This document shows, piece after piece, positions 1 to 64,000 of a DNA stretch of 64,000 nucleotides. A program made the translations under genes and the position numbers. How positions within the stretch are numbered: position 1 is the first letter of the stretch; every line of letters starts with the position of its first letter. Source of the DNA: an uncultured cyanobacterium (GTDB lineage: Bacteria > Cyanobacteriota > Cyanobacteriia > PCC-6307 > Cyanobiaceae). Where the stretch lies: NCBI GenBank assembly GCA_903823115.1, contig CAIJRN010000034.1:1-64000 (forward strand). The letters are read 5' to 3'. The notes below the pieces were generated by a model. The model did not search any database, was not told the origin of the DNA, and saw only the letters and a list, made by a program, of their open reading frames with translations.

Positions 1-803
1 ACGCCGGCGGTGTTGGCCTTGTTGGGGGAGCCGTAGCCGATCGTGGTGGTGACCTTGATCAGGCTGGGCCTGTCGGTGACGGCCTTGGCCGCTTCGATCG
101 CCTCGGTGATCGCGGCCACATCGGTGTTGCCATCGGCCACATGCTGCACATGCCAGCCGTAGGCCTCATAGCGCTTCAGCACGTCCTCGGTGAAGGACAC
201 GGCCGTGTTGCCGTCGATGGTGATGTGGTTGTCGTCGTACAGGGCGATCAGCTTGCCCAGACCCAGGTGGCCGGCCAGGGAGGCCGCCTCGGAGGAGACG
301 CCTTCCTGATTGCAGCCATCACCCATCAGCACATAGGTGTAGTGATCCACCAGGGTGGCGCCGGGCCGGTTGAACTTGGCGGCCAGGTGGGCTTCGGCGA
401 TCGCCAGACCGACGGCATTGGAGATGCCCTGGCCGAGCGGGCCGGTGGTGACCTCAACGCCTGGGGTTTCGAAGGTTTCGGGGTGACCCGGCGTGCGCGA
501 TTCCCACTGGCGGAACTGCTTGATGTCCTCGATCGTCACCGAGTCGTAGCCGCTCAGGTGCAGCAGGGCGTAGAGCAGCATGCAGCCGTGGCCGGCCGAG
601 AGCACGAAGCGGTCACGGTTGAACCATTTCGGGTTCTTGGGGTTGTGACGCAGCACCTTGTCCCACAGGGAGTAGGCCATGGGTGCGCAGCCCATCGGCA
701 GCCCCGGGTGACCGGAGTTCGACTTGTTGATCGCGTCGACCGCCAGGAAGCGGATGCTGTTGATGCACAGGCTTTCGACGGACGTGGAAGTGGCGACGAC
801 CAT
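1..803 (-). CDS. tkt: Transketolase, N-terminal part (cut by window edge)
   Basis: Thiamine-diphosphate enzyme of the Calvin cycle and pentose phosphate pathway, moving two-carbon ketol units between sugar phosphates in the cytosol. About 267 N-terminal residues are present; the rest lies beyond position 1. Seen in the translation: GHPGLPMG at residues 31-38, SAGHG at 69-73, GPLGQG at 121-126, and the cofactor motif GDGCNQEG from residue 161 closing with YDDN at 189-192. This spacing is diagnostic for transketolase. The start is the ATG at 803 ([12 protein letters not shown]). It lies 74 bp downstream of fabF on the same strand, so it may belong to an acpP-fabF-tkt transcription unit, an arrangement I recall from other picocyanobacteria. 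Confidence 0.95.
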
Positions 804-877
804 GGCTGGCTTGGCTAAGGGGTAAGGGTGCTGGGATTCCAGGGGATGGAGTGGATCTACGCGTGGGGCGCGGCGAT

Positions 878-2125
878 TCAGGTCATCCGACGGAAGGCGA
901 GGCAGACGTTGTGGCCGCCGAACCCGAAGGAGTTGGAGAGCACCACGTTCACGCGGTGTTCCCGGGCCTCGTTGGGCACGACATCCAGATCACAGGCGGG
1001 ATCGGGATTGCTGTAGTTGATCGTAGGTGGCACGAGGTTGTGGCCAATGGCCAGCACCGCTGCCACGGCTTCGATGCCGCCGCTGCCGCCGAGCAGGTGA
1101 CCGGTCATCGACTTGGTGGAGCTGACCGGGATCCGGTAGGCGTGCTCGCCCAGGGCGGATTTGATCGCGGAGGTCTCGTTGCTGTCGTTGGCCTGGGTGC
1201 TGGTGCCATGGGCGTTGACATAGTCCACGGCCTCCGGCTCCAGGCGGGCGTCGACCAGGGCCAGGCGCATCGCTTCGGCACCACCGACCCCGCCGGGGGA
1301 TGGGGAGGTGATGTGGTGGGCATCGCAGGTGGTGCCATAGCCGACGATCTCGGCGAGGATCGTGGCGCCCCGGGCCTGGGCGTGTTCGAGGCTCTCGATC
1401 ACGATCACGCCGGCGCCCTCGCCGATCACGAAGCCATTGCGCTCGGCATCAAAGGGGCGACTGGCGGTGGCCGGGTCGTCGTTGCGGAAGGAGAGGGCCT
1501 TGGCGCTGGCGAAGCCGGCCACGCCCAGCGGCGTGATCGCCGATTCGGCCCCACCGCAGACCATCACATCGGCCAGGCCGAGCTGGATCTGGCGATAGGC
1601 ATCGCCGATGGCATTGGAGCCGGCGGCGCAGGCGGTGGCGACGGCACTGCTCGGTCCCTTGGCCCGAAGGGCGATCGCCGCCAGGCCCGTGGCCATGTTG
1701 GGGATCATCATCGGCACGCAGAACGGACTGACCCGGTCGGGACCGCGGTCGGCCAGCACATGGGCCTGGGTTTCCATCATCAGCAAGCCGCCCACACCCG
1801 AGCCGATGGCCACGCCCACCCGCTGCTGGTTGCCGGCGTCAATGGTGAGGCCGGCAGCGGCCACGGCCTGCTTGGCCGCAACGACGCCGAATTGGCAGAA
1901 GCGGTCCCAGCGCTTGGCCTCCTTCGGTTCCAGCCAGCCGGCCGGATCGAAGCCCTTCACTTCCGCAGCAAAGCGGCAGGCATGGCGAGAAGCATCGAAC
2001 AGGGTGATCGGAGCCACGCCATTGCGCCCTCCGCTCAGCCCTTCCCAATAGGTCTCGACATCGTTGCCGATCGGTGTGACCGCGCCCAGGCCAGTGACGA
2101 CGACGCGGCGGAGTCCCTCCACCAT
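878..2125 (-). CDS. fabF: 3-oxoacyl-[ACP] synthase II (KASII)
   Basis: Condensing enzyme of type II fatty-acid synthesis: elongates acyl-ACP with malonyl-ACP in the cytosol. 415 residues, the usual family length. The catalytic triad is visible: Cys166 in [10 protein letters not shown], His306 in [11 protein letters not shown] and His343 in [12 protein letters not shown], with the usual Lys338 just before it. The C-terminal NSFGFGGHN glycine-rich loop is also intact. The gene follows acpP by 7 bp on the same strand, the classical acpP-fabF pair, so carrier and condensing enzyme are probably co-transcribed. No anomaly seen. Confidence 0.97.
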
Positions 2126-2132
2126 GGGCGCC

Positions 2133-2375
2133 TCAGGCCTGCTTTTCTAGGATGTACTTGACGGCATCTCCGACGGTGGTGATGCCTTCTGCGGCCTCGT
2201 CGGGAATCTCGATGTCGAAGGCCTCTTCCAAGGCCATCACCAGCTCGACGGTGTCGAGGGAGTCAGCGCCGAGATCGTTCTGGAAGTTGGATTCCGGCTT
2301 GACTTCGCCCGCATCGACGCTGAGCTGCTCGGCAACGATCGAGCGCACTTTCTCGAAGATCGCTTCCTGTGACAT
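2133..2375 (-). CDS. acpP: Acyl carrier protein
   Basis: 80-residue acidic carrier that holds growing acyl chains on a 4'-phosphopantetheine arm. The attachment serine is Ser39 in the GADSLDTVE motif, followed by the acidic recognition helix ([17 protein letters not shown]). Length and sequence are typical. It is the first gene of the minus-strand acpP-fabF(-tkt) unit and is divergent from psaC with 198 bp between the start codons, so the promoters of both genes must lie in that interval; I could not assign either one with confidence. Confidence 0.97.
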
Positions 2376-2477
2376 GGCCGCTTGGAGAGAGGCCGCATCC
2401 TACGGGTCCGCCTTGCGCCGGACTTGTTCTCGATCGGGTTCGGGCCTTTCCGGTGCCAGGCGTATGAACAAGGGTGA

Positions 2478-2819
<342 letters not shown>

Positions 2820-2878
2820 GCGTTCCGCTCTGCCTGGACTGCGGACGCCCTGCTGGTCTGTGGTTCCCATAAGCTCAT

Positions 2879-2905
2879 GCCCGGCGCTCCGCCGGGCTTT
2901 TTTTT
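2879..2905 (+). terminator. Rho-independent terminator of psaC
   Basis: Perfect 8-bp GC stem: GCCCGGCG at 2879-2886 and CGCCGGGC at 2890-2897, with a CTC loop. It is followed at once by eight T residues (2898-2905). It lies 60 bp past the psaC stop and 26 bp before the glmS start, so it should separate the abundant psaC transcript from glmS. This is the clearest intrinsic terminator I found in the window. Confidence 0.93.
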
Positions 2906-2930
2906 GGCCTCCCACCGCTGACCCGTCCCT

Positions 2931-4859
2931 ATGTGCGGCATCGTTGCCCTGATCGGTTCGCGTGAGGCGGCGCCCCAGCTGCTTGAGGGCTTGCGGCAGC
3001 TCGAATATCGGGGCTACGACTCGGCCGGCATCGCCACGGTCGATGCCGACGGGCTCCACTGCCTCAAGGCGGAAGGCAAGCTCATCAACCTCACGGGCCG
3101 CTATGAGCAGCAGGGGGCGCCGGGCCACTGCGGCATCGGTCATACCCGCTGGGCCACCCATGGCAAGCCGGAGGAGCGCAACGCCCACCCCCACCTCGAT
3201 GGCAGTGGCCGGCTGGCGGTGGTTCAGAACGGCATCATCGAGAACCATCGCAGCCTGCGCGAGGAACTCCAGGCGGGGGGGGTGACGTTTCTGAGCGACA
3301 CCGACACCGAGGTGATCCCCCATCTGCTGGCCCGGCGCCTGGAGCAGTTGCGCTGCGAGGGGCTCCAAGCGGATGGGGCTCTGTTGTTGCGGGCTGTGCA
3401 GGAGGTGCTGCCCCTGCTGCACGGGGCCTATGCCCTGGCGGTGCTCTGGGCGGAGGTTCCCGGGGCCCTGGTGGTGGCCCGGCGCCAGGCACCGCTGCTG
3501 ATCGGCCTGGGGGAAGGGGAGTTCCTCTGCGCCAGTGACACGCCGGCCCTGGCCGGTTTCACCCGCACGATCCTGCCGCTGGAGGACGGCGAGGTGGCCT
3601 TGCTGACGCCGCTCGGCATTGAGCTCTATGGCGGCGACGGCCAGCGGGTGCAGCGCACCCCGAGCCTGCTGAGCGGCACTGAGCACGTGGCCGACAAGCG
3701 CAGCTTCCGTCACTTCATGCTCAAGGAGATCCATGAGCAGCCGGAAACGGCCGCTCTCTGGGTGGCCCGCCATCTGCCTGAGCTGCGCCCGCCGGATTCC
3801 CCTGATCTGCCCTCTTCCGAGGGGCTGGCGCTGGTGGCGCTGCCCCTGGACGAAGCGGTCTATGAGGGGGTGGAGCGGATCCAGATCCTGGCCTGCGGCA
3901 CCAGCCGCCATGCGGCCCAGGTGGGTGCCCACCTGCTGGAGCAGCTGGCCGGCATCCCCACCAACGTCTTCTACGCCAGTGAGTTCCGCTACGCGCCGCC
4001 GCCGCTGGTGCCCCACATGCTCACGATCGGCGTCACCCAGTCCGGCGAAACCGCTGACACCCTGGCGGCCCTGGCGATGGAACAGGAGCGGCGCCAGCTG
4101 ATCGCCGACCCGGCCTTCGCCCCCCGCTCCCTCGGCATCACCAATCGCCCGGAGAGCTCCCTGGGCCGGCTCGTGCCCCACATCCTTGACATCGGCGCCG
4201 GCATTGAGGTGGGGGTGGCAGCCACCAAGACCTTCCTCGGCCAATTGCTGGCTTTCTACGGACTGGCGCTGGCCTTCGCCGAGCGCCGCGGCCATCGTCC
4301 CGGTGGGCCGGATCCGCAGCGGCTGCGGGCCCTGGTGGAGCAGTTGCGGCTGGTGCCGGCCCTGCTTCAGACCCTGGTGGAGGACCATGATCGCCGCTGC
4401 GCTGAGCTGGCTCACCTGTTTGCCGACACCCAGGATGTGATCTTTCTGGGGCGTGGCATCAACTATCCGATCGCCATGGAAGGAGCCCTCAAGCTCAAGG
4501 AGATCAGCTACATCCATGCCGAGGGTTATCCCGCCGGTGAGATGAAGCACGGCCCGATCGCCCTGCTGGATGCCCGGGTGCCGGTGGTGTCGATCGCCGT
4601 GCCCGGCACGGTGTTTGACAAAGTGCTCTCCAATGCCCAGGAGGCCAAGGCCCGCGATGCCCAGCTGATCGGCGTGGCCCCGGAAGGTCCGGATACGGAA
4701 TTGTTTGACGTGCTGCTGCCCGTGCCGGCGGTGGATGAGCTGCTCAGCCCGCTGCTGACCGTGATTCCGATGCAGCTGCTCAGTTATCACATCGCCGCCC
4801 ATCGGGGCCTGGATGTGGACCAGCCCCGCAACCTGGCCAAGAGCGTCACGGTGGAGTGA
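2931..4859 (+). CDS. glmS: Glutamine-fructose-6-phosphate aminotransferase (isomerizing)
   Basis: Makes glucosamine-6-phosphate from fructose-6-phosphate and glutamine, the entry step to UDP-GlcNAc for peptidoglycan and LPS. 642 residues, somewhat longer than the roughly 610 of enterobacterial GlmS. The N-terminal nucleophile Cys follows the initiator Met (MCGIVALIGS), with GYDSAG and HTRWATHG glutaminase motifs. Two SIS domains follow: ACGTSRHAAQ near residue 321 with VTQSGETADT, and GRGINYPIAMEGALKLKEIS with EGYPAGEMKHGP. The C-terminus NLAKSVTVE is the canonical end. The ATG is only 26 bp after the psaC terminator, so its promoter may overlap that region. Confidence 0.97.
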   Translation: MCGIVALIGSREAAPQLLEGLRQLEYRGYDSAGIATVDADGLHCLKAEGKLINLTGRYEQQGAPGHCGIGHTRWATHGKPEERNAHPHLDGSGRLAVVQNGIIENHRSLREELQAGGVTFLSDTDTEVIPHLLARRLEQLRCEGLQADGALLLRAVQEVLPLLHGAYALAVLWAEVPGALVVARRQAPLLIGLGEGEFLCASDTPALAGFTRTILPLEDGEVALLTPLGIELYGGDGQRVQRTPSLLSGTEHVADKRSFRHFMLKEIHEQPETAALWVARHLPELRPPDSPDLPSSEGLALVALPLDEAVYEGVERIQILACGTSRHAAQVGAHLLEQLAGIPTNVFYASEFRYAPPPLVPHMLTIGVTQSGETADTLAALAMEQERRQLIADPAFAPRSLGITNRPESSLGRLVPHILDIGAGIEVGVAATKTFLGQLLAFYGLALAFAERRGHRPGGPDPQRLRALVEQLRLVPALLQTLVEDHDRRCAELAHLFADTQDVIFLGRGINYPIAMEGALKLKEISYIHAEGYPAGEMKHGPIALLDARVPVVSIAVPGTVFDKVLSNAQEAKARDAQLIGVAPEGPDTELFDVLLPVPAVDELLSPLLTVIPMQLLSYHIAAHRGLDVDQPRNLAKSVTVE

Positions 4860-4874
4860 GGGCGCCGCTGGCGC

Positions 4875-6374
4875 TCAGGCGGGCGTGCTGGCCAGGCGGT
4901 CGCTGCGGCCATAGCGGTCCTCAAAGCGGACGATGTCGTCTTCGCCGAGATAGGGGCCGCTCTGCACCTCGATCAACTCGACCGGAATCTTGCCGGGGTT
5001 GCTGAGGCGGTGCTTGGCCCCCAGGGGGATGTAGGTGCTCTGGTTTTCCCCCACCAGCTCCTCGACGCCATCCTTTTCGACCACGGCGGTGCCTTTCACC
5101 ACGATCCAGTGCTCGGCGCGGTGATGGTGCATCTGCAGCGACAGGCAGCCGCCGGGGTTGACGACGATCTTCTTCACCTGCCAGCGATCGCCCTCGGTGA
5201 TGCCGTCGTAGGAGCCCCAGGGCCGGTAGATGCGCCGGTGGGCCTTGCTTTCGGGAGCGCCGGCCCGCTCCAGCAGGTTCACGATCGTCTTGACGTCCTG
5301 GGCGCGGTCGCGCTGGGCCACCAGCACCACGTCGTCGGTTTCGACCACCACCAGATCCTCCACCCCCAGGCCCACCACCAGACGGTGCTCACTGCGCAGA
5401 TAGCAGTTGCGGCTGTCCTCGCTGATGACGCGTCCGCGCAGCACGTTGCCGTTGCTGTCCTGATCGGCGGTTTCCCACAGGGCGCTCCAGCTGCCCACAT
5501 CACTCCAGCCGGCATCGAGCGGCAGCACCGCACCGCGGTCGGTCTTCTCCATCACGGCCACGTCGATGGCGACGCTGGGGCAGTTGGCGAAGGCCTCGCG
5601 CTCCAGCCTCAGGAACTCCAGATCGGCGGAATCATGCTCCAGGGCGCTGCGGCAGGCGCTCACCACCTCCGGCGCCAGGCGCTCCAGCTCGGCCAGGATG
5701 GCGCTGCAGCGGAACAGGAACATGCCGCTGTTCCAGGTGAAGCGGCCGTTGGCCAGGAAGCGTTCGGCGGTGGCCCGATCGGGCTTTTCGACGAAGCGGG
5801 CGATCGGGATGGGGCCCTGCAGGTGGGGCTCTCCAGGCGCCAGGGCGCCGGATTCGGGCAGGTCCTGGGCGGCTTCGATGTAGCCGTAGCCGGTTTCCGG
5901 GGCCGTGGGCACGATGCCGAAGGTGACCAGCTGGCCCGCTTCGGCGGCGGCCATGCCTGCTTCCACCGTGGCCCGGAAGCGCTCGGCATCGCGGATCACA
6001 TGGTCGGCAGCCAGCACCAGCAGCAGCGGATCAGCGCCGCGGGCGCTGGCCTGCAGGGCTGCCACCGCCACCGCCGGCGCCGTGTTGCGGCCCATCGGTT
6101 CCAGCAGAATCGCCGCCGGATCGACACCGATCTGGCGCATCTGTTCGGCAACGATGAAGCGGTGATCTTCGTTGCAGATCAGCAGGGGCGGGGCCAGGCG
6201 AGCCAGGCCGGTGAGCCGCAACTGGGTCTGCTGCAACAGGGTTTCTTCGCCACCACCGGCGAGGGGCCAGTACTGCTTGGGATAGGTGGCCCGCGACAGC
6301 GGCCACAGACGGGTGCCGGTGCCGCCGCAGAGGATCACCGGTATGAGGGGAGCTTGAGTCGGGGCTTGCGTCAT
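4875..6374 (-). CDS. manC: Mannose-1-phosphate guanylyltransferase / mannose-6-phosphate isomerase
   Basis: Bifunctional type II enzyme supplying GDP-mannose for surface polysaccharides. The N-terminal nucleotidyltransferase domain shows CGGTGTRLWPLSRATYPKQ (about residues 16-34 from the chosen start), FVEKPD and NSGMFLF. The C-terminal cupin isomerase domain shows RPWGSYD, LSLQMHHHRAEHWIVVKG and NPGKIPVELIEVQSG. About 499 residues. The frame is open to an ATG at 6416, but the ATG at 6374 (MTQAPTQAPLIPVILCGG) leaves the usual short lead before the nucleotide-binding loop. It converges on glmS with 15 bp between stops and lies 71 bp downstream of rimM on the same strand. Confidence 0.93.
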   Translation of the reverse strand: MTQAPTQAPLIPVILCGGTGTRLWPLSRATYPKQYWPLAGGGEETLLQQTQLRLTGLARLAPPLLICNEDHRFIVAEQMRQIGVDPAAILLEPMGRNTAPAVAVAALQASARGADPLLLVLAADHVIRDAERFRATVEAGMAAAEAGQLVTFGIVPTAPETGYGYIEAAQDLPESGALAPGEPHLQGPIPIARFVEKPDRATAERFLANGRFTWNSGMFLFRCSAILAELERLAPEVVSACRSALEHDSADLEFLRLEREAFANCPSVAIDVAVMEKTDRGAVLPLDAGWSDVGSWSALWETADQDSNGNVLRGRVISEDSRNCYLRSEHRLVVGLGVEDLVVVETDDVVLVAQRDRAQDVKTIVNLLERAGAPESKAHRRIYRPWGSYDGITEGDRWQVKKIVVNPGGCLSLQMHHHRAEHWIVVKGTAVVEKDGVEELVGENQSTYIPLGAKHRLSNPGKIPVELIEVQSGPYLGEDDIVRFEDRYGRSDRLASTPA

Positions 6375-6445
6375 CGTCGCTGTCACCGACCCGTCGAGGC
6401 CGCTGGGTGGCCCCATTCAACCGGATGCAGCCTGTCTGCGGCGGT

Positions 6446-6988
6446 TCAGAGGTCCAGCAGGCCGGGCGGAGGGGTGAGGCCGAGCCAGCCCTCGTTGAGC
6501 TTCACCACGGGCACGATCGCCTTGACAAAGGGAATCAGCAGGCGGGTGGGGGCCGGCTCGCCCGGGCGCTCGATTTCCAGCAGGTCGTTGCCGGCATGGA
6601 GCAGGTCGCTCACCCGGCCGATCAGCTCGCCGGGACTGCCATCGGGATTGAGCAGGCGGGCCTCCAGGCCCACCAGGTCCAGCAGGTGAAATTCGCCCGG
6701 TTGCAGCGGCGGGCGGTCGTCGGCGGCCACCAGCAGCTCCTGGCCCACCAGGGCCTCCGCCGCTTCGCGGCTGTCGATGCCCGCCAGCTGCACCACGTAC
6801 AGCTCCTTGCCCGGCAGCTGGCGGCCGCGCAGCAGCTCCACCGCCTGGGGCGCCTGGGGCTGCTGGGGTGGGCGGCCCTGCAGCCAGCGGCGGCCGGGGC
6901 GGGTGAAGCGCTGGGGAAAGTCGCTCATCGGCAGCACCCGCAGCTCCCCCTGCAGTCCCTGGGCGGCCACGAGTTTGCCGACGGCCAT
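6446..6988 (-). CDS. rimM: Ribosome maturation factor RimM
   Basis: 30S assembly factor that binds ribosomal protein S19 and helps 16S rRNA 3'-domain maturation. From the ATG at 6988 the protein has 180 residues, the normal RimM size, and begins [18 protein letters not shown], the typical N-terminal beta-barrel start. The C-terminal PRC-barrel-like half contains [11 protein letters not shown] and the near-terminal [18 protein letters not shown]. The same frame runs to an ATG at 7168, but the added 60 residues are Pro/Thr/Arg-rich and look non-coding; an in-frame TTG between the two is another option. Transcribed toward manC. Confidence 0.88.
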
Positions 6989-7342
6989 CAGTTCGGCTGG
7001 GGTGGCGTCAGCGTCCGGTGGGGTGGGGGCTGTGTTGCCTGGCGGAGTGTTGGGCAAGGTGGTTCGGGGGACGTCCTGAGTGGGGTGGGTGCGCCGGCGG
7101 GCGGTTCGCTGTCTGAGCCCGTTGCCAGATTGCCAGTTGCCCCTCGAGGCCGTGGGCTTGGAGAGCACGGCTCCACCCCTGGCCCGACACAGGTGTGCAT
7201 CTGGCGGCCGAGAGGCTGCGCAACGGCTGTGGCCCCCCGTTGAGGGCTGTGTGTAGGGCCCGGGATGACCGTGGGTGGCCCAACAGGCCCTGCCGACTCC
7301 GATAATGGCGTCTGCCCCTAGTCCCGCCCGCGGCGGTTTGCG
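6989..7342. other. Divergent rimM/ndhS intergenic region
   Basis: 354 bp without a supported gene if rimM starts at 6988. It must hold the divergent rimM and ndhS promoters. A -10-like GATAAT lies at 7301-7306, on the ndhS side, about 37 bp before its start codon, but no good -35 box is seen 16-18 bp upstream. Nothing else was recognised. Confidence 0.4.
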
Positions 7343-7522
7343 ATGGCCAGCCTGCCGATCCTGCCCGGCTCCACCGTGGTGGTGCGTGATCAGAGCTCCA
7401 TTTACAACGGCTACAAGGGCTTCGTGCAGCGCATCAGCGGCTCGATGGCCGCCGTGCTGTTCGAAGGCGGCAACTGGGACAAGCTGGTGACCATGCCGCT
7501 CACGACCCTCGAGCAGGCCTGA
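7343..7522 (+). CDS. ndhS: NAD(P)H dehydrogenase-like subunit NdhS
   Basis: 59-residue protein matching, from memory, the SH3-like NdhS family (formerly DUF3252), the ferredoxin-docking subunit of the cyanobacterial NDH-1 complex in cyclic electron flow and respiration on the thylakoid. Seen: [10 protein letters not shown] near the N-terminus, then [11 protein letters not shown] and the very conserved block [15 protein letters not shown] at about residues 36-50. It is slightly shorter at the C-terminus than some relatives. The gene stands alone between divergent rimM and a 361-bp gene-free stretch. Identification rests on motif recall, not on a search. Confidence 0.78.
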
Positions 7523-7883
7523 ACGAGCGGGGTGCGGCGTCCCCGGGCGGGCCCGCCGTTCTCAGGAGCCTGCGGCGCCCTGGCGAGGCCCCAGGTGTTT
7601 TCAGGGCTGGTTCTGGCCTGGGGTCGCCCCTGCTTTCAGGTGGCTGCAGGCTGGTGCTCAAGGCCCCTGGCGGCGTTCGGGGCGCTGGTTTCGTTCCAGG
7701 CTCCTGCTGCGGCCAGGAGTTCAGATCCGCCCGGTTCTCTTTCCCGTCCACTTGCTGACCCAGCAAGCTGCGTCAGCCCCGAGCCCATGGGTGACCCGCT
7801 GGGGCGTGTCGCACGCTGGCTGGATTCCCACGGCTGCCGCTGCGGCTGGATCGGGTCCTCCGGTCAGTCCTTTTGGGGTCTGT
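7523..7883. other. Gene-free stretch between ndhS and rnc
   Basis: 361 bp between the stop codons of convergent ndhS and rnc. Both strands have open frames here, but their translations are Ala/Pro/Arg-rich and resemble nothing known. No terminator with a T-run, tRNA or recognisable repeat was found. Confidence 0.5.
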
Positions 7884-8666
7884 TCATCCCTGGGTTGACG
7901 GCAGGGGCGATGCTCCTGAAGTCTCCGTCGCGGTCCGGGGCTTGAGGGCTTCCAGGGCCATCCGGGCCGCCTCCTGTTCGGCGTCCCGGCGGCAGCCGCC
8001 CCAGCCTTCGCCGAGCGCCTGTTCGCCCAGGTGCACGCGGCAGTGGAAGCGGCGGGGATCGCCGTGGCCGCGGCTGCGTTCATCGCCTTCGTAGCGGGGC
8101 AGCCCCCGGCCCTGGGCCTGGCTCCATTCCTGCAGGGCCGACTTCCAGTTGTGGCGATGGGGGTCCGCCAGCAGCTCGCGGCAGCTGTCCTGCCAGTGGG
8201 GCGTGAGCCAGCGTTCCACCGGCTCCAGGCCGCCCCGGGGGCCGCCCCAGGCCACATAGATGGCGCCGATCAGGGCCTCGCAGGTTTCGGCCAGCACCGT
8301 GGCGCGGCCGGCCCGATCGCCGGCGGCGGCGGCCCCCAGGTGCAGCATCGGTTCGAGGGCGATGCGCTCCGCCAGCTCCGAGAGCCAGCGGTCGCTCACC
8401 AGCTGGGCCCGCAGGCTGGAGCGCTGTCCCACGCCCAGGCTGCGGTGGCGGCGGGCCAGGAATTCGGAGGCGGCCAGGCGCAGCACCGCATCGCCGAGGA
8501 ATTCCAGCTGTTCGTGGTTACGGCCAAGGCCGGCGGAGCTGTGGCTGAGGGCCTCCTCGATCGGGGCCAGGGCGGTGGCGTCGTCGCCGGGGGCGCCAAC
8601 GGCGCTGGGATCCAGCCCGAGGCTGACGAGGAAGGCGATCAGGAGCTGGCGGCGCTCCGGGGTCAT
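7884..8666 (-). CDS. rnc: Ribonuclease III
   Basis: Endonuclease that cleaves double-stranded RNA (rRNA precursors, mRNA stems). The family signature HEQLEFLGDAVL is at residues 51-62 from the chosen start; acidic catalytic residues also appear in ETCEALIGAIY. A C-terminal double-stranded RNA-binding domain begins near NWKSALQEWSQAQG. 260 residues. The frame runs to an ATG at 8732, but that would overlap the conserved 3' end of rnpB; the ATG at 8666 (MTPERRQLLIAFL) gives a normal N-terminus and leaves 29 bp to the RNase P RNA. Reading the same way as rnpB, it may share its transcript. Confidence 0.9.
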   Translation of the reverse strand: MTPERRQLLIAFLVSLGLDPSAVGAPGDDATALAPIEEALSHSSAGLGRNHEQLEFLGDAVLRLAASEFLARRHRSLGVGQRSSLRAQLVSDRWLSELAERIALEPMLHLGAAAAGDRAGRATVLAETCEALIGAIYVAWGGPRGGLEPVERWLTPHWQDSCRELLADPHRHNWKSALQEWSQAQGRGLPRYEGDERSRGHGDPRRFHCRVHLGEQALGEGWGGCRRDAEQEAARMALEALKPRTATETSGASPLPSTQG

Positions 8667-8695
8667 GGGCGAGGAGGTGGAGCGGGAAAGGGGGT

Positions 8696-9109
8696 GAAAG
8701 CAGGACGTAAGCCGGGTTCTGTTCTCCGCCACTCCCGGTCCGAAGGCCAGGGCTGGCGGGGGCGATCATCTGTCTGGGACCGCCGTTACCGACGGCCTCG
8801 AGCGGCTCGCTTGAATCGGGACGGGGAAGTCGGCCAACCGTTGTCCCTGGGCCTTGCTCCCAGCCGGGGTTTACCGAGCCGGCACCTCTCGATGCCGCTG
8901 GTGCGCTCTTACCGCACCCTTGCACCCTTACCTGTGCCCCCGAGGGGGGCCATCGGCGGTGTGTTTCTGTGGCACTGTCCTCACGGTCACCCGCACCGGG
9001 CGTTACCCGGCAAGCCTGGCCGTTGGGGAGCCCGGACTTTCCTCAACCGGATCCGGACAGCGGCCCGAGGGCCGAATCCTTTCCGATCGCGATCACCTCG
9101 CCTGCTTTC
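8696..9109 (-). ncRNA. rnpB: RNase P RNA (type A)
   Basis: Catalytic RNA that removes 5' leaders from pre-tRNAs. On the minus strand the sequence contains the CR-I signature GAGGAAAGTCCGGGCTC (complement of 9028-9044), the GGTAAACCCC block, the GGGTGCAAGGGTGCGGTAAGAG element and the 3' signature ACAGAACCCGGCTTA. The ends were set by a perfect 9-bp P1 helix: GAAAGCAGG at the 5' end (complement of 9101-9109) pairs with CCTGCTTTC at the 3' end (complement of 8696-8704). This gives 414 nt, in the cyanobacterial range. Mature ends may differ by a few nucleotides. Confidence 0.95.
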
Positions 9110-9250
9110 GAGGTTCAGGCTAGAACCTGCCCCTGCCGCAGCTTCAGTGCCGCCCGTGAGCTCAGGCCTGGCCGTGGTGGCAGCTTTGCCCAGCGCTGAA
9201 CCTGCCGATCTATCGTCAGCCTGTCCCCTGGCACCCGCCTGTTGGGCTCG

Positions 9251-9324
<74 letters not shown>

Positions 9325-9496
9325 TTGCCGCAGCGCCGTTCCGGCGTCGCTCACCGTCGTCTCCGCCCCTCCGCTCGCTTGGTCTGCGGTCTGGAGCCAG
9401 AACCGCATAACGGCATGTTGGGGGTGTCACCAGAGCATGAACTGGTCCGCCATGGGAGCAGGGCTCCATCCTGGGAGCAGCTGCCTCGGCTCTGCC

Positions 9497-9903
9497 ATGA
9501 CGGCGTTTTCCTGGCTGGTGATCGTGCATGCCCTGGCCGCCACGGTGTGGACCGGAGGCTGCGCCAGGCGACCGTGATCCGCGACTTTGAGGACTTGTTC
9601 GAGCCCCTCGGGCTCAGCGCCCTGGCCGTTCAGGTGCTGAGCGGGCTGTGGCTGGGCTCGATCGCGTTGCCCGGGTTTCGGGGCCTGTTCAGCCTGCAGA
9701 GTCCGATCGCGGTGCTGCTGAGCGCCAAGCTGCTGCTGCTGGCCGCCACCGCGGCCTTGGCGCTGCACGCCCGGCCGCGGCTGATCCCCCAGCTCAGCGA
9801 CGACAACCTGCCTGGGCTCGCCTGGCACATCCGGGCGATCACCACCCTGGCCGTGGCCTTCGTGATGGTGGGTGCTGGCCTGCGTTCGAGGGGCTTCGGC
9901 TGA
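9497..9903 (+). pseudogene. Decayed CopD-family membrane protein
   Basis: The frame from the ATG at 9497 reads MTAFSWLVIVHALAATVWTGG and then stops after six more codons. The rest of a CopD-like (copper-resistance D) membrane protein continues in another frame: LRQATVIRDFEDLFEPLG, then hydrophobic helices (LAVQVLSGLWLGSIALPG; SPIAVLLSAKLLLLAATAALAL; ITTLAVAFVMVGAGL) to the stop at 9903. Cyanobacterial homologs, as I recall them, have about 12 residues (GGHLVLA...RALRQ type) between the two parts, so a short out-of-frame deletion near 9557-9562 explains the break. The lost piece includes a conserved His. A sequencing error cannot be excluded, but several missing codons argue for a true lesion. 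Confidence 0.75.
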
Positions 9904-10165
9904 GAGCTGGCTTGAGGCTTGTCGTTCGGATCCTCTGGGGACGCGGGCTTGCTGGCCAGGCCGAGCTCCCAGGCCTGCATGGGCGATCGGCCCAAGCCCT
10001 GGGGATGGTGCTCGGGCAAGCGCCGTGGCGCCGGAACGGGTGTGCCGGGTGGTGGCACTGGATCAGCACGGGAGTCAAGGGCCGGGCATCGCGGCCTGCC
10101 TGACGCTGGCGTACCGCTGCCGGCCAGGTCCGCCACTCCCGCCTCCGCTTCTGCCTCTCCTGGTC

Positions 10166-11224
10166 ATGGCCGCCCATCCTTCGTCCGCTGCCGCTGCTGA
10201 ATCTCGCCGCAGACGTCCAGTTGCTGCTGGCGAGAGCTTGCCGCAGGCGGCCACGCCGGAGCAGAAGCTCGTCGCCGCCGTGATCGAGCTGATGGAGGCC
10301 GGCACCACCCCCTGGCGGCGTCCCTGGGATGGGCGCTCCGGGGGGCATCACGTCAATCTGCTGTCGGGTCGGCGCTATCGCGGCGGCAACCCCGTGCTGC
10401 TGACCTTCGGCATGCATCGGCGCGGTTCGGCCCTGCCCTACTGGTGCGGCTTCGCTGAGGCCAAAGCCCAGGGCCTGGTGCCCCGCAAGGGCAGCAAGGC
10501 GGTCGCCATCGTGCGGCCCCAGCCGCAGAGCCGCACGGCCGCTGCGGCGGCCTTCCCATGCGAGGAGCCGGGCAGCGCCCAGGAGGCCGGCAACCAGGGG
10601 CTGGGCAACCAGGAGCTGGGCAGTCAGGGGCTGGGCAGCTCGGAGCGCACCTGGGTCCGCTACAAGCCGCTGCCGCTCTTCAATGCCGCCGATCTGGTGG
10701 GTCCGGGCCTGGAGGAGCTGATTGAGCGGCGCCGCTTCAGCGCAGGACTGGAGCGCCGATCCGAGCCCGAGCGGCTGGCCGCCGCCGAGGCGGTGCTGGC
10801 GGCCTGGCCGGTGCCGGTGAGCCATGGCGGCGAATGCGCCTGTTACTGGCCTGAGCTCGATCGCATCCAGCTGCCGGAGCGCTCCGCCTTCAATTCGGCC
10901 GCTGCCTACTACGCGACCTGGGCCCATGAAGGCATCCACAGCACCGGCCATCCCAGCCGCCTGGCCCGGGATCTGGGCGGTCTGTGCGGTTCGGCCTCCT
11001 ATGCCCGCGAGGAACTGGTGGCGGAGCTGGGGGCCGTGCTGCTGGGGGATCGCCTGGAGATCGGCAGCGACAGCGCCAATCACGCCGCCTATCTGAGCCA
11101 CTGGGTTGAGTTGCTGCGCGAATCCCCCCGCCTGCTGTTTCAGGTGCTCGGCGAGGCCCGCCGGGCGGCGGACCTGATCTGCCCGGAGGCCGTCTCGCCT
11201 GAAGGGGCAGTGGCTTCAGCCTGA
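10166..11224 (+). CDS. ArdC-like antirestriction / zincin metallopeptidase protein
   Basis: 352 residues in two parts. The N-terminal half resembles ArdC N-terminal (single-stranded DNA-binding) domains: TPWRRPW at residues 48-54, NLLSGRRYRGGNPVLL and PRKGSKAVAIV. The C-terminal half has a zinc-protease motif HEGIH at 244-248 in the context HEGIHSTGHPSRL, then a downstream acidic helix (AREELVAELGAVLL). Residues 131-149 are a low-complexity stretch of Gly-Asn-Gln-Gly-Leu type repeats. ArdC proteins are known from plasmids, where they protect incoming DNA from restriction. Here the gene sits among housekeeping genes. The frame is open upstream to 9872, but the ATG at 10166 is the first that gives a family-like start. 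Confidence 0.82.
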   Translation: MAAHPSSAAAAESRRRRPVAAGESLPQAATPEQKLVAAVIELMEAGTTPWRRPWDGRSGGHHVNLLSGRRYRGGNPVLLTFGMHRRGSALPYWCGFAEAKAQGLVPRKGSKAVAIVRPQPQSRTAAAAAFPCEEPGSAQEAGNQGLGNQELGSQGLGSSERTWVRYKPLPLFNAADLVGPGLEELIERRRFSAGLERRSEPERLAAAEAVLAAWPVPVSHGGECACYWPELDRIQLPERSAFNSAAAYYATWAHEGIHSTGHPSRLARDLGGLCGSASYAREELVAELGAVLLGDRLEIGSDSANHAAYLSHWVELLRESPRLLFQVLGEARRAADLICPEAVSPEGAVASA

Positions 11225-11274
11225 GGCCAGCTCCATGGCCGTAGCTGGAAGCCGTTCCGGCGCACCGCCGCCCC

Positions 11275-11286
11275 GATCCCGGGATC
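11275..11286. repeat. 12-bp palindrome downstream of the ardC-like gene
   Basis: GATCCCGGGATC is a perfect palindrome 51 bp after the ardC-like stop. Another CCGGGAT lies about 40 bp further on, so alternative hairpins are possible. No T-run follows, so I do not call it a terminator. Confidence 0.4.
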
Positions 11287-11424
11287 CGGGGGCGTCAGCG
11301 CTGCCGATCCCCCCCCCGGGACCTATCCGGGATTGTCCTGATCTGCCGGTGGCCTGCGCTACCGGTAGCGCCCTTTTCAAAACGTCCGCCGCGGCTAGCG
11401 TGGCCCCAGTCGCCCGCGGACCGG

Positions 11425-11799
11425 ATGACCCAGCTTCACGATCTGCGGCTGCGGCTGCTGGTGCAACAGGAAAGCGAGCGCATCGCCGACAGCCAGCCCG
11501 ATGAGCTGGATCTCTCGGTGGTCCAGGCCCGCTGCCTCTGCTGGCTGGCCCTGCTGGCCGAAGCCCATGAGGAGCAGGCCAGCGACGCCGAACGACGGGG
11601 CGATGTGGAGCAGGCTATGGGCTGGTTCGCCGATTCGATGCGGCTGCGCGATGTGCTGTTCGTGGTCAGCTCGATCGAGATCCCCCTGCCGACCGCCATC
11701 GACAAGGACGATCTCGGCAGCGACGAAGCCGGCAGCGACGAAGCCGATGGCGACGACCTGGCCGACGACGATTCCCTTCAGGGCCCATGGGCCGCCTGA
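11425..11799 (+). CDS. Small acidic protein, unknown function
   Basis: 124 residues. Not recognised beyond looking like a conserved picocyanobacterial hypothetical. The N-terminal two thirds is predicted helical (LHDLRLRLLVQQESERIADS; LSVVQARCLCWLALLAEAHEEQA; VEQAMGWFADSMRLRDVLFVV), with no signal peptide or membrane segment. The C-terminal 30 residues are an Asp/Glu/Gly/Ser-rich tail (repeats of GSDEA and DGDD type), probably disordered. It stands alone between the ardC-like gene and the next small gene, all on the plus strand. Confidence 0.7.
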   Translation: MTQLHDLRLRLLVQQESERIADSQPDELDLSVVQARCLCWLALLAEAHEEQASDAERRGDVEQAMGWFADSMRLRDVLFVVSSIEIPLPTAIDKDDLGSDEAGSDEADGDDLADDDSLQGPWAA

Positions 11800-11910
11800 A
11801 CCCACCGGCTGGCCTCACTTTCGGAGGGCCGGGCGCGGTCCTGGCCGTCGCTGCCACTATTGGCCGCGTCGCAATGCCATGATGGGGTTTGACGAGCAAC
11901 TAGGGATTCG

Positions 11911-12405
11911 GTGCCTGAAGAGCCCTGCCAATGCCCTGACTGCCAGCGGTTCTACCGGGAACACGATCGACTGATCCGTGAAAATCCGAGCCTGCGCCAG
12001 CAGCAGGAGCTGAATTGGGCTTCGCTGCAGTCGTTTCGAACCCTGGCTGGCCGGGTGCTTGAAGAGCTGCAGAAGCAGCACGGCGATGCCGATGGCGGAC
12101 CGCTGGCCGGATCCGGTGTTCCCCAGGCTGCGGCCGAATCCTCCAGAAAGGGTGCCGTGGCCGACAACGAGGCCGAAGGCGATGCGATCCAGCAGGCGAT
12201 GGCTGATCTGGAGAACATCAACGCCCATCTCTTCTCGATTGAGGCCCTGATGGAGCGCATCTTTGATGTGCGGGTGCCCGACGAGGTGGAGCAGACCTTC
12301 CGTGAGGTGGCCGGCGAATTGGCCCCCGATCCCCTCAACGCCGATCGTCTGCGCCTCAACCGCCTGCTGCATCAGACCCCCGATCTGCCCGATCACCGCG
12401 GCTGA
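11911..12405 (+). CDS. Small protein with N-terminal CxCxxC motif, unknown function
   Basis: 164 residues from a GTG start (no in-frame ATG nearby gives the motif). The N-terminus has three cysteines in EPCQCPDCQRFYREHDRL, which together with the following His could bind a metal or a cluster. The rest is helical and charged (LRQQQELNWASLQSFRTLAGRVLEEL is one predicted coiled segment, broken here only for description), with a variable Ala/Gly/Ser linker in the middle and a conserved-looking C-terminal region around MERIFDVRVPDEVEQTFREV. I do not recognise the family. Confidence 0.65.
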   Translation: MPEEPCQCPDCQRFYREHDRLIRENPSLRQQQELNWASLQSFRTLAGRVLEELQKQHGDADGGPLAGSGVPQAAAESSRKGAVADNEAEGDAIQQAMADLENINAHLFSIEALMERIFDVRVPDEVEQTFREVAGELAPDPLNADRLRLNRLLHQTPDLPDHRG

Positions 12406-12505
12406 GCGAGGCCTTCACGCCTTAAACGCCCAGCCTCCTGCATAGCGGTTCAGCCCAGCGTTCTGTATGGAGGGAGGCGACAGCGTCGTCTTTCGCTGGC
12501 AAGCT

Positions 12506-12558
12506 CTCCAGACCTGTGAACAAGCCCCGGATCCGGGAGCCAGTTCAGGTCTCCGGAG
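12506..12558. repeat. Long imperfect inverted repeat between unknown gene and glgP
   Basis: AGACCTG-TG-AAC (12510-12521) pairs with GTTCAGGTCT (12543-12552), with a 2-nt bulge; outside it CTCC pairs with GGAG. The loop itself contains the perfect 12-bp palindrome CCCGGATCCGGG (12526-12537). It lies between converging genes. No T-run on either strand, so it is not a standard terminator. Confidence 0.55.
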
Positions 12559-12591
12559 CCGGCGTTGAATCCAGGCCAGCCAGTCCCCCCG

Positions 12592-15111
12592 TCAGTCGAG
12601 TTCGCAGGTGATCGTCACCGGGAAGGCCTCGGCTTGCCAGATGCGCGTGGCGTACTCCCGGATCGAGCGATCGGAGGAGAACATGCCACTGCGGGCGGTG
12701 TTGAGCAGGGACATGCGATTCCAGTGCTCGCGGTTGGCCCAGGCCTGATCCACCGCATCCTGGGCCGCCAGATAGGCCTGGAAATCGGCCAGGACGAAGT
12801 AGGGATCGCGGCCGGTGAGATTTTCCAGTAGCGGCCGGAACAGGTCGCCATCGCCATTGCTGAAGTGACCCTGCTCGATCAATCGCAGCACCTCCGGTAA
12901 TTCCGGCACGGTGGCGATCAGCTCCCAGGGACGATAGGCCTGCCGCAGGGCATTGATTTCTTCGGTGGTTTTGCCGAACAGGAAGAAGTTCTCGGCGCCG
13001 ACCTGCTCGCGGATCTCGACGTTGGCGCCATCGAGGGTGCCGATGGTGAGGGCACCATTCATGGCGAACTTCATGTTGCCGGTGCCGGAAGCTTCCAGGC
13101 CGGCGGTGGAGATCTGCTCGGAAAGATCGGCGGCCGGGTACACCCGCTCCCCCAGCTTGACGTTGTAATCCGGCAGGAACACCACCCGCAGGCGCCCCTC
13201 CATGTCGGGGTCGGCGTTGATCGTGTCGGCGATGCCGTTAAGGAAACGGATGATCAGTTTGGCCATGTAATAGCCCGGTGCCGCCTTGCCGCCGAAGATC
13301 ACCGTGCGTGGCGCCATGCCATCGGTGAGGCCGTTCTTGATGCGCAGATAGCGGGCCACCACCTGCAGGGCATTGAGATGCTGGCGCTTGTATTCGTGGA
13401 TGCGCTTCACCTGGACATCGAAGATCGAGGCCGGATCCACCAGCACACCCGTGTGGCGATGGATGTACTGGCTGAGATGACGTTTCACCGACAACTTGGT
13501 GGCGCCCCAGCGCTCCAGGAAGCCGTTGTCACCGGCATGTTGTTCCAGCTGGCGCAATTGATCGAGATCACTCACCCAGCCTTCGCCGATGGTTTCGTTC
13601 AGCAGGCTCGAGAGCTGGGGATTGGCGAGGGCGATCCAGCGCCTGGGGGTGACGCCGTTGGTGACATTGGTGAACTTCTCGGGCCAGAGCGCCGCGAATT
13701 CCGGGAACAGATCTTCTTTCACCAGCCGGCTGTGCAGGGCTGCCACGCCGTTGACGTGGTGGGCCGCCACCGTGGCCAGGTGCGCCATGCGCACGGCCTT
13801 GGATCCCTCGTCATCGATGATCGACAGTTTGCGCAGGACCTGGTCGTTGCCGGGGTACTTGAGCCGCACCTGCTGCAGGAAGCGGCGGTTGATTTCATAG
13901 ATCAGCTCCAGGTGCCGCGGCAGCAGGGAGCCGAACAGATTCAAGCCCCACTTTTCCAGAGCCTCGGGCAGCAGGGTGTGATTGGTGTAGGAGAGCGAGC
14001 GGCTGGTGATATCCCAGGCTTCGGCCCACTCGAGATGTTTGTTATCGAGCAGCAACCGCATCAGCTCCGCCACGGCGATCGCCGGGTGGGTGTCGTTGAG
14101 CTGAACGGCCCAGTGATCGGGGAATTCGCGGATCGGGATGCCACGCTTGTCGAGGCTGCGGATCATGTCCTGCAGCGAGCAGCTGACAAAGAAGTGCTGT
14201 TGCTTCAGCCGCAGCTTGCGCCCCTCATCGGTGCCGTCATTGGGATAGAGCACCTTGGAGAGGGTCTCTGAACCCACCTTCTCTTCGACGGCGCCGTAGT
14301 AATCGCCGCTGTTGAAGGCATAGAAATCGAAGCTTTCGGTGGCATCGGCCCGCCACAGGCGCAGGCGATCGCAGGTGTTGACGCGGTAGCCCAGCACCGG
14401 CACATCGTGGGGCACACCGATGGCGTGTTCGGCCGGGATCCAGCGCACCCGGTAGGCGCCGCGTTCATCGCGGTAGCTCTCGGTGCGGCCGCCGAAGCCG
14501 ACGAAACAGGCCTGGTCGGGGTGGGGGATCTCCCAGGGCCAGCCCGCCTTGAGCCACTTGTCGGTGATCTCCACCTGCCAACCGTCGCGGATCAGCTGGT
14601 CGAAGATGCCGAATTCGTAGCGGATGCCGTAGCCGGTGGCCGGGATCTGCAGCGAGGCCAGCGATTCCAGGAAGCAGGCCGCCAGGCGCCCGAGGCCACC
14701 ATTGCCCAGACCGGGCTCCTCCTCGACATCGAGGATTTCCTCGATGTCATTGATGCCGAAGCGGCGCAGGGCCTCGGCCACCTCGTCGCGGATGCCGAGC
14801 ATCAGCAGGTTGTTGCCGAGCTGGGGGCCGATCAGAAACTCAGCCGACAAGTAGGCCACCGCCCGGGTGGGGGAGGCGCCGATCGCATCGACCCCTGCCA
14901 GATAGCGGGTCATCAGCCGGTCCCGCACGGCGTAGCTCAGCGCCATGTAGAGGTCGTGGCGGCTGGCGGAGGGGGCGAGCTTGCCGAGCGTGTAGAAGAG
15001 ATGCTCCGTCATCCCATCGAAGACGTCCTCGGCCTTCAGGCCGCTGCGGTCGGGGTCGGCGTAGCAGCCTGGGGTGGGCAGGCGCAGATCGATGGGAAGC
15101 TGCTCGGGCAT
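12592..15111 (-). CDS. glgP: Glycogen/starch phosphorylase
   Basis: Releases glucose-1-phosphate from glycogen by phosphorolysis, using pyridoxal phosphate; needed for night-time carbon use. About 839 residues from the chosen start. Seen: AYLSAEFLIGPQLGNNL, GNGGLGRLAACFLESLAS near residue 100, GYGIRYEFGIF, and the PLP-binding block EASGTGNMKFAMNGALTIG with TLDGANVEI near the C-terminus. The frame is open to ATGs at 15159 and 15201; I prefer 15111 (MPEQLPIDLRLPTPGCYADP) because it places the conserved block at the usual distance. Divergent from the CPA2 antiporter gene. Confidence 0.95.
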   Translation of the reverse strand: MPEQLPIDLRLPTPGCYADPDRSGLKAEDVFDGMTEHLFYTLGKLAPSASRHDLYMALSYAVRDRLMTRYLAGVDAIGASPTRAVAYLSAEFLIGPQLGNNLLMLGIRDEVAEALRRFGINDIEEILDVEEEPGLGNGGLGRLAACFLESLASLQIPATGYGIRYEFGIFDQLIRDGWQVEITDKWLKAGWPWEIPHPDQACFVGFGGRTESYRDERGAYRVRWIPAEHAIGVPHDVPVLGYRVNTCDRLRLWRADATESFDFYAFNSGDYYGAVEEKVGSETLSKVLYPNDGTDEGRKLRLKQQHFFVSCSLQDMIRSLDKRGIPIREFPDHWAVQLNDTHPAIAVAELMRLLLDNKHLEWAEAWDITSRSLSYTNHTLLPEALEKWGLNLFGSLLPRHLELIYEINRRFLQQVRLKYPGNDQVLRKLSIIDDEGSKAVRMAHLATVAAHHVNGVAALHSRLVKEDLFPEFAALWPEKFTNVTNGVTPRRWIALANPQLSSLLNETIGEGWVSDLDQLRQLEQHAGDNGFLERWGATKLSVKRHLSQYIHRHTGVLVDPASIFDVQVKRIHEYKRQHLNALQVVARYLRIKNGLTDGMAPRTVIFGGKAAPGYYMAKLIIRFLNGIADTINADPDMEGRLRVVFLPDYNVKLGERVYPAADLSEQISTAGLEASGTGNMKFAMNGALTIGTLDGANVEIREQVGAENFFLFGKTTEEINALRQAYRPWELIATVPELPEVLRLIEQGHFSNGDGDLFRPLLENLTGRDPYFVLADFQAYLAAQDAVDQAWANREHWNRMSLLNTARSGMFSSDRSIREYATRIWQAEAFPVTITCELD

Positions 15112-15261
15112 TTCGCGGGTGGACTCCAGACACGCAGCACTGTCCCAGACCGTAGCCATGGATGCGGTTCTGGCACTCCGTTGCGATGGCGGGATGTGCA
15201 ACCGAACACCCTGGGCCTGCCGCCTAGGGTCGCTTCGCCTCGGCCGCCAAGGCCCTTATTC

Positions 15262-16599
15262 ATGACCATGCCCACCCTGCTGCTGGCGATCGGCAACCAT
15301 CAGATCGAGGTGGCTGAAACGCTCATCCAGGTGGGGCGGTTTCTGATTCTGTTCATCGCCGCCCGGATGATGGCGGAGCTGATGGTGCGTCTTTCTCTGC
15401 CCACGATCCTGGGCGAATTGCTGGCCGGCGTCCTGATCGGTGTCTCCGGCCTCCATTTCCTGCTGCCCCCCGAAAGCGGAGCCCAGATCAATCACAGGCT
15501 GCTGGATCTGGTGGCCTCCCTGGCCGATGTCACCCCCGATACGGTCCAGCAGCTCTACAACGAGAGTTTCCCGGGTCTGCAGCAGATTTCGGTGCTGGGC
15601 CTGTATGCCCTGCTGTTTCTGACCGGTCTTGAGAGTGAGCTCGATGAGCTGATGGCCGTGGGGCTGCAGGCCACCACGGTGGCGGTGACCGGGGTGCTGC
15701 TGCCCTTTGCCCTGGGCACGGCCGGGCTGGTGCTGCTGTTTCACGTGCCCCTGATCCTGGCGATCTTCGCCGGGGCCGCCATGACCGCCACCAGCATCGG
15801 CATCACCGCCAGCGTCTTCGGCGAGCTGGGCTGGTTGCGCCGCCGTGAGGGCCAGATCGTGATCGGTGCCGCCGTGCTCGACGACATCCTCGGCATCGTC
15901 ATCCTGGCGGTGGTGGTGGCCCTCGCCGGGGGTGAGGCCCTGACCGTGGGTCCGATCGTCAAGCTGGTGCTGGCGGCGATCGTGTTCGTGGCCGCGGCCC
16001 TGATCCTCAGCCGCACCGCCGCCCCCGTCTTCGACTGGGTGCTGGATCGGCTCAAGGCGCCCGGCGAGGTGGTGGTGGCCGGCTTCGTGGTGCTCACCCT
16101 CTGTTGCTTCCTGGCCCAGGCGATCGGCCTCGAGGCGGCCCTTGGTGCCTTTGCCGCCGGTCTGATCCTCAGCCGCTCCAGGCACACCGAGGCGATTCAG
16201 GAAACGGTCAAGCCCCTGGTGGCCCTGTTCGCCACTGTGTTCTTCGTGCTGATCGGCACCGGCATGGATCTGTCGGTGCTCAATCCATTGGACCCGGCCA
16301 ACCAGGAAGGACTGGTGCTGGCCCTGTTCCTGCTGGCGGTGGCGATTGTCGGCAAGGTGGCCGCCGGCTGGACCTACACCAGCAGCGAACCCACCAATCG
16401 CCTCGTGGTGGGTCTGGGGATGATGCCTCGCGGCGAGGTGGGGTTGATCTTTCTGGGGCTGGGTACCCAGGCGAAGTTGCTGACGCCGGCCCTGGAGGCC
16501 GCGATTCTGCTGATGGTGATCGGCACCACCTTTCTGGCTCCGGTGCTGCTCAGGCTGGTGCTCTCCGGTCAGGACAGCGTTGCCGAACAGCCGCTCTGA
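15262..16599 (+). CDS. Cation:proton antiporter, CPA2 (KefB/NapA-like) family
   Basis: 445-residue polytopic inner-membrane protein with about 12 hydrophobic segments. Family features: early helix with RMMAELMVRLSLPTILGELLAGVLIG, GLYALLFLTGLESELDEL, and AAVLDDILGIVILAVVVAL, which carries the paired Asp residues of the ion-binding site. The later MMPRGEVGLIFLGLG motif is typical of CPA2. No C-terminal RCK/TrkA domain follows. Likely role is Na+ or K+/H+ exchange for pH and ion balance. The start is the ATG at 15262; the long open frame upstream runs antisense to glgP and is spurious. Confidence 0.9.
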   Translation: MTMPTLLLAIGNHQIEVAETLIQVGRFLILFIAARMMAELMVRLSLPTILGELLAGVLIGVSGLHFLLPPESGAQINHRLLDLVASLADVTPDTVQQLYNESFPGLQQISVLGLYALLFLTGLESELDELMAVGLQATTVAVTGVLLPFALGTAGLVLLFHVPLILAIFAGAAMTATSIGITASVFGELGWLRRREGQIVIGAAVLDDILGIVILAVVVALAGGEALTVGPIVKLVLAAIVFVAAALILSRTAAPVFDWVLDRLKAPGEVVVAGFVVLTLCCFLAQAIGLEAALGAFAAGLILSRSRHTEAIQETVKPLVALFATVFFVLIGTGMDLSVLNPLDPANQEGLVLALFLLAVAIVGKVAAGWTYTSSEPTNRLVVGLGMMPRGEVGLIFLGLGTQAKLLTPALEAAILLMVIGTTFLAPVLLRLVLSGQDSVAEQPL

Positions 16600-16626
16600 T
16601 GGTGCCTCGGCCGGTGCGTGCTGGCC

Positions 16627-16941
16627 TCAGGTCTTGCCCTGGCGGCTGGCCACGCTCCAGAACAGGCCTGAGAGCACGGCCATCAGGCCCAGGCTCGAGG
16701 ACCAACCGGGCCCCAGGGCCCAGCACATCACCAGTTCGACCACCACCCCCACCGCCAGGGCGAGGGCCAGGCTGGCGAGCACCAGCAGCAGCTGCTGGCT
16801 GCCGGCCGACAGGGGTCCCTGGGCCAGGCTCTCCTCGAAGCGGGCGATCGGCACGCTCAGGGGCAGATAGAGGGCCAGGGCCCAGAGGGCGATGCCCGGC
16901 AGCAGTGAGCTCCAGAGGGGATAGGTCAGATCCGTTGCCAT
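16627..16941 (-). CDS. Small membrane protein, unknown function
   Basis: 104 residues with three hydrophobic segments: LLPGIALWALALYLPLSV, LLLVLASLALALAVGVVVEL and SLGLMAVLSGLFWSVAS. A charged stretch (ARFEESLAQGPL) links the first two. No enzymatic motif is visible. It converges on the antiporter gene with 27 bp between stops and is divergent from the hydrolase gene. Probably one of the conserved membrane proteins of picocyanobacteria, but I cannot name it. Confidence 0.7.
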   Translation of the reverse strand: MATDLTYPLWSSLLPGIALWALALYLPLSVPIARFEESLAQGPLSAGSQQLLLVLASLALALAVGVVVELVMCWALGPGWSSSLGLMAVLSGLFWSVASRQGKT

Positions 16942-17022
16942 CGCAGCAGGGCTCGGTGACCGCGGCGATCGCTCGCCAACGCGGTGGGCTTCCTAGCATC
17001 GTTGACCTTGTGCCTTCGCCGC

Positions 17023-17967
17023 GTGTCGCTGTCTGTCGCCCCTGCTGAGCCGGAGGCTCCCTGGAGTTTTCAGGGCCATGCAGTGCACAGCCTCAGCCGC
17101 CGTCCCCAGGCGCCGCGGGGCCCGGCGATTCTGCTGGTGCACGGCTTCGGCGCCTCCACCGATCACTGGCGCCACAACATCCCGGTGCTGGCCCAGGAGC
17201 ATGAGGTGCACGCCCTCGATCTGCTCGGCTTCGGCCGCAGCGCCAAGCCGGCGGGCCTGGCCTACGGCGGTGCCCTCTGGCGGGACCAGTTGATGGCCTA
17301 CGTGAGGGAGCGCATCGGTCGGCCGACGGTGCTGGTGGGCAACTCCCTCGGGGGCTATGCCGCTCTGGCGGCGGGGGCTGCCCTGGGTGAGCAGGCGGCC
17401 GGGGTGGTGCTGCTCAATGCGGCCGGGCCCTTCGCCACTGAACAGGCTCCACCCGGCAGCTGGGGCGCCATCGCCCGGCGCACGATCGGTTCTGCCCTGC
17501 TGAAAAGCCCGGTGTTGCAGCGGTTGCTGTTTGAGAACCTGCGCCGCCCCGCCACGATCCGCAAAACACTCAATCAGGTTTACATCGACCGCACCAATGT
17601 CGATGAGGCCCTGGTGGAGGCCATCCGCCGCCCCTCCCTCGATCCCGGTGCCTTCGGCGTGTTCCGCACGGTGTTTGACATCCCCAGCGGCCAGCCCCTC
17701 GATCCGCTGTTCGCCGAGCTGGGCTCCCCTCTGCTGCTGCTCTGGGGCATCCGCGATCCCTGGATCAACGCGGCCGGCCGGCGGGCGGCGTTCCAGCGCC
17801 ATGCCCCCGCAGCCACCACCGAGGTGGTGCTGGAGGCGGGCCACTGCCCCCACGATGAGGTGCCGGAGCAGGTGAACCGGGCGCTGCTCGACTGGCTGGC
17901 CCAGTTGCCCCAGGACGATGGCCAGGTGCTGGCAGCAGATCGGCCCCAGCCCCTGGCTACGGTCTGA
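17023..17967 (+). CDS. Alpha/beta-fold hydrolase
   Basis: Serine hydrolase of unknown substrate, about 314 residues from the GTG at 17023. Seen: oxyanion-side HG motif LLVHGFGAST at about residues 37-46, nucleophile elbow GNSLGG with Ser98, a cap region around residues 140-200, the acid in WGIRDPWINA and the catalytic His in EAGHCPHDE. An ATG at 16984 would add 13 residues; neither start has a good ribosome-binding site. Relatives in plant plastids and cyanobacteria are annotated as pheophytinase-like or epoxide-hydrolase-like, but the sequence alone does not fix the substrate. Confidence 0.85.
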   Translation: MSLSVAPAEPEAPWSFQGHAVHSLSRRPQAPRGPAILLVHGFGASTDHWRHNIPVLAQEHEVHALDLLGFGRSAKPAGLAYGGALWRDQLMAYVRERIGRPTVLVGNSLGGYAALAAGAALGEQAAGVVLLNAAGPFATEQAPPGSWGAIARRTIGSALLKSPVLQRLLFENLRRPATIRKTLNQVYIDRTNVDEALVEAIRRPSLDPGAFGVFRTVFDIPSGQPLDPLFAELGSPLLLLWGIRDPWINAAGRRAAFQRHAPAATTEVVLEAGHCPHDEVPEQVNRALLDWLAQLPQDDGQVLAADRPQPLATV

Positions 17968-18051
17968 GCGTCCAGCAGCGCTGAGCCAAGGCCCATCAGC
18001 GGGGTGTGCCGCCCCTGGCGAGGTTCCTGCTCCCATCCCTGCCCCCTCCCC

Positions 18052-18930
18052 ATGCCGTTGCAGCGCTGCCTTGAGCCCTACCCCCACTGGCAGTTCGATG
18101 ACCCCCTGAGTGGTGACGGCCTGCGGATCGTGCCTGAGCGCGGTGGGCTGGTCACGGGCTGGCGCTGTGGCGGCCGCGAGATGCTCTATTTCGATGCCGA
18201 GCGCTTCGCCGATCCGGCCCTTTCGGTGCGGGGCGGCATCCCGGTGCTGTTTCCGATCTGTGGCAACCTCCCCGGCGACCTGCTGACCCTGCCGGCGGGC
18301 TCGTTCCATCTCCCCCAGCACGGCTTTGCCCGGGATCGGCCCTGGCAGCTGCAGGAGCTGGCAGCCGGCGACGGCATCGTCCTGGTGCTGGAGGACAGCC
18401 CCGAGAGCCGCGCCCAGTTCCCCTTCGCCTTCCGACTGGAGCTGGAGCTGCGGCTCGAGGCGAGCGCCCTGGCGATCAGGGTGCGTCTCAGCCACCGCGC
18501 CGCCCCAGAGGGCCAGGAGTCATTGGGCCCCCTGCCCTTCAGCTTTGGTCTGCATCCCTATCTGGCCGTTGTCGATCCGGCGGCGGTGCAGCTTGAAGGC
18601 CTGCCTGATCACTGCCTGGATCACCTCACCATGGCGGCGGCCACCACGGCTGAGCAGCTGATGCGCCTCGGACAGGGGGTGGATCTGCTCGCTGCTCCGG
18701 CTGGCCCGGTGCGGCTGCTGGATCCGCTGGCCGGCATCGCCGTCACCCTGGAGAGCCGTGCACCCTGGGATCTGACGGTGATCTGGACGGATCCGCCCAG
18801 GCCGATGGTCTGCCTGGAGCCCTGGACCGGCCCCCGCGGCGCTCTGGCCACCGGTGATCGGCGCCTCGAGCTGGCTGCCGGCCAGAGCCAGGAGCTGAGT
18901 TGCCGCTATCGGGTGTCCACGCTTGCTTGA
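18052..18930 (+). CDS. Aldose 1-epimerase / glucose-6-phosphate 1-epimerase-like protein
   Basis: 292-residue galactose-mutarotase-superfamily protein (beta-sandwich sugar-binding fold). Seen: RGGIPVLFPICGNLPGD, LPQHGFARDRPW with the His typical of the active site, FSFGLHPYLAV carrying the second conserved His, and the late acidic motif VCLEPWTGP with the catalytic-type Glu. This arrangement matches D-hexose-6-phosphate mutarotase-like proteins of cyanobacteria. It follows the hydrolase by 84 bp on the same strand and may be co-transcribed. The exact sugar is not determined. Confidence 0.85.
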   Translation: MPLQRCLEPYPHWQFDDPLSGDGLRIVPERGGLVTGWRCGGREMLYFDAERFADPALSVRGGIPVLFPICGNLPGDLLTLPAGSFHLPQHGFARDRPWQLQELAAGDGIVLVLEDSPESRAQFPFAFRLELELRLEASALAIRVRLSHRAAPEGQESLGPLPFSFGLHPYLAVVDPAAVQLEGLPDHCLDHLTMAAATTAEQLMRLGQGVDLLAAPAGPVRLLDPLAGIAVTLESRAPWDLTVIWTDPPRPMVCLEPWTGPRGALATGDRRLELAAGQSQELSCRYRVSTLA

Positions 18931-19002
18931 GGCTGCCTGATCGCCAGAGGGGCTCTGGCTTGATCCGCTCTCACCGGCCTGCTCGATCGAGCCGGATCTG
19001 CT

Positions 19003-20205
19003 TCAGGCGCTCGCCACGCCCGGCAGGCGGCCCGGTGCGAGTTGCAGTTTCGGATCGAACTGGCGCTTCACCCGTTCGATCATCAGCCGTGCGGGCGCAT
19101 CTCCCCAGGCGGGCAGGGCGCTGCTCCCCGGGGGCTGGCGCAGCACCGTCAGCCAGCCGCCCAGGCGCTGGCAGAGTTGGCGGAGTCGCTGGACACCCTC
19201 GGGTTCGAGATCGCCCGAGCCGGCGGCCAGGCTCCAGGCCAGGCCCAGGCCGCTGCCGGCCGCCAGCTCGCTGGCCAGCCCCTGCAGCTCGGGGCTGGCC
19301 AGCGCCTCGGGCACCTGATCGGGGCTGACGCCCAGGCGCAGCAGCCAGGCCGGTTCGGTCCTGGCTTCGCCATCGCCGGCGGAGCTGTCCTCGCCGCGGG
19401 CGTGGGCCAGCAGATGGTCGAGGGCTTCCGTCTCCAGCCGGCGCAGCGGCAGGGGGGTCTGGGCGGCCATGGCCGCCTGCTGCTGGTCCAGGCTTGCGGC
19501 GGAGATGCTGGCCAGGGCGATCAGCAGCAGGGGTGCCGCTTCCAGCCCGGCGGCGGCGGCCAGGGGGGCACTCCACCAGTCGAGACGTTCGGGGCTGAGG
19601 CTTGATCCCAGCAGCCACTGGCTCAGGGAGCCCAGCTCGTTCAGCGATCCCTGCACCAGCAGACCGCGGCGGATCGGCGGTAGCGGCAGGGTGCGCAGGT
19701 TCAGTTCGGTGATCAGACCGAGGGAGCCCCAGCTGCCGCAGAACAGGCGCATCAGGTCGTAGCCGGCCACGTTCTTCACCACCCGGCCGCCGGCCTTGGC
19801 GGCGGTGCCGTCGGCGCGCAGCAGCGAAAGGCCGATCAGCTGGTCGCGGATGCCCAGGTAGCGCTGGCGATAACCGCCCGCCAGGCCCCGGGCCACCAGG
19901 CCGCCCACACTGCCGGCGCCGAGTCGTCGACTGCCCCAGGGTTGGTCCACGGCCAGCCATTGGCGATGGGGTGCCAGGGCTGCCTGCACCTCCAGCAAGG
20001 GCGTACCGGCCCGCACGCTGATCGTGAAGTCCCCCGGGTTGTGCTCGACGATGCCCCGCAGGCGGGCGCAGCTCACCGGGGTGCAGTCCCGCAGGGGGGC
20101 TCCCCAGTCGAGTCGGCTGCCAAGGCCACTGGGCACCCAGGCCGTACCCTGCCGGTGCAGTTCCCGCACCAGCTCCTGCAGCTCGTTGGCATCGGGACTC
20201 ATCAC
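19003..20205 (-). CDS. glcE: Glycolate dehydrogenase subunit GlcE (FAD-binding oxidoreductase)
   Basis: Accessory FAD-domain subunit of the glycolate oxidase/dehydrogenase complex of photorespiration. 400 residues. The vanillyl-alcohol-oxidase-type FAD fold is visible: PSGLGSRLDWG, DFTISVRAGTPLLEVQAAL, then GAGSVGGLVARGLAGGYRQ, and GGRVVKNVAGYDLMRLFCGS with GSLGLITELNLRTLP. The C-terminus (MIERVKRQFDPKLQLAPGRL) matches GlcE/GlcD. glcF lies 1.6 kb away on the same strand, with a kinase gene on the other strand in between. No glcD is in the window. Starts at 20205 or the adjacent Met codon. Confidence 0.9.
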   Translation of the reverse strand: MMSPDANELQELVRELHRQGTAWVPSGLGSRLDWGAPLRDCTPVSCARLRGIVEHNPGDFTISVRAGTPLLEVQAALAPHRQWLAVDQPWGSRRLGAGSVGGLVARGLAGGYRQRYLGIRDQLIGLSLLRADGTAAKAGGRVVKNVAGYDLMRLFCGSWGSLGLITELNLRTLPLPPIRRGLLVQGSLNELGSLSQWLLGSSLSPERLDWWSAPLAAAAGLEAAPLLLIALASISAASLDQQQAAMAAQTPLPLRRLETEALDHLLAHARGEDSSAGDGEARTEPAWLLRLGVSPDQVPEALASPELQGLASELAAGSGLGLAWSLAAGSGDLEPEGVQRLRQLCQRLGGWLTVLRQPPGSSALPAWGDAPARLMIERVKRQFDPKLQLAPGRLPGVASA

Positions 20206-20219
20206 GGCACGATGGTGCC

Positions 20220-21734
20220 ATGCAACAGGTGGAGTGTGTGGGCCCGGCCGCCCCTGAACCGGCCCTGAAGATCGTCGTCATCGACGACGACCCCACCGGC
20301 TCCCAGACCGTGCACGGCTGCCCGTTGCTGCTGCGCTGGGATACTGCCAGCCTGGCGCAGGCCCTGCGGCAGCCCTCGCCGCTGCTGTTCCTGCTGGCCA
20401 ACACCCGGGCCCTGGCGCCGGATCAGGCCCGCCAGAAGCTGCGGGACCTCTGCCGGGCCCTGGCGCCGGCCCTGGCGGCGGCGCAGGCTGAGGGGGCGAT
20501 CGATCGCTGGCTGGTGGTGAGCCGCGGCGATTCCACCCTGCGGGGCCATTTCCCCCTGGAGGTGGAGGAGATCAGCGCCGCCCTGGGTCCGTTTGATGCC
20601 ACCCTGCTGGTGCCGGCCTTTCTCGAAGGGGGGCGCACCACCCTGGCGGGGGTGCATCGCCTGCAGGGCCAGCCGGTGCATGAGACCGCGTTTGCCCGCG
20701 ACGGTCTGTTCGGCTTTCGCAGCAGCTATCTGCCCGACTGGGTGGAGGAGAAGAGCGGCGGCCGCATGGCGGCAGCGGCGGTGCAGCGGCTGTCCCTGAC
20801 GGAGCTGGAGGCTCCAGGGGCCTCTCTGTGCCAGCGCCTGGCGGGCCTGGCCGGCAATGTCGTGGTGGCGGTGGACGCCACCGAACCGTGCCATCTCAGC
20901 GCCCTGGCCGCGGCCGTGCGCACCTTGCAGTTTGGCCAGGTCCCAACGCCAACAGCGGCGGCCGCCGGGCTTGCTCCCGCAGCCGCCGCCGACCACGACA
21001 CGGCCACCATCAGCGAAACCCCCGCCGACCTGGTCACCCCATCCGGCCCGCCGCGGCGCTTCCTGTTCCAGAGCGCCGCCGGCCTGATCGCCGCCCTGGC
21101 CGATCTGCCCCCCCAGCCCCGCGATGGGGCCGCCCTGGCGGCGCTGCGGCGCCGGGGCGGCGACGCTCCCTTGCCGGGACTGGTGCTGGTGGGCTCCCAT
21201 GTGCCCCTGGCGGATCGCCAGCTGGCCCGGTTGCTGGCCGAGGAGCGCTGCGGCGGCGTCGAACTGGCGGTGGCCAAGGTCCAGCGGCTGTTGGAGGGAC
21301 CTCTGCCTGATCTGTTGCTGGCCTCGTTGGAGAGTGCCTGGCTGGAGCAGCTGCGCCAGCAGCTGGCGGCGGGGCTCACGCCCGTGCTGTACACCAGCCG
21401 TGGTGAGCGCCGCTGCCGGGATGGGGCCGAGCGCAGGCGGCTGGGGCTGGTGCTGGCGGGCAGCATGGCCCGTCTGGGGGCGGCCCTGGCGCCGCAACTG
21501 GGCTATGTGATCAGCAAGGGGGGCATCACCACCCACACCCTGCTGGCCGATGGTTTCGATCTGGCGGCGGTGCAGCTCCAGGGCCAGCTGCTGCCGGGCT
21601 TGTCGCTGGTGCTGGCGGATCTGCCTCCAGAGCGGCCGGGCGATGCCCAGGCAGCCTTGCCCGTGCTCACCTTCCCCGGCAATCTCGGCGACGACGACAC
21701 TCTGCGCACGGCCTGGCGCCGGATGGAGGGCTGA
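20220..21734 (+). CDS. Four-carbon acid sugar kinase family protein (OtnK/DUF1537-like)
   Basis: 504 residues. N-terminal substrate domain: IVVIDDDPTGSQTVHG and VVSRGDSTLRGHFPLE. C-terminal nucleotide-binding domain: VLVGSHVPLADRQL, LVLAGSMARLGAAL and YVISKGGITTHTLL, the last being highly characteristic of the family. Known members phosphorylate erythronate, threonate or 3-oxo-tetronate. It lies between glcE and glcF on the opposite strand, only 14 bp from the glcE start, hinting at joint control with glycolate metabolism. The substrate here is not known. Confidence 0.88.
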   Translation: MQQVECVGPAAPEPALKIVVIDDDPTGSQTVHGCPLLLRWDTASLAQALRQPSPLLFLLANTRALAPDQARQKLRDLCRALAPALAAAQAEGAIDRWLVVSRGDSTLRGHFPLEVEEISAALGPFDATLLVPAFLEGGRTTLAGVHRLQGQPVHETAFARDGLFGFRSSYLPDWVEEKSGGRMAAAAVQRLSLTELEAPGASLCQRLAGLAGNVVVAVDATEPCHLSALAAAVRTLQFGQVPTPTAAAAGLAPAAAADHDTATISETPADLVTPSGPPRRFLFQSAAGLIAALADLPPQPRDGAALAALRRRGGDAPLPGLVLVGSHVPLADRQLARLLAEERCGGVELAVAKVQRLLEGPLPDLLLASLESAWLEQLRQQLAAGLTPVLYTSRGERRCRDGAERRRLGLVLAGSMARLGAALAPQLGYVISKGGITTHTLLADGFDLAAVQLQGQLLPGLSLVLADLPPERPGDAQAALPVLTFPGNLGDDDTLRTAWRRMEG

Positions 21735-21816
21735 ACAGCGCTGATCCTGCGGCTTATCCCAGCGCACGGTCCGTGCCGCTGAGTTGCCTGAATCCTCCAT
21801 CGCTCAGGCGGCGGGC

Positions 21817-23238
21817 TCAGCCCCCGGAGAGGCTGCGGGCCAGCAGTTGCACCGGGTGGAGCACCGGGATTGGTCGTGGCAGGGCCGCCATGGACTGGCG
21901 AATCTGCAGGCTGCAGCCAATGTTGGCGCTGACGGCGATGTCGGCGCCGGTCTCGCTCAGATCCGTCGCCTTGAGGCGTCCCAGCTCGGCGGCCTCCTGG
22001 GGCTGCACCAGGTTGTAGATGCCGGCGCTGCCGCAGCACACCCCCGCCTCGATCGCCTCAAGCAGGCGTACGTGGGGGATGCGGCGCAGCAGCTGGCGGG
22101 GCTGCTCGCGGATGCCCTGGCCGTGGAGCATGTGGCAGGCATCGTGATAGGCCAGTCGCAGGGGGCGCTCGGCGCTGGCGGGCTCACCATCGTCATGGCG
22201 CAGGGGCTGGAGGGCCTGGAGGAAGGCGTCGCTCGGCCCGATCCGTTCCAGAAACTCCTGGATGTCCGCCACCCGGGCGGCAAAACCCGCCGGGCTGGTG
22301 GCGCTCTCCCCGGGCTGGCCAGCCCCGTACCTGGCCAGCCCCGGGCTGGCCAGGATCTCGCCGTAGGCCTTGAGGGTGTGGCCGCAGCCGGAGGCCGCCA
22401 CCAGGATCGCGTCCAGGGGCTCGGGCCCCGCCGCCTTGCCTGGACCGATCACCGCCGCGAAGCGCGCCATCAGGTCCCGGGCGAGCTCCCGGCTCTGCTC
22501 CAGCTCGCCCTGGTGATGGGTCACCGCGCCGCAACAGCCCTGGGCCGGCGGGATCACCACCTCGATGCCATTGGCGCTCAGCACCTCAATGGCGGCAGCG
22601 TTCACGGCCGGATCGAACAGGCGCTGCACGCAGCCCAGCACCAGGCCCACCCGGTAGCGCCGTTCGCCCTGGGCCGGCACCACCACCGGAAAGGCGTCGC
22701 GGAAGGCTTCCGGCGCCAGGGGCGGCAGCAGTCGCTCCATCGCCTCGATCTGGGGTCCGAACAGGCGGGTGAGGCCGCTGCGGCGGGCCAGGCCCTGCAG
22801 GGGGGTGCCGGCATAGGCGCGCAGCGGCGCCAGCACGGCCCGCAACCGCCCGGGATAGGGCAGCAGGGCAAACAGGACGCGGCGGAAGGCTCGCTGGCCG
22901 GGGCTGCGCAGCTCCGGCGCGTTGAGCAGGGGCCGGGTGGCCTCGATCAGTTCGTCGTAGCGGACGCCGGAGGGGCAGGCGGTGACACAGGCAAAACAGC
23001 CCAGGCAACTGTCGAAATGGCCGGCCACCGTGGCGTCCAGCTCCAGTTCGCCGGCGGCGATCGCCTTGAGGGCGTGAATGCGGCCGCGGGGGGAGTCCAT
23101 CTCCGTGGCCAGCACCCGGTAGCTGGCGCAGGTGGGCAGGCAGAACCCGCAGTGCACACAGGGATCCAGGGCGCCCAGGGGGGGCTGTGCCGTGGTGAGT
23201 GCGGGATCGCCCGCGGGGCTCTGGGTCGCCGGACTCAT
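21817..23238 (-). CDS. glcF: Glycolate dehydrogenase iron-sulfur subunit GlcF
   Basis: Electron-transfer subunit of glycolate dehydrogenase, 473 residues. Two [4Fe-4S] motifs: CVHCGFCLPTCASY and CLGCFACVTACPSG. Two CCG (heterodisulfide-reductase-type) modules: GCVQRLF...GCCGAVTHHQG and YHDACHMLHGQG...GVCCGSAG. The frame extends upstream, but the ATG at 23238 overlaps the stop of the upstream acyltransferase as ATGA, which fixes it as a likely coupled start. Works with GlcE (19.0-20.2 kb) and a GlcD encoded elsewhere. Confidence 0.93.
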   Translation of the reverse strand: MSPATQSPAGDPALTTAQPPLGALDPCVHCGFCLPTCASYRVLATEMDSPRGRIHALKAIAAGELELDATVAGHFDSCLGCFACVTACPSGVRYDELIEATRPLLNAPELRSPGQRAFRRVLFALLPYPGRLRAVLAPLRAYAGTPLQGLARRSGLTRLFGPQIEAMERLLPPLAPEAFRDAFPVVVPAQGERRYRVGLVLGCVQRLFDPAVNAAAIEVLSANGIEVVIPPAQGCCGAVTHHQGELEQSRELARDLMARFAAVIGPGKAAGPEPLDAILVAASGCGHTLKAYGEILASPGLARYGAGQPGESATSPAGFAARVADIQEFLERIGPSDAFLQALQPLRHDDGEPASAERPLRLAYHDACHMLHGQGIREQPRQLLRRIPHVRLLEAIEAGVCCGSAGIYNLVQPQEAAELGRLKATDLSETGADIAVSANIGCSLQIRQSMAALPRPIPVLHPVQLLARSLSGG

Positions 23239-25439
23239 GGACTGCTGCGTTCCGGGCCAGTCTGCCGTGGTTGGTTGCCGGTCGGGTTCTCCGGGCCGCC
23301 AAGGATTCGCAGGATCTCGGGCTTCAGCAGGCTCACCGTGGCGGCTGTGGGGTGATCCGAGTCGAACAGCACCTGGCGCATGGCCCCCAGTCGGCAGCCC
23401 GTCGGGCAGAACAGGGGCAGTGGATCGATCAGGGTGATCGTTGGCGGCAACTGCCTGGAGAACTGCTGATTGAGCTGGCGGGCGTAGCCGATCTGGTGCT
23501 GGAGGGCGTCGCTGCAGCGGTTGTTCCAGCGCTCCGGGCGGAACCACTCCGGCAGGCAGGTGTCGCGATCCAGTAGCCGGGGGCCGGCGCCGAGCAGCAG
23601 CACCCGCACCCCCTGGGCCTGGGCCCGGGCGGCGAAAGCCCGCAGCGCTTCGCTGTAGAGGCCGAGTTTGCCTGCGGCGGTGGTGATCGGCTGACCATCG
23701 GCCCCCAGCAGATGGTCACGGGTGTCGCCGATGCCGACGCCCAGATGGGAGAGGTGGTAGGCAGAGATCAGGACGGCGTCGCCGCGCCGGCTGTTGGCCA
23801 GGATCCAGTCAGCCCAGGTGCGCTGGAAGGGTCCGCAGGCCGGCTTGCTGGTGCCGTGGGCGGTGGCTGGAAAGGGGCAGCCGTTCATGCTCAGATGGCC
23901 GATGCCATAGCCGAGGCGGTGCAGCTCCGACTCCAGGGGCATCAGGGCTGAGGCATGGCTGTCACCCGCCACGAACAGGGTCGGAAAACCTGTCCTGGCG
24001 ACAGCGTGGCAGTCCCGGGCGAGCTGGTCGATCGCGCTGCGGCCGCGTTGGTCATCGGCATCGAGATGGCAGAGCGGATTGCTGATCCGGCTGCCCGCCA
24101 CGGCTTGCCTGGCCAGTTGCTCGCGCACGGTGGCGGTGCGTTCGCCGGCGTAGAGATGGCGCCCGCCCGCCCCCAGGGCCAGCCAGGCCAGCAGGCCGCT
24201 CAAGACCCCCGTCACCGCCACGCCCCGCAGCACGGTCTGGCCGTCGCTGCGGGCCCATGGCCGCCGCCGCAAGGGCTGCTCCACGAACCGATAGGAGGCT
24301 TCGGCCAACACCAGCATCGCCAGCAGCTGCAGCGGCAGCGTCCAGGCGTGCAGACCGATGGTCCAGCGGCTGAGGCTGACCACGCTCCAGTGCCAGAGGT
24401 AGAGCGAATAGGAGATCAGGCCGAGATGGCGGATCCAGGGGGTGCGCAGCAGCCGCTGCACCGGTCCAGGCCGGGCGATGGCTGGCATCAACAGCGCCGT
24501 GGCGGCCACCGCCAGGGGGGTGCTGAGGGCGATCGACCGCTGGGGCGCCAGGGGCAGCAGCAGCAGGACGGCCAGGGACAGCCAGGCTGGCGGCGGCCAG
24601 GCCGCCAACCACCGTCGTCCGAGCTGAACAGGGGCGCTCAGGACCGCCGGCGCTGGCTCCTCAGGGGTTGCAGCCGGCCGGTTGGGGCCAGTGACAGCGG
24701 GCCGGCCGTTCCCTGGCCCCAGCGGCACCAGCAGTGCTCCCGCCGCCAGCTCCCACAGCCGCCCGGGGGTGAGCAGGTAGGCGGCGGTGGGATCGCGGCT
24801 GCCCAGCAGCAGGAACCAGCCCAGCGACAGCCCGACCACCAGCAGCAGCAGCAGGCGGAACAGCCGCGGTCGTCCTTTGCCGCCCCCCTGGCCCAGCCCC
24901 AGTCCCCAGGCCAGCAGTGGAAAGCCCAGGTAGAACTGCTCCTCCACCCCCAGGGACCAGGTCTGGGTGAAGGTGTTGAGCGCGGCATCGGTGCCGAAAT
25001 AGTCGCTGGCCTGACGGTGCAGCTCCAGGTTGGAAAGGCCGAACAGGGCCGCGGCGCCGGTTCGCAGCGAGGGCCCCGGATCGGGGATCACCAGGCAGCT
25101 GAGCAGGCCAGTCACGGCCACGCACAGCACCAGGGCGGGGGCCAGCCGTTGCACCCGCCGCCGATAGAAGCCCAGCAGGAAGGGCCGCAGCGGCTGGGCT
25201 CCGCGCCGCAGGATCGAGGCGGTGATCACATAGCCCGAGATCACGAAAAAGATGTCGACCCCGAGGAAGCCGCTGGGCAGAAAGCCGCGCTCGGTGCCCA
25301 GGTGATGGCCGATGACGAGCAACACAGCCAGGGCCCGTAACCCATCGATTTCGGGCCGATAGCTGATCACGGCGGGCGGGATCGTCGCTCCCCGGGCATC
25401 GCCTCCTCCTGGGCCACCGGTCGTGCCCGGCTGGGTCAT
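23235..25439 (-). CDS. Membrane O-acyltransferase with C-terminal SGNH domain
   Basis: 734 residues. The N-terminal acyltransferase-3 domain has about ten membrane helices; conserved parts are YRPEIDGLRALAVLLVIGHH (with the catalytic-type His) and GVDIFFVISGYVIT. The periplasmic C-terminal part is an SGNH hydrolase-like domain: GDSHASALMPL (block I Ser), SMNGCPFP, and the block V acid/His in DSDHPTAAT. This OafA/YrhL architecture acetylates O-antigen or exopolysaccharide sugars. Its stop overlaps the start of glcF (ATGA), an odd functional pairing. It could decorate the glycan built by the 29-63 kb island. Confidence 0.9.
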   Translation of the reverse strand: MTQPGTTGGPGGGDARGATIPPAVISYRPEIDGLRALAVLLVIGHHLGTERGFLPSGFLGVDIFFVISGYVITASILRRGAQPLRPFLLGFYRRRVQRLAPALVLCVAVTGLLSCLVIPDPGPSLRTGAAALFGLSNLELHRQASDYFGTDAALNTFTQTWSLGVEEQFYLGFPLLAWGLGLGQGGGKGRPRLFRLLLLLVVGLSLGWFLLLGSRDPTAAYLLTPGRLWELAAGALLVPLGPGNGRPAVTGPNRPAATPEEPAPAVLSAPVQLGRRWLAAWPPPAWLSLAVLLLLPLAPQRSIALSTPLAVAATALLMPAIARPGPVQRLLRTPWIRHLGLISYSLYLWHWSVVSLSRWTIGLHAWTLPLQLLAMLVLAEASYRFVEQPLRRRPWARSDGQTVLRGVAVTGVLSGLLAWLALGAGGRHLYAGERTATVREQLARQAVAGSRISNPLCHLDADDQRGRSAIDQLARDCHAVARTGFPTLFVAGDSHASALMPLESELHRLGYGIGHLSMNGCPFPATAHGTSKPACGPFQRTWADWILANSRRGDAVLISAYHLSHLGVGIGDTRDHLLGADGQPITTAAGKLGLYSEALRAFAARAQAQGVRVLLLGAGPRLLDRDTCLPEWFRPERWNNRCSDALQHQIGYARQLNQQFSRQLPPTITLIDPLPLFCPTGCRLGAMRQVLFDSDHPTAATVSLLKPEILRILGGPENPTGNQPRQTGPERSSP

Positions 25440-25754
25440 GGGGTGTCGGGATGGCCGGCTCGAAGAGAGACCTTACCGAGCCCTCTTCAAAGGATCCAGC
25501 GGCCGCTGGGACGGGCGAACCGGGCGGGGCGGCACCCGATCGGATGGCAGCAGGTGGTGGCAACCACCACCCTGATGACCAGACCTTGCTTCACCGCACG
25601 GGATGGCTGGCGACGGCGGTGCATCAGGGCCTGGGGCAAGGTTCAGGGGCTGAAGGAGCTGCCGCCATGGTCGGGAGCGCCGCAGCGGCAGCAGCCGTGT
25701 CACCGTTTGCCGAGCCGCCATCGAGGTTGGCGGCCGTTGGCTCAGCCCCAGCCC
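25440..25754. other. Gene-free stretch between acyltransferase and icd
   Basis: 315 bp upstream of the acyltransferase and downstream of icd, both on the minus strand. It should contain the acyltransferase promoter. Open frames here translate to low-complexity Ala/Arg/Pro sequence. No tRNA, terminator or repeat recognised. Confidence 0.45.
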
Positions 25755-27185
<1,431 letters not shown>

Positions 27186-27395
27186 GCGGGGCAAGGAACG
27201 CTGGTGGGCGAGCCTATGCCTGGAGGCGGCGGCGGAAGGTTTGTGGTGATCGGCGCCGCGGCGGGTCGCTGTGCTGGGGGGCTGAGCCTTCGGTCGCTGA
27301 CGCCTTCCGGTCAGATCGGGCGGTGGCGAGCACCCCTTGTTCGCAACTGCCGATCGGGGCGGCGAACCCGCCCGAGTGCCCCCAGGATGGGTCGC

Positions 27396-27887
27396 ATGAA
27401 CGCCGCCGATCAGGCCCGATCCCTGGAACTGGCCCAGGCCATTGCCTCGGCGGCCACGTTGTTCCGTGAGCATTTCCCCGATGCCCGGGCCAACCTCAAT
27501 CCCTGGCGCGATGACCCCCTGACCCGGGCTTTCGGTGAGCAGGAGACCCTTGATCTGTCGTTCCATTTCCCGGGCTGGAGCCCCCGCACCCAGTGCCGCT
27601 CCGTGCTGGTTCAGTTGCGCCTGGCGGTGCCTCCCGGCCGCGGAGCGTTCGCCTTGCCCCGCCGACCACCCCTGCTGGGGGTGACCTTGAGGGGGCTCAC
27701 CTACGAACGCGAGCGCTGGTCGTTGGCGACGGTCGGCGATTGGTGTGCCAGTGGCTCCCATCTGCCCACGCCGGCGGTGGAGCAGCTGATGCGCCAGTTC
27801 TGCCGCCAGCTGTTCGAATTGTTTGAGGGCTCGGCCGAGGATCGCGATGGCGGCACGCCCCCCGGACCGTCCACCCAGGCCGCCTGA
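27396..27887 (+). CDS. Conserved protein, unknown function
   Basis: 163 residues from the ATG at 27396; an in-frame ATG at 27387 is equally possible. No signal peptide or membrane segment. The most constrained-looking parts are LFREHFPDARANLNPWRDDP, LDLSFHFPGWSPRTQCRSVL and LMRQFCRQLFELFEG. Not recognised; resembles conserved cyanobacterial hypotheticals. Its stop overlaps the start of the next gene in the sequence TGATG (1-bp overlap), so the two are probably translationally coupled. Confidence 0.75.
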   Translation: MNAADQARSLELAQAIASAATLFREHFPDARANLNPWRDDPLTRAFGEQETLDLSFHFPGWSPRTQCRSVLVQLRLAVPPGRGAFALPRRPPLLGVTLRGLTYERERWSLATVGDWCASGSHLPTPAVEQLMRQFCRQLFELFEGSAEDRDGGTPPGPSTQAA

Positions 27888-28612
27888 TGTCCCCTTGCTC
27901 AGCCGATCAACCGATGACCATCGCCCGTCACCACCTTGGCCGGGGCCTCCTGGCGGTCGCCCTGCTGCTGACCGCGGCCGGATGCCAATCGAAAGGCACT
28001 ACCGGATCCAGCGCCGCTGGAGCCCGCCAACAGCTGGAGTTCGTGGCGGTTGCCGGCCAACCCGAGGGCCTGTTGTTCACCCTGCCCAGGGGGTTCCAGA
28101 TCCAGCCCGGTGAGCAGCGGCTCCAGGGGGCCTTCGTCAAGAGCTACCGACCGGCGGCAGACAGCGGCGACCATCCGCGTCAGGCTCTCGCTGCCATCGT
28201 CAGGCCCCTGGCGGCGATGCCCGCCCAGATCGCCAAGTTGCCGCCGGATCGGCTGGTGCTGGCCATGGCGATGAGCCTGCGGCAGCGGGTCTGTCCCAGC
28301 AGCTTCACGGCCAGTCCGATCGGCTCGTTGGCCGGGGTGGTTCAGCCGAGTTTTGCGGCGGTCGTGGCCTGTGGCCAGACCCCCCGGGGAGGAGCGGAAA
28401 CCACCTTGATGGTGGCTGTGCATGGCCGCAGCGATCTGTTCCAGTTGACCTGGCTGGAGCGGGGTCCGGCCAGCCAGGGGGCGCCCCGCATCGACAGCGC
28501 CCGCTGGAAGGCACGCCTGCAGGGGCTGGGTCCCCTGCGCCTCTGTGCGCCTGCCCCAGGCGGCGGGCCCGATCCGGCCTGCAGCGTGGATGTTGCCGGC
28601 AGCCGCTCCTGA
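27887..28612 (+). CDS. Putative lipoprotein, unknown function
   Basis: 241 residues. A signal peptide with lipobox is clear: hydrophobic LLAVALLLTAAGC, so Cys33 would be lipidated and the protein anchored at the membrane. The mature part has two further cysteine regions (QRVCPSSF and VVACGQTP) and a near-C-terminal LCAPAP, which might form disulfides outside the cytosol. The start overlapping the previous stop (TGATG) is preferred; the in-frame ATG at 27914 is an alternative and would still keep the signal peptide. No family recognised. Confidence 0.75.
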   Translation: MSPCSADQPMTIARHHLGRGLLAVALLLTAAGCQSKGTTGSSAAGARQQLEFVAVAGQPEGLLFTLPRGFQIQPGEQRLQGAFVKSYRPAADSGDHPRQALAAIVRPLAAMPAQIAKLPPDRLVLAMAMSLRQRVCPSSFTASPIGSLAGVVQPSFAAVVACGQTPRGGAETTLMVAVHGRSDLFQLTWLERGPASQGAPRIDSARWKARLQGLGPLRLCAPAPGGGPDPACSVDVAGSRS

Positions 28613-28724
28613 GCCCATGGCCGCCGCTGCAGCCGGGCAGCACGTAACCCTTCGCAATCTTGTCGCCATTGCTGCGAATCTCGCCTCTACGGTGGATCGT
28701 CTGCCCGTGCCATTTCGAGGAACG

Positions 28725-29438
28725 ATGCCTGTCGCCCTGGCTTCCCAACTGCGTGAGGGAACGAAGAAAGCCCACACCATGGCCGAAAACACCGGCTTTG
28801 TGAGCTGCTTTCTCAAGGGGGTGGTTGACAAGGTCAGCTATCGCACCCTGGTGGCCGATCTCTGGTTCGTCTACAGCGCCATGGAGGACGAGATCGGCCG
28901 GCTCGCCGACCATCCCGTGGTGGGGCCGATCCATTCGTCTGCCCTCAACCGGCGCGAAGTTCTGGAACAGGATCTGGCGTTCTATTTCGGTGGTGACTGG
29001 CGCAACCTGATCCGGGCCACCCCAGGCGCCCAGGCCTACGTGGCCCGGATCCATCGGTTGGCGAAGGAGTCACCGGAGCTGCTCGTGGGCCATCACTACA
29101 CCCGCTATATCGGCGATCTCTCCGGTGGCCAGATCCTCAAGAACATCGCCCAGAAGGCGATGAATCTGGGCGAGCACGATGGCCTGCGCTTCTACGAGTT
29201 CGACGGCATCGCGGATGAGAAGGCCTTCAAGGCCAACTATCGGCTGACTCTGGATTCCCTGCCGATCGATCAGACGATGGCCGATCGCATTGTTGAGGAG
29301 GCCAATCAGGCCTTCCACTGCAACATGGTGATGTTCCAGGAGCTGGAGGGCAATCTGATCGCCGCGATCGGCAAGGTGCTCTTCGGCTTCCTCACCCGCC
29401 GCCAGCGCTCTGGCAGCACCGAGGCCGTCGCCGCCTGA
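28725..29438 (+). CDS. ho1: Heme oxygenase (biliverdin-producing)
   Basis: Opens heme to biliverdin IX-alpha, the first step to phycobilin pigments and phytochrome chromophores; uses reduced ferredoxin. 237 residues. The proximal heme ligand is His17 in EGTKKAHTMAE; the distal helix shows HHYTRYIGDLSGGQILKN, the diagnostic GDLSGGQ motif. The start at 28725 follows GAGGAACG, a good ribosome-binding site. The next gene, a glycosyltransferase, begins 2 bp after the stop and so may be read from the same transcript. Confidence 0.97.
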   Translation: MPVALASQLREGTKKAHTMAENTGFVSCFLKGVVDKVSYRTLVADLWFVYSAMEDEIGRLADHPVVGPIHSSALNRREVLEQDLAFYFGGDWRNLIRATPGAQAYVARIHRLAKESPELLVGHHYTRYIGDLSGGQILKNIAQKAMNLGEHDGLRFYEFDGIADEKAFKANYRLTLDSLPIDQTMADRIVEEANQAFHCNMVMFQELEGNLIAAIGKVLFGFLTRRQRSGSTEAVAA

Positions 29439-29440
29439 GC

Positions 29441-30502
29441 TTGCTGCGCCCTCTCCGTTTCCTCGTTCCCGGCACCAGCGGTCGCTTCCGCTGCGGTGGC
29501 TTGCTGGTGGAATTGCAGAGTGCCCGGCTTGTCGCTTCCCTGCGCCCTGCCGAGGTGGTCACCTATCGCCAGCGGGAGCCGGGCCATCCCTTCCTCGACG
29601 ATCTGCTCAAGGCCGAGCCGACGCCGGGTCCGGCCCTGTGGATCGTCAGCTGGGGGTTTGACGTCCCCTGGCTGCTGCGACGCCTGCGTGGTCGCCCGGC
29701 GGCTTATCACGCCCACAGCAGCGGCTACGGCTTTGACCTCCCCGCCGGGGTGCCGGTGCTGGCGGTGAGCCGCAACACCCTCGGCTACTGGGGCGATCGG
29801 GCCCCGCGCAATCCGCTGTTTCTCGTGCCCAATGCCCTCGAGGCGATGTGGTTCAACCGGGGCAGCCGGGGGGAGGAGGGGGAGCGCCTGCGCCGCCCGA
29901 TCGATGTGCTGGTGCAGCAGCGCAAGAGCAGTCGCTATGTGCTGGAGCAGTTGGTGCCGGCCCTGCGGCGGCGGGGGCTGATGGTGGAAGTGCAGAAGGG
30001 CTGGGTGGAGGATCTGGTCGGCCTGTTCAACAGTGCCACCGTGGTGCTCTACGACTCGGCTGATTACTGGCGGGGCTGTGGCGTCAGTGAGGGTTTCGGC
30101 CTGCCGCCGATCGAGGCCCTGGCCTGTGGCTGTGTGGTGTTCAGCAGCCTCAACCATGCCCTTGCCGACAGCCTCGATCCCGGCCTGGTGGGCCATCAGA
30201 TCGGCTGCGGCAGCCTCGAGAGTGATCTCGATCGCATCGCCGCCGCCGTAGCCCAGCCCCAGGCCTGGCAGCCGCCAGCCAGCCGGTTGACGCCGTTGCT
30301 GGAAGCCTGTTCGGAGCCGGTGCTGCTGGAGCGATGGCGCGCTGCCCTCGAGGCGATGGACGGCCACTGGGATCGTTGGTTCGGTCTTGGCGTGGTGCCC
30401 CTGCAGCGGCGACCCACCTGGCGGATCCGGCTGGATCAGGGGCTGGGCAGACTGCGCCATCGTCTGGGAGTGCGGCTGCCGCGCTGGCCCGCTGGGGGCT
30501 GA
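29441..30502 (+). CDS. Glycosyltransferase, GT-B fold (GT4-like)
   Basis: 353 residues from a TTG codon 2 bp after the heme oxygenase stop. The N-terminal part (FLVPGTSGRFRCGGLLVELQ, then YHAHSSGYGFDL, VLAVSRNTLGYWG and VPNALEAMWFN) resembles acceptor-binding domains of GT-B enzymes. The C-terminal donor site has the E-x7-E type motif SEGFGLPPIEALACGCVV. It begins the surface-polysaccharide island and is 54 bp upstream of an ABC exporter on the same strand. Sugar specificity is unknown; an inactive or unusual start codon could keep expression low. Confidence 0.82.
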   Translation: MLRPLRFLVPGTSGRFRCGGLLVELQSARLVASLRPAEVVTYRQREPGHPFLDDLLKAEPTPGPALWIVSWGFDVPWLLRRLRGRPAAYHAHSSGYGFDLPAGVPVLAVSRNTLGYWGDRAPRNPLFLVPNALEAMWFNRGSRGEEGERLRRPIDVLVQQRKSSRYVLEQLVPALRRRGLMVEVQKGWVEDLVGLFNSATVVLYDSADYWRGCGVSEGFGLPPIEALACGCVVFSSLNHALADSLDPGLVGHQIGCGSLESDLDRIAAAVAQPQAWQPPASRLTPLLEACSEPVLLERWRAALEAMDGHWDRWFGLGVVPLQRRPTWRIRLDQGLGRLRHRLGVRLPRWPAGG

Positions 30503-30556
30503 TTTCTGGGCCTGGCCGCCATAGCCTCCACCTGGACTGATGGGCCAGCCGGGCGC

Positions 30557-32389
30557 TTGAACCTGCTTTCCAAGAGCCGAACCTATCGACAGCTGAGTGC
30601 TCTGTTGGCCTATCTGCCAGCGGAGCGACTCAGCCAGCTCCAGTGGGTTGTTGCTGCATCCGTCATCCCAGGTGTTCTTGATCTGGCCTCCGTGGCGGTG
30701 ATCGCCCGCTTGATGGGGGCCTTGGTCGGGGGGCACATGGAGGACCGGCTGCCAGGGGTGAAGGTGTTCGGTGGCGACTCGGTGGATCAGAGCCTCTGGC
30801 TGATCGCCATCTTCGCCCTGTTGTCCTGGATCGCCTCGTTCGGCAAGTTTGGATTGCAGTTCCTGCAGCAACGCCTGACGGCACGGGTGTGGATCGATCT
30901 CTCCAACCAGATCCATGCCAATGTTTTGGCTCAGGGGTATGAATATCACCTGACCAAGAGTACGGCAAAGCTGTCAACAATGGTGTTGAGCCATATCAAG
31001 AAGACTTCTAACTCGATTGTCAATCCACTGCTGAAGATGGTGGGCAGCGTTTTTTCGATCGCGCTGCTGTCGATGGGGATTCTGGTGATCGGCCGCTGGT
31101 CGGCAGCAGTTCTGATCAGTATGCTTGTGATTGCTTATCTGATCATATCTCAGCTGATTACACCCTATTTGCGTCATGCGTCCAGGCAGAAATTGCGACT
31201 TGAGTCCAGGGCGACTCATATTCTGTTGGAGTCGTTGAGCTCGATCCGGGATATCAAGCTCACCGCTTCGGAAGATCATTTCCGCAATGCCTTTGTCCGC
31301 ACCGGTGAAAAAGCCAAGAGCTACGCCTGGACCACCGAATTGCTGCCCACGATTCCCCGGGCCCTGATTGAACCCCTGGGCATCACCCTGATCTTTGCTT
31401 TCGGTGCTGTACCTGCTCTGCTCAGCGGCGATCGCTCCGATATTCGTGCCATCCTTCCCTTCCTCGCTTCCCTGGCCGTGGCGGCGCTGCGGCTGACACC
31501 GCCTCTGCAGGATTTCTTCTCCTCGATGAATCAGTTGCGCGGCGGTCTGCCGGTGATCGATACCACCCTTGAATACCTGCGGCTTCCAGCCCGTCGGCCG
31601 GCCCTGGGTGATCCGGGTGTGCCCAGTCCTCTCGGGGTGTTCCCCAGCCGCTCGATCGGTCTGCGCGATGTCTGGTATAGCTACCCGGGCTCCGACGAAC
31701 CGGTGCTTCGCGGCGTCGATCTCTCGATCCCGGTGGGATCCAGGGTGGCATTCGTCGGTTCCACCGGCAGCGGCAAGACCACCACGGCTCAGATTCTGCT
31801 GGCCTTGCTGGATCCCAGCCGCGGCGCCCTCACCCTCGATGGCATTCCGGTATCCGAGCAGGATGTGCCCGCCTGGCAGGCCTGCTGCTCCCAGGTTCCC
31901 CAGTTCATCAACCTGCTGGATGCCAGCGTGCTCGAGAACGTGGCCTTCGGCAAGAACGAGGAGGAGGTGGTGCAAGACGAAGTCTGGCTGGCTCTGGAGG
32001 CAGCCCAGCTCGATGAGTTCGTCAGTGAGCTTCCCTATGGCCTGCATACCCCGATCGGCGAGAACGGGCTGCAACTCTCCGGTGGTCAGAGGCAGCGGTT
32101 GGCCCTGGCCCGTTCTTTTTACCGTCGCTCCCAATTTCTGTTGCTGGATGAGGCCACCAGTGCATTGGATAATCGAACCGAAAGTGAGATCATTCAGGCC
32201 CTGGAAGTGATTGGCCGACGTTGTACAACTGTGGTGATCGCCCACCGCCTCTCCACGGTGATGCGCTGTGATCGCATTTATGAATTTGAGCGCGGCCGGA
32301 TCAAGGCGTTCGGCACTTTCGAAGAGTTGCAACAGCGCTCAGACACGTTCCATGATCTCGCTTCTCTGGAACGGCGGCTGGTGAATTGA
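30557..32389 (+). CDS. ABC transporter, fused permease and ATPase (lipid/polysaccharide exporter type)
   Basis: 610-residue half-transporter. The N-terminal 330 residues carry about six membrane helices; the C-terminal nucleotide-binding domain has Walker A GSTGSGKTT near residue 400, signature LSGGQRQRLALARS, Walker B FLLLDEATSALD and the H-loop VVIAHRLSTV. This is the MsbA-like/peptide-exporter architecture, and in this setting it likely flips a lipid-linked glycan or LPS part. The start codon is TTG. The stretch 30.9-31.3 kb is visibly less GC-rich than its surroundings, compatible with acquisition from another lineage. Confidence 0.9.
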   Translation: MNLLSKSRTYRQLSALLAYLPAERLSQLQWVVAASVIPGVLDLASVAVIARLMGALVGGHMEDRLPGVKVFGGDSVDQSLWLIAIFALLSWIASFGKFGLQFLQQRLTARVWIDLSNQIHANVLAQGYEYHLTKSTAKLSTMVLSHIKKTSNSIVNPLLKMVGSVFSIALLSMGILVIGRWSAAVLISMLVIAYLIISQLITPYLRHASRQKLRLESRATHILLESLSSIRDIKLTASEDHFRNAFVRTGEKAKSYAWTTELLPTIPRALIEPLGITLIFAFGAVPALLSGDRSDIRAILPFLASLAVAALRLTPPLQDFFSSMNQLRGGLPVIDTTLEYLRLPARRPALGDPGVPSPLGVFPSRSIGLRDVWYSYPGSDEPVLRGVDLSIPVGSRVAFVGSTGSGKTTTAQILLALLDPSRGALTLDGIPVSEQDVPAWQACCSQVPQFINLLDASVLENVAFGKNEEEVVQDEVWLALEAAQLDEFVSELPYGLHTPIGENGLQLSGGQRQRLALARSFYRRSQFLLLDEATSALDNRTESEIIQALEVIGRRCTTVVIAHRLSTVMRCDRIYEFERGRIKAFGTFEELQQRSDTFHDLASLERRLVN

Positions 32390-32417
32390 TTGTCAATCGA
32401 TCGGTTTTGCCTATACT
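32388..32417 (+). promoter_or_regulatory. Sigma-70-type promoter upstream of kdsA with overlapping inverted repeat
   Basis: -35 TTGTCA (32390-32395), 16-bp spacer, -10 TATACT (32412-32417), placing transcription start about 25 bp before the kdsA ATG. The inverted repeat GATTG-T-CAATC (32388-32398) covers the -35 box and could be a binding site. Near-consensus elements are rare in this GC-rich window. Confidence 0.65.
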
Positions 32418-32448
32418 TCTGATAGTATGAAGCACCTTGCTGATCGCC

Positions 32449-33258
32449 ATGTCTCTGATTCTGGTGGCAGGTCCCTGCGTCATCGAGAGCAGAGATCTGA
32501 TCTTTGAGGTCGCCGAAAGGGTCAAGCAGATCACCGATCGCCTGGGGATCGACTACATCTTCAAGGCCAGCTTCGACAAGGCCAATCGCAGTTCCGGCAG
32601 TACATTTCGCGGCCCTGGTGTGCAGGACGGCCTGGCCCTGCTGGCGGAAGTGAAGCAGCGCTATGGCCTGCGGCTGTTGACGGACATTCATGAGAGCCAT
32701 CAGGCCGCACCCGTGGCTGAGGTGGTTGATGTCTTGCAGATTCCGGCCTTTCTCTGCCGCCAGAGTGATCTGTTGCTGGCCGCCGCTGAGGCCACAGCCG
32801 GCACCGACAAGGTGATCAACATCAAGAAGGGCCAGTTTCTGGCTCCCTGGGACATGGCCCAGGTGGTGAAGAAGTTGCGTGATGCCGGCGCTCAGAACCT
32901 CTGGCTGACTGAACGGGGCAGCTGCTTCGGTTACAACACCCTCGTTGTCGATTACCGCAGCCTCCCCCAGCTCCGCGATCTGGGCTGCCCGGTGATCTTC
33001 GACGCCACCCATTCGGTGCAGCAGCCCGGCGGTCGCGGCAGTTCCAGCGGCGGCCAGCGCGAGTTCGTGGCACCCCTGGCCCGGGCCGCCGTGGCGGTGG
33101 GCGTGGACGGTCTGTTCCTGGAGGTGCACCCCGATCCGGATCACGCCCTCAGTGATGGGCCGAACATGGTGCCGTTGCATCGCCTCGAGGCCCTGCTCGA
33201 ACAGCTGCTGGCGATCCGGGCGACCCTGGAGCCGGGTGTGGCCGTCAGCAGCCTCTGA
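32449..33258 (+). CDS. kdsA: 3-deoxy-8-phosphooctulonate synthase (Kdo-8-P synthase)
   Basis: Condenses arabinose-5-phosphate with phosphoenolpyruvate to Kdo-8-phosphate in the CMP-Kdo pathway. 269 residues. Seen: [80 protein letters not shown] and [15 protein letters not shown]. An in-frame TTG at 32437 would add four residues; the ATG at 32449 is preferred. It is followed by kdsC after 41 bp, with a promoter just upstream. Confidence 0.96.
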
Positions 33259-33299
33259 ACCCGTCCCTACCGCGCAGCCGCCATCGTGATCGAGCCGTC

Positions 33300-33878
33300 G
33301 TGATTCAGTCGTTGCACCGGTTCTGGCGCCATGCCAGGGGCTATCGCCGTTGCAGCGCCCGCCTGGCAGCGCTGCAGCTGCTCGTGCTCGACGTCGATGG
33401 TGTGCTCACCGATGGGGGGCTCTGGACCACCGAGAGCGGCGAGGTGATCAAGCGCTTCGACGTCCGCGATGGCCTCGGCATCCGGCTGCTGCAGCAGGCC
33501 GGCGTCGAGGTGGCCTGGTTGAGCGGCGGCAAAAGTGGTGCCACGGAGCAGCGGGCCCGCTATCTGGGCATTGGCCAGGTGCTCACGGGTGTGAAGGACA
33601 AGCCGGCGGCGCTCGCCCAGCTCCAGGAGACCCTGGGCGTGTCGGCGATCCGCAGTGCGTTTGTGGGCGACGATCTCAACGATCTGGCGGTGCGCCCCGC
33701 CGTCGGTCTGCTGATTGCCACGGCCGATGCGGTGCAGCCCTTGCGCCGGCGTGCCGACTGGGTGCTGGATCGCAACGGCGGCGACGGGGCGGTGCGGCGC
33801 CTGGCCGAGGAGATCCTGCGGGCGCGGGGCCAATGGCAGCGGCTGAGCGAGCAGGGCTGGCGGGATCGCAATGATTGA
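33300..33878 (+). CDS. kdsC: Kdo-8-phosphate phosphatase (HAD family)
   Basis: Removes phosphate from Kdo-8-phosphate, the step after KdsA. 192 residues from a GTG start. HAD motifs: nucleophile Asp31 and Asp33 in VLDVDGVLTDGGLWT, SGG in AWLSGGKSGATEQRA, Lys in VKDKPAALAQL, and the acidic motif FVGDDLNDLAV. Small size without a cap domain matches KdsC. The N-terminal 25 residues are basic and slightly longer than in enterobacterial KdsC. The next gene's open frame overlaps its stop, but its likely start is 42 bp further on. Confidence 0.93.
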   Translation: MIQSLHRFWRHARGYRRCSARLAALQLLVLDVDGVLTDGGLWTTESGEVIKRFDVRDGLGIRLLQQAGVEVAWLSGGKSGATEQRARYLGIGQVLTGVKDKPAALAQLQETLGVSAIRSAFVGDDLNDLAVRPAVGLLIATADAVQPLRRRADWVLDRNGGDGAVRRLAEEILRARGQWQRLSEQGWRDRND

Positions 33879-33919
33879 GTGCCCTTCCATCGCCCCGTGT
33901 TCTGCCCGGAGCTGCTCCC

Positions 33920-35056
33920 ATGGTTGAGCGCAAGCTCGGGGTGAAGGGCCGCCTGCGCCAGGGATTCCGCCGGGCGATGCGCGCCGGTCACCTGCCGGGG
34001 CTCTCCCGCCTGGCCGGCCTCGATCGCGATCAGTGGATGGCCCTGGCCGCCTATCGGGGCCTGGTGCAGCAGGCCTTTGAGAGCCGCCCTCTCGCTCCTC
34101 AGGTGAGCGCCGTGCTCTGGGACAACGGCGCCTTCCATCCCGCCGCCGCTCGCAAGGCGTTCTTCAGCCCAGCGCAGCGCGAGCTGGAAAACTCCTCCCA
34201 TCACTACGGCCATGACATCCAGATCAAGCGCCATGCGGGGCTGCCGCTGATCGGCTCCCCCCTGCCCTGGTTGCTGGAGCACGGACTCAAGGTCAGTCGC
34301 GGCGCCACCTTCGAGCGTCCGTGCGACTGGAGCCGCGGCTATCTCTGCATGGGCCCCCGCCGGGCCGGCTGGTTGCAGGAGCGCTTCGGTCAGCCGGCGG
34401 TGCCGATCGGCCCCTGGATCAGCTATGCCCAGCCGCTGCTGGCGGCGCCGGAGATCGCCAGCCTGCGCCGGCAGCTCGGTTCCACCCTGCTGGTGGTGCT
34501 GGCCCACAGCTGGGACCAGGTGGAGCGCCGCATGGATCAGCGGGCCTGCATTCAGGCCGTGGCCCAGCAGGCCGCCAGCGGCGGCTATCGCTCGGTGATC
34601 TGGCTGCGGCACTGGAAGGATCCCGAGCTGCAGGATCTGCCGCCGCAGTGGATCGTGGCCTGCAATGGCCATCGCTCCAATCCCTGGTTTCTCGATGCCA
34701 TGCGCACGCTGCTGGAGCTCAGTGACGGCCTGGTGAGCAATGCCTTCGGCACCCATCTGGGCTACGGCGTGGCCCTGGGCAAGCGCCTGCACTGGCTGCC
34801 GGTGGCGGCCGAGCAGGATCTCTCCGGCCTCAGTGGCGCCAAGGCCGAGGAGGAGGCGGCCGAGTGGAGCGAGCGCCAGCGGCTGAGCGCCGAACTCTCG
34901 GCCCGCCTGGCCTTGTCCGATGCCGCCGCGGCGCGAGACGCTGTGCGGGAGCTGCTCGATCCCTACTGGGGTTTCGATTGCCTGCGTCCGGCGACTGAGC
35001 TCAAAGGTCTGCTGGCTGGCCCGGCGACGGCGCCTCGGGCGTCCCGGCGCGGCTGA
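33920..35056 (+). CDS. Probable GT-B-like surface carbohydrate protein, family not assigned
   Basis: 378 residues from the ATG at 33920. No signal peptide or membrane helix. The middle contains SHHYGHDIQIKRHAG, GSPLPWLLEHGLKV, CDWSRGYLCMGPRRAGWLQE and VPIGPWISYAQPLL, and the C-terminal half LLVVLAHSWDQVERRMDQ followed by LSDGLVSNAFGTHLGYGVAL. The last resembles the donor-binding region of GT-B transferases that recognise a nucleotide sugar. It sits directly after kdsA-kdsC and before two polymerase-like membrane proteins, so a role in building a Kdo-containing or other surface glycan is inferred. I cannot name the family. Confidence 0.6.
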   Translation: MVERKLGVKGRLRQGFRRAMRAGHLPGLSRLAGLDRDQWMALAAYRGLVQQAFESRPLAPQVSAVLWDNGAFHPAAARKAFFSPAQRELENSSHHYGHDIQIKRHAGLPLIGSPLPWLLEHGLKVSRGATFERPCDWSRGYLCMGPRRAGWLQERFGQPAVPIGPWISYAQPLLAAPEIASLRRQLGSTLLVVLAHSWDQVERRMDQRACIQAVAQQAASGGYRSVIWLRHWKDPELQDLPPQWIVACNGHRSNPWFLDAMRTLLELSDGLVSNAFGTHLGYGVALGKRLHWLPVAAEQDLSGLSGAKAEEEAAEWSERQRLSAELSARLALSDAAAARDAVRELLDPYWGFDCLRPATELKGLLAGPATAPRASRRG

Positions 35057-35093
35057 GACCGTCGCCACGATCCAGCCCCGAGATGCCGTCCCT

Positions 35094-36287
35094 GTGAGTG
35101 CTCCGATCCTGCCTTTCCCCACCGTTGCCCCGTTCCGGATCGATCAGGTCACGGCAGCGCCTCTGGCGATGGCGGCGCTCTTCGGCGCCCAGGTGCTGGT
35201 CGCGGCCCTGATGAGCTGGGCCGCCCGGCGGGAGCGTCTCCGGCTCTGGGCTGGCCTGGCGATGTTGTTGCTGGCCCTGGTGGCTGTGTTCTTCACCCTG
35301 GCCAGCTGGGGTAACAGCGACACCACCAAGCTCAGTCATTACCTGGCTTTTGATCTGTCCCGGGTGCGGGGCGAGCCCTTCTGGATCCTGCTGGCGCCGC
35401 TGGTGGTGCGTCTGCCTTATCGCATGGCGCTGGTGCATGGTCTGGTGGTGGCCGGCTATGCCGCCGCTCCCTTGCTGCTGGCCCGCCACTGGCGGACCCG
35501 GGCCTGGGGCGGCTGGTGGAGCCTGTTGGTCGTCTGCAGTCCGCTGCTGCGCAACTTTCTGCAGAACGGCGTCAGCCGTCAGGCCCTGATGACCCTGTTG
35601 CTGCTGCCCCTGCTGCTCTGGGCGGCCCGCCTGGCCAAGCCGGGCCGCTGGACGCTGGCTGGGGCCACCGGCCTGGCGGCCACGGTGCACACCAGCTTTT
35701 CGCTCACCCTGGTCCTGGCCCTGGCGCCCCGGCTGCTGGCGGTCCGTTCGGTGCTGCGCCTGCACTGGCGGGTGCTGCTGCCCGCTGCTGCCGCCCTGGT
35801 GGTGCTGGTGGCCCTGGCGGCCCCCCATGCCCTGGACAAACTGCGGATCTACAGCTCCCAGGAGAGTTATTTCCCCACCTATGCCCTGCGGCTTGAGGTG
35901 ATCCGGCTCCAGCAGGCCATGGCCCTAGGGGTGCTGCTGGCCTGCTGGCGGCGGCGCCTGGGCTGGCGGCAGTTCCTGGCCTGCGATCGCAGTCGCTCCC
36001 TGGCGAGCTTCGCCCTGCTCCTCTGGTTGCTGCAGCAATCCCTGCACTCGCACCTGATGGCACCGATCACCAGCCGCCTGGTGGATCCGGTGGGCTTTTA
36101 CCTGTTGATCCTCTGGCTGGGCTGGCTGCAGCGGCAGCGTTGCCTCTGGGCTGCGGTGCCGGCCCTGGTGGTCACGGTCCACTACTGGCTGGTCTTGCGT
36201 CTCCTGGGTTCGTTGACGCTGAATTGCGGCATTAACGATGAGTTCCTGTGTATTCCTGATCGCTGGCCCTGGCAGGTGCGCTACTGA
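35094..36287 (+). CDS. Polytopic membrane protein, copy 1 of a tandem pair (polymerase-like)
   Basis: 397 residues from a GTG start. About ten hydrophobic segments with short loops. Shared with the next gene: APFRIDQVT near the N-terminus, VFFTLASWG-SDTT, LPYRMA-VHGLVV and the tail CG-NDEFLC-PDRWPWQV. The overall shape (many helices, conserved Arg/His/Asp in loops such as NGVSRQALMTLLLLPLLL) recalls EpsG/Wzy-type polysaccharide polymerases, but no diagnostic motif is present. It follows the GT-B-like gene by 37 bp on the same strand. Function inferred from context only. Confidence 0.7.
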   Translation: MSAPILPFPTVAPFRIDQVTAAPLAMAALFGAQVLVAALMSWAARRERLRLWAGLAMLLLALVAVFFTLASWGNSDTTKLSHYLAFDLSRVRGEPFWILLAPLVVRLPYRMALVHGLVVAGYAAAPLLLARHWRTRAWGGWWSLLVVCSPLLRNFLQNGVSRQALMTLLLLPLLLWAARLAKPGRWTLAGATGLAATVHTSFSLTLVLALAPRLLAVRSVLRLHWRVLLPAAAALVVLVALAAPHALDKLRIYSSQESYFPTYALRLEVIRLQQAMALGVLLACWRRRLGWRQFLACDRSRSLASFALLLWLLQQSLHSHLMAPITSRLVDPVGFYLLILWLGWLQRQRCLWAAVPALVVTVHYWLVLRLLGSLTLNCGINDEFLCIPDRWPWQVRY

Positions 36288-36371
36288 TCAGGGCTGTGAT
36301 CGCTCTCAGGGGTCGTGCCTGATGGCTGGCGACCCCTGTCTGCCGAGCCCGGGCTCCGTTGATGCATCTGG

Positions 36372-37598
36372 ATGATCGAACCGGTTTTCCCCCTTGCCGC
36401 TCCGTTCCGGATCGATCAGGTGACGGTTGCTCCCCAGGCGGTGACGGGGTTGTTCCTCGCCCAGGGGAGCCTGGCGATCGCCATCCACTGGGCCGGGGTG
36501 CAGCGCCGCTGGTGGCTCTGGCGTGGGGCCGTGGCGCTGCTGCTGCTGCTGACCCTGGTGTTCTTCACCCTGGCCAGCTGGGGAACCAGCGACACCACCC
36601 GCTTCTCCCATTACCTGGAGTGGAACCCGGATCGATCGCCACCGGAGCTGCTCTGGCGCCTGCTGCGGCCCTTGCTGTTATGGCTGCCATATCGCATGGC
36701 GGCGGTCCATGGTCTGGTGGTCAGCGGCTTCGCCGCTGCGGCGATCCTGCTGGCCCACGCCTGGCGTGCCCGGCCCTGGGCTGGCTGGTGGGCCCTGGTG
36801 CTGATCTGCAGTCCGATGTTGCGGGGCTTCATGCAGAACGCCCATTCGCGTCAGGCTCTGGCGGTGCTGCTGCTGCTGCCATGTCTGCTCCAGTGGGCCA
36901 GGTTGGTGCGGCTCGATCGGCGCTCGGTCGGGGCGGGAATGGTGCTTTCGGCCCTCACCCACAACACGTTTGTGTTGAATCTGCCGATCAGCTTGTTGCC
37001 CTGGCTGCAGAGGCTGCCGAAACTGAGTCGTGGCCTGCGTCACCGTCTCAGGGATTTTCGTTGGCAGGATCTCCGCCGCTGCTGGCCCTTGCCGCTCACC
37101 CTGCTGGTGCTGCTGGCGCTGTTTGGGATGGTGTTGCCGAGTGCTTTGGATCGGCTGCAGGATTACTCCCAGGATGACTACTTCAACCACTACCCCGTCA
37201 GCTGGCGTGTCGAGCGCCTTCAGTGGGCGCTGGCTGTTGGATTGCTGCTGGGCTGCCTGCAGCGCCGACTCGATCCGCGCCGTCTGTTGCTGTGCCCCCT
37301 GACTCAGTTGTTGGCGGTCTTCGGCCTGATCTACATCGGCATCCAGCAATCGATTGTCCATCTCTGGCTGCCTCAGGTCACCTGCCGTGTTGCCGATGGC
37401 GTGGCCTTTTTCCTGCTGATCATGTATCTGGCCTGGCTCGATCGTTATCGGGCTCACTGGTGCCTGTTGCCGGTGATGTATATCACCTTTCAGTACTGGT
37501 TGGAGGGCCGGTTGTTGATTTCAGGCAGTCTTGATTGCGGTGTCAACGACGAGTTTCTCTGTCTGCCCGATCGCTGGCCCTGGCAGGTTAATTACTGA
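36372..37598 (+). CDS. Polytopic membrane protein, copy 2 of a tandem pair (polymerase-like)
   Basis: 408 residues, paralog of the preceding gene along its whole length. Shared blocks include PFRIDQVTVAPQAVTGLF, FFTLASWGTSDTTRFSHYL, WLPYRMAAVHGLVVSGF, NAHSRQALAVLLLLPCLL and the final CGVNDEFLCLPDRWPWQVNY. Predicted about ten membrane helices. The Arg/Gln pair in the loop (SRQAL) is kept in both copies, so it may be functional. The stop overlaps the stop of the convergent gene by 7 bp. Likely a polysaccharide polymerase or GT-C-like enzyme; not proven. Confidence 0.7.
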   Translation: MIEPVFPLAAPFRIDQVTVAPQAVTGLFLAQGSLAIAIHWAGVQRRWWLWRGAVALLLLLTLVFFTLASWGTSDTTRFSHYLEWNPDRSPPELLWRLLRPLLLWLPYRMAAVHGLVVSGFAAAAILLAHAWRARPWAGWWALVLICSPMLRGFMQNAHSRQALAVLLLLPCLLQWARLVRLDRRSVGAGMVLSALTHNTFVLNLPISLLPWLQRLPKLSRGLRHRLRDFRWQDLRRCWPLPLTLLVLLALFGMVLPSALDRLQDYSQDDYFNHYPVSWRVERLQWALAVGLLLGCLQRRLDPRRLLLCPLTQLLAVFGLIYIGIQQSIVHLWLPQVTCRVADGVAFFLLIMYLAWLDRYRAHWCLLPVMYITFQYWLEGRLLISGSLDCGVNDEFLCLPDRWPWQVNY

Positions 37599-38788
37599 CT
37601 GCGGAGCCCCCTCGATTGGCCAGATTCGGAACCGGTGAGCAGGGCCATCCGGGCCACCCGCAGGCAGCGATGCAGAAACTCCAGCGGCTTTTGGCGATAC
37701 AGCGGGTTGTGGCGCCAGAGGGGACCCAGGCTCAGCCAGCTCACCTCGGCTGTGGTGAGCTGGCGTACGCCGTACAGGGCCGAGGTGAGTCCCGTCACGA
37801 CGATGCGCGCTCCCGGTCGTTGCTCCTGGAGCAGCCGCACCATCACCTCCAGGCTCACGGCCGAGCGCACCGGACCGGCCAGCCAGGGCAGTTCGATGCG
37901 GCCGAAGCTGCCGTCGGGTGGCGCCTTGGGATGGTCGATCAGCAGCAGCCGGTCCCGGGTGGGATCGAAGCCGTTCCGGCGTTGAAGCTGGCGCTGCCAG
38001 CTCACCAGCACGGCGAAGGGGATGTGGCGATCGCTGAACTGATGGGCCAGGTTGGGAACCGAGCAGATCCACAGGGGGCGCTGGGCGTCGGTGGCGGTCA
38101 GGCAGAACTCCACGATCTGCTGCGCCGCTGCTCTCTGGCTCTGCACCAGCAGGTCAAACAGCTGGGCGCCCCGCTCTTGTGGGGGCTGGAGTGGCGCCTG
38201 GGGCGGGCGGTGCCAGAGGGGCTGCCGGCCACTGAGCACATAGCGCACCTGGCGTCCAGGTTCGGCGATCGGCCGGTTCAGCAGGCTGGGCAGAATCGCC
38301 CGCAATTCCCGGGCGCAGCGGTAGTAGACCCCCAGGCCATCGCCGCACACCACCAGCTGCCGGATCGAGCCCAGCTCCAGGGGCTGGCGCTGGGCCTGTT
38401 GCCACTGGTTGTTGAGGCAGAGCAGATCCCAGCGCTCGGCCGGGGCCCCGGGCCCCTGGCTCAGCAGGCGGATGGCGCCGAAACAGCTGGGTCCCTGGCG
38501 GCGCAGCAGCACCAGCCAGCGCTCGATCGCCGTTTCCAGGGCCGCCAGGGCGCCGGGGTCGTTGCGGATCACCCCGGTGAGCCAGATGCCGATGCTGGGT
38601 GCCAATCCCGGGGCGGCAGCAGCGTTGTGGCGAGCGGCCAGCCTCTCTGGCAGGGCCGTCACTTCGGGCAACGACGCAATCACGGCCAGCTGATGCACCA
38701 GGTGGATCAGGCCACCGGTGGCCACCAGGATCCGCGGGGACTCCGGGGCATGCCCACTCGCTGAGGCGGGGGGCGACGCGGTGTTCAT
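37592..38788 (-). CDS. Sialyltransferase-like (GT-B) protein, uncertain
   Basis: 398 residues, soluble. Motifs resemble those of bacterial (poly)sialyltransferases, which have D/E-D/E-G, HP and S/T motifs: here GDG at residues 149-151 (VVCGDGLGVYY), HP at 286-287 (LLLIDHPKAPPDGS) and TS at 335-336 (VVTGLTSALYG). The first position of the DDG motif is Gly, a departure. The N-terminus ILVATGGLIHLVHQLAVI is a typical first Rossmann strand and helix. Its start overlaps the pcrA stop as ATGA, so it is probably translated from the helicase mRNA. Donor sugar unknown. Confidence 0.5.
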   Translation of the reverse strand: MNTASPPASASGHAPESPRILVATGGLIHLVHQLAVIASLPEVTALPERLAARHNAAAAPGLAPSIGIWLTGVIRNDPGALAALETAIERWLVLLRRQGPSCFGAIRLLSQGPGAPAERWDLLCLNNQWQQAQRQPLELGSIRQLVVCGDGLGVYYRCARELRAILPSLLNRPIAEPGRQVRYVLSGRQPLWHRPPQAPLQPPQERGAQLFDLLVQSQRAAAQQIVEFCLTATDAQRPLWICSVPNLAHQFSDRHIPFAVLVSWQRQLQRRNGFDPTRDRLLLIDHPKAPPDGSFGRIELPWLAGPVRSAVSLEVMVRLLQEQRPGARIVVTGLTSALYGVRQLTTAEVSWLSLGPLWRHNPLYRQKPLEFLHRCLRVARMALLTGSESGQSRGLRSQ

Positions 38789-41184
38789 CGCTGCAGCGGT
38801 TCGATCGGTGCCAGGCGCGGATCGAGGATCTTGGGCCCCATCCCTTCGAATTTGACGGCGATCGAGATCTTCTCGCCGCTGCCGAACAGGTGGGTGATCT
38901 GGCCCTCGCCGAAGCTGGCGTGGCGCAGGCGGTCGCCCACCGCCCAGTTGGCACCGCCGCTGCGGCGGCGCACGGCGTTGCTGGGGGCTCCGGCCTCACC
39001 ACCGCTTTCCACCAGCCGGCTCTCCGGGCGGTCGACGCGGGTGAGGCGATCGAGGCGCTGGTCCCGCCGGATGGCGGCGCCGCCGCTGTGGGGAATGTCA
39101 CCCTGGAGCAGCTCGCTCGGCAGCTCGGAGAGAAACACCGACGGCACCGCCGGCTCGCGCATGCCGCCCCAGAGGCGCCGTTCGCAGGCATGGGAGAGAA
39201 ACAGGCGCTCCTTGGCCCGGGTCAGCCCCACGTAGCAGAGCCGCCGTTCCTCCTCGAGCGAGGCGGGGTCATCGAGGGAGCGGTAGCTGGGGAACAGTCC
39301 CTGCTCCAGTCCCACCAGGAACACCACCGGGAACTCCAGCCCCTTGCTGGCGTGCAGGGTCATCAGCGTCACCCGGTTCTGCTCGGTGTCCTTGCTGTCG
39401 GCATCGCTGGCCAGGGCCGCCGAGGCGAGGAAATCCTCCAGGGATCCCTCCTCGTTCTCTTCCTGGTACTGGAGGGCGGCATTGACCAGTTCGCCCAGGT
39501 TGCGGCGCCGGTCCTCGGCTTCATCGGAGCCCTCGGCCAGCAGCTCGGCCACGTAGCCGCTCTGCTCCATCACCCGTTGCACCAGCTCGGAGGGGGGGGC
39601 CTCCTGGGCGCGGCGCTGCAGATCGCACACCAGTTCATGGAATTGCAGCAGCCCCTTGGCCGAGCGGCCGCCGAGGGAGCGCACCGCCTCGGCATCGCTG
39701 ACCACGTCCCACAGGGGGATGCCCAGCTGGTTGGAGGCGTCGGTGAGACGCTCGATCGTCGTCTTGCCGATGCCCCGTTTGGGGGTGTTCAGCACCCGCA
39801 ACAGGCTGACGGTGTCGGCCGGGTTGACCACCAGCTTCAGGTAGGCGAGCACGTCCTTGATCTCGCGGCGGTCGTAGAAGCGCAGGCCGCCCACCACCAG
39901 GTAGGGGATGCCCCAGCGCACCAGCGATTCCTCCATCGCCCGCGACTGGGCGTTGGTGCGGTACAGCACGGCCATGTCACCCCAGCGCAGGTCGGGGTGG
40001 GCGGCATCGAGCATGCGCATGCGATGCACCACCGCTTCGGCCTCGGCGATCTCGTCGTCGCAGCGGGTGAGGCTGATCGGCTCGCCCTCGCCGCGGGTGG
40101 GCCGCAGCACCTTGTCGATCCGCTCGCTGTTGTGGGCGATCAGGGCATTGGCCGCCTCCAGGATCGTGGCGGTGGAGCGGTAGTTCTCCTCCAGCTTCAC
40201 CATCGTGCGGGTGTCCTCGTCGGGAGCCTTGTCGCCGAAGTCGTCCTGGAAGCCCATCAGGATCGTGAAGTCGGCGGCGCGGAAGCTGTAGATGCTCTGG
40301 TCCGCATCCCCCACCACGAACACCGAGCGTCCGGACCAGTCGTCGTAGGTCTCGGGGTCCTGGCCGCCGGTCACCAGCAGCTTGATCAGGTCGTACTGGG
40401 TGCGGTTGGTGTCCTGGTATTCGTCCACCAGCACATGGCGGAAGCGCCGATGCCAGTAGGAGCGCACCTGCTCGTTCTGGCGCAGCAACTGCACCGGCAG
40501 CAGCAGCAGGTCGTCGAAGTCGAGGGCGTTGTTGGCGGCCAGGGCGCGCCGGTAGAGGCGGTAGGCCTCGGCCATCTTGCGATCGCGCAGGCCTTCGGCC
40601 TTGGCCTCCATCTCCTCGGGCAGCCAGCCCTGGTTCTTGGCGTTGCTGATCGCCCAGCGCACCTTCTTGGGCTCGAAGCGCTTGGGATCGAGCCCCAACT
40701 CCTGGGTGACGATCTCCTTGACCAGGCTCTGGGCGTCGTTCTCGTCGTAGATCGAGAACTGGCGGGTCCAGCTCAGGCCTTCGGGATCCGTCAACTTGTC
40801 GATGTCAAAGCGCAGCAGTCGGGCGAACAGGGCGTGGAAGGTGCCGATCCACAGTTCCTTGATCACTTCCCGGTAGATGCGGCTGCGCAGCTTCTTCTGC
40901 TCGATCTGCCCCAGGGTGCTCCAGGGCTGGCCGTACTGGCTCTGGGCCAGCTTCTGGGCCAGCAGCAGCTCCAGCCGCTCCTTCATCTCGCGGGCGGCCT
41001 TGTTGGTGAAGGTGACCGCCAGCAGTTCGCCCGGATCGACGCCGTGGTGGCCGATCAGGTGGGCGATGCGATGGGTGAGGGCCCGGGTTTTGCCGCTGCC
41101 CGCCCCGGCCACCACCAGCAGCGGACCGGTGTGGTGATCCACGGCCCGGCGCTGGGCGTCGTTGAGGCCGGCAAGGAAGCTCAT
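38785..41184 (-). CDS. pcrA: UvrD/PcrA-type superfamily I DNA helicase
   Basis: 3'-5' helicase for nucleotide-excision and mismatch repair and for clearing replication blocks. 799 residues. Motif Q NDAQRRAV, Walker A AGAGSGKT near residue 30, motif Ia FTNKAAREM, motif II VDEYQDTN, motif III VGDADQSIYSFRAA, motif IV ENYRSTATIL, motif V TLMTLHASKGLEF and motif VI YVGLTRAKERLF. The ATG at 41184 (MSFLAGLNDAQ) is chosen over one at 41268. It is co-directional and coupled (ATGA) with a sialyltransferase-like gene downstream. Confidence 0.97.
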   Translation of the reverse strand: MSFLAGLNDAQRRAVDHHTGPLLVVAGAGSGKTRALTHRIAHLIGHHGVDPGELLAVTFTNKAAREMKERLELLLAQKLAQSQYGQPWSTLGQIEQKKLRSRIYREVIKELWIGTFHALFARLLRFDIDKLTDPEGLSWTRQFSIYDENDAQSLVKEIVTQELGLDPKRFEPKKVRWAISNAKNQGWLPEEMEAKAEGLRDRKMAEAYRLYRRALAANNALDFDDLLLLPVQLLRQNEQVRSYWHRRFRHVLVDEYQDTNRTQYDLIKLLVTGGQDPETYDDWSGRSVFVVGDADQSIYSFRAADFTILMGFQDDFGDKAPDEDTRTMVKLEENYRSTATILEAANALIAHNSERIDKVLRPTRGEGEPISLTRCDDEIAEAEAVVHRMRMLDAAHPDLRWGDMAVLYRTNAQSRAMEESLVRWGIPYLVVGGLRFYDRREIKDVLAYLKLVVNPADTVSLLRVLNTPKRGIGKTTIERLTDASNQLGIPLWDVVSDAEAVRSLGGRSAKGLLQFHELVCDLQRRAQEAPPSELVQRVMEQSGYVAELLAEGSDEAEDRRRNLGELVNAALQYQEENEEGSLEDFLASAALASDADSKDTEQNRVTLMTLHASKGLEFPVVFLVGLEQGLFPSYRSLDDPASLEEERRLCYVGLTRAKERLFLSHACERRLWGGMREPAVPSVFLSELPSELLQGDIPHSGGAAIRRDQRLDRLTRVDRPESRLVESGGEAGAPSNAVRRRSGGANWAVGDRLRHASFGEGQITHLFGSGEKISIAVKFEGMGPKILDPRLAPIEPLQR

Positions 41185-41286
41185 GGCCGGATGGTATCGA
41201 GGCGAGGGCGATGAGGTCGGGGCGACATCGACGGGGGCCCATGCATCAGTAGTGTCCCGCGACGCCAACGCGGTCGTTTGTCAGCC

Positions 41287-42618
41287 ATGCCCTGGAACCC
41301 TCTGCAGCGCCTGGCGCCTGCTGCCCTGATCCCACGGGGCTGGCGGTCTGCCGAGGCCTCCGAGACGCTGCGGCGACGGCTGCCGCTGGTGGTGATCCTG
41401 GTGGGGATCACCGGACTGACCTTCTCGCGGCTGCTGGCCGCAGGGCTCGCTGATCATCTGAACATGTTCGGCCACGAGGGCCTGAGGGCTGTCCAGGCCT
41501 GGGAGAACTTCGGCTTCTTCGCTTGGGGTGGTTTTTTCCACCTTGGTAGCCATTATCTGAGTGCCGATCATGTGATCCTGTCCAAGGAGATTTATCAGTC
41601 TTATCCTCCTCTGTATCTGTTGATTTACTGGCCATCTTACCATTGGTTTGGCGAGTCCGGCTTTCATGCCTTCAAGCTCGTCTGGTCCCTGGGCTATGCC
41701 GTCGCGATGGGCGTGCTGCTCGGCCATGTCGCCAGCTTGTGTTTCACCAGAAAAAAGACAGGCTATGGCCAGCTTGTATTCGCGACTGCCTACGTCATGG
41801 CGATCACCAATCAGGCGATTCTTCGTTATGTCCTGATTGATGAGCCTGACTATCCGGGCTTGCTGCTGCTGCTGCTCGGTGTGGTGATGCTGAGGCGCTG
41901 CTGGCGGCCGTCGGTGCTATCTGAGCGCAGGCCCTGGTGCCTTTGGCTGGTCTGGTTGCTGGCCTCCTGGACCTATCCGATCCTCGGTGCCTTTTGCCTG
42001 TTGAGTGTCTTCGCCCTCCAGCGCCTGCGCCTGGAGCCTGCCGTCCAGGCTTCACTGCGCGGCCTGCTGCCGCCTCTGGGGCTGGGTCTTCTGTTGTACT
42101 GGACTCAACGCATCATCGCCAATCTGGCCTTCCCCGGTGGCCTGACGGGCAGCAGTCTTTTTGATCGCATGGGCCTGACGGCGGCCACGACGTCCAACCA
42201 TCATGGCGTGCTCGATGGCCTGCGGCTCCTGATCTGGCAGAAGTCAGGATCGGATGTGATCAGCTCGCACATGGCGTTGTCGCAGGTGCTGGAGCATGCC
42301 GCCATCTGGATTGTTGGCGTGATTCTGTTTGCGATTGTGCTGGGCCGCCTTCAGGGGGGGAAGCGTCAGCTGCTGCTGATCCTGGCAGCGGGCCAGTTAT
42401 GGCTGTTCATTCCGCTGCTGCATCAATCCGTGGCGTTTCACGATTGGATTTATGCCATCCATTTCGCCCCGACCGTTGTGCTGGGCTGGGTGGGAGCGTT
42501 CGCGGTGCTGATGCCGCAGCACAAGGGCGAAGTTTACGCTCACTGGCTGCTTGGATTTGTCGGGATGTTGATCTGGTCCATCCAGCTCCGATTTTTCCTG
42601 GTCGCCTATCTGCAATGA
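41287..42618 (+). CDS. Polytopic membrane protein, GT-C-like
   Basis: 443 residues from the ATG at 41287 with about ten hydrophobic segments. After the first helix a periplasmic-side loop contains HLNMFGHEGLRAVQAWENFG and a larger loop with Asp/His residues (SADHVILSKEIYQSYPPL), the kind of arrangement seen in GT-C glycosyltransferases using lipid-linked donors. Later segments are rich in Leu/Trp. The 41.56-41.86 kb part is AT-richer than neighbours. Divergent from pcrA with about 100 bp between. Family not assigned. Confidence 0.65.
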   Translation: MPWNPLQRLAPAALIPRGWRSAEASETLRRRLPLVVILVGITGLTFSRLLAAGLADHLNMFGHEGLRAVQAWENFGFFAWGGFFHLGSHYLSADHVILSKEIYQSYPPLYLLIYWPSYHWFGESGFHAFKLVWSLGYAVAMGVLLGHVASLCFTRKKTGYGQLVFATAYVMAITNQAILRYVLIDEPDYPGLLLLLLGVVMLRRCWRPSVLSERRPWCLWLVWLLASWTYPILGAFCLLSVFALQRLRLEPAVQASLRGLLPPLGLGLLLYWTQRIIANLAFPGGLTGSSLFDRMGLTAATTSNHHGVLDGLRLLIWQKSGSDVISSHMALSQVLEHAAIWIVGVILFAIVLGRLQGGKRQLLLILAAGQLWLFIPLLHQSVAFHDWIYAIHFAPTVVLGWVGAFAVLMPQHKGEVYAHWLLGFVGMLIWSIQLRFFLVAYLQ

Positions 42619-42790
42619 CCCTGGTCCGGGGCGTTGCTCCTTCTGGGTTCATTCCCGTCTGAAGTGCTGACGTTGCTGAGCGTCATTGTTGCGTCAGGCT
42701 GAAGACAACGGCAGCGGCCCAGTCCTCTGGCTGCAGACTTTGCTGTCCACTTGGACGTGTGTTCTAGATTGCATCGTCGCTCTCCGCCGG

Positions 42791-43507
42791 ATGGTTGTGG
42801 TCGCCTCAACGCAAGCCCCCATCCCGCTCTTCATCGGCTACGACCCGCGGGAGCGGGCGGCCACCGCCGTGCTGATCGACAGCCTGGTGCAGCACAGTTC
42901 CCTGCCCCTGGCGATCACGCCGATCGTCACGCCCCAGCTGGAGGCCCTCGGCGTGTTCCAGCGTGAGCGCGATCCGAAGCAGGCCACGGCCTTCTCCTTC
43001 ACCCGTTTTCTGGTGCCCTATCTGATGGGCTACAGGGGCTGGGCCATCTTCATGGACTGCGACATGCTCTGCCGCGGCGACATCGCCGAGCTCTGGGCCG
43101 AACGGGATGATCGCTATGCCGTGCAGTGCGTGCAGCACGAGCACAATCCCAGCGAGGCGGTGAAGTTCCTGGGCGAGCCCCAGAGCCCCTATCCCAAGAA
43201 GAACTGGAGCTCCCTGATGCTCCTGAACTGCGAGCGCTGCACAGCCCTGACACCCGACTACGTGAACACCGCCAGCGGCCTGGAGCTGCATCGCTTCCAC
43301 TGGCTGGCCGGGGATCAGGAGATCGGTGCCCTCGAGGATCGCTGGAATCACCTCGTGGATGTGCAGGATCCCGCCCGTGCTCAAGGGGCGAGCCTGTTGC
43401 ACTGGACCCTCGGCGGCCCCTGGTTCCGGGAGCAGGCCTTCATGGGTGGGGCGCTGGCTGCGGAGTGGTACCGGGCCCGCGATGACGCGATGCGCCTGTG
43501 GGATTGA
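42791..43507 (+). CDS. Glycosyltransferase, GT-A fold (GT8-like)
   Basis: 238 residues from the ATG at 42791. Seen: PIPLFIGYDPRERAATAVL at the N-terminus, SFTRFLVPYLMGYRGWAIFM followed by the metal-binding DCD (residues near 95), then NWSSLMLLNCERC and LHWTLGGPWF at the C-terminus. This matches galactosyl/glucosyl transferases that resemble GT8 and related bacterial families with the pattern FTRF...MDCDML. An earlier in-frame start would give an unlikely N-terminus. The stop overlaps the next gene by 10 bp. Confidence 0.8.
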   Translation: MVVVASTQAPIPLFIGYDPRERAATAVLIDSLVQHSSLPLAITPIVTPQLEALGVFQRERDPKQATAFSFTRFLVPYLMGYRGWAIFMDCDMLCRGDIAELWAERDDRYAVQCVQHEHNPSEAVKFLGEPQSPYPKKNWSSLMLLNCERCTALTPDYVNTASGLELHRFHWLAGDQEIGALEDRWNHLVDVQDPARAQGASLLHWTLGGPWFREQAFMGGALAAEWYRARDDAMRLWD

Positions 43508-44523
43508 GCGAGTCAACCGCCGGCCAGCAAGCTGTCCTGAGCATCGTCACGGTGTGCATGAATCGGCTGGAGCACCTGATCAGCACGGCACAGCGGGTGG
43601 CCGCCTGGCCCGTTCATCAGGAGCATCTGATCGTCGACTGGAGCAGTGAGGAGCCGGTTCGGCGCGAGCACCTGCCCGCGGACCCTCGCATCCGGCTGCT
43701 GCGGGTGGAGGGCGAGCCCAGCTGGAACCTGTGCCGTGCCTACAACTTTGCGGTGGCCCGGAGCCGGGGGGACTGGATCCTCAAGCTCGATGCGGACACC
43801 TGGCCGACGCAGGACTTTGATCCGATGGCGGTGGCCCTGGGCCAGTCAGACCAGGGCCAGGGCGATCCCTGTGCCTTCGGCAGCGGTCCTGAGGGACGCA
43901 AGGGCCAGTTCCTGATGTCGCGCCAGCTGTTCGTGGCGGTGGGTGGTTTCAACGAGCATCTGATCGGCTACGGCTTCGACGACAAGGATCTGCAGGCGAG
44001 GTTGGCGGTGCACAGGGGCCAGGACGCGGCGGCGATTCCTGAAGCCTGGATCGGCGTGATTCCCCATTCCGATGCGGAGCGGGCCGGCCAGGGACGCTCC
44101 GGCCGCCTGCACTGGCTGGAGGCGTCGCGGGGGCTGGCGGCGATGCGGGCCTCGCGGCTCAGCAATCGTCTGCTGGCGGCCCATTGCCCCTGGAGTGGCC
44201 GGGCTGGGGCGTCGTCTTACCAGGAGCGCTCGCGGGGGGTGTGGCAGGTGGAGCCAGCCTCGATTCCCCGGCTGCCGCTGGCGGTGGCCGATGAAATCGA
44301 GCATGCCCGGCGCATGACCTTCTGGGGTTGCTTCCTCGCCATCCCGGACATCTTTCTCGAGGTGTTGCCGTTCAAGCTCTTTCCCCCCAGCCGCAAGGGG
44401 CGCTGGGACGTGCGCTGGTGGCATCGCCTCTACTGGCACAGCGGCCGCCGGCTGCTGCAGATGCCGGTCCTGCTGCTGGCCTTCAGCCGGGGCAGCCTGC
44501 GCGGTTGGCAGCGGCCCGGATGA
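43498..44523 (+). CDS. Glycosyltransferase family 2-like, with galactosyltransferase-type C-terminal motif
   Basis: 341 residues from a GTG that overlaps the preceding gene (a TTG at 43504 is an alternative). GT-A features: LSIVTVCMNRLEHLIST, RAYNFAVARSRGDWILKLDADTW (metal-binding DAD), and VGGFNEHLIGYGFDDKDLQ, the GGxNE-GYGxED/DKDL motif of the GT7 C-terminal type. The C-terminal 70 residues are rich in Arg/Trp/Phe and may associate with the membrane. The stop overlaps the next start as ATGA, so the three genes form a coupled set. Confidence 0.82.
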   Translation: MGLSESTAGQQAVLSIVTVCMNRLEHLISTAQRVAAWPVHQEHLIVDWSSEEPVRREHLPADPRIRLLRVEGEPSWNLCRAYNFAVARSRGDWILKLDADTWPTQDFDPMAVALGQSDQGQGDPCAFGSGPEGRKGQFLMSRQLFVAVGGFNEHLIGYGFDDKDLQARLAVHRGQDAAAIPEAWIGVIPHSDAERAGQGRSGRLHWLEASRGLAAMRASRLSNRLLAAHCPWSGRAGASSYQERSRGVWQVEPASIPRLPLAVADEIEHARRMTFWGCFLAIPDIFLEVLPFKLFPPSRKGRWDVRWWHRLYWHSGRRLLQMPVLLLAFSRGSLRGWQRPG

Positions 44524-45377
44524 TTCGCCTGGTTCTGGTCTCCAACGGCATCCATCTGGAGGCCGCCCGGCGGCGGCGGCGCGCCCCGGGCTGCCACTCC
44601 AGGCCCGGGATCGAATTGTTGCTCTGGGATCGGGATCGCTGCCCGCTGAGCGCCGCCGATCGCCAATGCTGGCCGTTGCATCTGGCGATCCGCCCGGGGT
44701 GGTTGAGCTTGCTGGCCCTGTTGGCGCTGTTCGGGCTGGTGCGGGAGCTGGCCATCGCCCATCGACGCGGTGCCGGCCGCGCCCTGCGCCTGCTGTTGCT
44801 CTGGGTGCCGCGGCTGGAGCTGCTTGATGACGGTCTCGATCAGTACCGGGACAGCCCCCGGGCCATCGATCCCCAGCAATTCGCAGCGGGTGCCCCCTAC
44901 TGGTTGTTTTCCGATGCCCCGGCCCATCGGGCTCTCTGGTGCTCCCGCTTCGACATTCGCGAGCTTGGCCCGCTCTATCGACCAGAGCCGGTCGCGCCGT
45001 CGTTGCCCCCGGAGCCCCCGGAGCAGCAGGGGCTGGGCACGCTCCTGATCGATGCGCCCGGCCTGGAGCGGCTGCAACCGCTGGCGGCTCGCCTGCCCCA
45101 CCCGTGGCTGTTGATGCCCCATCCGGTGCGCGCCAAGCAGTCCTGGCGGCTGCCGCTGGCGGCGAGCGATCGGCTGCTGGAGGGTCCACCGGAGCCCTGG
45201 ATCGCCCACTTCGCCGGGCTGGTGGTGGTGGGCGAGAGCATGACCCTGCTGGCCGCGGCCCGGCTGCGGCCAGCGGGAGGCCGCTGGTTGGTGGCGCTGC
45301 CGGAGGCTGCTGACGCCAATCTGGGTCGCCTGGCACAGGCTCTGGTGGCCGGGGATGCCTGTGCTCAGCTGTTCTGA
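44520..45377 (+). CDS. Sialyltransferase-like (GT-B) protein, uncertain
   Basis: 285 residues. The full set of bacterial polysialyltransferase-type motifs is present: DDG at residues 103-105 (ELLDDGLDQYR), HP at 201-202 (LLMPHPVRAKQSW) and a Ser motif at 240 (VVVGESMTLLAAARL). A short hydrophobic segment near residues 62-73 (LSLLALLALFGL) may be part of the fold or a membrane contact. ATGA-coupled to the upstream glycosyltransferase. No sialic-acid synthesis genes are in the window, but CMP-Kdo synthesis genes are, so another CMP-sugar donor is possible. Low certainty on function. Confidence 0.5.
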   Translation: MIRLVLVSNGIHLEAARRRRRAPGCHSRPGIELLLWDRDRCPLSAADRQCWPLHLAIRPGWLSLLALLALFGLVRELAIAHRRGAGRALRLLLLWVPRLELLDDGLDQYRDSPRAIDPQQFAAGAPYWLFSDAPAHRALWCSRFDIRELGPLYRPEPVAPSLPPEPPEQQGLGTLLIDAPGLERLQPLAARLPHPWLLMPHPVRAKQSWRLPLAASDRLLEGPPEPWIAHFAGLVVVGESMTLLAAARLRPAGGRWLVALPEAADANLGRLAQALVAGDACAQLF

Positions 45378-45404
45378 GTCATAAACTCGATTCAAAAGAA
45401 AGCA

Positions 45405-47039
45405 GTGATGTCGCCACTCTCCGGCTCGGCATCGGCCCGTTCGTCGGCGATGCTCCCCACTCCCTGGCTGGCGGGCTGGACGATCCGCGAAGCCCGCAAT
45501 TGGTCACTGGTTTTTCTGGGGCTGTTTCTGGCGATTCACTGGCAGGAAGTCAGTTCTCCCACCTGGAATGTGGATGACTGGGCCCTGGTCGGTGAACGGA
45601 TTGAGCAGTCCCGGCAGAGCAGGCCGGCCTGGGATCTGATCTATCCGCTGCTGTTTCAGAACAGTTTTTCACCGTTCTTCGGCTGGTTGCTGGCCGCGGG
45701 CTCGCTCTATGCGATGGCGGCCGCCACGGCGGTGTTCTGCCCGTTGATCACGCCGGCCTGGGCCTGTCTGCTGGCCCTGGTGGTGAGCCTGCATAGCTAC
45801 ACCCTTGACCTGTTCAATTTCAGTTTTGCCATCGGGCTCTATCTGCTGCCGGCGGCTCTTTCGATCTGGGGCGGTGTGCTGATGGGCTATGGCCCGCCGC
45901 TGCCGCTGCTAGGACGCCGCTGGCTGGACTGGCTGCTGGGGGTGCTGATGCTGATGGTGGCGATGGGCATCTATCAGCCCACCGGTTACCTCGGCATCGG
46001 TCTGCTCGGGTGGCAGGCTCTGGTCTGGGCCCTGGATCAGCGCCGTTTCAGCCGAGCTGCGGCACCTCGTCTGATTGCCGGTGTCGGAGTTGGCGGGGTT
46101 CTTTATTACATCTGGGCGCTGATCATGCTGCGGGGCGAGGAGGCAAACTCCCGCACCGGCTTCTCGGATCTGCCTCGCTTTCTGGAGAAGTTGAGCGCTC
46201 TCGGTGTTTACAAGGAGATCTATAACACCAAGGTTTCACTGGCTTCGACCGCGCCCCAGTTCATCCTTTCGATCACGTTCCTGCTGCTGTTGCTGGTGCT
46301 CAGTGGCTGGGTGCTGCGTCAGCAGCGCAGCCGGCAGGAGCGGCGCCAGCGCCTGGCCTGGCTCTGGTTCGCTGCCCTGTTCCTGACTCTGCTGCCGTTG
46401 CTGCTGTTCTATCTGCTGAGCTCAGGGTTCCCGTCCAGGTCCTTCTGTCTCGGCAATCTCGGCATCGGCAGTTTCAGCGTGATCGCCCTGGCGACCCTGC
46501 AATCCTCCTGGCGCGCACGGGGCCTCTCGCGGCTGCTCGTGGCGCTGCTGATCGTCTTCTACCTGATTCCACAGGCCGCCTTCGCCTCCAGGGTCTGGGA
46601 ACTGAGCCAGTTGCTCGAGCGCCGCGACATCGCCCTGGCCCAGGCGATTGCGGCGGATGTGCGCGCTGAGGCCAGGCGCACCGGTGTGGCGGCTGATGTG
46701 TTCGAAGTGTTCGGCACCACGGAGCGCAATCAGCCCTTTCCCCACTGGAGCAGTGTCGGTGAATCGGCCTTCCGCCAGAGCTGGAGCATCGAGGCGATCT
46801 TCCGGCAGTTGCTGCGGCAGCCTGTGCGCCACATCGCCTATCGCCACGAGGGCAATGAACAGGAGGTGCGGGCCTCCCTGCCCGCCTGTCAGGCCTATCC
46901 CGAACTCGGTTCGATCGTGCGTCATGGGGACCGCTGGCTGGTCTGCCTGGAGGCCAATCCTCCGTCGGCCCAGACCAGATCCGATCTGATCCAGTCCGCT
47001 GCAGCTCCCCCTCAGGACGCTGGGCCTCGCCAACCCTGA
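45405..47039 (+). CDS. GtrII-like glucosyltransferase, membrane GT-C type
   Basis: 544 residues with roughly ten membrane helices. The first large loop has SSPTWNVDDWALVGER, carrying the adjacent Asp pair typical of GT-C active sites, followed by a long extracytoplasmic C-terminal part after the last helix (from about residue 400). This matches the GtrII family, which adds glucose or another sugar to O-antigen using an undecaprenyl-linked donor. The GtrB-like and GtrA-like genes that supply such donors lie immediately next to it, converging from the other strand with 25 bp between stops. Confidence 0.75.
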   Translation: MMSPLSGSASARSSAMLPTPWLAGWTIREARNWSLVFLGLFLAIHWQEVSSPTWNVDDWALVGERIEQSRQSRPAWDLIYPLLFQNSFSPFFGWLLAAGSLYAMAAATAVFCPLITPAWACLLALVVSLHSYTLDLFNFSFAIGLYLLPAALSIWGGVLMGYGPPLPLLGRRWLDWLLGVLMLMVAMGIYQPTGYLGIGLLGWQALVWALDQRRFSRAAAPRLIAGVGVGGVLYYIWALIMLRGEEANSRTGFSDLPRFLEKLSALGVYKEIYNTKVSLASTAPQFILSITFLLLLLVLSGWVLRQQRSRQERRQRLAWLWFAALFLTLLPLLLFYLLSSGFPSRSFCLGNLGIGSFSVIALATLQSSWRARGLSRLLVALLIVFYLIPQAAFASRVWELSQLLERRDIALAQAIAADVRAEARRTGVAADVFEVFGTTERNQPFPHWSSVGESAFRQSWSIEAIFRQLLRQPVRHIAYRHEGNEQEVRASLPACQAYPELGSIVRHGDRWLVCLEANPPSAQTRSDLIQSAAAPPQDAGPRQP

Positions 47040-47064
47040 GTGACGCGGTGTGCGGCAGCACGGC

Positions 47065-47463
47065 TCAGCCGGCCGATCGATAGCTCAGGCGCGTCAGCAG
47101 GAAGGAGCTCGCGGCCCACAGCACCATGGTGATCAGGGCAATGGCGGCGCGATTGAAGGCCAGCCGCTGCAGGGCGCCGGCCGCGGCGAGGCTGAGTCCG
47201 AGGCAGCCCAGCTGGATGAGCGCGTAGCGCCCCAGCAGGGCCAGCCGGAAGGGCACGCGGAAGCTGTAGCGCGCATGCAGCACCGCATTCAGCACCAGGC
47301 AGATCGCTCCGGCGATGGCCACGGCGGCGGTGGCGCTGCCGCCGGCCAGGCTCACCAGGGCGAACAGGGCCAGGTACAGCAGTTCGCCGCAACCGCCCAC
47401 CAGCAGAAAACGCACGAGCTGATGCTGCAGGGGACGTCGCAGTCGCCGCAGGATCGTTCTCAC
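47065..47463 (-). CDS. gtrA: GtrA-family membrane protein (flippase-like)
   Basis: 132 residues from a GTG start that overlaps the gtrB-like stop as GTGA. Four hydrophobic segments: FLLVGGCGELLYLALFALV, AAVAIAGAICLVLNAVL, LLGRYALIQLGCLGLSLA and ALITMVLWAASSFLLT, with the loop HARYSFRVPFR after the second, typical of GtrA. GtrA proteins are thought to flip undecaprenyl-phosphate-glucose for O-antigen modification. An open frame extends to 47577 but only reads through gtrB. Confidence 0.85.
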   Translation of the reverse strand: MRTILRRLRRPLQHQLVRFLLVGGCGELLYLALFALVSLAGGSATAAVAIAGAICLVLNAVLHARYSFRVPFRLALLGRYALIQLGCLGLSLAAAGALQRLAFNRAAIALITMVLWAASSFLLTRLSYRSAG

Positions 47464-48440
47464 ACCTGTTCGCGGCCGCCGAGGGGCTCCAGGCTGCGCA
47501 CGAAGGACTGGGGCCTGCCGCTGACCGTCAGGAAGATCCGGCCCAGGTATTCCCCCAGCATGCCGATCAGCAGGCATTGCAGACCACCGAACAGCAGGAT
47601 CGCCGAAATGATCGACAGCCAGCCCTGCACCTGGCGGCCCTGCAGCAGGCTCTCCAGCAGCAGCCCCACCAGGGTGATGCCGCCGGCCAGGGCCAGCACC
47701 ACTCCCAGCAGCGAGGCCAGCCGCAGGGGCATGATCGAAAAACTGGTGAAGATGTTCAGCCAGAGCCGGATCAGGCGCCGCAGATTGTAACCGCTGTCCC
47801 CCGTTTCGCGCCGGTCGTGCTGCACCTTGAGGCTGCCGATGGCGGTGGTATATAGCGACAGCAGGCCGTCGATGTAGGGATAGGGGCCGCGATAGTCGGC
47901 CGCCTGCTGGGCCACCACGCCGGCCACGCAGCGGAAGCTGGAGAGGTAGAAGCGATCGGGCAGATCCAGCAGCCAGTTGGCGGTGCGATTGGCGAAGCGG
48001 CTGCCCAGGTTGCGCCAGCCGGCGTGCTGTTTCTGGCGGTAATCGCCGTAGACGACATCCAGCTCTTCGGCCAGGGCTTTGTGCCAGAGGCGCAGGCCTT
48101 CTTCCGGTGGATTCTGGAGATCGTCATCGAGGTTGATCACATGGCGGCCCCGGGCGTGGCGGTAGCCGGTGAGCACGGCCTGGTGTTCGCCGAAGTTGCG
48201 GCCATGGCGGATCAGCACCCCCTGCAGTGGGCTGCCCTGCAGCCGCCGGCGCAGCCGGGCCACCGTGTCGTCGGGGCTGCCGTCATCGACCAGCACCAGC
48301 TCCCAGGGGCCTGGCACCTTCAGGGTTTCCAGGCGGCTGACCAGGGCGTCGACGCTGCCGCTGCTGCGGTAGAGGGGGATCACCAGGCTGAGGATCGGCG
48401 TGGGATCGCCGCTGGTCGGGGGGGAGGGCGGCTCCGGCAT
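47460..48440 (-). CDS. gtrB: GtrB/ArnC-like polyprenyl-phosphate glycosyltransferase
   Basis: 326 residues. N-terminal GT2 domain: LSLVIPLYRSSGSVDALVS, LVLVDDGSPDDT, RHGRNFGEHQAVLTGYRHA and the metal site NLDDDLQNPPEE. Two C-terminal membrane helices (LASLLGVVLALAGGITLVGL and ISAILLFGGLQCLLIGMLGE) match enzymes that load a sugar onto undecaprenyl phosphate. Next to gtrA-like and GtrII-like genes, it likely makes Und-P-glucose for O-antigen decoration. It follows the methyltransferase by 6 bp on the minus strand. Confidence 0.88.
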   Translation of the reverse strand: MPEPPSPPTSGDPTPILSLVIPLYRSSGSVDALVSRLETLKVPGPWELVLVDDGSPDDTVARLRRRLQGSPLQGVLIRHGRNFGEHQAVLTGYRHARGRHVINLDDDLQNPPEEGLRLWHKALAEELDVVYGDYRQKQHAGWRNLGSRFANRTANWLLDLPDRFYLSSFRCVAGVVAQQAADYRGPYPYIDGLLSLYTTAIGSLKVQHDRRETGDSGYNLRRLIRLWLNIFTSFSIMPLRLASLLGVVLALAGGITLVGLLLESLLQGRQVQGWLSIISAILLFGGLQCLLIGMLGEYLGRIFLTVSGRPQSFVRSLEPLGGREQV

Positions 48441-48446
48441 GGCTGT

Positions 48447-49226
48447 TCAGGCGGGGATGGAGGCCCTGGGGCCGGCGGGCCGGCGCGCCTGCAGCAGCAG
48501 GGAGCTGCCCCAGGGCAGGGGCAGCAGCCTGGAGAGTCGCTCCTCCAGCTCCAGCAGGGCGACCAGCAGGCGGTTGAGCCAGGCGGGGGGAGGCTGCACG
48601 GCGGAGTCGGAAGGCTCGCCGCTGGCGCCTTGTTCCCCCTGCTCCAGCCGCGCCTGCAGCCAGAGCAGCGGCATCAGCCAGCTGTTCCAGTAGCGCAGGT
48701 CTTCGACCACGAGGCCGGCGGCCCCGGCCAGCTGGCGCAGCTCGCCGGGGCGAAAGCGGCGGGCGCCGAGCACGCGCCGGTCGTGGCGGCGGGCCAGGCA
48801 GGGCATGGCGGCGACATTGAGCAGCAGCAGGCCCCCCGGCTGCAGCAGGGTCGCCATCGCCGCCATCGCCCGGGGTGGATCCACGTTCTGGTGGTACAGC
48901 ACGTCCATCGAGAGCACCAGATCGAAGCGCTCCGGCCAGGTCACCAGATCATGCACCGAAGCGGCCCGCACCGGCAGGCCGCGTTGATGGCAGTACTGCA
49001 GGGCCACCGGACTGGCATCGCAGCCGCTGCACTGGGCCACGGCTCCTTCCCGGGCCAGGCTCTGCAGCAGGCCGCCGGTACCGCAGCCGGCATCGAACAC
49101 CGTCAGGGGGTGGCCCCGGCGCCGGGCTTCCCGGCGCAGCCTGGTCAGCACCCGGCGTCGCAGGCTGCGGTACCACCAGTGCCCGCCTTCCTGCTCCGCC
49201 AGCACGTGATATTCCGCCTCCTGCAT
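48447..49226 (-). CDS. Class I SAM-dependent methyltransferase
   Basis: 259 residues. SAM-binding motif I is VFDAGCGTGGLLQSLA; acidic motif post-I CSGCDASPVAL; motif II-like FDLVLSMDVLYH; motif III LLQPGGLLLLNVAAM. N-terminal HWWYRSLRRRVL is common in sugar or small-molecule methyltransferases found in LPS clusters. Start overlaps the aminotransferase stop by 1 bp (TGATG), so they are coupled. Likely methylates a sugar of the surface glycan. Confidence 0.88.
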   Translation of the reverse strand: MQEAEYHVLAEQEGGHWWYRSLRRRVLTRLRREARRRGHPLTVFDAGCGTGGLLQSLAREGAVAQCSGCDASPVALQYCHQRGLPVRAASVHDLVTWPERFDLVLSMDVLYHQNVDPPRAMAAMATLLQPGGLLLLNVAAMPCLARRHDRRVLGARRFRPGELRQLAGAAGLVVEDLRYWNSWLMPLLWLQARLEQGEQGASGEPSDSAVQPPPAWLNRLLVALLELEERLSRLLPLPWGSSLLLQARRPAGPRASIPA

Positions 49227-50374
49227 CAGAGGCTCCTCGGCAGATAGGGGTCGAGCCGTTGGCAGATCGCCTCGATCTGCGGCTCCTCCAGGTAGGGATG
49301 CAGGGGCAGGCTGAGGATTTCCAGCAGGCGGGCCTCGGTGCGGGGCAGGGGCCGGCCGGCGCCGAAGCGCTGACGCACATAGCTGTGCTGATGGCAGGCC
49401 AGGGGGTAGTGCACCGCCAGCGGCAGCTCCGGGCCAGCGGCCTCCTGCAGCAGGCGTTGGCGTGGCTCGGCAGGCAGGCTGATCACGTACAGGTGATAGC
49501 TGTGGCGCCAGTCGCAGCCATCACCGGGCAGCCAGGCTCTGCCGGCCAGCCGCTGCTCATACCAACGGGCCACCTGGCGCCGCTGGGCGATGCGCTGGTC
49601 CAGGTGGGCCAGCTTGCCCAGCAGCACCCAGGCCTGCAGTTCATCGAGCCGGCTGTTGACGCCGAATTGGACGGCCTGGCGCTCGCCGTCCCAGCCGTAG
49701 AAGCGCCGGCGGCGGCTGGTTTCGACATCGCCCTTGCGGTTCACCACCAGGGCGCCGCCATCGCCGAAGGCGGCCAGATTCTTGGTGGGATAGAAGCTGA
49801 AGGCCGCGAAGCGACCCCAGAGCCCGACCGGTTGGCCGGCCCAGGTGCTGCCGCAGGCCTGGGCGCAGTCCTCGATCAGGCTGACGCCATGGCGCTCACA
49901 GAGGGCGGCGATCGCCGGCAGGTCGCAGGCTTCGCCGTACAGGTGCACGGCGATCACCGCCTTCACGCCCGTCACCCGGGCCAGCTGCTTGCCCAGGTCC
50001 CCCACCGACAGCACGGAGCGATCCCGGGCCAGATCCAGGAACACCGGCACCGCCTCCAGCCGCAGCACCGCTGCCACCGTGGCGTAGGCGGTGTGGGAGG
50101 GCAGCAGCACCTTGTCACCGGGGGCCACGCCGCAACCCCGCAGGGCCAGCTCCAGGGCATCGGTGCCGTTGGCCACGCCCACCACCTGCTCGGCGGCCAG
50201 GTCCGGTGAGAGCCAGGCGGCGAAACCGGCCTCGAATTCGGCGACCCCCCGGCCGAGAATCACTTGTCCGGACTCCGTCATCCTCTGCAGTGCCGCGGTC
50301 AGCAGATGGCCATCGCGCAGCAGTTCCTGCTGGGGGAAGTTGAACGGGTTCGCCATCGGGGTCTGAACCGGCAT
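49226..50374 (-). CDS. DegT/DnrJ/EryC1/StrS-family sugar aminotransferase
   Basis: PLP-dependent transfer of an amino group to a nucleotide-bound keto-sugar. 382 residues. Seen: GVANGTDALELALRG for the cofactor phosphate, VAVHLYGEACDLPAI, SLIEDCAQACGSTW, and the PLP lysine Lys198 in SFYPTKNLAAFGDGGALV. All expected catalytic residues are present. An internal ATG at residue 7 is an alternative start. It is TGATG-coupled to both the SDR gene upstream and the methyltransferase downstream, so the three form one pathway unit. Confidence 0.92.
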   Translation of the reverse strand: MPVQTPMANPFNFPQQELLRDGHLLTAALQRMTESGQVILGRGVAEFEAGFAAWLSPDLAAEQVVGVANGTDALELALRGCGVAPGDKVLLPSHTAYATVAAVLRLEAVPVFLDLARDRSVLSVGDLGKQLARVTGVKAVIAVHLYGEACDLPAIAALCERHGVSLIEDCAQACGSTWAGQPVGLWGRFAAFSFYPTKNLAAFGDGGALVVNRKGDVETSRRRRFYGWDGERQAVQFGVNSRLDELQAWVLLGKLAHLDQRIAQRRQVARWYEQRLAGRAWLPGDGCDWRHSYHLYVISLPAEPRQRLLQEAAGPELPLAVHYPLACHQHSYVRQRFGAGRPLPRTEARLLEILSLPLHPYLEEPQIEAICQRLDPYLPRSL

Positions 50375-51411
50375 CAGAGGTAGTGGGATTGATGCTGGCG
50401 GTAGTAGGCGAGGGTGCGCTCCAGGGTGGCTTCCAGGCTGCGGGACGGCTGCCAGCCGGCATCCCGCTGGAAACGGTCGTAGCAGGAGTAGTAATCGCCG
50501 ATGTCGATCTTCTTGCGCTCGGCGGGGAAGCTCATCAGCCGGATTTCACCGGAGCCGTGCAGGCGGATCATCAACTCGGCCAGTTCCCTGAGACTCAGCC
50601 GTTCATGGGAGCCGAGGTTATAAGGCGTCGAGGCCAGTTCGTCCAGAGATGCCGCCATCAGCAGGGCATCCACCACATCCTCGACGTCGTTGAAGTCGCG
50701 CAGCTGCTCACCGCCCCAGACCTCAATCGGCTCCGAGGCCAGTAACTGGCGCAGCCAGATGCCCACGAAAGTCTGGCGGGCATCGCGAATGCGCATGCGC
50801 GGCCCGATCGTGTTGGTGAGCCTGAGGATACGGGTGCTGAGCCCGTAGACATCGGCGTAGAGACGATGATAAAGCTCGGCTGAAAGCTTGTTGATGCCAT
50901 TGACATCGACGGGTTCGATGGGATGGGCTTCATCCACCGGTAAATACTGGGGTTTGCCATAGATCTGGCGGGTGCTGGCGAACACGATGCGGGCTTCGGG
51001 ATTCACCCGCCGGCAGATCTCCAGCAGGCTCAGTTGAGCCGTGCCATTGATGGCGAGATCCGTTTCCGGATCATGCATCGAATCCAGATGGCTGGTCTGG
51101 CCGGCGAGATTGAAGATGACATCTTTGCCTTTGAGCAAGGCCTCCAGGGAGTAGCGATCGCGGATGTCGGAGAGATTGATGTGAACCGCGTCTTCGTGGC
51201 CGTTCAGATTGAAAAGATTGCCCCCGTACTGGGGAATCAGGCTGTCAATGATGGTCACCCGTGCGCCGAGCTGGCTCAGGCGGATGGCCAGATTGGAGCC
51301 GATGAAGCCAAGGCCGCCGGTGATCAGGGTTCGCTGGCCAATCCAATTGCCGAATGGGCTACTGCCGTCAGCCGTTGCTGGTGGCCCTTGGCTGTCCACG
51401 CTGTCATTCAA
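50374..51411 (-). CDS. NAD-dependent epimerase/dehydratase (extended SDR) with non-standard active site
   Basis: 345 residues. NAD-binding GGLGFIGSN at residues 32-40, FNLAGQTSHLDSM, and VFASTRQIYGKPQYLPVDE. Where extended SDRs have the catalytic YxxxK, this protein reads Asn171-Gly-Ile-Asn-Lys175 (DVNGINKLSAEL), so the Tyr is missing while the Lys is kept. LTNTIGPRMRIRDARQTF follows. From memory, a subfamily with NGINK exists in sugar clusters. It begins the coupled SDR-aminotransferase-methyltransferase operon. It may make the keto-sugar for the aminotransferase, but the chemistry is unclear. Confidence 0.85.
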   Translation of the reverse strand: MNDSVDSQGPPATADGSSPFGNWIGQRTLITGGLGFIGSNLAIRLSQLGARVTIIDSLIPQYGGNLFNLNGHEDAVHINLSDIRDRYSLEALLKGKDVIFNLAGQTSHLDSMHDPETDLAINGTAQLSLLEICRRVNPEARIVFASTRQIYGKPQYLPVDEAHPIEPVDVNGINKLSAELYHRLYADVYGLSTRILRLTNTIGPRMRIRDARQTFVGIWLRQLLASEPIEVWGGEQLRDFNDVEDVVDALLMAASLDELASTPYNLGSHERLSLRELAELMIRLHGSGEIRLMSFPAERKKIDIGDYYSCYDRFQRDAGWQPSRSLEATLERTLAYYRQHQSHYL

Positions 51412-51518
51412 AACAGCTCAACCTATCGGCCACCGGCCTCGAATCCATGTGCCCTGAACCACCATGGCCCGTGACGTCGCTCAGCTCTGGGCCTTGTTTT
51501 TGGCTTGGCCGCAGCGAT

Positions 51519-52589
51519 TCAGCTGCAGTCCCGCAGGACTTGCAGCACCTGCCGGGCGCTGGCCTCCCACTGAAAGTGAGCCGCTCGCGGTGGTCCCGCC
51601 GCGCTGAGCGACTGGGCCAGGTCCGCTTCCCGGCCGATGCGGCTGATCGCATCGGCGATCTGAGCCGGGGCGCGCGGATCCACCAGCAGGGCCGCATCGC
51701 CCACCACCTCCGGCAGGGCGCCGGCCCGAGCGGCGATCACCGGCGCGCCGCAGGCCATCGCCTCCAGGGCCGGCAGGCCGAAGCCCTCCCAGAGGCTCAC
51801 CAGCACCAGGGCCCGGCAGCGGTTCAGCAGCTCCAGCCGCTCCTGATCACTCACCCAGGCGATCCAGTCGCAGCGATCGGCGATGCCGAGCTCGGCGGCC
51901 AGGCGTTGCAGGGGCGGTGTGTAGCGAGCGTCGTGGGGGCCCACCAGCTTCAGCCGTAGCTCCCGCCCCGGATCGCTGACGGCGGCGAAGGCCCGCAGCA
52001 CCCGGGCCAGATTCTTGTGGGGATCGTGGCGGCCGAGCACCAGGACAAACGGTTCGCGCGCCAGGCCGAGCGGCCGCAGCCGCCCGGGGTCGAAGCCCAG
52101 CCGGATCGGCACCAGCCGCCGGGCCGGCACCCCCAGCCGCCCATGCACCTCCCGGGCGGTGGCCTCGGAGTTGCACAGCACCTTCACGGCTCGATGCAGC
52201 ACCAGGGGCACATAGGCCAGGTGGTAGGCCAGCAGGGGGGTGAGCTGGGGATAGCGCAGGGGCAACAGGTCGTGGACCAGCACCACCGAGCGCACCCCCC
52301 GCAGCAGCGGCGCCTCCGGCAGGGGCGAGAGCAGCAGCGGCGCGCCGCTGGCGCGCAGCAGGCGCGGCAGCTGGTTCTGGGTCCAGCGCAGCCGTTCCAG
52401 ATGGCCGCGGCGGCCGTGATGCGGCGAGAGGTTGGCGGGGATCGGCAGGCTGCCGGGACGGTCGCCCGCCAGGGGATCGAGCAGGGGCACCAGGTCCGGA
52501 TCCAGGGCGGCCACCAGATCGCGGGCCACCACACCGATGCCCGTGGGCCTGGAGCTCAGGTAGCTGCCGTTGAAGAGGGCGAGGGGCAT
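51519..52589 (-). CDS. Glycosyltransferase family 4 (mannosyltransferase-like)
   Basis: 356 residues, GT-B fold. Seen: PTGIGVVARDLVAAL at the N-terminus, VVLVHDLLPLRYPQLTP, CNSEATAREVHGRL, the donor-domain strand FVLVLGRHDPHKNLARVLRA, and the E-x7-E motif WEGFGLPALEAMACGAPVIA with DAALLVDP. Typical of LPS or capsule mannosyl/rhamnosyl transferases. Starts 4 bp after the stop of the GT2 gene, so both are co-transcribed, probably upstream of the SDR operon. Confidence 0.92.
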   Translation of the reverse strand: MPLALFNGSYLSSRPTGIGVVARDLVAALDPDLVPLLDPLAGDRPGSLPIPANLSPHHGRRGHLERLRWTQNQLPRLLRASGAPLLLSPLPEAPLLRGVRSVVLVHDLLPLRYPQLTPLLAYHLAYVPLVLHRAVKVLCNSEATAREVHGRLGVPARRLVPIRLGFDPGRLRPLGLAREPFVLVLGRHDPHKNLARVLRAFAAVSDPGRELRLKLVGPHDARYTPPLQRLAAELGIADRCDWIAWVSDQERLELLNRCRALVLVSLWEGFGLPALEAMACGAPVIAARAGALPEVVGDAALLVDPRAPAQIADAISRIGREADLAQSLSAAGPPRAAHFQWEASARQVLQVLRDCS

Positions 52590-52593
52590 GGTC

Positions 52594-53562
52594 TCAGGCG
52601 GGTTCCTGCAACACGATGGCCATCGCCTGCAAGACCGCCAGGCTGCGCCGGGGTCGCAGCGGCAGTCGCAGCAGGCTGAGCAGCAGCAGCCGCAGGCTGC
52701 GCAGCGCCACCACCCAGCCGGGGCTGTAGCGGCGCAGGAAGCGCAGATAGCTCAGGGTGGACAGCTGCAGCCGCCGGGGCCCGGGGGCGACGCTGCCGGT
52801 GCCCTTGCGATGGACGATCACCGGCTGCGGCAGCCACAGCACCGGTGCCCCCTGGCGGGCGAGGCGCAGGCAGAGGTCCATGTCCTCGTAATAGAGAGGA
52901 AAGCGTTCGTCGAAGCGGACGGCGCCGGGATGGGCCGCCGGTTTCAGCGCCAGGCTGCAGCCGCTCAGCCAGTCGAGGGCCAGGGGGGCAGCCGGCTCGT
53001 GCTGCATCGCGGCGCGGGGATCAAGGCGCCGGCCGCGGAAGGCGAGGCCGCCGCTGAACCAGCCGCCGCTGGACTCGTAGCCCCCGGCTCCATCGGCGAC
53101 GGCGGTGCCCACCACAGCCGACTGGGGCAGATGCCGCAGTCGGGCCCGCAGGCAGGCCAGTTCATCCCCGACCGGCAGGCCGGTGTCGGGATTGAGCAGC
53201 CACACCCAGCCGTCCCAGTGCTCTGCGGCCAACACATCCAGGGCCCGGTTGCAGCCCGCCGCGAAACCCTCCCCCTCAGCGCCCTCGATCGTCCGGATCC
53301 GCAGCCCGGCGGCGTTGTGCGTCAGCAGATCGCCATGCAGGGGTGCCGATTCAGGGCTGTTGTCCACCACCAGCCAGGCCTCGGCTGGTGGTGACTGGGC
53401 CGCCAGATCCCTGGCCAGGGCTGGCAGCACCGCAGCGCTGCCGTAGGCCACCGTGACCACGGCGATCCGCTCACTGCCGGTATCGGAGACGGTGGCGATG
53501 GTGGCGGCGTGAGGGAAAGTGGCGATGGGCGCGGCGTTCCTCTGGCCCGAGTTTCGCAGCAT
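52594..53562 (-). CDS. Glycosyltransferase family 2 (rhamnosyltransferase-like)
   Basis: About 322 residues. N-terminal IAVVTVAYGSAAVLPAL, WLVVDNSPESAP, GFAAGCNRALDVL and the metal site VWLLNPDTGLPVGDE. Later WLSGCSLALKPAA and FPLYYEDMDLCLRL, the ED-Y-EDxDLC block of rhamnosyl-type GT2 enzymes. C-terminal hydrophobic helices (WVVALRSLRLLLLSLLRL) may anchor it. Start chosen at the ATG 53562, which shares its CATG with the divergent HIT gene; an ATG at 53625 is also in frame. Coupled to the GT4 gene. Confidence 0.9.
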   Translation of the reverse strand: MLRNSGQRNAAPIATFPHAATIATVSDTGSERIAVVTVAYGSAAVLPALARDLAAQSPPAEAWLVVDNSPESAPLHGDLLTHNAAGLRIRTIEGAEGEGFAAGCNRALDVLAAEHWDGWVWLLNPDTGLPVGDELACLRARLRHLPQSAVVGTAVADGAGGYESSGGWFSGGLAFRGRRLDPRAAMQHEPAAPLALDWLSGCSLALKPAAHPGAVRFDERFPLYYEDMDLCLRLARQGAPVLWLPQPVIVHRKGTGSVAPGPRRLQLSTLSYLRFLRRYSPGWVVALRSLRLLLLSLLRLPLRPRRSLAVLQAMAIVLQEPA

Positions 53563-54064
53563 GATCGACCCCTCCAGCTGTGGTGTCTGCCTGATCCATG
53601 GGGACCTGGCCAGCTCCGGCTTCACCCAACCTGCACGCGCCAGCGCCGCTGGGCCCGGGGATCTGGCGATCGGTCGCTTCGGCCCCTGGCTTCTTCGCCA
53701 CCATCCTTTACCGGCGCCACTGGTGGGCTGGCTGATCCTCGACAGCCTGCGTCATGTCGGCGGCCCGGCTGATTTCAATGCGCTCGAAACGGCCGCCCTG
53801 GGACCGATCCTGCAGCGCAGTTCTGCCCTGGTGCGGGAACTGTGCGGCTGTCAGCGGGTCTATGCGATCGCCTTCGGCGAAGGGGCGCGCCACTTTCATC
53901 TGCATCTGATCCCCCGCCATGGCTCCGATCCGGCCACCGAGAGCTGGCGCGTGGCCGATCTCTACCGGGCGGTGAGTGCCGGTGAGCGCCCGGAGGCGGA
54001 TGCGGATTCCGTGCTGCAGCTGGTGCGCCGGGCCCGCCAGGCCAGTGACGACTGGCAGCTCTAG
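53561..54064 (+). CDS. HIT-family (histidine triad) nucleotide-binding protein
   Basis: 167 residues from the ATG at 53561 (an in-frame GTG at 53519 is possible). Typical features: CGVCLIHGD at the N-terminus (CxxC, often zinc-binding in HIT proteins), GWLILDSLRHVGG, and the triad HFHLHLIPRH with the three His residues of the active site. Family members hydrolyse or transfer nucleotide adducts (for example Ap4A or AMP-lysine); the substrate here is unknown. It is transcribed toward kdsB, 27 bp downstream. Confidence 0.85.
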   Translation: MIDPSSCGVCLIHGDLASSGFTQPARASAAGPGDLAIGRFGPWLLRHHPLPAPLVGWLILDSLRHVGGPADFNALETAALGPILQRSSALVRELCGCQRVYAIAFGEGARHFHLHLIPRHGSDPATESWRVADLYRAVSAGERPEADADSVLQLVRRARQASDDWQL

Positions 54065-54091
54065 GCTCCTGGGCTGATCTGGGATGCCCCG

Positions 54092-54868
54092 ATGCGGTAC
54101 GTGGTGGCGGTGCCGGCCCGGTTGGAATCGTCGCGGTTGCCCGGCAAGGTGATGGCCGACATCGGCGGCAAGCCGATGCTGCAGCGGGTGCTGGAGCGCT
54201 GCCGCCAGGCCCGATCTCCCGAGGCGGTGGTGCTTTGCACCGACAGCGAGGAATTGATCCGTGCAGCCGGCTCCTGGGGCTTCCCGGCGATCGCCACCAG
54301 TGCCGCCTGTGGTTCCGGCAGTGAGCGGATCGCTTCGGTGGTGGGCTTGATGGTGGAACTGGCCGGCACGACAGCCGAGCAGACGGTGATTCTCAACGTG
54401 CAGGGCGATCAACCGTTCATCGACGCCGCCGTGATCGATGCCATGGCCGAGGAATTCGAGCGTCGGGGGCCGGCGGCGGAGGTGCTGACGCCGGTGTACC
54501 GCATGGGGGCCGACAAGGTGCACAACCCCAATGTCGTCAAGACGCTGGTGGCCGCCGACGGCCGTGCCCTCTACTTCTCCCGCTCGGCGATTCCCCATGT
54601 CCGGGGTGTCGATCCGGCCGACTGGCACGCCCATGTGCCCTTCTGGGGTCATGTCGGCATTTATGGCTATCGGGCCGATGTGCTCGCCCGCTGGAATGAG
54701 CTGCCGCCCTCGCCGCTGGAGGAGATCGAGAAACTCGAGCAGCTGCGGCTGCTGGAGGCGGGCATCGGCATCGGCACCTTTGCGGTGCAGGGCGAGTCGC
54801 TGTCGGTGGACACCGCCGAACAGCTGGAGCAGGCCCGGGCCATGGCGGCGGCCCAGGCGGCGCCCTAG
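54092..54868 (+). CDS. kdsB: 3-deoxy-manno-octulosonate cytidylyltransferase (CMP-Kdo synthetase)
   Basis: Activates Kdo with CTP to CMP-Kdo. 258 residues. Seen: VAVPARLESSRLPGKVMADI, GGKPMLQRVLERC, VLCTDSEELIRAA, GSGSERIASVV, the catalytic-site LNVQGDQPFID, KTLVAADGRALYFSRSAIP and HVGIYGYRADVLARW, then PPSPLEEIEKLEQLRLLEAG. All match KdsB. Its stop overlaps that of the convergent kdsD by 4 bp, and HIT lies 27 bp upstream on the same strand. Confidence 0.96.
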   Translation: MRYVVAVPARLESSRLPGKVMADIGGKPMLQRVLERCRQARSPEAVVLCTDSEELIRAAGSWGFPAIATSAACGSGSERIASVVGLMVELAGTTAEQTVILNVQGDQPFIDAAVIDAMAEEFERRGPAAEVLTPVYRMGADKVHNPNVVKTLVAADGRALYFSRSAIPHVRGVDPADWHAHVPFWGHVGIYGYRADVLARWNELPPSPLEEIEKLEQLRLLEAGIGIGTFAVQGESLSVDTAEQLEQARAMAAAQAAP

Positions 54869-55884
54869 GCGCTGGTGAGGCCGGCCTGCACCAGATCGTG
54901 CAGGCGTAGCAACCCCAGCATCCGCTGGTCGGTGGAGGTCACGGGCAGCACGGCGATTGCCTTGCGGCGGTTGCGTTCCATCTGCTCAAGCGCGCTGATC
55001 GCCAGGGTGTCCCCGTCGACGGTGATCGGATCGACGGTCATCAGATCGGCGGCGGTCAGTTGGCTCCAGTCCTGGGCGCCGTGTTGCTGCAGGGCGCGGC
55101 GCAGATCGCCGTCGGTGATCAGCCCCCAGATGTGATCGCTGGCCTCCGGCTGGGCCACCCAGCAGGCGCCGACGCCATCGGCGGTGAGATGGGCGATCAC
55201 CTCGGCCAGGGGGGTTTCGGCCAGCAGCGGCGTCAGCCGGGCCACCGGCACCATCAGGTCGGCGGCGGTGAGGGTCAGCTGCTTGCCGAGGGAACCGGCC
55301 GGATGGTTGATGGCGAAGTCCTGGGGGGAGATGCCGCGCCGCTCCATCCACACCGCCGCCAGGGCGTCGCCGATCGCCATCGCCACGGCGGTGCTGGCGG
55401 TGGGGGCCAGGTTCAGCGGACAGATCTCCCGGTCCACCGAGCCGTCGAGCACCACGTCGCAGCCCCGGGCCAAGGTGGATTCCACCCGACCCACCAGGGC
55501 GATGCGGGCGGTGCCACGCCGCTTCAGGTGGGGCAGGATCTCCAGCAGCTCCTGGGTCTCGCCGCTGTTGGAGAGCAGCAGGGCGACATCCTCCGGCGCC
55601 ACCACGCCCAGGTCGCCGTGCAGGGCATCCAGTGGGTTGAGATAGAGGGCCATCAGGCCGATCGAGGAGAAGGTGGCGGCGATCTTGCGCGCCACGATGC
55701 CGCTCTTGCCGACTCCTGTGATCACCAGCTTGGCCCGGGCGTCAGCGCAGGCCTCCAGCCGATCGAGGGCGGCCTCCACCTGGGACGCGTCCAGTCGCTG
55801 GGCGCTGGCCGCGATCGCGGCCGCCTCCTCGATCAGGCAGCGGGTGAGGGCAGACAAGCAGCAGCTCCGGGATGATGCAGGCAT
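54865..55884 (-). CDS. kdsD: Arabinose-5-phosphate isomerase (KdsD/KpsF type)
   Basis: Makes arabinose-5-phosphate from ribulose-5-phosphate, the first committed step of the Kdo path. 339 residues. SIS domain with VITGVGKSGIVARKIAATF, SIGLMALYLNPLDALHGDL and LLLSNSGETQELLEILP; then two CBS domains starting near LTAADLMVPVARLTPLL, with GLITDGDLRRALQ. This is the KpsF/GutQ arrangement. The frame is open far upstream across the cca gene, but the ATG at 55884 gives a normal N-terminus. Divergent from the CCA-adding enzyme gene by 18 bp. Confidence 0.94.
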   Translation of the reverse strand: MPASSRSCCLSALTRCLIEEAAAIAASAQRLDASQVEAALDRLEACADARAKLVITGVGKSGIVARKIAATFSSIGLMALYLNPLDALHGDLGVVAPEDVALLLSNSGETQELLEILPHLKRRGTARIALVGRVESTLARGCDVVLDGSVDREICPLNLAPTASTAVAMAIGDALAAVWMERRGISPQDFAINHPAGSLGKQLTLTAADLMVPVARLTPLLAETPLAEVIAHLTADGVGACWVAQPEASDHIWGLITDGDLRRALQQHGAQDWSQLTAADLMTVDPITVDGDTLAISALEQMERNRRKAIAVLPVTSTDQRMLGLLRLHDLVQAGLTSA

Positions 55885-55902
55885 TCTCTCCGGCCAGGCC
55901 CC

Positions 55903-57279
55903 GTGATCCCCCCGTCGGCGTTCGAGTTGCCAGGTCTGCCGCCGGCGCTCAGCGCCCAGCTGGTGCGGGCTGCCGCCGCCGATCGCCTGGCGCTGGTGGG
56001 GGGAGCGGTGCGGGATCTGCTGCTGCACCGGGTCCATCAGGATCCCTGGCTGGGCGTACCGGATCTCGACCTGGTGGTGGAACCCGCCGCCTGGGAAGAA
56101 GGCCCGGCCCTGCCAGCCGCCACTGCTGCCGCAGCGATCGCCCCGGCCCATCGCCTGGCCCGCCGCCTGAGGGAGCTGGTGGGGCCGGAGAGCCTGCTCA
56201 CGTATCAGGAGCACGGGGCCTACGGCACGGTGGAACTGGAGCTGGAGTTGCCGGATGGGCCGCTGCTGCTCGATCTGGCCAGCGCCCGGCTGGAGACCTA
56301 TCCCGAGGCGGGTGAGAACCCGCTGGTGCGTTTCGGTGGCCTGGGCGATGACCTGGCGCGGCGCGATTTCAGCATCAATGCCATGGCCCTGCTGCTGAGC
56401 CCGCCGGCCGGAACGGCTGCGTCTCCGGACCAGGAGGGGGTGTTCCCGCAGGTGCTCGATCCCCATGGCGGTCAGGCCGACCTGGCGCGCCGGCAGCTGC
56501 GGCTGCTGCATGGCGCCAGCCTGCGCGACGATCCCACCCGCATCGTCCGCGGCGCCCGCTATGCGGCGCGGCTGGGCTTTGAGCTGGCGCCCGAGAGCCT
56601 GGAGCAGCTGCGCCACACCCTGGCGATCTGGCCCTGGGCCTGGCGGCCGGGCGATCCGCCCCAGGGGGCCCCATCGGCCCTGGGCACCCGGCTGCGCATG
56701 GAGCTGGAGCTGCTGCTGGAGCGGGAGGCCTGGCCCCGGGCTCTGGCGGCCCTGCAGCGCTGGGGCGCCCTGCCGCTGATCGATGCGGCGCTGCAGAGCG
56801 ACCGCGGCTGGCGGCGGCGCCTGGGTTGGGCCGGGCGGCTGGGGCTGCCCCTGTTGCCGGCCCTGCTGGTGGTGGCGGCGCAGCCACTGGCCGTGGCCGA
56901 GCGCCTGCAGCTGCCCCATCGGCAGCATCGACTGCTGGCCCAGTGGCTGGAGCTGGAGCGGCGACTGGCGGCGGCGGCGGCGGAGCACGGTGCCGCCGCG
57001 ATGGACGGCTGGTCACCGTCGCGCTGGTGCGCCCTGCTGGAGGCCCCGGGATTGTCCGCCGAAGCGGTGGCCCTGGCCCTGGCGGGCGGCTTTGGCGTCG
57101 GGCAGGGCCTGGGGCGAGCCTTCCGGAGACCGCTGTGGCGCTGGTGGGGGCGCTGGCGTCATCTGCGCGCCGAGCTCAGCGCCAGCGATCTGCTGGCGGC
57201 GGGGATGGTGGCCGGGCCGGCGCTGGGCGAGCGGCTGCGGCAGCTGCGGGCCGAGCGGCTCGATCGGGAACGGATCTGA
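55903..57279 (+). CDS. cca: CCA-adding tRNA nucleotidyltransferase family protein
   Basis: Adds or repairs the 3' CCA of tRNAs; needed because tRNA-Arg in this window lacks an encoded CCA. 458 residues from a GTG start. Nucleotidyltransferase motifs: LVGGAVRDLL at 31-40, metal-binding DLD at 54-56, RRDFSINAMALLL, DPHGGQADLARRQLRLLH and the family block DPTRIVRGARYAARLGFEL. The C-terminal half is Arg/Leu/Trp-rich and variable, as in the class. It could instead be a poly(A) polymerase-like relative or an A-adding enzyme; the sequence alone does not decide. Confidence 0.9.
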   Translation: MIPPSAFELPGLPPALSAQLVRAAAADRLALVGGAVRDLLLHRVHQDPWLGVPDLDLVVEPAAWEEGPALPAATAAAAIAPAHRLARRLRELVGPESLLTYQEHGAYGTVELELELPDGPLLLDLASARLETYPEAGENPLVRFGGLGDDLARRDFSINAMALLLSPPAGTAASPDQEGVFPQVLDPHGGQADLARRQLRLLHGASLRDDPTRIVRGARYAARLGFELAPESLEQLRHTLAIWPWAWRPGDPPQGAPSALGTRLRMELELLLEREAWPRALAALQRWGALPLIDAALQSDRGWRRRLGWAGRLGLPLLPALLVVAAQPLAVAERLQLPHRQHRLLAQWLELERRLAAAAAEHGAAAMDGWSPSRWCALLEAPGLSAEAVALALAGGFGVGQGLGRAFRRPLWRWWGRWRHLRAELSASDLLAAGMVAGPALGERLRQLRAERLDRERI

Positions 57280-57369
57280 GCGTCGCAGTGATCAGCGGCA
57301 GGCCCTGCCGCCTTACCCACGATCCCAGCGCCCCTGTCTACGATCCCGCCGCCAGTCCCTGTCGCCGCC

Positions 57370-57684
57370 ATGGTCAGCCTCACCGTCCTGAAGTTCAGCT
57401 CTGAGGACTGCGGCACGTGCCATCGCATGAGCAACTACGACGCCAGGGTGGCCGAAGAGCTGGGCCTGGAGTTCGTCAGCGTGATGCTGCAGGACATCGA
57501 GACCTACCGCCGCTATCGCCGCGTACTGCTGGCCCAGTACCCCGGTAAGCAGGGGATGGGTTGGCCTACCTATCTGGTGGTCAGCAAGCTGGAGGAGGAG
57601 TTTGAGATCCACGGCGAGGTGAAGGGCGGCATGGCCAAGGGCGACTTCCGCGAGCGCCTGCGGGCGGTACTGCCCCAGGCCTGA
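57370..57684 (+). CDS. Thioredoxin-like protein
   Basis: 104 residues with a thioredoxin fold: LTVLKFSSEDCGTCHRMSN with redox motif CGTC (Cys14-Cys17), central strand FVSVMLQDIE, and the cis-Pro region GWPTYLVVSK. The active-site variation (CGTC instead of CGPC) is found in some cyanobacterial thioredoxin-like proteins. A longer loop between the redox helix and the cis-Pro (YRRYRRVLLAQYPGKQGM) is noted. Stands alone between cca and a membrane protein gene. Partner unknown. Confidence 0.88.
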   Translation: MVSLTVLKFSSEDCGTCHRMSNYDARVAEELGLEFVSVMLQDIETYRRYRRVLLAQYPGKQGMGWPTYLVVSKLEEEFEIHGEVKGGMAKGDFRERLRAVLPQA

Positions 57685-57749
57685 GTCCGCTTTCGGGGGC
57701 TCAGGCCCCCAGTTGGGTCCGTGTCCATGCATCAGCCCCCTTGTTGGGA

Positions 57750-57775
57750 CCCATGGTTGAGGCCCATGGTTGAGG
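57750..57775. repeat. Perfect tandem 13-bp duplication
   Basis: CCCATGGTTGAGG occurs twice in direct tandem (57750-57762 and 57763-57775), in the intergenic region upstream of the membrane protein gene. Likely a recent slippage event; no known motif. Confidence 0.8.
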
Positions 57776-57888
57776 CCCCAGGTCTGGGCCTGGATCGATA
57801 TCCCAATCAGCGGGATGACCAGCTGAGATTCCTCGGTATCGTTATACCCCCGAATCCAAGTCCCCTGTCCCTGAATCCAGGCCACCGG

Positions 57889-59784
57889 ATGCTGCGGAGA
57901 ACGATCCGGCCTGATCAGGCCACGGCAGGTTCTGATGCCTCCCGGCCTGGATCCTCCAACACGGTGGTGTGGCCTCCATCCCCGCTGCGGCTGCTGCTGC
58001 TGGGCCTGTGGCTGCTGGTGCTGGTTGGGCTGGGGCTGCAGGCCTGGCAGCAGGGCTCGCTCGTCGGCAGCTACGACCCTGGCCTCGATCAACTGCTCTA
58101 CGCGGGGCAGAGGCGGCTGGTCGGCGCCCTGAGCGCCCTCGACTTTGTCAACGGCACTCCTCTGGTCGCGCAATATCTCTATGCCCCCTCCGCCTGGCTT
58201 GGGAATTGGCTGGGCACGCTGCGCCCGCACCGGCTGCTGATGCTGGCGCTGACGCTCTTCGGCAGCGGCCTGCTCTGGTCCAGCCTGCGTCAACTGGGCA
58301 GCCTGGGCTGGCTGCCCCTGCGTCGCCATTCCCTGGTGCCACCGTTTGCGGCCCTGCTCTATGTCGTCTTTGTGCAGCTGTTCCCGCTGGGGTTTTCGGG
58401 ATTGCTGCCGTCGATCATCGACACCCTGCTGCTGCTGGCCGTGTGTCTGGTGATCCGGGCCGTGACGCTTCGGGCTCGGATGGGCGGTGCTCACGGGAGT
58501 GGTGCCGCTGCCCGTGGGCCTGCGTCCGGAGCCAGCGTCAGCCTGGCTCTGGCCGGGGCCGTGCTGCTGCTGAGCGTCAATGCCCTGCCGTCGCTGTTCT
58601 CGCCCCTGCTGCTGCTGGCCGTGTTGCTGGTGCTCTTGCTGGAGCCGCGCTGGCCCTGGCCCCTGGTGCTGCCGGTCCTCGGCGGAGGATTCCTGGCGTT
58701 GCTGCTGCTGCTGCCCTATCTGGCCCAGCCGGGTGGTCTGGTGCGGGCCTGGGCCGGGGCGGTTCAGTTGCCGCTTGAATTGGCCAGCCGTGGTTCAGGT
58801 TCACCCCAGGGGGAGTTCCCGCTGAAGCGCCTGGCGCAGCTGCTGACCCTGAACGTGGCCGGACTGCCGCTCTGGCTGTTCGGCCTGGTGCCCGTGCTGG
58901 AGCTGTTGCGGCGTTGGCGAACCGGCGGACGGGCGCTGTTGTTGCTGCCGGCGCTCGCGGTGCTCTTCAGCCTGGATCTGCTGCTGGCGCTTCAGGGCGG
59001 CGACTCCAGCCGCAACGATCTGGTGCTGCTGGTGCCGCCCCTGCTGCTGCTGATCAGCGCGGGTCTGGCCTCCCTGGAGAGCAGCCCCCAGCGCCGGCTG
59101 CGGCGAACAGCCGCGGTCACCCTGCTGCTGGTGTCCCTGATTCTCTGCAACAACGTCTTCCTTGCCGCCGCCCTGCACCCGGCACGAGCGCCCAAGGCGC
59201 CCCTGCTGGAACTGGAGCACGATCGCGCCGCCGTGCGCGCCTATGTCAGCGCCCTGCATCCGGCCCCGACCTCCCTGCAGGTCCCGCAGGACACGGCCCT
59301 GCTGCGGGAGCTGGCCCTGGCTTCAGCCAGCGTCGGCGTTGGCCCCGACTGGAGTCTCGACCAGCAGAACCTGCCGTCCAGCTGGGCCACGCGCCTCCTC
59401 GGTCTGCCCGTCGGCCCGGCCGAGGCCTGCCGTCAGCTCACAGCAGCCCGCCACGATCTGGTGATCTGGATGCGCACCGATTCGCGGGGGCCGAACAGCG
59501 AGGCCTCCCTGCGGGCCTGCCTCGCCAGCGATGGGGCTCGCTGGCAGCCGCTCGCTGAGCCGTTGGGCTTGCGCAGCGGCCAGATCCAGGTGTTCCGTCG
59601 CCTCGCTCCGGCCCTGCCCTGCGGGCGATTCAGATGCCATAACCCTGGGGATTGGCCTGTTGCCAGGCCCAGCCGTCCCGGCAGATCTCAGCCAGGCCGC
59701 GACGGGTGCTCCAGCCCATGCGCCGCTCGGCTGCGGTCGCATCGGCGATGCTCATGGCCGAATCTCCCGGCCGCCTGGCGCTGA
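57889..59784 (+). CDS. Large polytopic membrane protein, GT-C-like, unknown function
   Basis: About 631 residues from the ATG at 57889 (MLRRTIRPDQATAG). About ten hydrophobic segments from residue 33 onward, with an early periplasmic-side loop VGSYDPGLDQLLYAG carrying Asp residues as in GT-C enzymes, and a soluble C-terminal domain after the last helix (LLLVSLILCNNVFLAAAL). The reading frame ends at 59784, overlapping the 3' end of galE on the other strand by 155 bp. The last ~50 residues are Arg/Pro/Cys-rich and look like readthrough of the galE antisense strand. Family not recognised. Confidence 0.65.
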   Translation: MLRRTIRPDQATAGSDASRPGSSNTVVWPPSPLRLLLLGLWLLVLVGLGLQAWQQGSLVGSYDPGLDQLLYAGQRRLVGALSALDFVNGTPLVAQYLYAPSAWLGNWLGTLRPHRLLMLALTLFGSGLLWSSLRQLGSLGWLPLRRHSLVPPFAALLYVVFVQLFPLGFSGLLPSIIDTLLLLAVCLVIRAVTLRARMGGAHGSGAAARGPASGASVSLALAGAVLLLSVNALPSLFSPLLLLAVLLVLLLEPRWPWPLVLPVLGGGFLALLLLLPYLAQPGGLVRAWAGAVQLPLELASRGSGSPQGEFPLKRLAQLLTLNVAGLPLWLFGLVPVLELLRRWRTGGRALLLLPALAVLFSLDLLLALQGGDSSRNDLVLLVPPLLLLISAGLASLESSPQRRLRRTAAVTLLLVSLILCNNVFLAAALHPARAPKAPLLELEHDRAAVRAYVSALHPAPTSLQVPQDTALLRELALASASVGVGPDWSLDQQNLPSSWATRLLGLPVGPAEACRQLTAARHDLVIWMRTDSRGPNSEASLRACLASDGARWQPLAEPLGLRSGQIQVFRRLAPALPCGRFRCHNPGDWPVARPSRPGRSQPGRDGCSSPCAARLRSHRRCSWPNLPAAWR

Positions 59785-60697
59785 ACAGGATCGGGATCGG
59801 CTGACCGCTGGCGGCGGCGAAGCTGTCCACCAGCTCCAGCACCGAATGGCCCTGGCCGCTGCCGAGGTTGAGGGTCAGCAGCTGGGGTGCCTCCGCCAGC
59901 AGCAGCGCCAGGGTTGTGCCGTGGCCTTCGGCCAGGTCCATGACATGAATGAAATCCCGCACGCCAGTGCCATCGGCTGTCGGCCAGTCACGGCCGAATA
60001 CCTCCAGCTGGGGGCGACGACCCACCGCCACCTGGCTGATCAGCGGAAAGATGTTGGTGGGAGTGCCATGGGGATTTTCGCCGATGCGGCCGCTGGGATG
60101 GGCTCCGACGGGGTTGAAATAGCGCAGTCGGGCGATGCGCCAGCCGGGGTGGCTGGCGGCCACATCGGCCAGCAGCTGTTCCACGGCCGCCTTGGTGTGG
60201 CCATAGGGATTGATCGGCTGGATCGGCGCTGATTCGGCGATCGGCAACCGCTCGGGATGGCCGTAGAGGGTGGCGCTGCTGCTGAACACCAGGGTGCGGC
60301 AGTTTCCGGCCTGCATGGCCTGAAGCAGGCAGACACTGCCGGCCACGTTCACGTCCCAGTACCGCAAGGGTTGGCTGATCGATTCGGCCACGGCCTTGAG
60401 GCCGGCGAAATGCAGCACGCCATCGATGGGCTCGGCGGCGAACACAGGATCGAGATCCCGCCGTGACCGCACGTCACCCTGGCGCAGGCTCAGCCGCTGA
60501 TCGGCCGTGGCCCAGGAGCCGCTGCCGGTGCTGCTCCAGGGGGCGAGGCCGGCCAGTTCGGCCACCCGGCGCAGGGATTCGGGGCCGCTGTTGGCGAAGT
60601 TGTCGAGCGCCAGCAGGCGATGGCCTGCCAGGAGGAGGGCCAGGCAGGTGTGGCTGCCGACGAAGCCAGCCCCTCCGGTGATCAGCAGGTTGGCCAA
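59630..60697 (-). CDS. galE: UDP-glucose 4-epimerase
   Basis: Interconverts UDP-glucose and UDP-galactose. 355 residues. Seen: [19 protein letters not shown], the conserved DNFANSGPESL, VLHFAGLKAVAESI, the active-site Ser region VFSSSATLYGHPERL, the catalytic Tyr/Lys in NPYGHTKAAVEQ, and ARLRYFNPVGAHPSG. The family block DYPTxDGTGVRDYIHV appears as DWPTADGTGVRDFIHV. All expected residues are present. Divergent from ugd (109 bp), convergent and overlapping with the upstream membrane gene. Confidence 0.95.
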   Translation of the reverse strand: MANLLITGGAGFVGSHTCLALLLAGHRLLALDNFANSGPESLRRVAELAGLAPWSSTGSGSWATADQRLSLRQGDVRSRRDLDPVFAAEPIDGVLHFAGLKAVAESISQPLRYWDVNVAGSVCLLQAMQAGNCRTLVFSSSATLYGHPERLPIAESAPIQPINPYGHTKAAVEQLLADVAASHPGWRIARLRYFNPVGAHPSGRIGENPHGTPTNIFPLISQVAVGRRPQLEVFGRDWPTADGTGVRDFIHVMDLAEGHGTTLALLLAEAPQLLTLNLGSGQGHSVLELVDSFAAASGQPIPILFSARRPGDSAMSIADATAAERRMGWSTRRGLAEICRDGWAWQQANPQGYGI

Positions 60698-60806
60698 GGC
60701 TCAGCCGGCAGCGGGCTGCTGGTTGAGATTAAGGGTCGTTCCTTCAGACGGGAAGCCCGATCAAAACTTGAGCTGGCGGTAAGCTCGGCCCATTCTCGGA
60801 TCTCCG

Positions 60807-62231
60807 ATGAGCGCGGCCAGGCCTGCGATACGAGCAGTCTGCTGCATCGGAGCTGGCTATGTGGGGGGGCCGACGATGGCGGTGATCGCCGATCGCTGCC
60901 CCCAGATCCAGGTGACGGTGGTCGATCTCAATGCCGAGCGCATCGCCGCCTGGAACGACGATGATCTGAGCCGTCTGCCGGTCTATGAGCCGGGCCTCGA
61001 TGCCGTGGTGGGCCGGGCCCGCGGCCGCAATCTGCACTTCAGCACCGAGGTCGATGCCGCCATCGCCGCCGCTGACATGGTGTTCCTGTCGGTGAATACC
61101 CCCACCAAGACCCGGGGGGTCGGCGCTGGCCAGGCCAGCGATCTGCGCTGGATCGAGGTTTCGGCCCGCCAGGTGGCCGCCGCCGCCCAGGGTCACACCA
61201 TCGTGGTCGAGAAGAGCACCCTGCCGGTGCGCACCGCCGAGGCGGTGAAGGCGATCCTGGCGGCTGCCCAGGGCGATGCCCATGGTGGCAAGACCTTCTC
61301 GGTGCTCTCCAATCCTGAGTTCCTGGCCGAAGGTACGGCGATCGCGGATCTCGAGGCGCCCGACCGGGTGCTGATCGGCGGCGAGGACGACGCGGCGATC
61401 GAGGCCCTGGTGAGCATCTATGGCCAGTGGGTGCCTGAGGAGCGCATCCTGCGCACCAATCTCTGGAGCAGCGAGCTCTCCAAGCTCACCGCCAATGCCT
61501 TTCTGGCCCAGCGCATTTCTTCGATCAACAGCATCGCCGCCCTCTGTGAGGCCACCGGCGCCGATGTGCGCGAGGTGGCGCGGGCGATCGGCAGCGACTC
61601 ACGCCTCGGTGCCAGGTTTCTGCAGGCGGGACCTGGCTTTGGCGGCAGCTGTTTCCAGAAGGACATCCTCAACCTGGTCTATCTCTGCCGCCACTACGGC
61701 CTCGAGGCCGTGGCCAGTTACTGGGAGCAGGTGGTCAGTCTCAACAACTGGCAGCAGCACCGCATTGCCCGCAAGGTGGTCCAGAGCCTGTTCGGCACCG
61801 TCACCGGTAAGCGGCTGGCGGTGCTTGGGTTCGCCTTCAAAGCCGACACCAACGACACCCGCGAATCGCCGGCGATCCGCATCTGCCGCGATCTGATCGA
61901 GGAGGGGGCCCAGCTGGCGATCGTCGACGCCAAGGTGGATCCCGCCCAGATCGCCAGGGATCTGGAGCAGGCGCCGCAGGAGATCGCTGCGGCTGGTTCG
62001 GTTCCGGCCGGAGAAGGGGGCTGGTTGCCGGTCGCCTCGGCAGAGGCGGCGGCTCAAGGTGCCGATGCTGTGCTGATCCTCACCGAATGGGCTGCCTACC
62101 GCCAGCTCGACTGGGTCGCCATTGCCGCCTTGATGCGTCGCCCGGCCTGGCTGTTCGACGCCCGGGCGATCGCCGATGCCGATGCCGCCCGTGCCGCCGG
62201 CCTTACGGTCTGGCGGGTAGGAGAAGGCTGA
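60807..62231 (+). CDS. ugd: UDP-glucose 6-dehydrogenase
   Basis: Oxidises UDP-glucose to UDP-glucuronate. 474 residues. NAD-binding GAGYVGGP at 15-22, [60 protein letters not shown] and catalytic Cys282 in [14 protein letters not shown]; later [20 protein letters not shown]. The sequence is closer to eukaryotic-type UGDHs than to the short bacterial form. The next gene, UDP-glucuronate decarboxylase, starts 1 bp after its stop, an arrangement that channels UDP-Glc to UDP-Xyl. Confidence 0.96.
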
Positions 62232-62232
62232 G

Positions 62233-63174
62233 ATGGCGATGCGCAATCTGATCACCGGTGGAGCCGGCTTCCTCGGCTCCCACCTGATCGATCGGCTGAT
62301 GAAGGCCGATGAGGAGGTGATCTGCCTCGACAACTACTTCACCGGCCGCAAGGGCAACATTCGCCACTGGATCGGCCATCCCAGCTTTGAGTTGATCCGC
62401 CACGACGTCACCGAGCCGATCCGGCTGGAGGTGGATCGCATCTGGCACCTGGCCTGTCCGGCCTCGCCGGTGCACTACCAGTTCAATCCGATCAAGACGG
62501 CCAAGACCAGCTTTCTGGGCACCTACAACATGCTCGGTCTGGCCCGCCGGGTGGGGGCGCGGCTGCTGCTGGCCTCCACCAGTGAGGTCTATGGCGATCC
62601 GGAGGTCCATCCCCAGCCCGAGAGCTACCGGGGCTGCGTCAACACGATCGGCATTCGCTCCTGCTACGACGAGGGCAAGCGCATCGCTGAAACCCTCTGT
62701 TTCGACTATCAGCGCATGCATGGCACCGAGATCCGGGTGATGCGCATCTTCAACACCTACGGTCCGCGCATGTTGCCGGATGATGGCCGGGTGGTGAGCA
62801 ATTTCATCGTCCAGGCCCTCAGGGGCGAACCGCTCACGCTCTACGGCGACGGCCGTCAGACCCGCTCCTTCTGCTATGTCGACGACCTGATCGAGGGCAT
62901 GATCCGGTTGATGAACGGGGGGCACAGCGGTCCGATCAACATCGGCAATCCCGGCGAGTTCACGATCCGCCAACTGGCCGAATTGGTGCGGGATCGCATC
63001 AATCCCGCTCTGGAACTCGTCACCCGGCCCCTGCCCCAGGACGATCCGCTGCAGCGCCAACCGGTGATCGACCTGGCCCGCGCTGAGCTGGGCTGGGAGC
63101 CGACAGTCAGCCTGGAGCAGGGACTGGAAGCCACGATCGCCTACTTCCGCCAGTGCCTGGCGGAGGGCGCCTGA
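62233..63174 (+). CDS. uxs: UDP-glucuronate decarboxylase (UDP-xylose synthase)
   Basis: Converts UDP-glucuronate to UDP-xylose (with the 4-keto intermediate). 313 residues. Seen: [32 protein letters not shown], the family hallmark [29 protein letters not shown], the Ser/Thr region [17 protein letters not shown], and Tyr145/Lys149 in [11 protein letters not shown] with [19 protein letters not shown]. These fit UXS very well. It is coupled to ugd upstream. A decayed epimerase begins 22 bp before its stop. Confidence 0.95.
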
Positions 63175-63532
63175 GCCGCCCGATCCTGGTCACCGGTGTC
63201 GCCGGCTTCATCGGCGCCGCTGTGGCTGAGCGGCTGCTGGCCAGGGGCGAGCGCCTGATCGGCTCGACAACCTCAACAGCGGCGGTGCCCCACCGGCTGT
63301 TCAACATCGGCAACAGCCAGCCGATCCCGCTGCTGCGCTTCATCGAGGTGCAGGAGCAGGCCCTAGGCCGGCCGGCGATCCGAGATCTGCAGCCGGTGCA
63401 GCCCGGCGACGTGCCCGCCACCGCCGCGGACATCAGGCCCTGGAGGCCTGGGTGGGGTTCTGACCCACCGCGTCGATCGAGGTGGGCGTCGAGCGCTTCA
63501 GTGCCTGGTACCGCCGTCACTACGGGGCCTGA
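63153..63532 (+). pseudogene. Remnant of UDP-glucuronate 4-epimerase (GAE)
   Basis: An intact N-terminus (RPILVTGVAGFIGAAVAERL, then LLARGERLIG) of an extended SDR runs into a 1-bp deletion near 63263 that breaks the IDNLNS region. It is followed by a large internal deletion joined near 63280 to the C-terminal part PHRLFNIGNSQPIPLLRFIE. A second 1-bp loss near 63436 shifts the frame to ALEAWVGF, then an in-frame TGA at 63451 (probably from CGA) interrupts [22 protein letters not shown] ending at 63532. GAE proteins are about 335-345 residues, so some 230 residues are gone. Clearly non-functional. Confidence 0.85.
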
Positions 63533-63591
63533 ATCCGGAGCCGGCACCGCTGCAGGGCAAACTGACCCCCTGTACAGCCCGTCTCTTCCCC

Positions 63592-64000
63592 TTGGAACCG
63601 CTCCAGAGCCTGCGCGGCACGGTGGATCTGCTGCCCGCCCAGACCCCGTTCTGGCAGGGGGTCGAGGCCGTGGCCCGCGAACAGTTCCGTCGGGCCGGCA
63701 TCGCCGAGATCCGCACACCGCTGCTGGAGGTCACCGAGCTGTTCGCCCGCGGCATCGGTGAAGCCACCGATGTGGTCGGCAAGGAGATGTACACCTTCCT
63801 CGATCGCGGCGAGCGCAGCTGCACCCTGCGGCCGGAGGGCACGGCCTCGGTGGTGCGCGCCGCCATCCAGCACGGATTGCTCAGCCAGGGGCCCCAGCGC
63901 CTCTGGTACGGCGGGCCGATGTTCCGCTACGAGCGGCCCCAGGCGGGCCGGCAGCGCCAGTTCCATCAGATCGGTCTGGAGTTCCTCGGCTTCGCCGATC
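63592..64000 (+). CDS. hisS: Histidyl-tRNA synthetase, N-terminal part (cut by window edge)
   Basis: Charges tRNA-His. The first 136 residues are present from a TTG start: [20 protein letters not shown], then the class II motif 1 region [34 protein letters not shown], the motif 2 region [16 protein letters not shown] and [20 protein letters not shown]. All expected residues are intact. The frame is open for some codons upstream, but the start at 63592 gives the usual N-terminus. It lies 59 bp after the epimerase remnant and is read toward the window edge. Confidence 0.93.

Follow-up and report, generated by a model that had tools for sequence, protein, structure and literature searches.

We analyzed a 64,000-nucleotide stretch of DNA from an uncultured freshwater member of the Cyanobiaceae (contig CAIJRN010000034.1, hereafter the window), in which a plus-strand gene for a GtrII-like transferase runs tail to tail into a minus-strand series that ends with GtrB and GtrA (Table 1). 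The minus-strand SDR-DegT-methyltransferase-GtrB-GtrA run is tightly packed. The SDR and DegT genes have one base in common, as do the DegT and methyltransferase genes; 6 nt separate the methyltransferase gene from GtrB, and GtrB and GtrA overlap by 4. The GtrA open reading frame is listed as 47065-47577 (minus strand), and its likelier start is the GTG at 47463, which overlaps the GtrB stop codon as GTGA and would give a protein of about 132 aa.

Table 1. Genes and other features at the convergent locus (positions in the window)
Feature	Position	Strand	Basis and remarks
446-aa membrane protein, GT8-like (273 aa), GT2-like (341 aa) and 349-aa protein, upstream of transferase	41278..45377	+	ORFs, Pfam
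GtrII-like transferase, likely GT-C, 544 aa	45405..47039	+	PF14264 domain, fold matches; start GTG 45405 or ATG 45408 (second codon)
Convergent junction between two stop codons, 25 nt	47040..47064	.	Sequence; terminator-like site not found
GtrA, small membrane protein of GtrA flippase family	47065..47463	-	PF04138; likely GTG start from sequence
GtrB/ArnC-like polyprenyl-phosphate sugar transferase, 326 aa	47460..48440	-	PF00535, ArnC similarity
SAM-dependent methyltransferase, 259 aa	48447..49226	-	PF13489, 59.8 bits
DegT/DnrJ/EryC1/StrS sugar aminotransferase, 382 aa	49226..50374	-	PF01041, 284.7 bits
Extended SDR (nucleotide-sugar epimerase/dehydratase family), 345 aa	50374..51411	-	PF01370, 150.8 bits
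GT4 glycosyltransferase	51519-52589	-	PF00534, 110.1 bits; upstream in minus-strand run
GT2 glycosyltransferase, borderline	52594-53625	-	PF00535, 23.2 bits (cut-off 23.3); upstream in minus-strand run

Given the opposite-strand layout, the locus should comprise two transcription units, and the gene runs presumably correspond to operons. Scanning of 44.3-54.1 kb gave one promoter site (mean of 0.5 in shuffles) and five terminator-like sites (2.7 in shuffles), none of the latter at the junction. Among the plus-strand genes upstream of the transferase, the GT8-like protein scores weakly (22.2 bits, under the GT8 cut-off of 24.3), the GT2-like protein reaches 30.4 bits in Pfam, and the 349-aa protein has no Pfam match. 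In the window, as in six more genomes, the surrounding surface-glycan island is flanked by uvrD and hit-kdsB; kdsB, which is close to the module, takes its name from a CTP_transf_3 match.

Family and fold assignments

In a Pfam domain scan, residues 48-347 of the 544-aa protein matched PF14264 (51.4 bits, E 1.2e-13, cut-off 30), and residues 28-300 alone scored 33.8 bits against the same cut-off. It should be noted that PF14264 was not matched by residues 28-420 or by the whole protein in hmmscan against Pfam, and that 3 of 13 members of the transferase family matched it when scanned whole. The full-length miss first suggested a protein outside GtrII, a placement overturned by the domain scans and by a filter-free profile search. 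In that search the full protein reached 71.2 bits with a profile built from 16 other GtrII proteins, and the best control (from 20 shuffles, reversed family members, and 20 other window proteins with their reverses) reached 6.0 bits. The miss is most likely a search effect of HMMER's filters. Judged by its sequence, the protein is GtrII-like.

The model of the transferase (pLDDT 70.7, pTM 0.66) matched known folds with Z of 9.1-15.4 for the 47 best rows (next row 4.5), values to be read with the caution that mostly helical models can attain Z 14 through common arrangement. From their names, we take these 47 to be GT-C enzymes or relatives. Foldseek alone gave a best E of 0.013 for this model and, in the viral models of BFVD, nothing at E <= 0.001; a PDB sequence search with the transferase-family profile returned no matches. 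An Asp57-Asp58 pair, which follows the first modeled helix, is invariant in 13 of 13 transferases, and D[DE] is present in 10 of the 16 other GtrII proteins. The modeled fold class is likely GT-C, the first extracytoplasmic loop bearing acidic residues.

On the minus strand, GtrA matched PF04138 with 31.7 bits (cut-off 26.1) and GtrB matched the GT2 domain PF00535 with 71.9 bits. GtrB also scored 152.4 bits with the ArnC equivalog NF007986 (NCBIfam), under its curated cut-off of 529, and among PDB entries its score was higher for ArnC (146.6 bits, residues 13-316) than for the Synechocystis GtrB sll0501 (112.9 bits, residues 14-317), in both cases near full length. The DegT protein, with PDB matches that include 2oga, WbpE, and QdtB, carries a FYPTKN motif found in 16 of 16 aligned homologues. 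Where SDRs usually have their catalytic Tyr, this protein has Asn, found in 15 of 15 aligned homologues (16 loci tried, L127 missing), and the PDB relatives shown have Tyr. Because ArnC is the best score for GtrB and the operon includes SDR, DegT, and methyltransferase genes, the donor is probably a sugar other than plain glucose.

An earlier note on this DNA had read the locus as a convergent GtrII/GtrB/GtrA set. The domain scores bear out all three families, the GtrII profile places the 544-aa protein inside them, and the reading frames and strands lie where the note had put them. Its description of gtrB-gtrA as "fused" to a methyltransferase-aminotransferase-SDR operon holds for the operon-like packing; there is no gene fusion.

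Conservation of the arrangement among relatives

Relatives of the transferase occur at 17 places. Of these, 13 (in 12 genomes) have a readable junction, and in all 13 the transferase and GtrA genes are convergent; left out were three paralogues without GtrA (L079, L080, L081) and one locus cut by a contig end (G005). As the 13 loci are related, this is one conserved arrangement, not 13 events. The two genes overlap at 8 of the 13, by 55-67 nt and all in one phase at 7 of these; at L120, where GtrA was matched piecewise in shifted frames, the 55-nt overlap is that of the final piece. For contrast, we used 16 stretches with GtrII genes outside the family, some of them from short contigs. A GtrB-like gene was present in four (L132, L133, L134, L136), always co-directional, and absent from 11; L142 had a weak match (44 bits) about 4.9 kb off on the opposite strand. 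GtrA was absent from all 16 by profile search. Thus, on this small number, GtrII genes outside the family do not generally show the convergent layout.

Across 42 genomes of the same genus, a GtrA homologue occurs in 11 of 11 with the transferase versus 8 of 31 without it (Fisher one-sided p 1.8e-5, uncorrected for relatedness or linkage). In three genomes (G001, G018, and G036) the transferase and GtrA-methyltransferase genes remain together at the island, and SDR-DegT-GtrB (G001, G036) or SDR-DegT (G018, cut by a contig end) lies on another contig. GtrA was not found beside these off-island genes in the stretch examined, and G001 and G036 have a single GtrA match each. This pattern ties GtrA to the transferase. 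The cassette SDR or DegT was not found in G005, G039, and G016, which are 84%, 73%, and 64% complete.

Distances between the proteins (best hits longer than half of the query; 13 transferase, 12 GtrA, 9 GtrB, 11 methyltransferase, and 7 UvrD sequences) also co-vary. Transferase distances correlate with those of the methyltransferase (r 0.94, 55 pairs), GtrB (0.93, 36), and GtrA (0.86, 66), and with those of the flanking UvrD at r 0.70 (21 pairs). Because the tail-to-tail junction is conserved and the transferase co-varies in distance with the methyltransferase and GtrB, the independent regulation of donor and transferase proposed in the earlier note is only one reading of the layout.

The two operons could be neighbors with no common reaction, in which case GtrB-GtrA would supply other GT-C enzymes, and a different polyprenyl-phosphate sugar would be used by the GtrII-like protein. 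There is material for such a view. Eight genus-mates (L088-L095) have all or part of the donor cassette but no transferase, so other enzymes may draw on the donor. The window's own genome also encodes further proteins that might use it (a GtrII protein on contig C69 and an orphan paralogue on C74), and the window holds further membrane proteins without a convincing family match. The paralogues of the transferase in three genomes (L079-L081) lack GtrA and GtrB in the stretches examined, and GT2 proteins related to GtrB are present in 117 of 119 genomes, so another donor enzyme would be available. However, the pairing of transferase and GtrA in the three split genomes and the co-varying distances argue against separate reactions, as does Synechococcus sp. 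1G10, where the module occurs twice in tandem, each time with both halves. (One or both of these modules may be damaged, because GtrA in one (L120) and DegT in the second (L127) were matched in pieces in shifted frames.) The module is also present in records of Synechococcus sp. Tobar12-5m-g. We consider separate reactions unlikely, and we infer that the putative GT-C enzyme uses the donor from the GtrB-GtrA operon.

Proposed pathway and known systems

The reading we favor, and hold to be probable, is a three-component, Arn/Gtr-like system for extracytoplasmic glycosylation that has its own sugar-making genes and is laid out as two convergent operons. An amino sugar linked to a nucleotide would be produced by the SDR and DegT enzyme and then methylated by the methyltransferase, after which GtrB would load it onto undecaprenyl phosphate. 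GtrA would then bring the lipid-linked sugar to the periplasmic face; flipping by GtrA is the general hypothesis for its family. Finally, the GtrII-like enzyme would add the sugar, possibly a methylated amino sugar, to an acceptor that may be the surface glycan made by the neighboring glycosyltransferase genes.

An alternative is a modification closer to that of Arn, with lipid A, LPS core, or a protein as the acceptor instead of a side-chain position on the O-antigen. The ArnC score of GtrB, the aminotransferase in the cassette, and the nearby kdsB are all consistent with this, and ArnT is among the fold matches of the transferase (Z 11.2). However, ArnT ranks 35th among the fold rows, the transferase matches PF14264, no formyltransferase or deformylase match was found among the five cassette proteins, and the module is flanked by glycosyltransferase-like genes. 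We regard such an acceptor as improbable.

More speculatively, the junction itself might be functional. Because the genes overlap at 8 of 13 loci and the window's junction has no terminator-like site, transcription of the donor and transferase operons could run on into each other's 3' ends, and the resulting antisense transcripts would keep the supply of donor in step with the amount of transferase. On this reading, the module would decorate the cell surface of freshwater picocyanobacteria with a methylated amino sugar not described so far. We give this reading little chance of being right.

A set for serotype conversion that is phase-variable or related to phage, in line with the earlier note's suggestion of such surface variation and of separate control of donor and transferase, is highly improbable; limited tests (homopolymers, GATC sites, repeats, genomic position) supported neither phase variation nor phage origin. 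In PHROGs, GtrB does match phrog_841 (GtrB-like, 180 bits) and the transferase weakly matches a GtrC-like family (E 0.0033), but none of the ten proteins scanned matched a family named as structural or integration, and several of the families matched have no known function. The window as a whole is rich in GATC (11.3 per kb). The density reaches 1.7 times that average in the 526 nt that span the start of the outer GT2 gene on the minus strand (10 sites), but falls below it before the transferase (2 in 304 nt) and SDR (3 in 301 nt) genes; Salmonella-type phase-variable gtr, as described in PMC3688519, has four GATC sites together with OxyR-like motifs in the region upstream of gtrA. Homopolymers of 8 or more are absent from 41-54 kb, which has one (TGC)5 tract at 41861. 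A repeat listing of 45.2-48.6 kb, made without a chance estimate, gave 15 families of direct repeats and 20 imperfect inverted pairs. The longest inverted arms are 29 nt at 83%, and the arms of one 22-nt pair at 73% flank the transferase, GtrA, and GtrB genes; no clear invertible element was seen in this listing. The island keeps its place between uvrD and hit-kdsB in seven genomes, and the window's only tRNA is 36 kb from the module.

Literature searches found nothing on GtrII glucosyltransferases in cyanobacteria and, for GT-C/GtrA/convergent layouts, nothing recognizable from titles and the start of abstracts. The same logic of lipid-linked donor, flippase, and GT-C enzyme appears in excerpts on pentofuranose addition by GT136 (PMC11127046) and on teichoic acids with GtcA (PMC7389260), with donor enzymes and GT-C families other than those here; in the latter, Listeria GtcA serves two polymers, a precedent for a shared flippase. 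(The names gtrA and gtrB in an excerpt of PMC11851481 denote an unrelated TRAP transporter.) Our reading would extend this logic to freshwater picocyanobacteria, with their own sugar-making cassette and a conserved two-operon layout. The island is a place to look for phage-receptor variation, and the split arrangement in three relatives offers a natural test of the GtrA-transferase pairing.

The module resembles the gtrA-gtrB-gtr(type) O-antigen glucosylation systems of Shigella and Salmonella in that a GtrA-family protein, a polyprenyl-phosphate transferase of the GtrB type, and an enzyme of the GtrII family are encoded next to one another. In those systems, however, the three genes form one co-directional operon, whereas here they are on opposite strands, within a chromosomal glycan island, and the donor genes add an SDR, a DegT aminotransferase, and a methyltransferase. 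With the Arn pathway (ArnB, ArnA, ArnC, flippase, ArnT) it shares an aminotransferase, an SDR, an ArnC-like GT2 protein, a small membrane flippase candidate, and a GT-C transferase. Unlike that pathway, it lacks counterparts of the ArnA formyltransferase and ArnD deformylase among the five cassette proteins, gains a methyltransferase, has GtrA in place of ArnE/F, and replaces ArnT with a PF14264 enzyme. The module looks like a variant of these known three-part surface-sugar systems, not like a phage or switching element.

The convergent gene set and the family of the transferase

The earlier note had described GtrII-like, GtrB and GtrA genes in a convergent layout. This observation was confirmed, with all three ORFs found where it had placed them. 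On the minus strand, SDR and DegT share one base, as do DegT and the methyltransferase, and 6 nt separate the methyltransferase from GtrB. Judging from the sequence, GtrA most likely starts at a GTG inside a GTGA that overlaps the GtrB stop, which makes it shorter than the 170 aa of the first-listed ORF. Both GtrA (PF04138) and GtrB (PF00535) score above their Pfam cut-offs.

Positions of features in the window
Feature	Position	Strand	Remark
Transferase ORF	45405 (GTG) to 47039	+	544 aa; ATG 45408 directly after the GTG
GtrA, most likely start	47463 (GTG)	-	
SDR gene	50374-51411	-	
(TGC)5 tract	41861		
Membrane protein	34920-36287		6-10 hydrophobic segments
Membrane protein	36372-37598		6-10 hydrophobic segments
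Membrane protein	41278-42618		6-10 hydrophobic segments
Membrane protein	57721-59784		6-10 hydrophobic segments

At the family level, it is established that the transferase is GtrII-like. The whole 544-aa protein was unmatched by PF14264 in a plain Pfam scan; residues 48-347 reached 51.4 bits (cut-off 30), which bears out the GtrII name previously given to it. In a filter-free search, a profile built on 16 further GtrII proteins from relatives gave the whole transferase 71.2 bits (best control, 6.0), and hhalign of the transferase-family alignment against the other-GtrII alignment returned a probability of 99.1. Among relatives, the whole L004 protein (86% identity) exceeded the PF14264 cut-off directly, the whole paralogue L080 (52% identity) by 0.1 bit, and a 483-aa stretch from Tobar12-5m-g also passed. 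With hmmscan, PF14264 matched neither full-length L073 nor the long segments tried from L072, L120 and L127; the L073 gene nevertheless scored 38.2 bits in the genome search. The 47 best structural matches to the AlphaFold model (pLDDT 70.7, pTM 0.66) are GT-C enzymes and relatives, for example a PIG-U type subunit, at Z 9.1-15.4 (next 4.5), values that mostly helical models can reach through a common arrangement alone. Foldseek by itself was weak (best E 0.013).

The four membrane proteins in the table, which had no convincing Pfam match, could be additional GT-C enzymes or polymerases belonging to the island.

Conservation of the junction, the cassette and the island

Transferase relatives occur in 11 of 119 genomes, every one in the window's genus, as well as in named records from strains and MAGs of freshwater Synechococcus. 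A GtrA junction is readable at 13 of 17 such places (the rest being three paralogues whose fetched stretches lack both GtrA and GtrB, and one locus interrupted by a contig end), and it is convergent in all 13. Stop-to-stop distances range from +159 to -194. Eight junctions overlap, and because seven of these (55-67 nt) keep one phase, the junction is more likely to have been inherited than newly made each time. The 13 loci are related by descent and were counted as one conserved arrangement. The window's own genome also holds a transferase paralogue (L081, contig C74) and a second GtrII-family protein (L001/L084, contig C69), both without GtrA or GtrB in the stretches fetched. One record containing this cyanobacterial locus (L118, CALPNT020000135.1) is titled as a Bifidobacterium breve MAG, so its label is probably wrong.

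At GtrB-containing loci (the window, L072, L073, L082, L120, L122 and L127, plus L004 and L074 on cut contigs), the minus-strand order is SDR-DegT-methyltransferase-GtrB-GtrA within the reach of each contig. Genomes G001, G018, G036 and G039 have just methyltransferase-GtrA there, as apparently does G005, where the pair spans a contig break. In G001 and G036 the SDR-DegT-GtrB trio lies on a different contig, whose analysed stretch lacks GtrA, and in G018 SDR and the start of DegT lie on another contig, up to its end. Searches for SDR and DegT found none in G005 and G039 (both incomplete) or G016 (island contig cut within GtrB). This split set gives the strongest evidence for pairing GtrA and the methyltransferase with the transferase, and for a trio able to act from elsewhere. 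Eight genus-mates (L088-L095) that have donor genes, as the whole cassette or part of it, and lack the transferase speak against a tight bond. Their whole or partial SDR-DegT-GtrB-GtrA cassettes lie at chromosomal sites other than the island, and in six (L090-L095) a more distant methyltransferase (30-38% identity) adjoins GtrA.

Both flanks of the island, uvrD and hit-kdsB, are present in the window, L072, L073, L075, L076, L122 and strain 1G10; in L082 uvrD adjoins the transferase, but kdsB is on the far side of uvrD, and the remaining contigs stop too early to show both flanks. Synechococcus sp. 1G10 (NZ_NQKW01000013.1) has two convergent modules in tandem (L127 and L120). Between them lies a uvrD 5' remnant (residues 33-166; DNA 85% identical to intact uvrD), which suggests island growth at the start of uvrD.

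Suggested phase variation and phage origin

Independent regulation of donor supply and transferase, and phase- or phage-related surface variation, had also been proposed; both are mostly unsupported. Between 41 and 54 kb there is no homopolymer of at least 8 and one (TGC)5 tract. The repeats found between 45.2 and 48.6 kb are short and imperfect, and PHROGs gave ten proteins no match to a family named structural or integration. GATC is dense window-wide (722 sites, 11.3 per kb), at or below average before the transferase and SDR genes and above it around where the outer GT2 gene begins (10 in 526 nt). GCGATCGC, which we take to be the cyanobacterial HIP1 repeat, occurs 20 times in the window against 2.5 expected from base composition. 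The Salmonella signature comprises four GATC sites with OxyR motifs (PMC3688519).

Proposed chemistry and relation to known systems

GtrB resembles ArnC (146.6 bits) and Synechocystis sll0501 (112.9 bits) among solved relatives and falls far under the ArnC equivalog cut-off. The DegT protein matches sugar aminotransferases, among them 2oga, WbpE and QdtB, several of which are presumably C3-specific, and profiles place the methyltransferase in an unspecific class. The product is likely a lipid-linked, possibly methylated, amino sugar; its acceptor would be a surface glycan, given the adjoining glycosyltransferase-like genes. In the SDR, Asn occupies the expected position of the catalytic Tyr of YxxxK (PVDVNGINK) in 15 of 15 homologues aligned; five PDB alignments (four variants of one UDP-glucuronate decarboxylase, one UDP-glucose 4-epimerase) have Tyr there. 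The reaction of this SDR may depart from the standard chemistry of such enzymes.

We consider it fairly probable that these genes form a three-component extracytoplasmic glycosylation system (GtrB, GtrA and a GtrII-like GT-C enzyme) with its own sugar-making genes, in two convergent operons. Our confidence is slightly lower because of shifted-frame matches in 1G10 (GtrA in L120, DegT in L127). The proposed scheme follows the three-component one described in PMC11127046 and PMC7389260, and the gene arrangement represents a conserved variation on an already known type of system.
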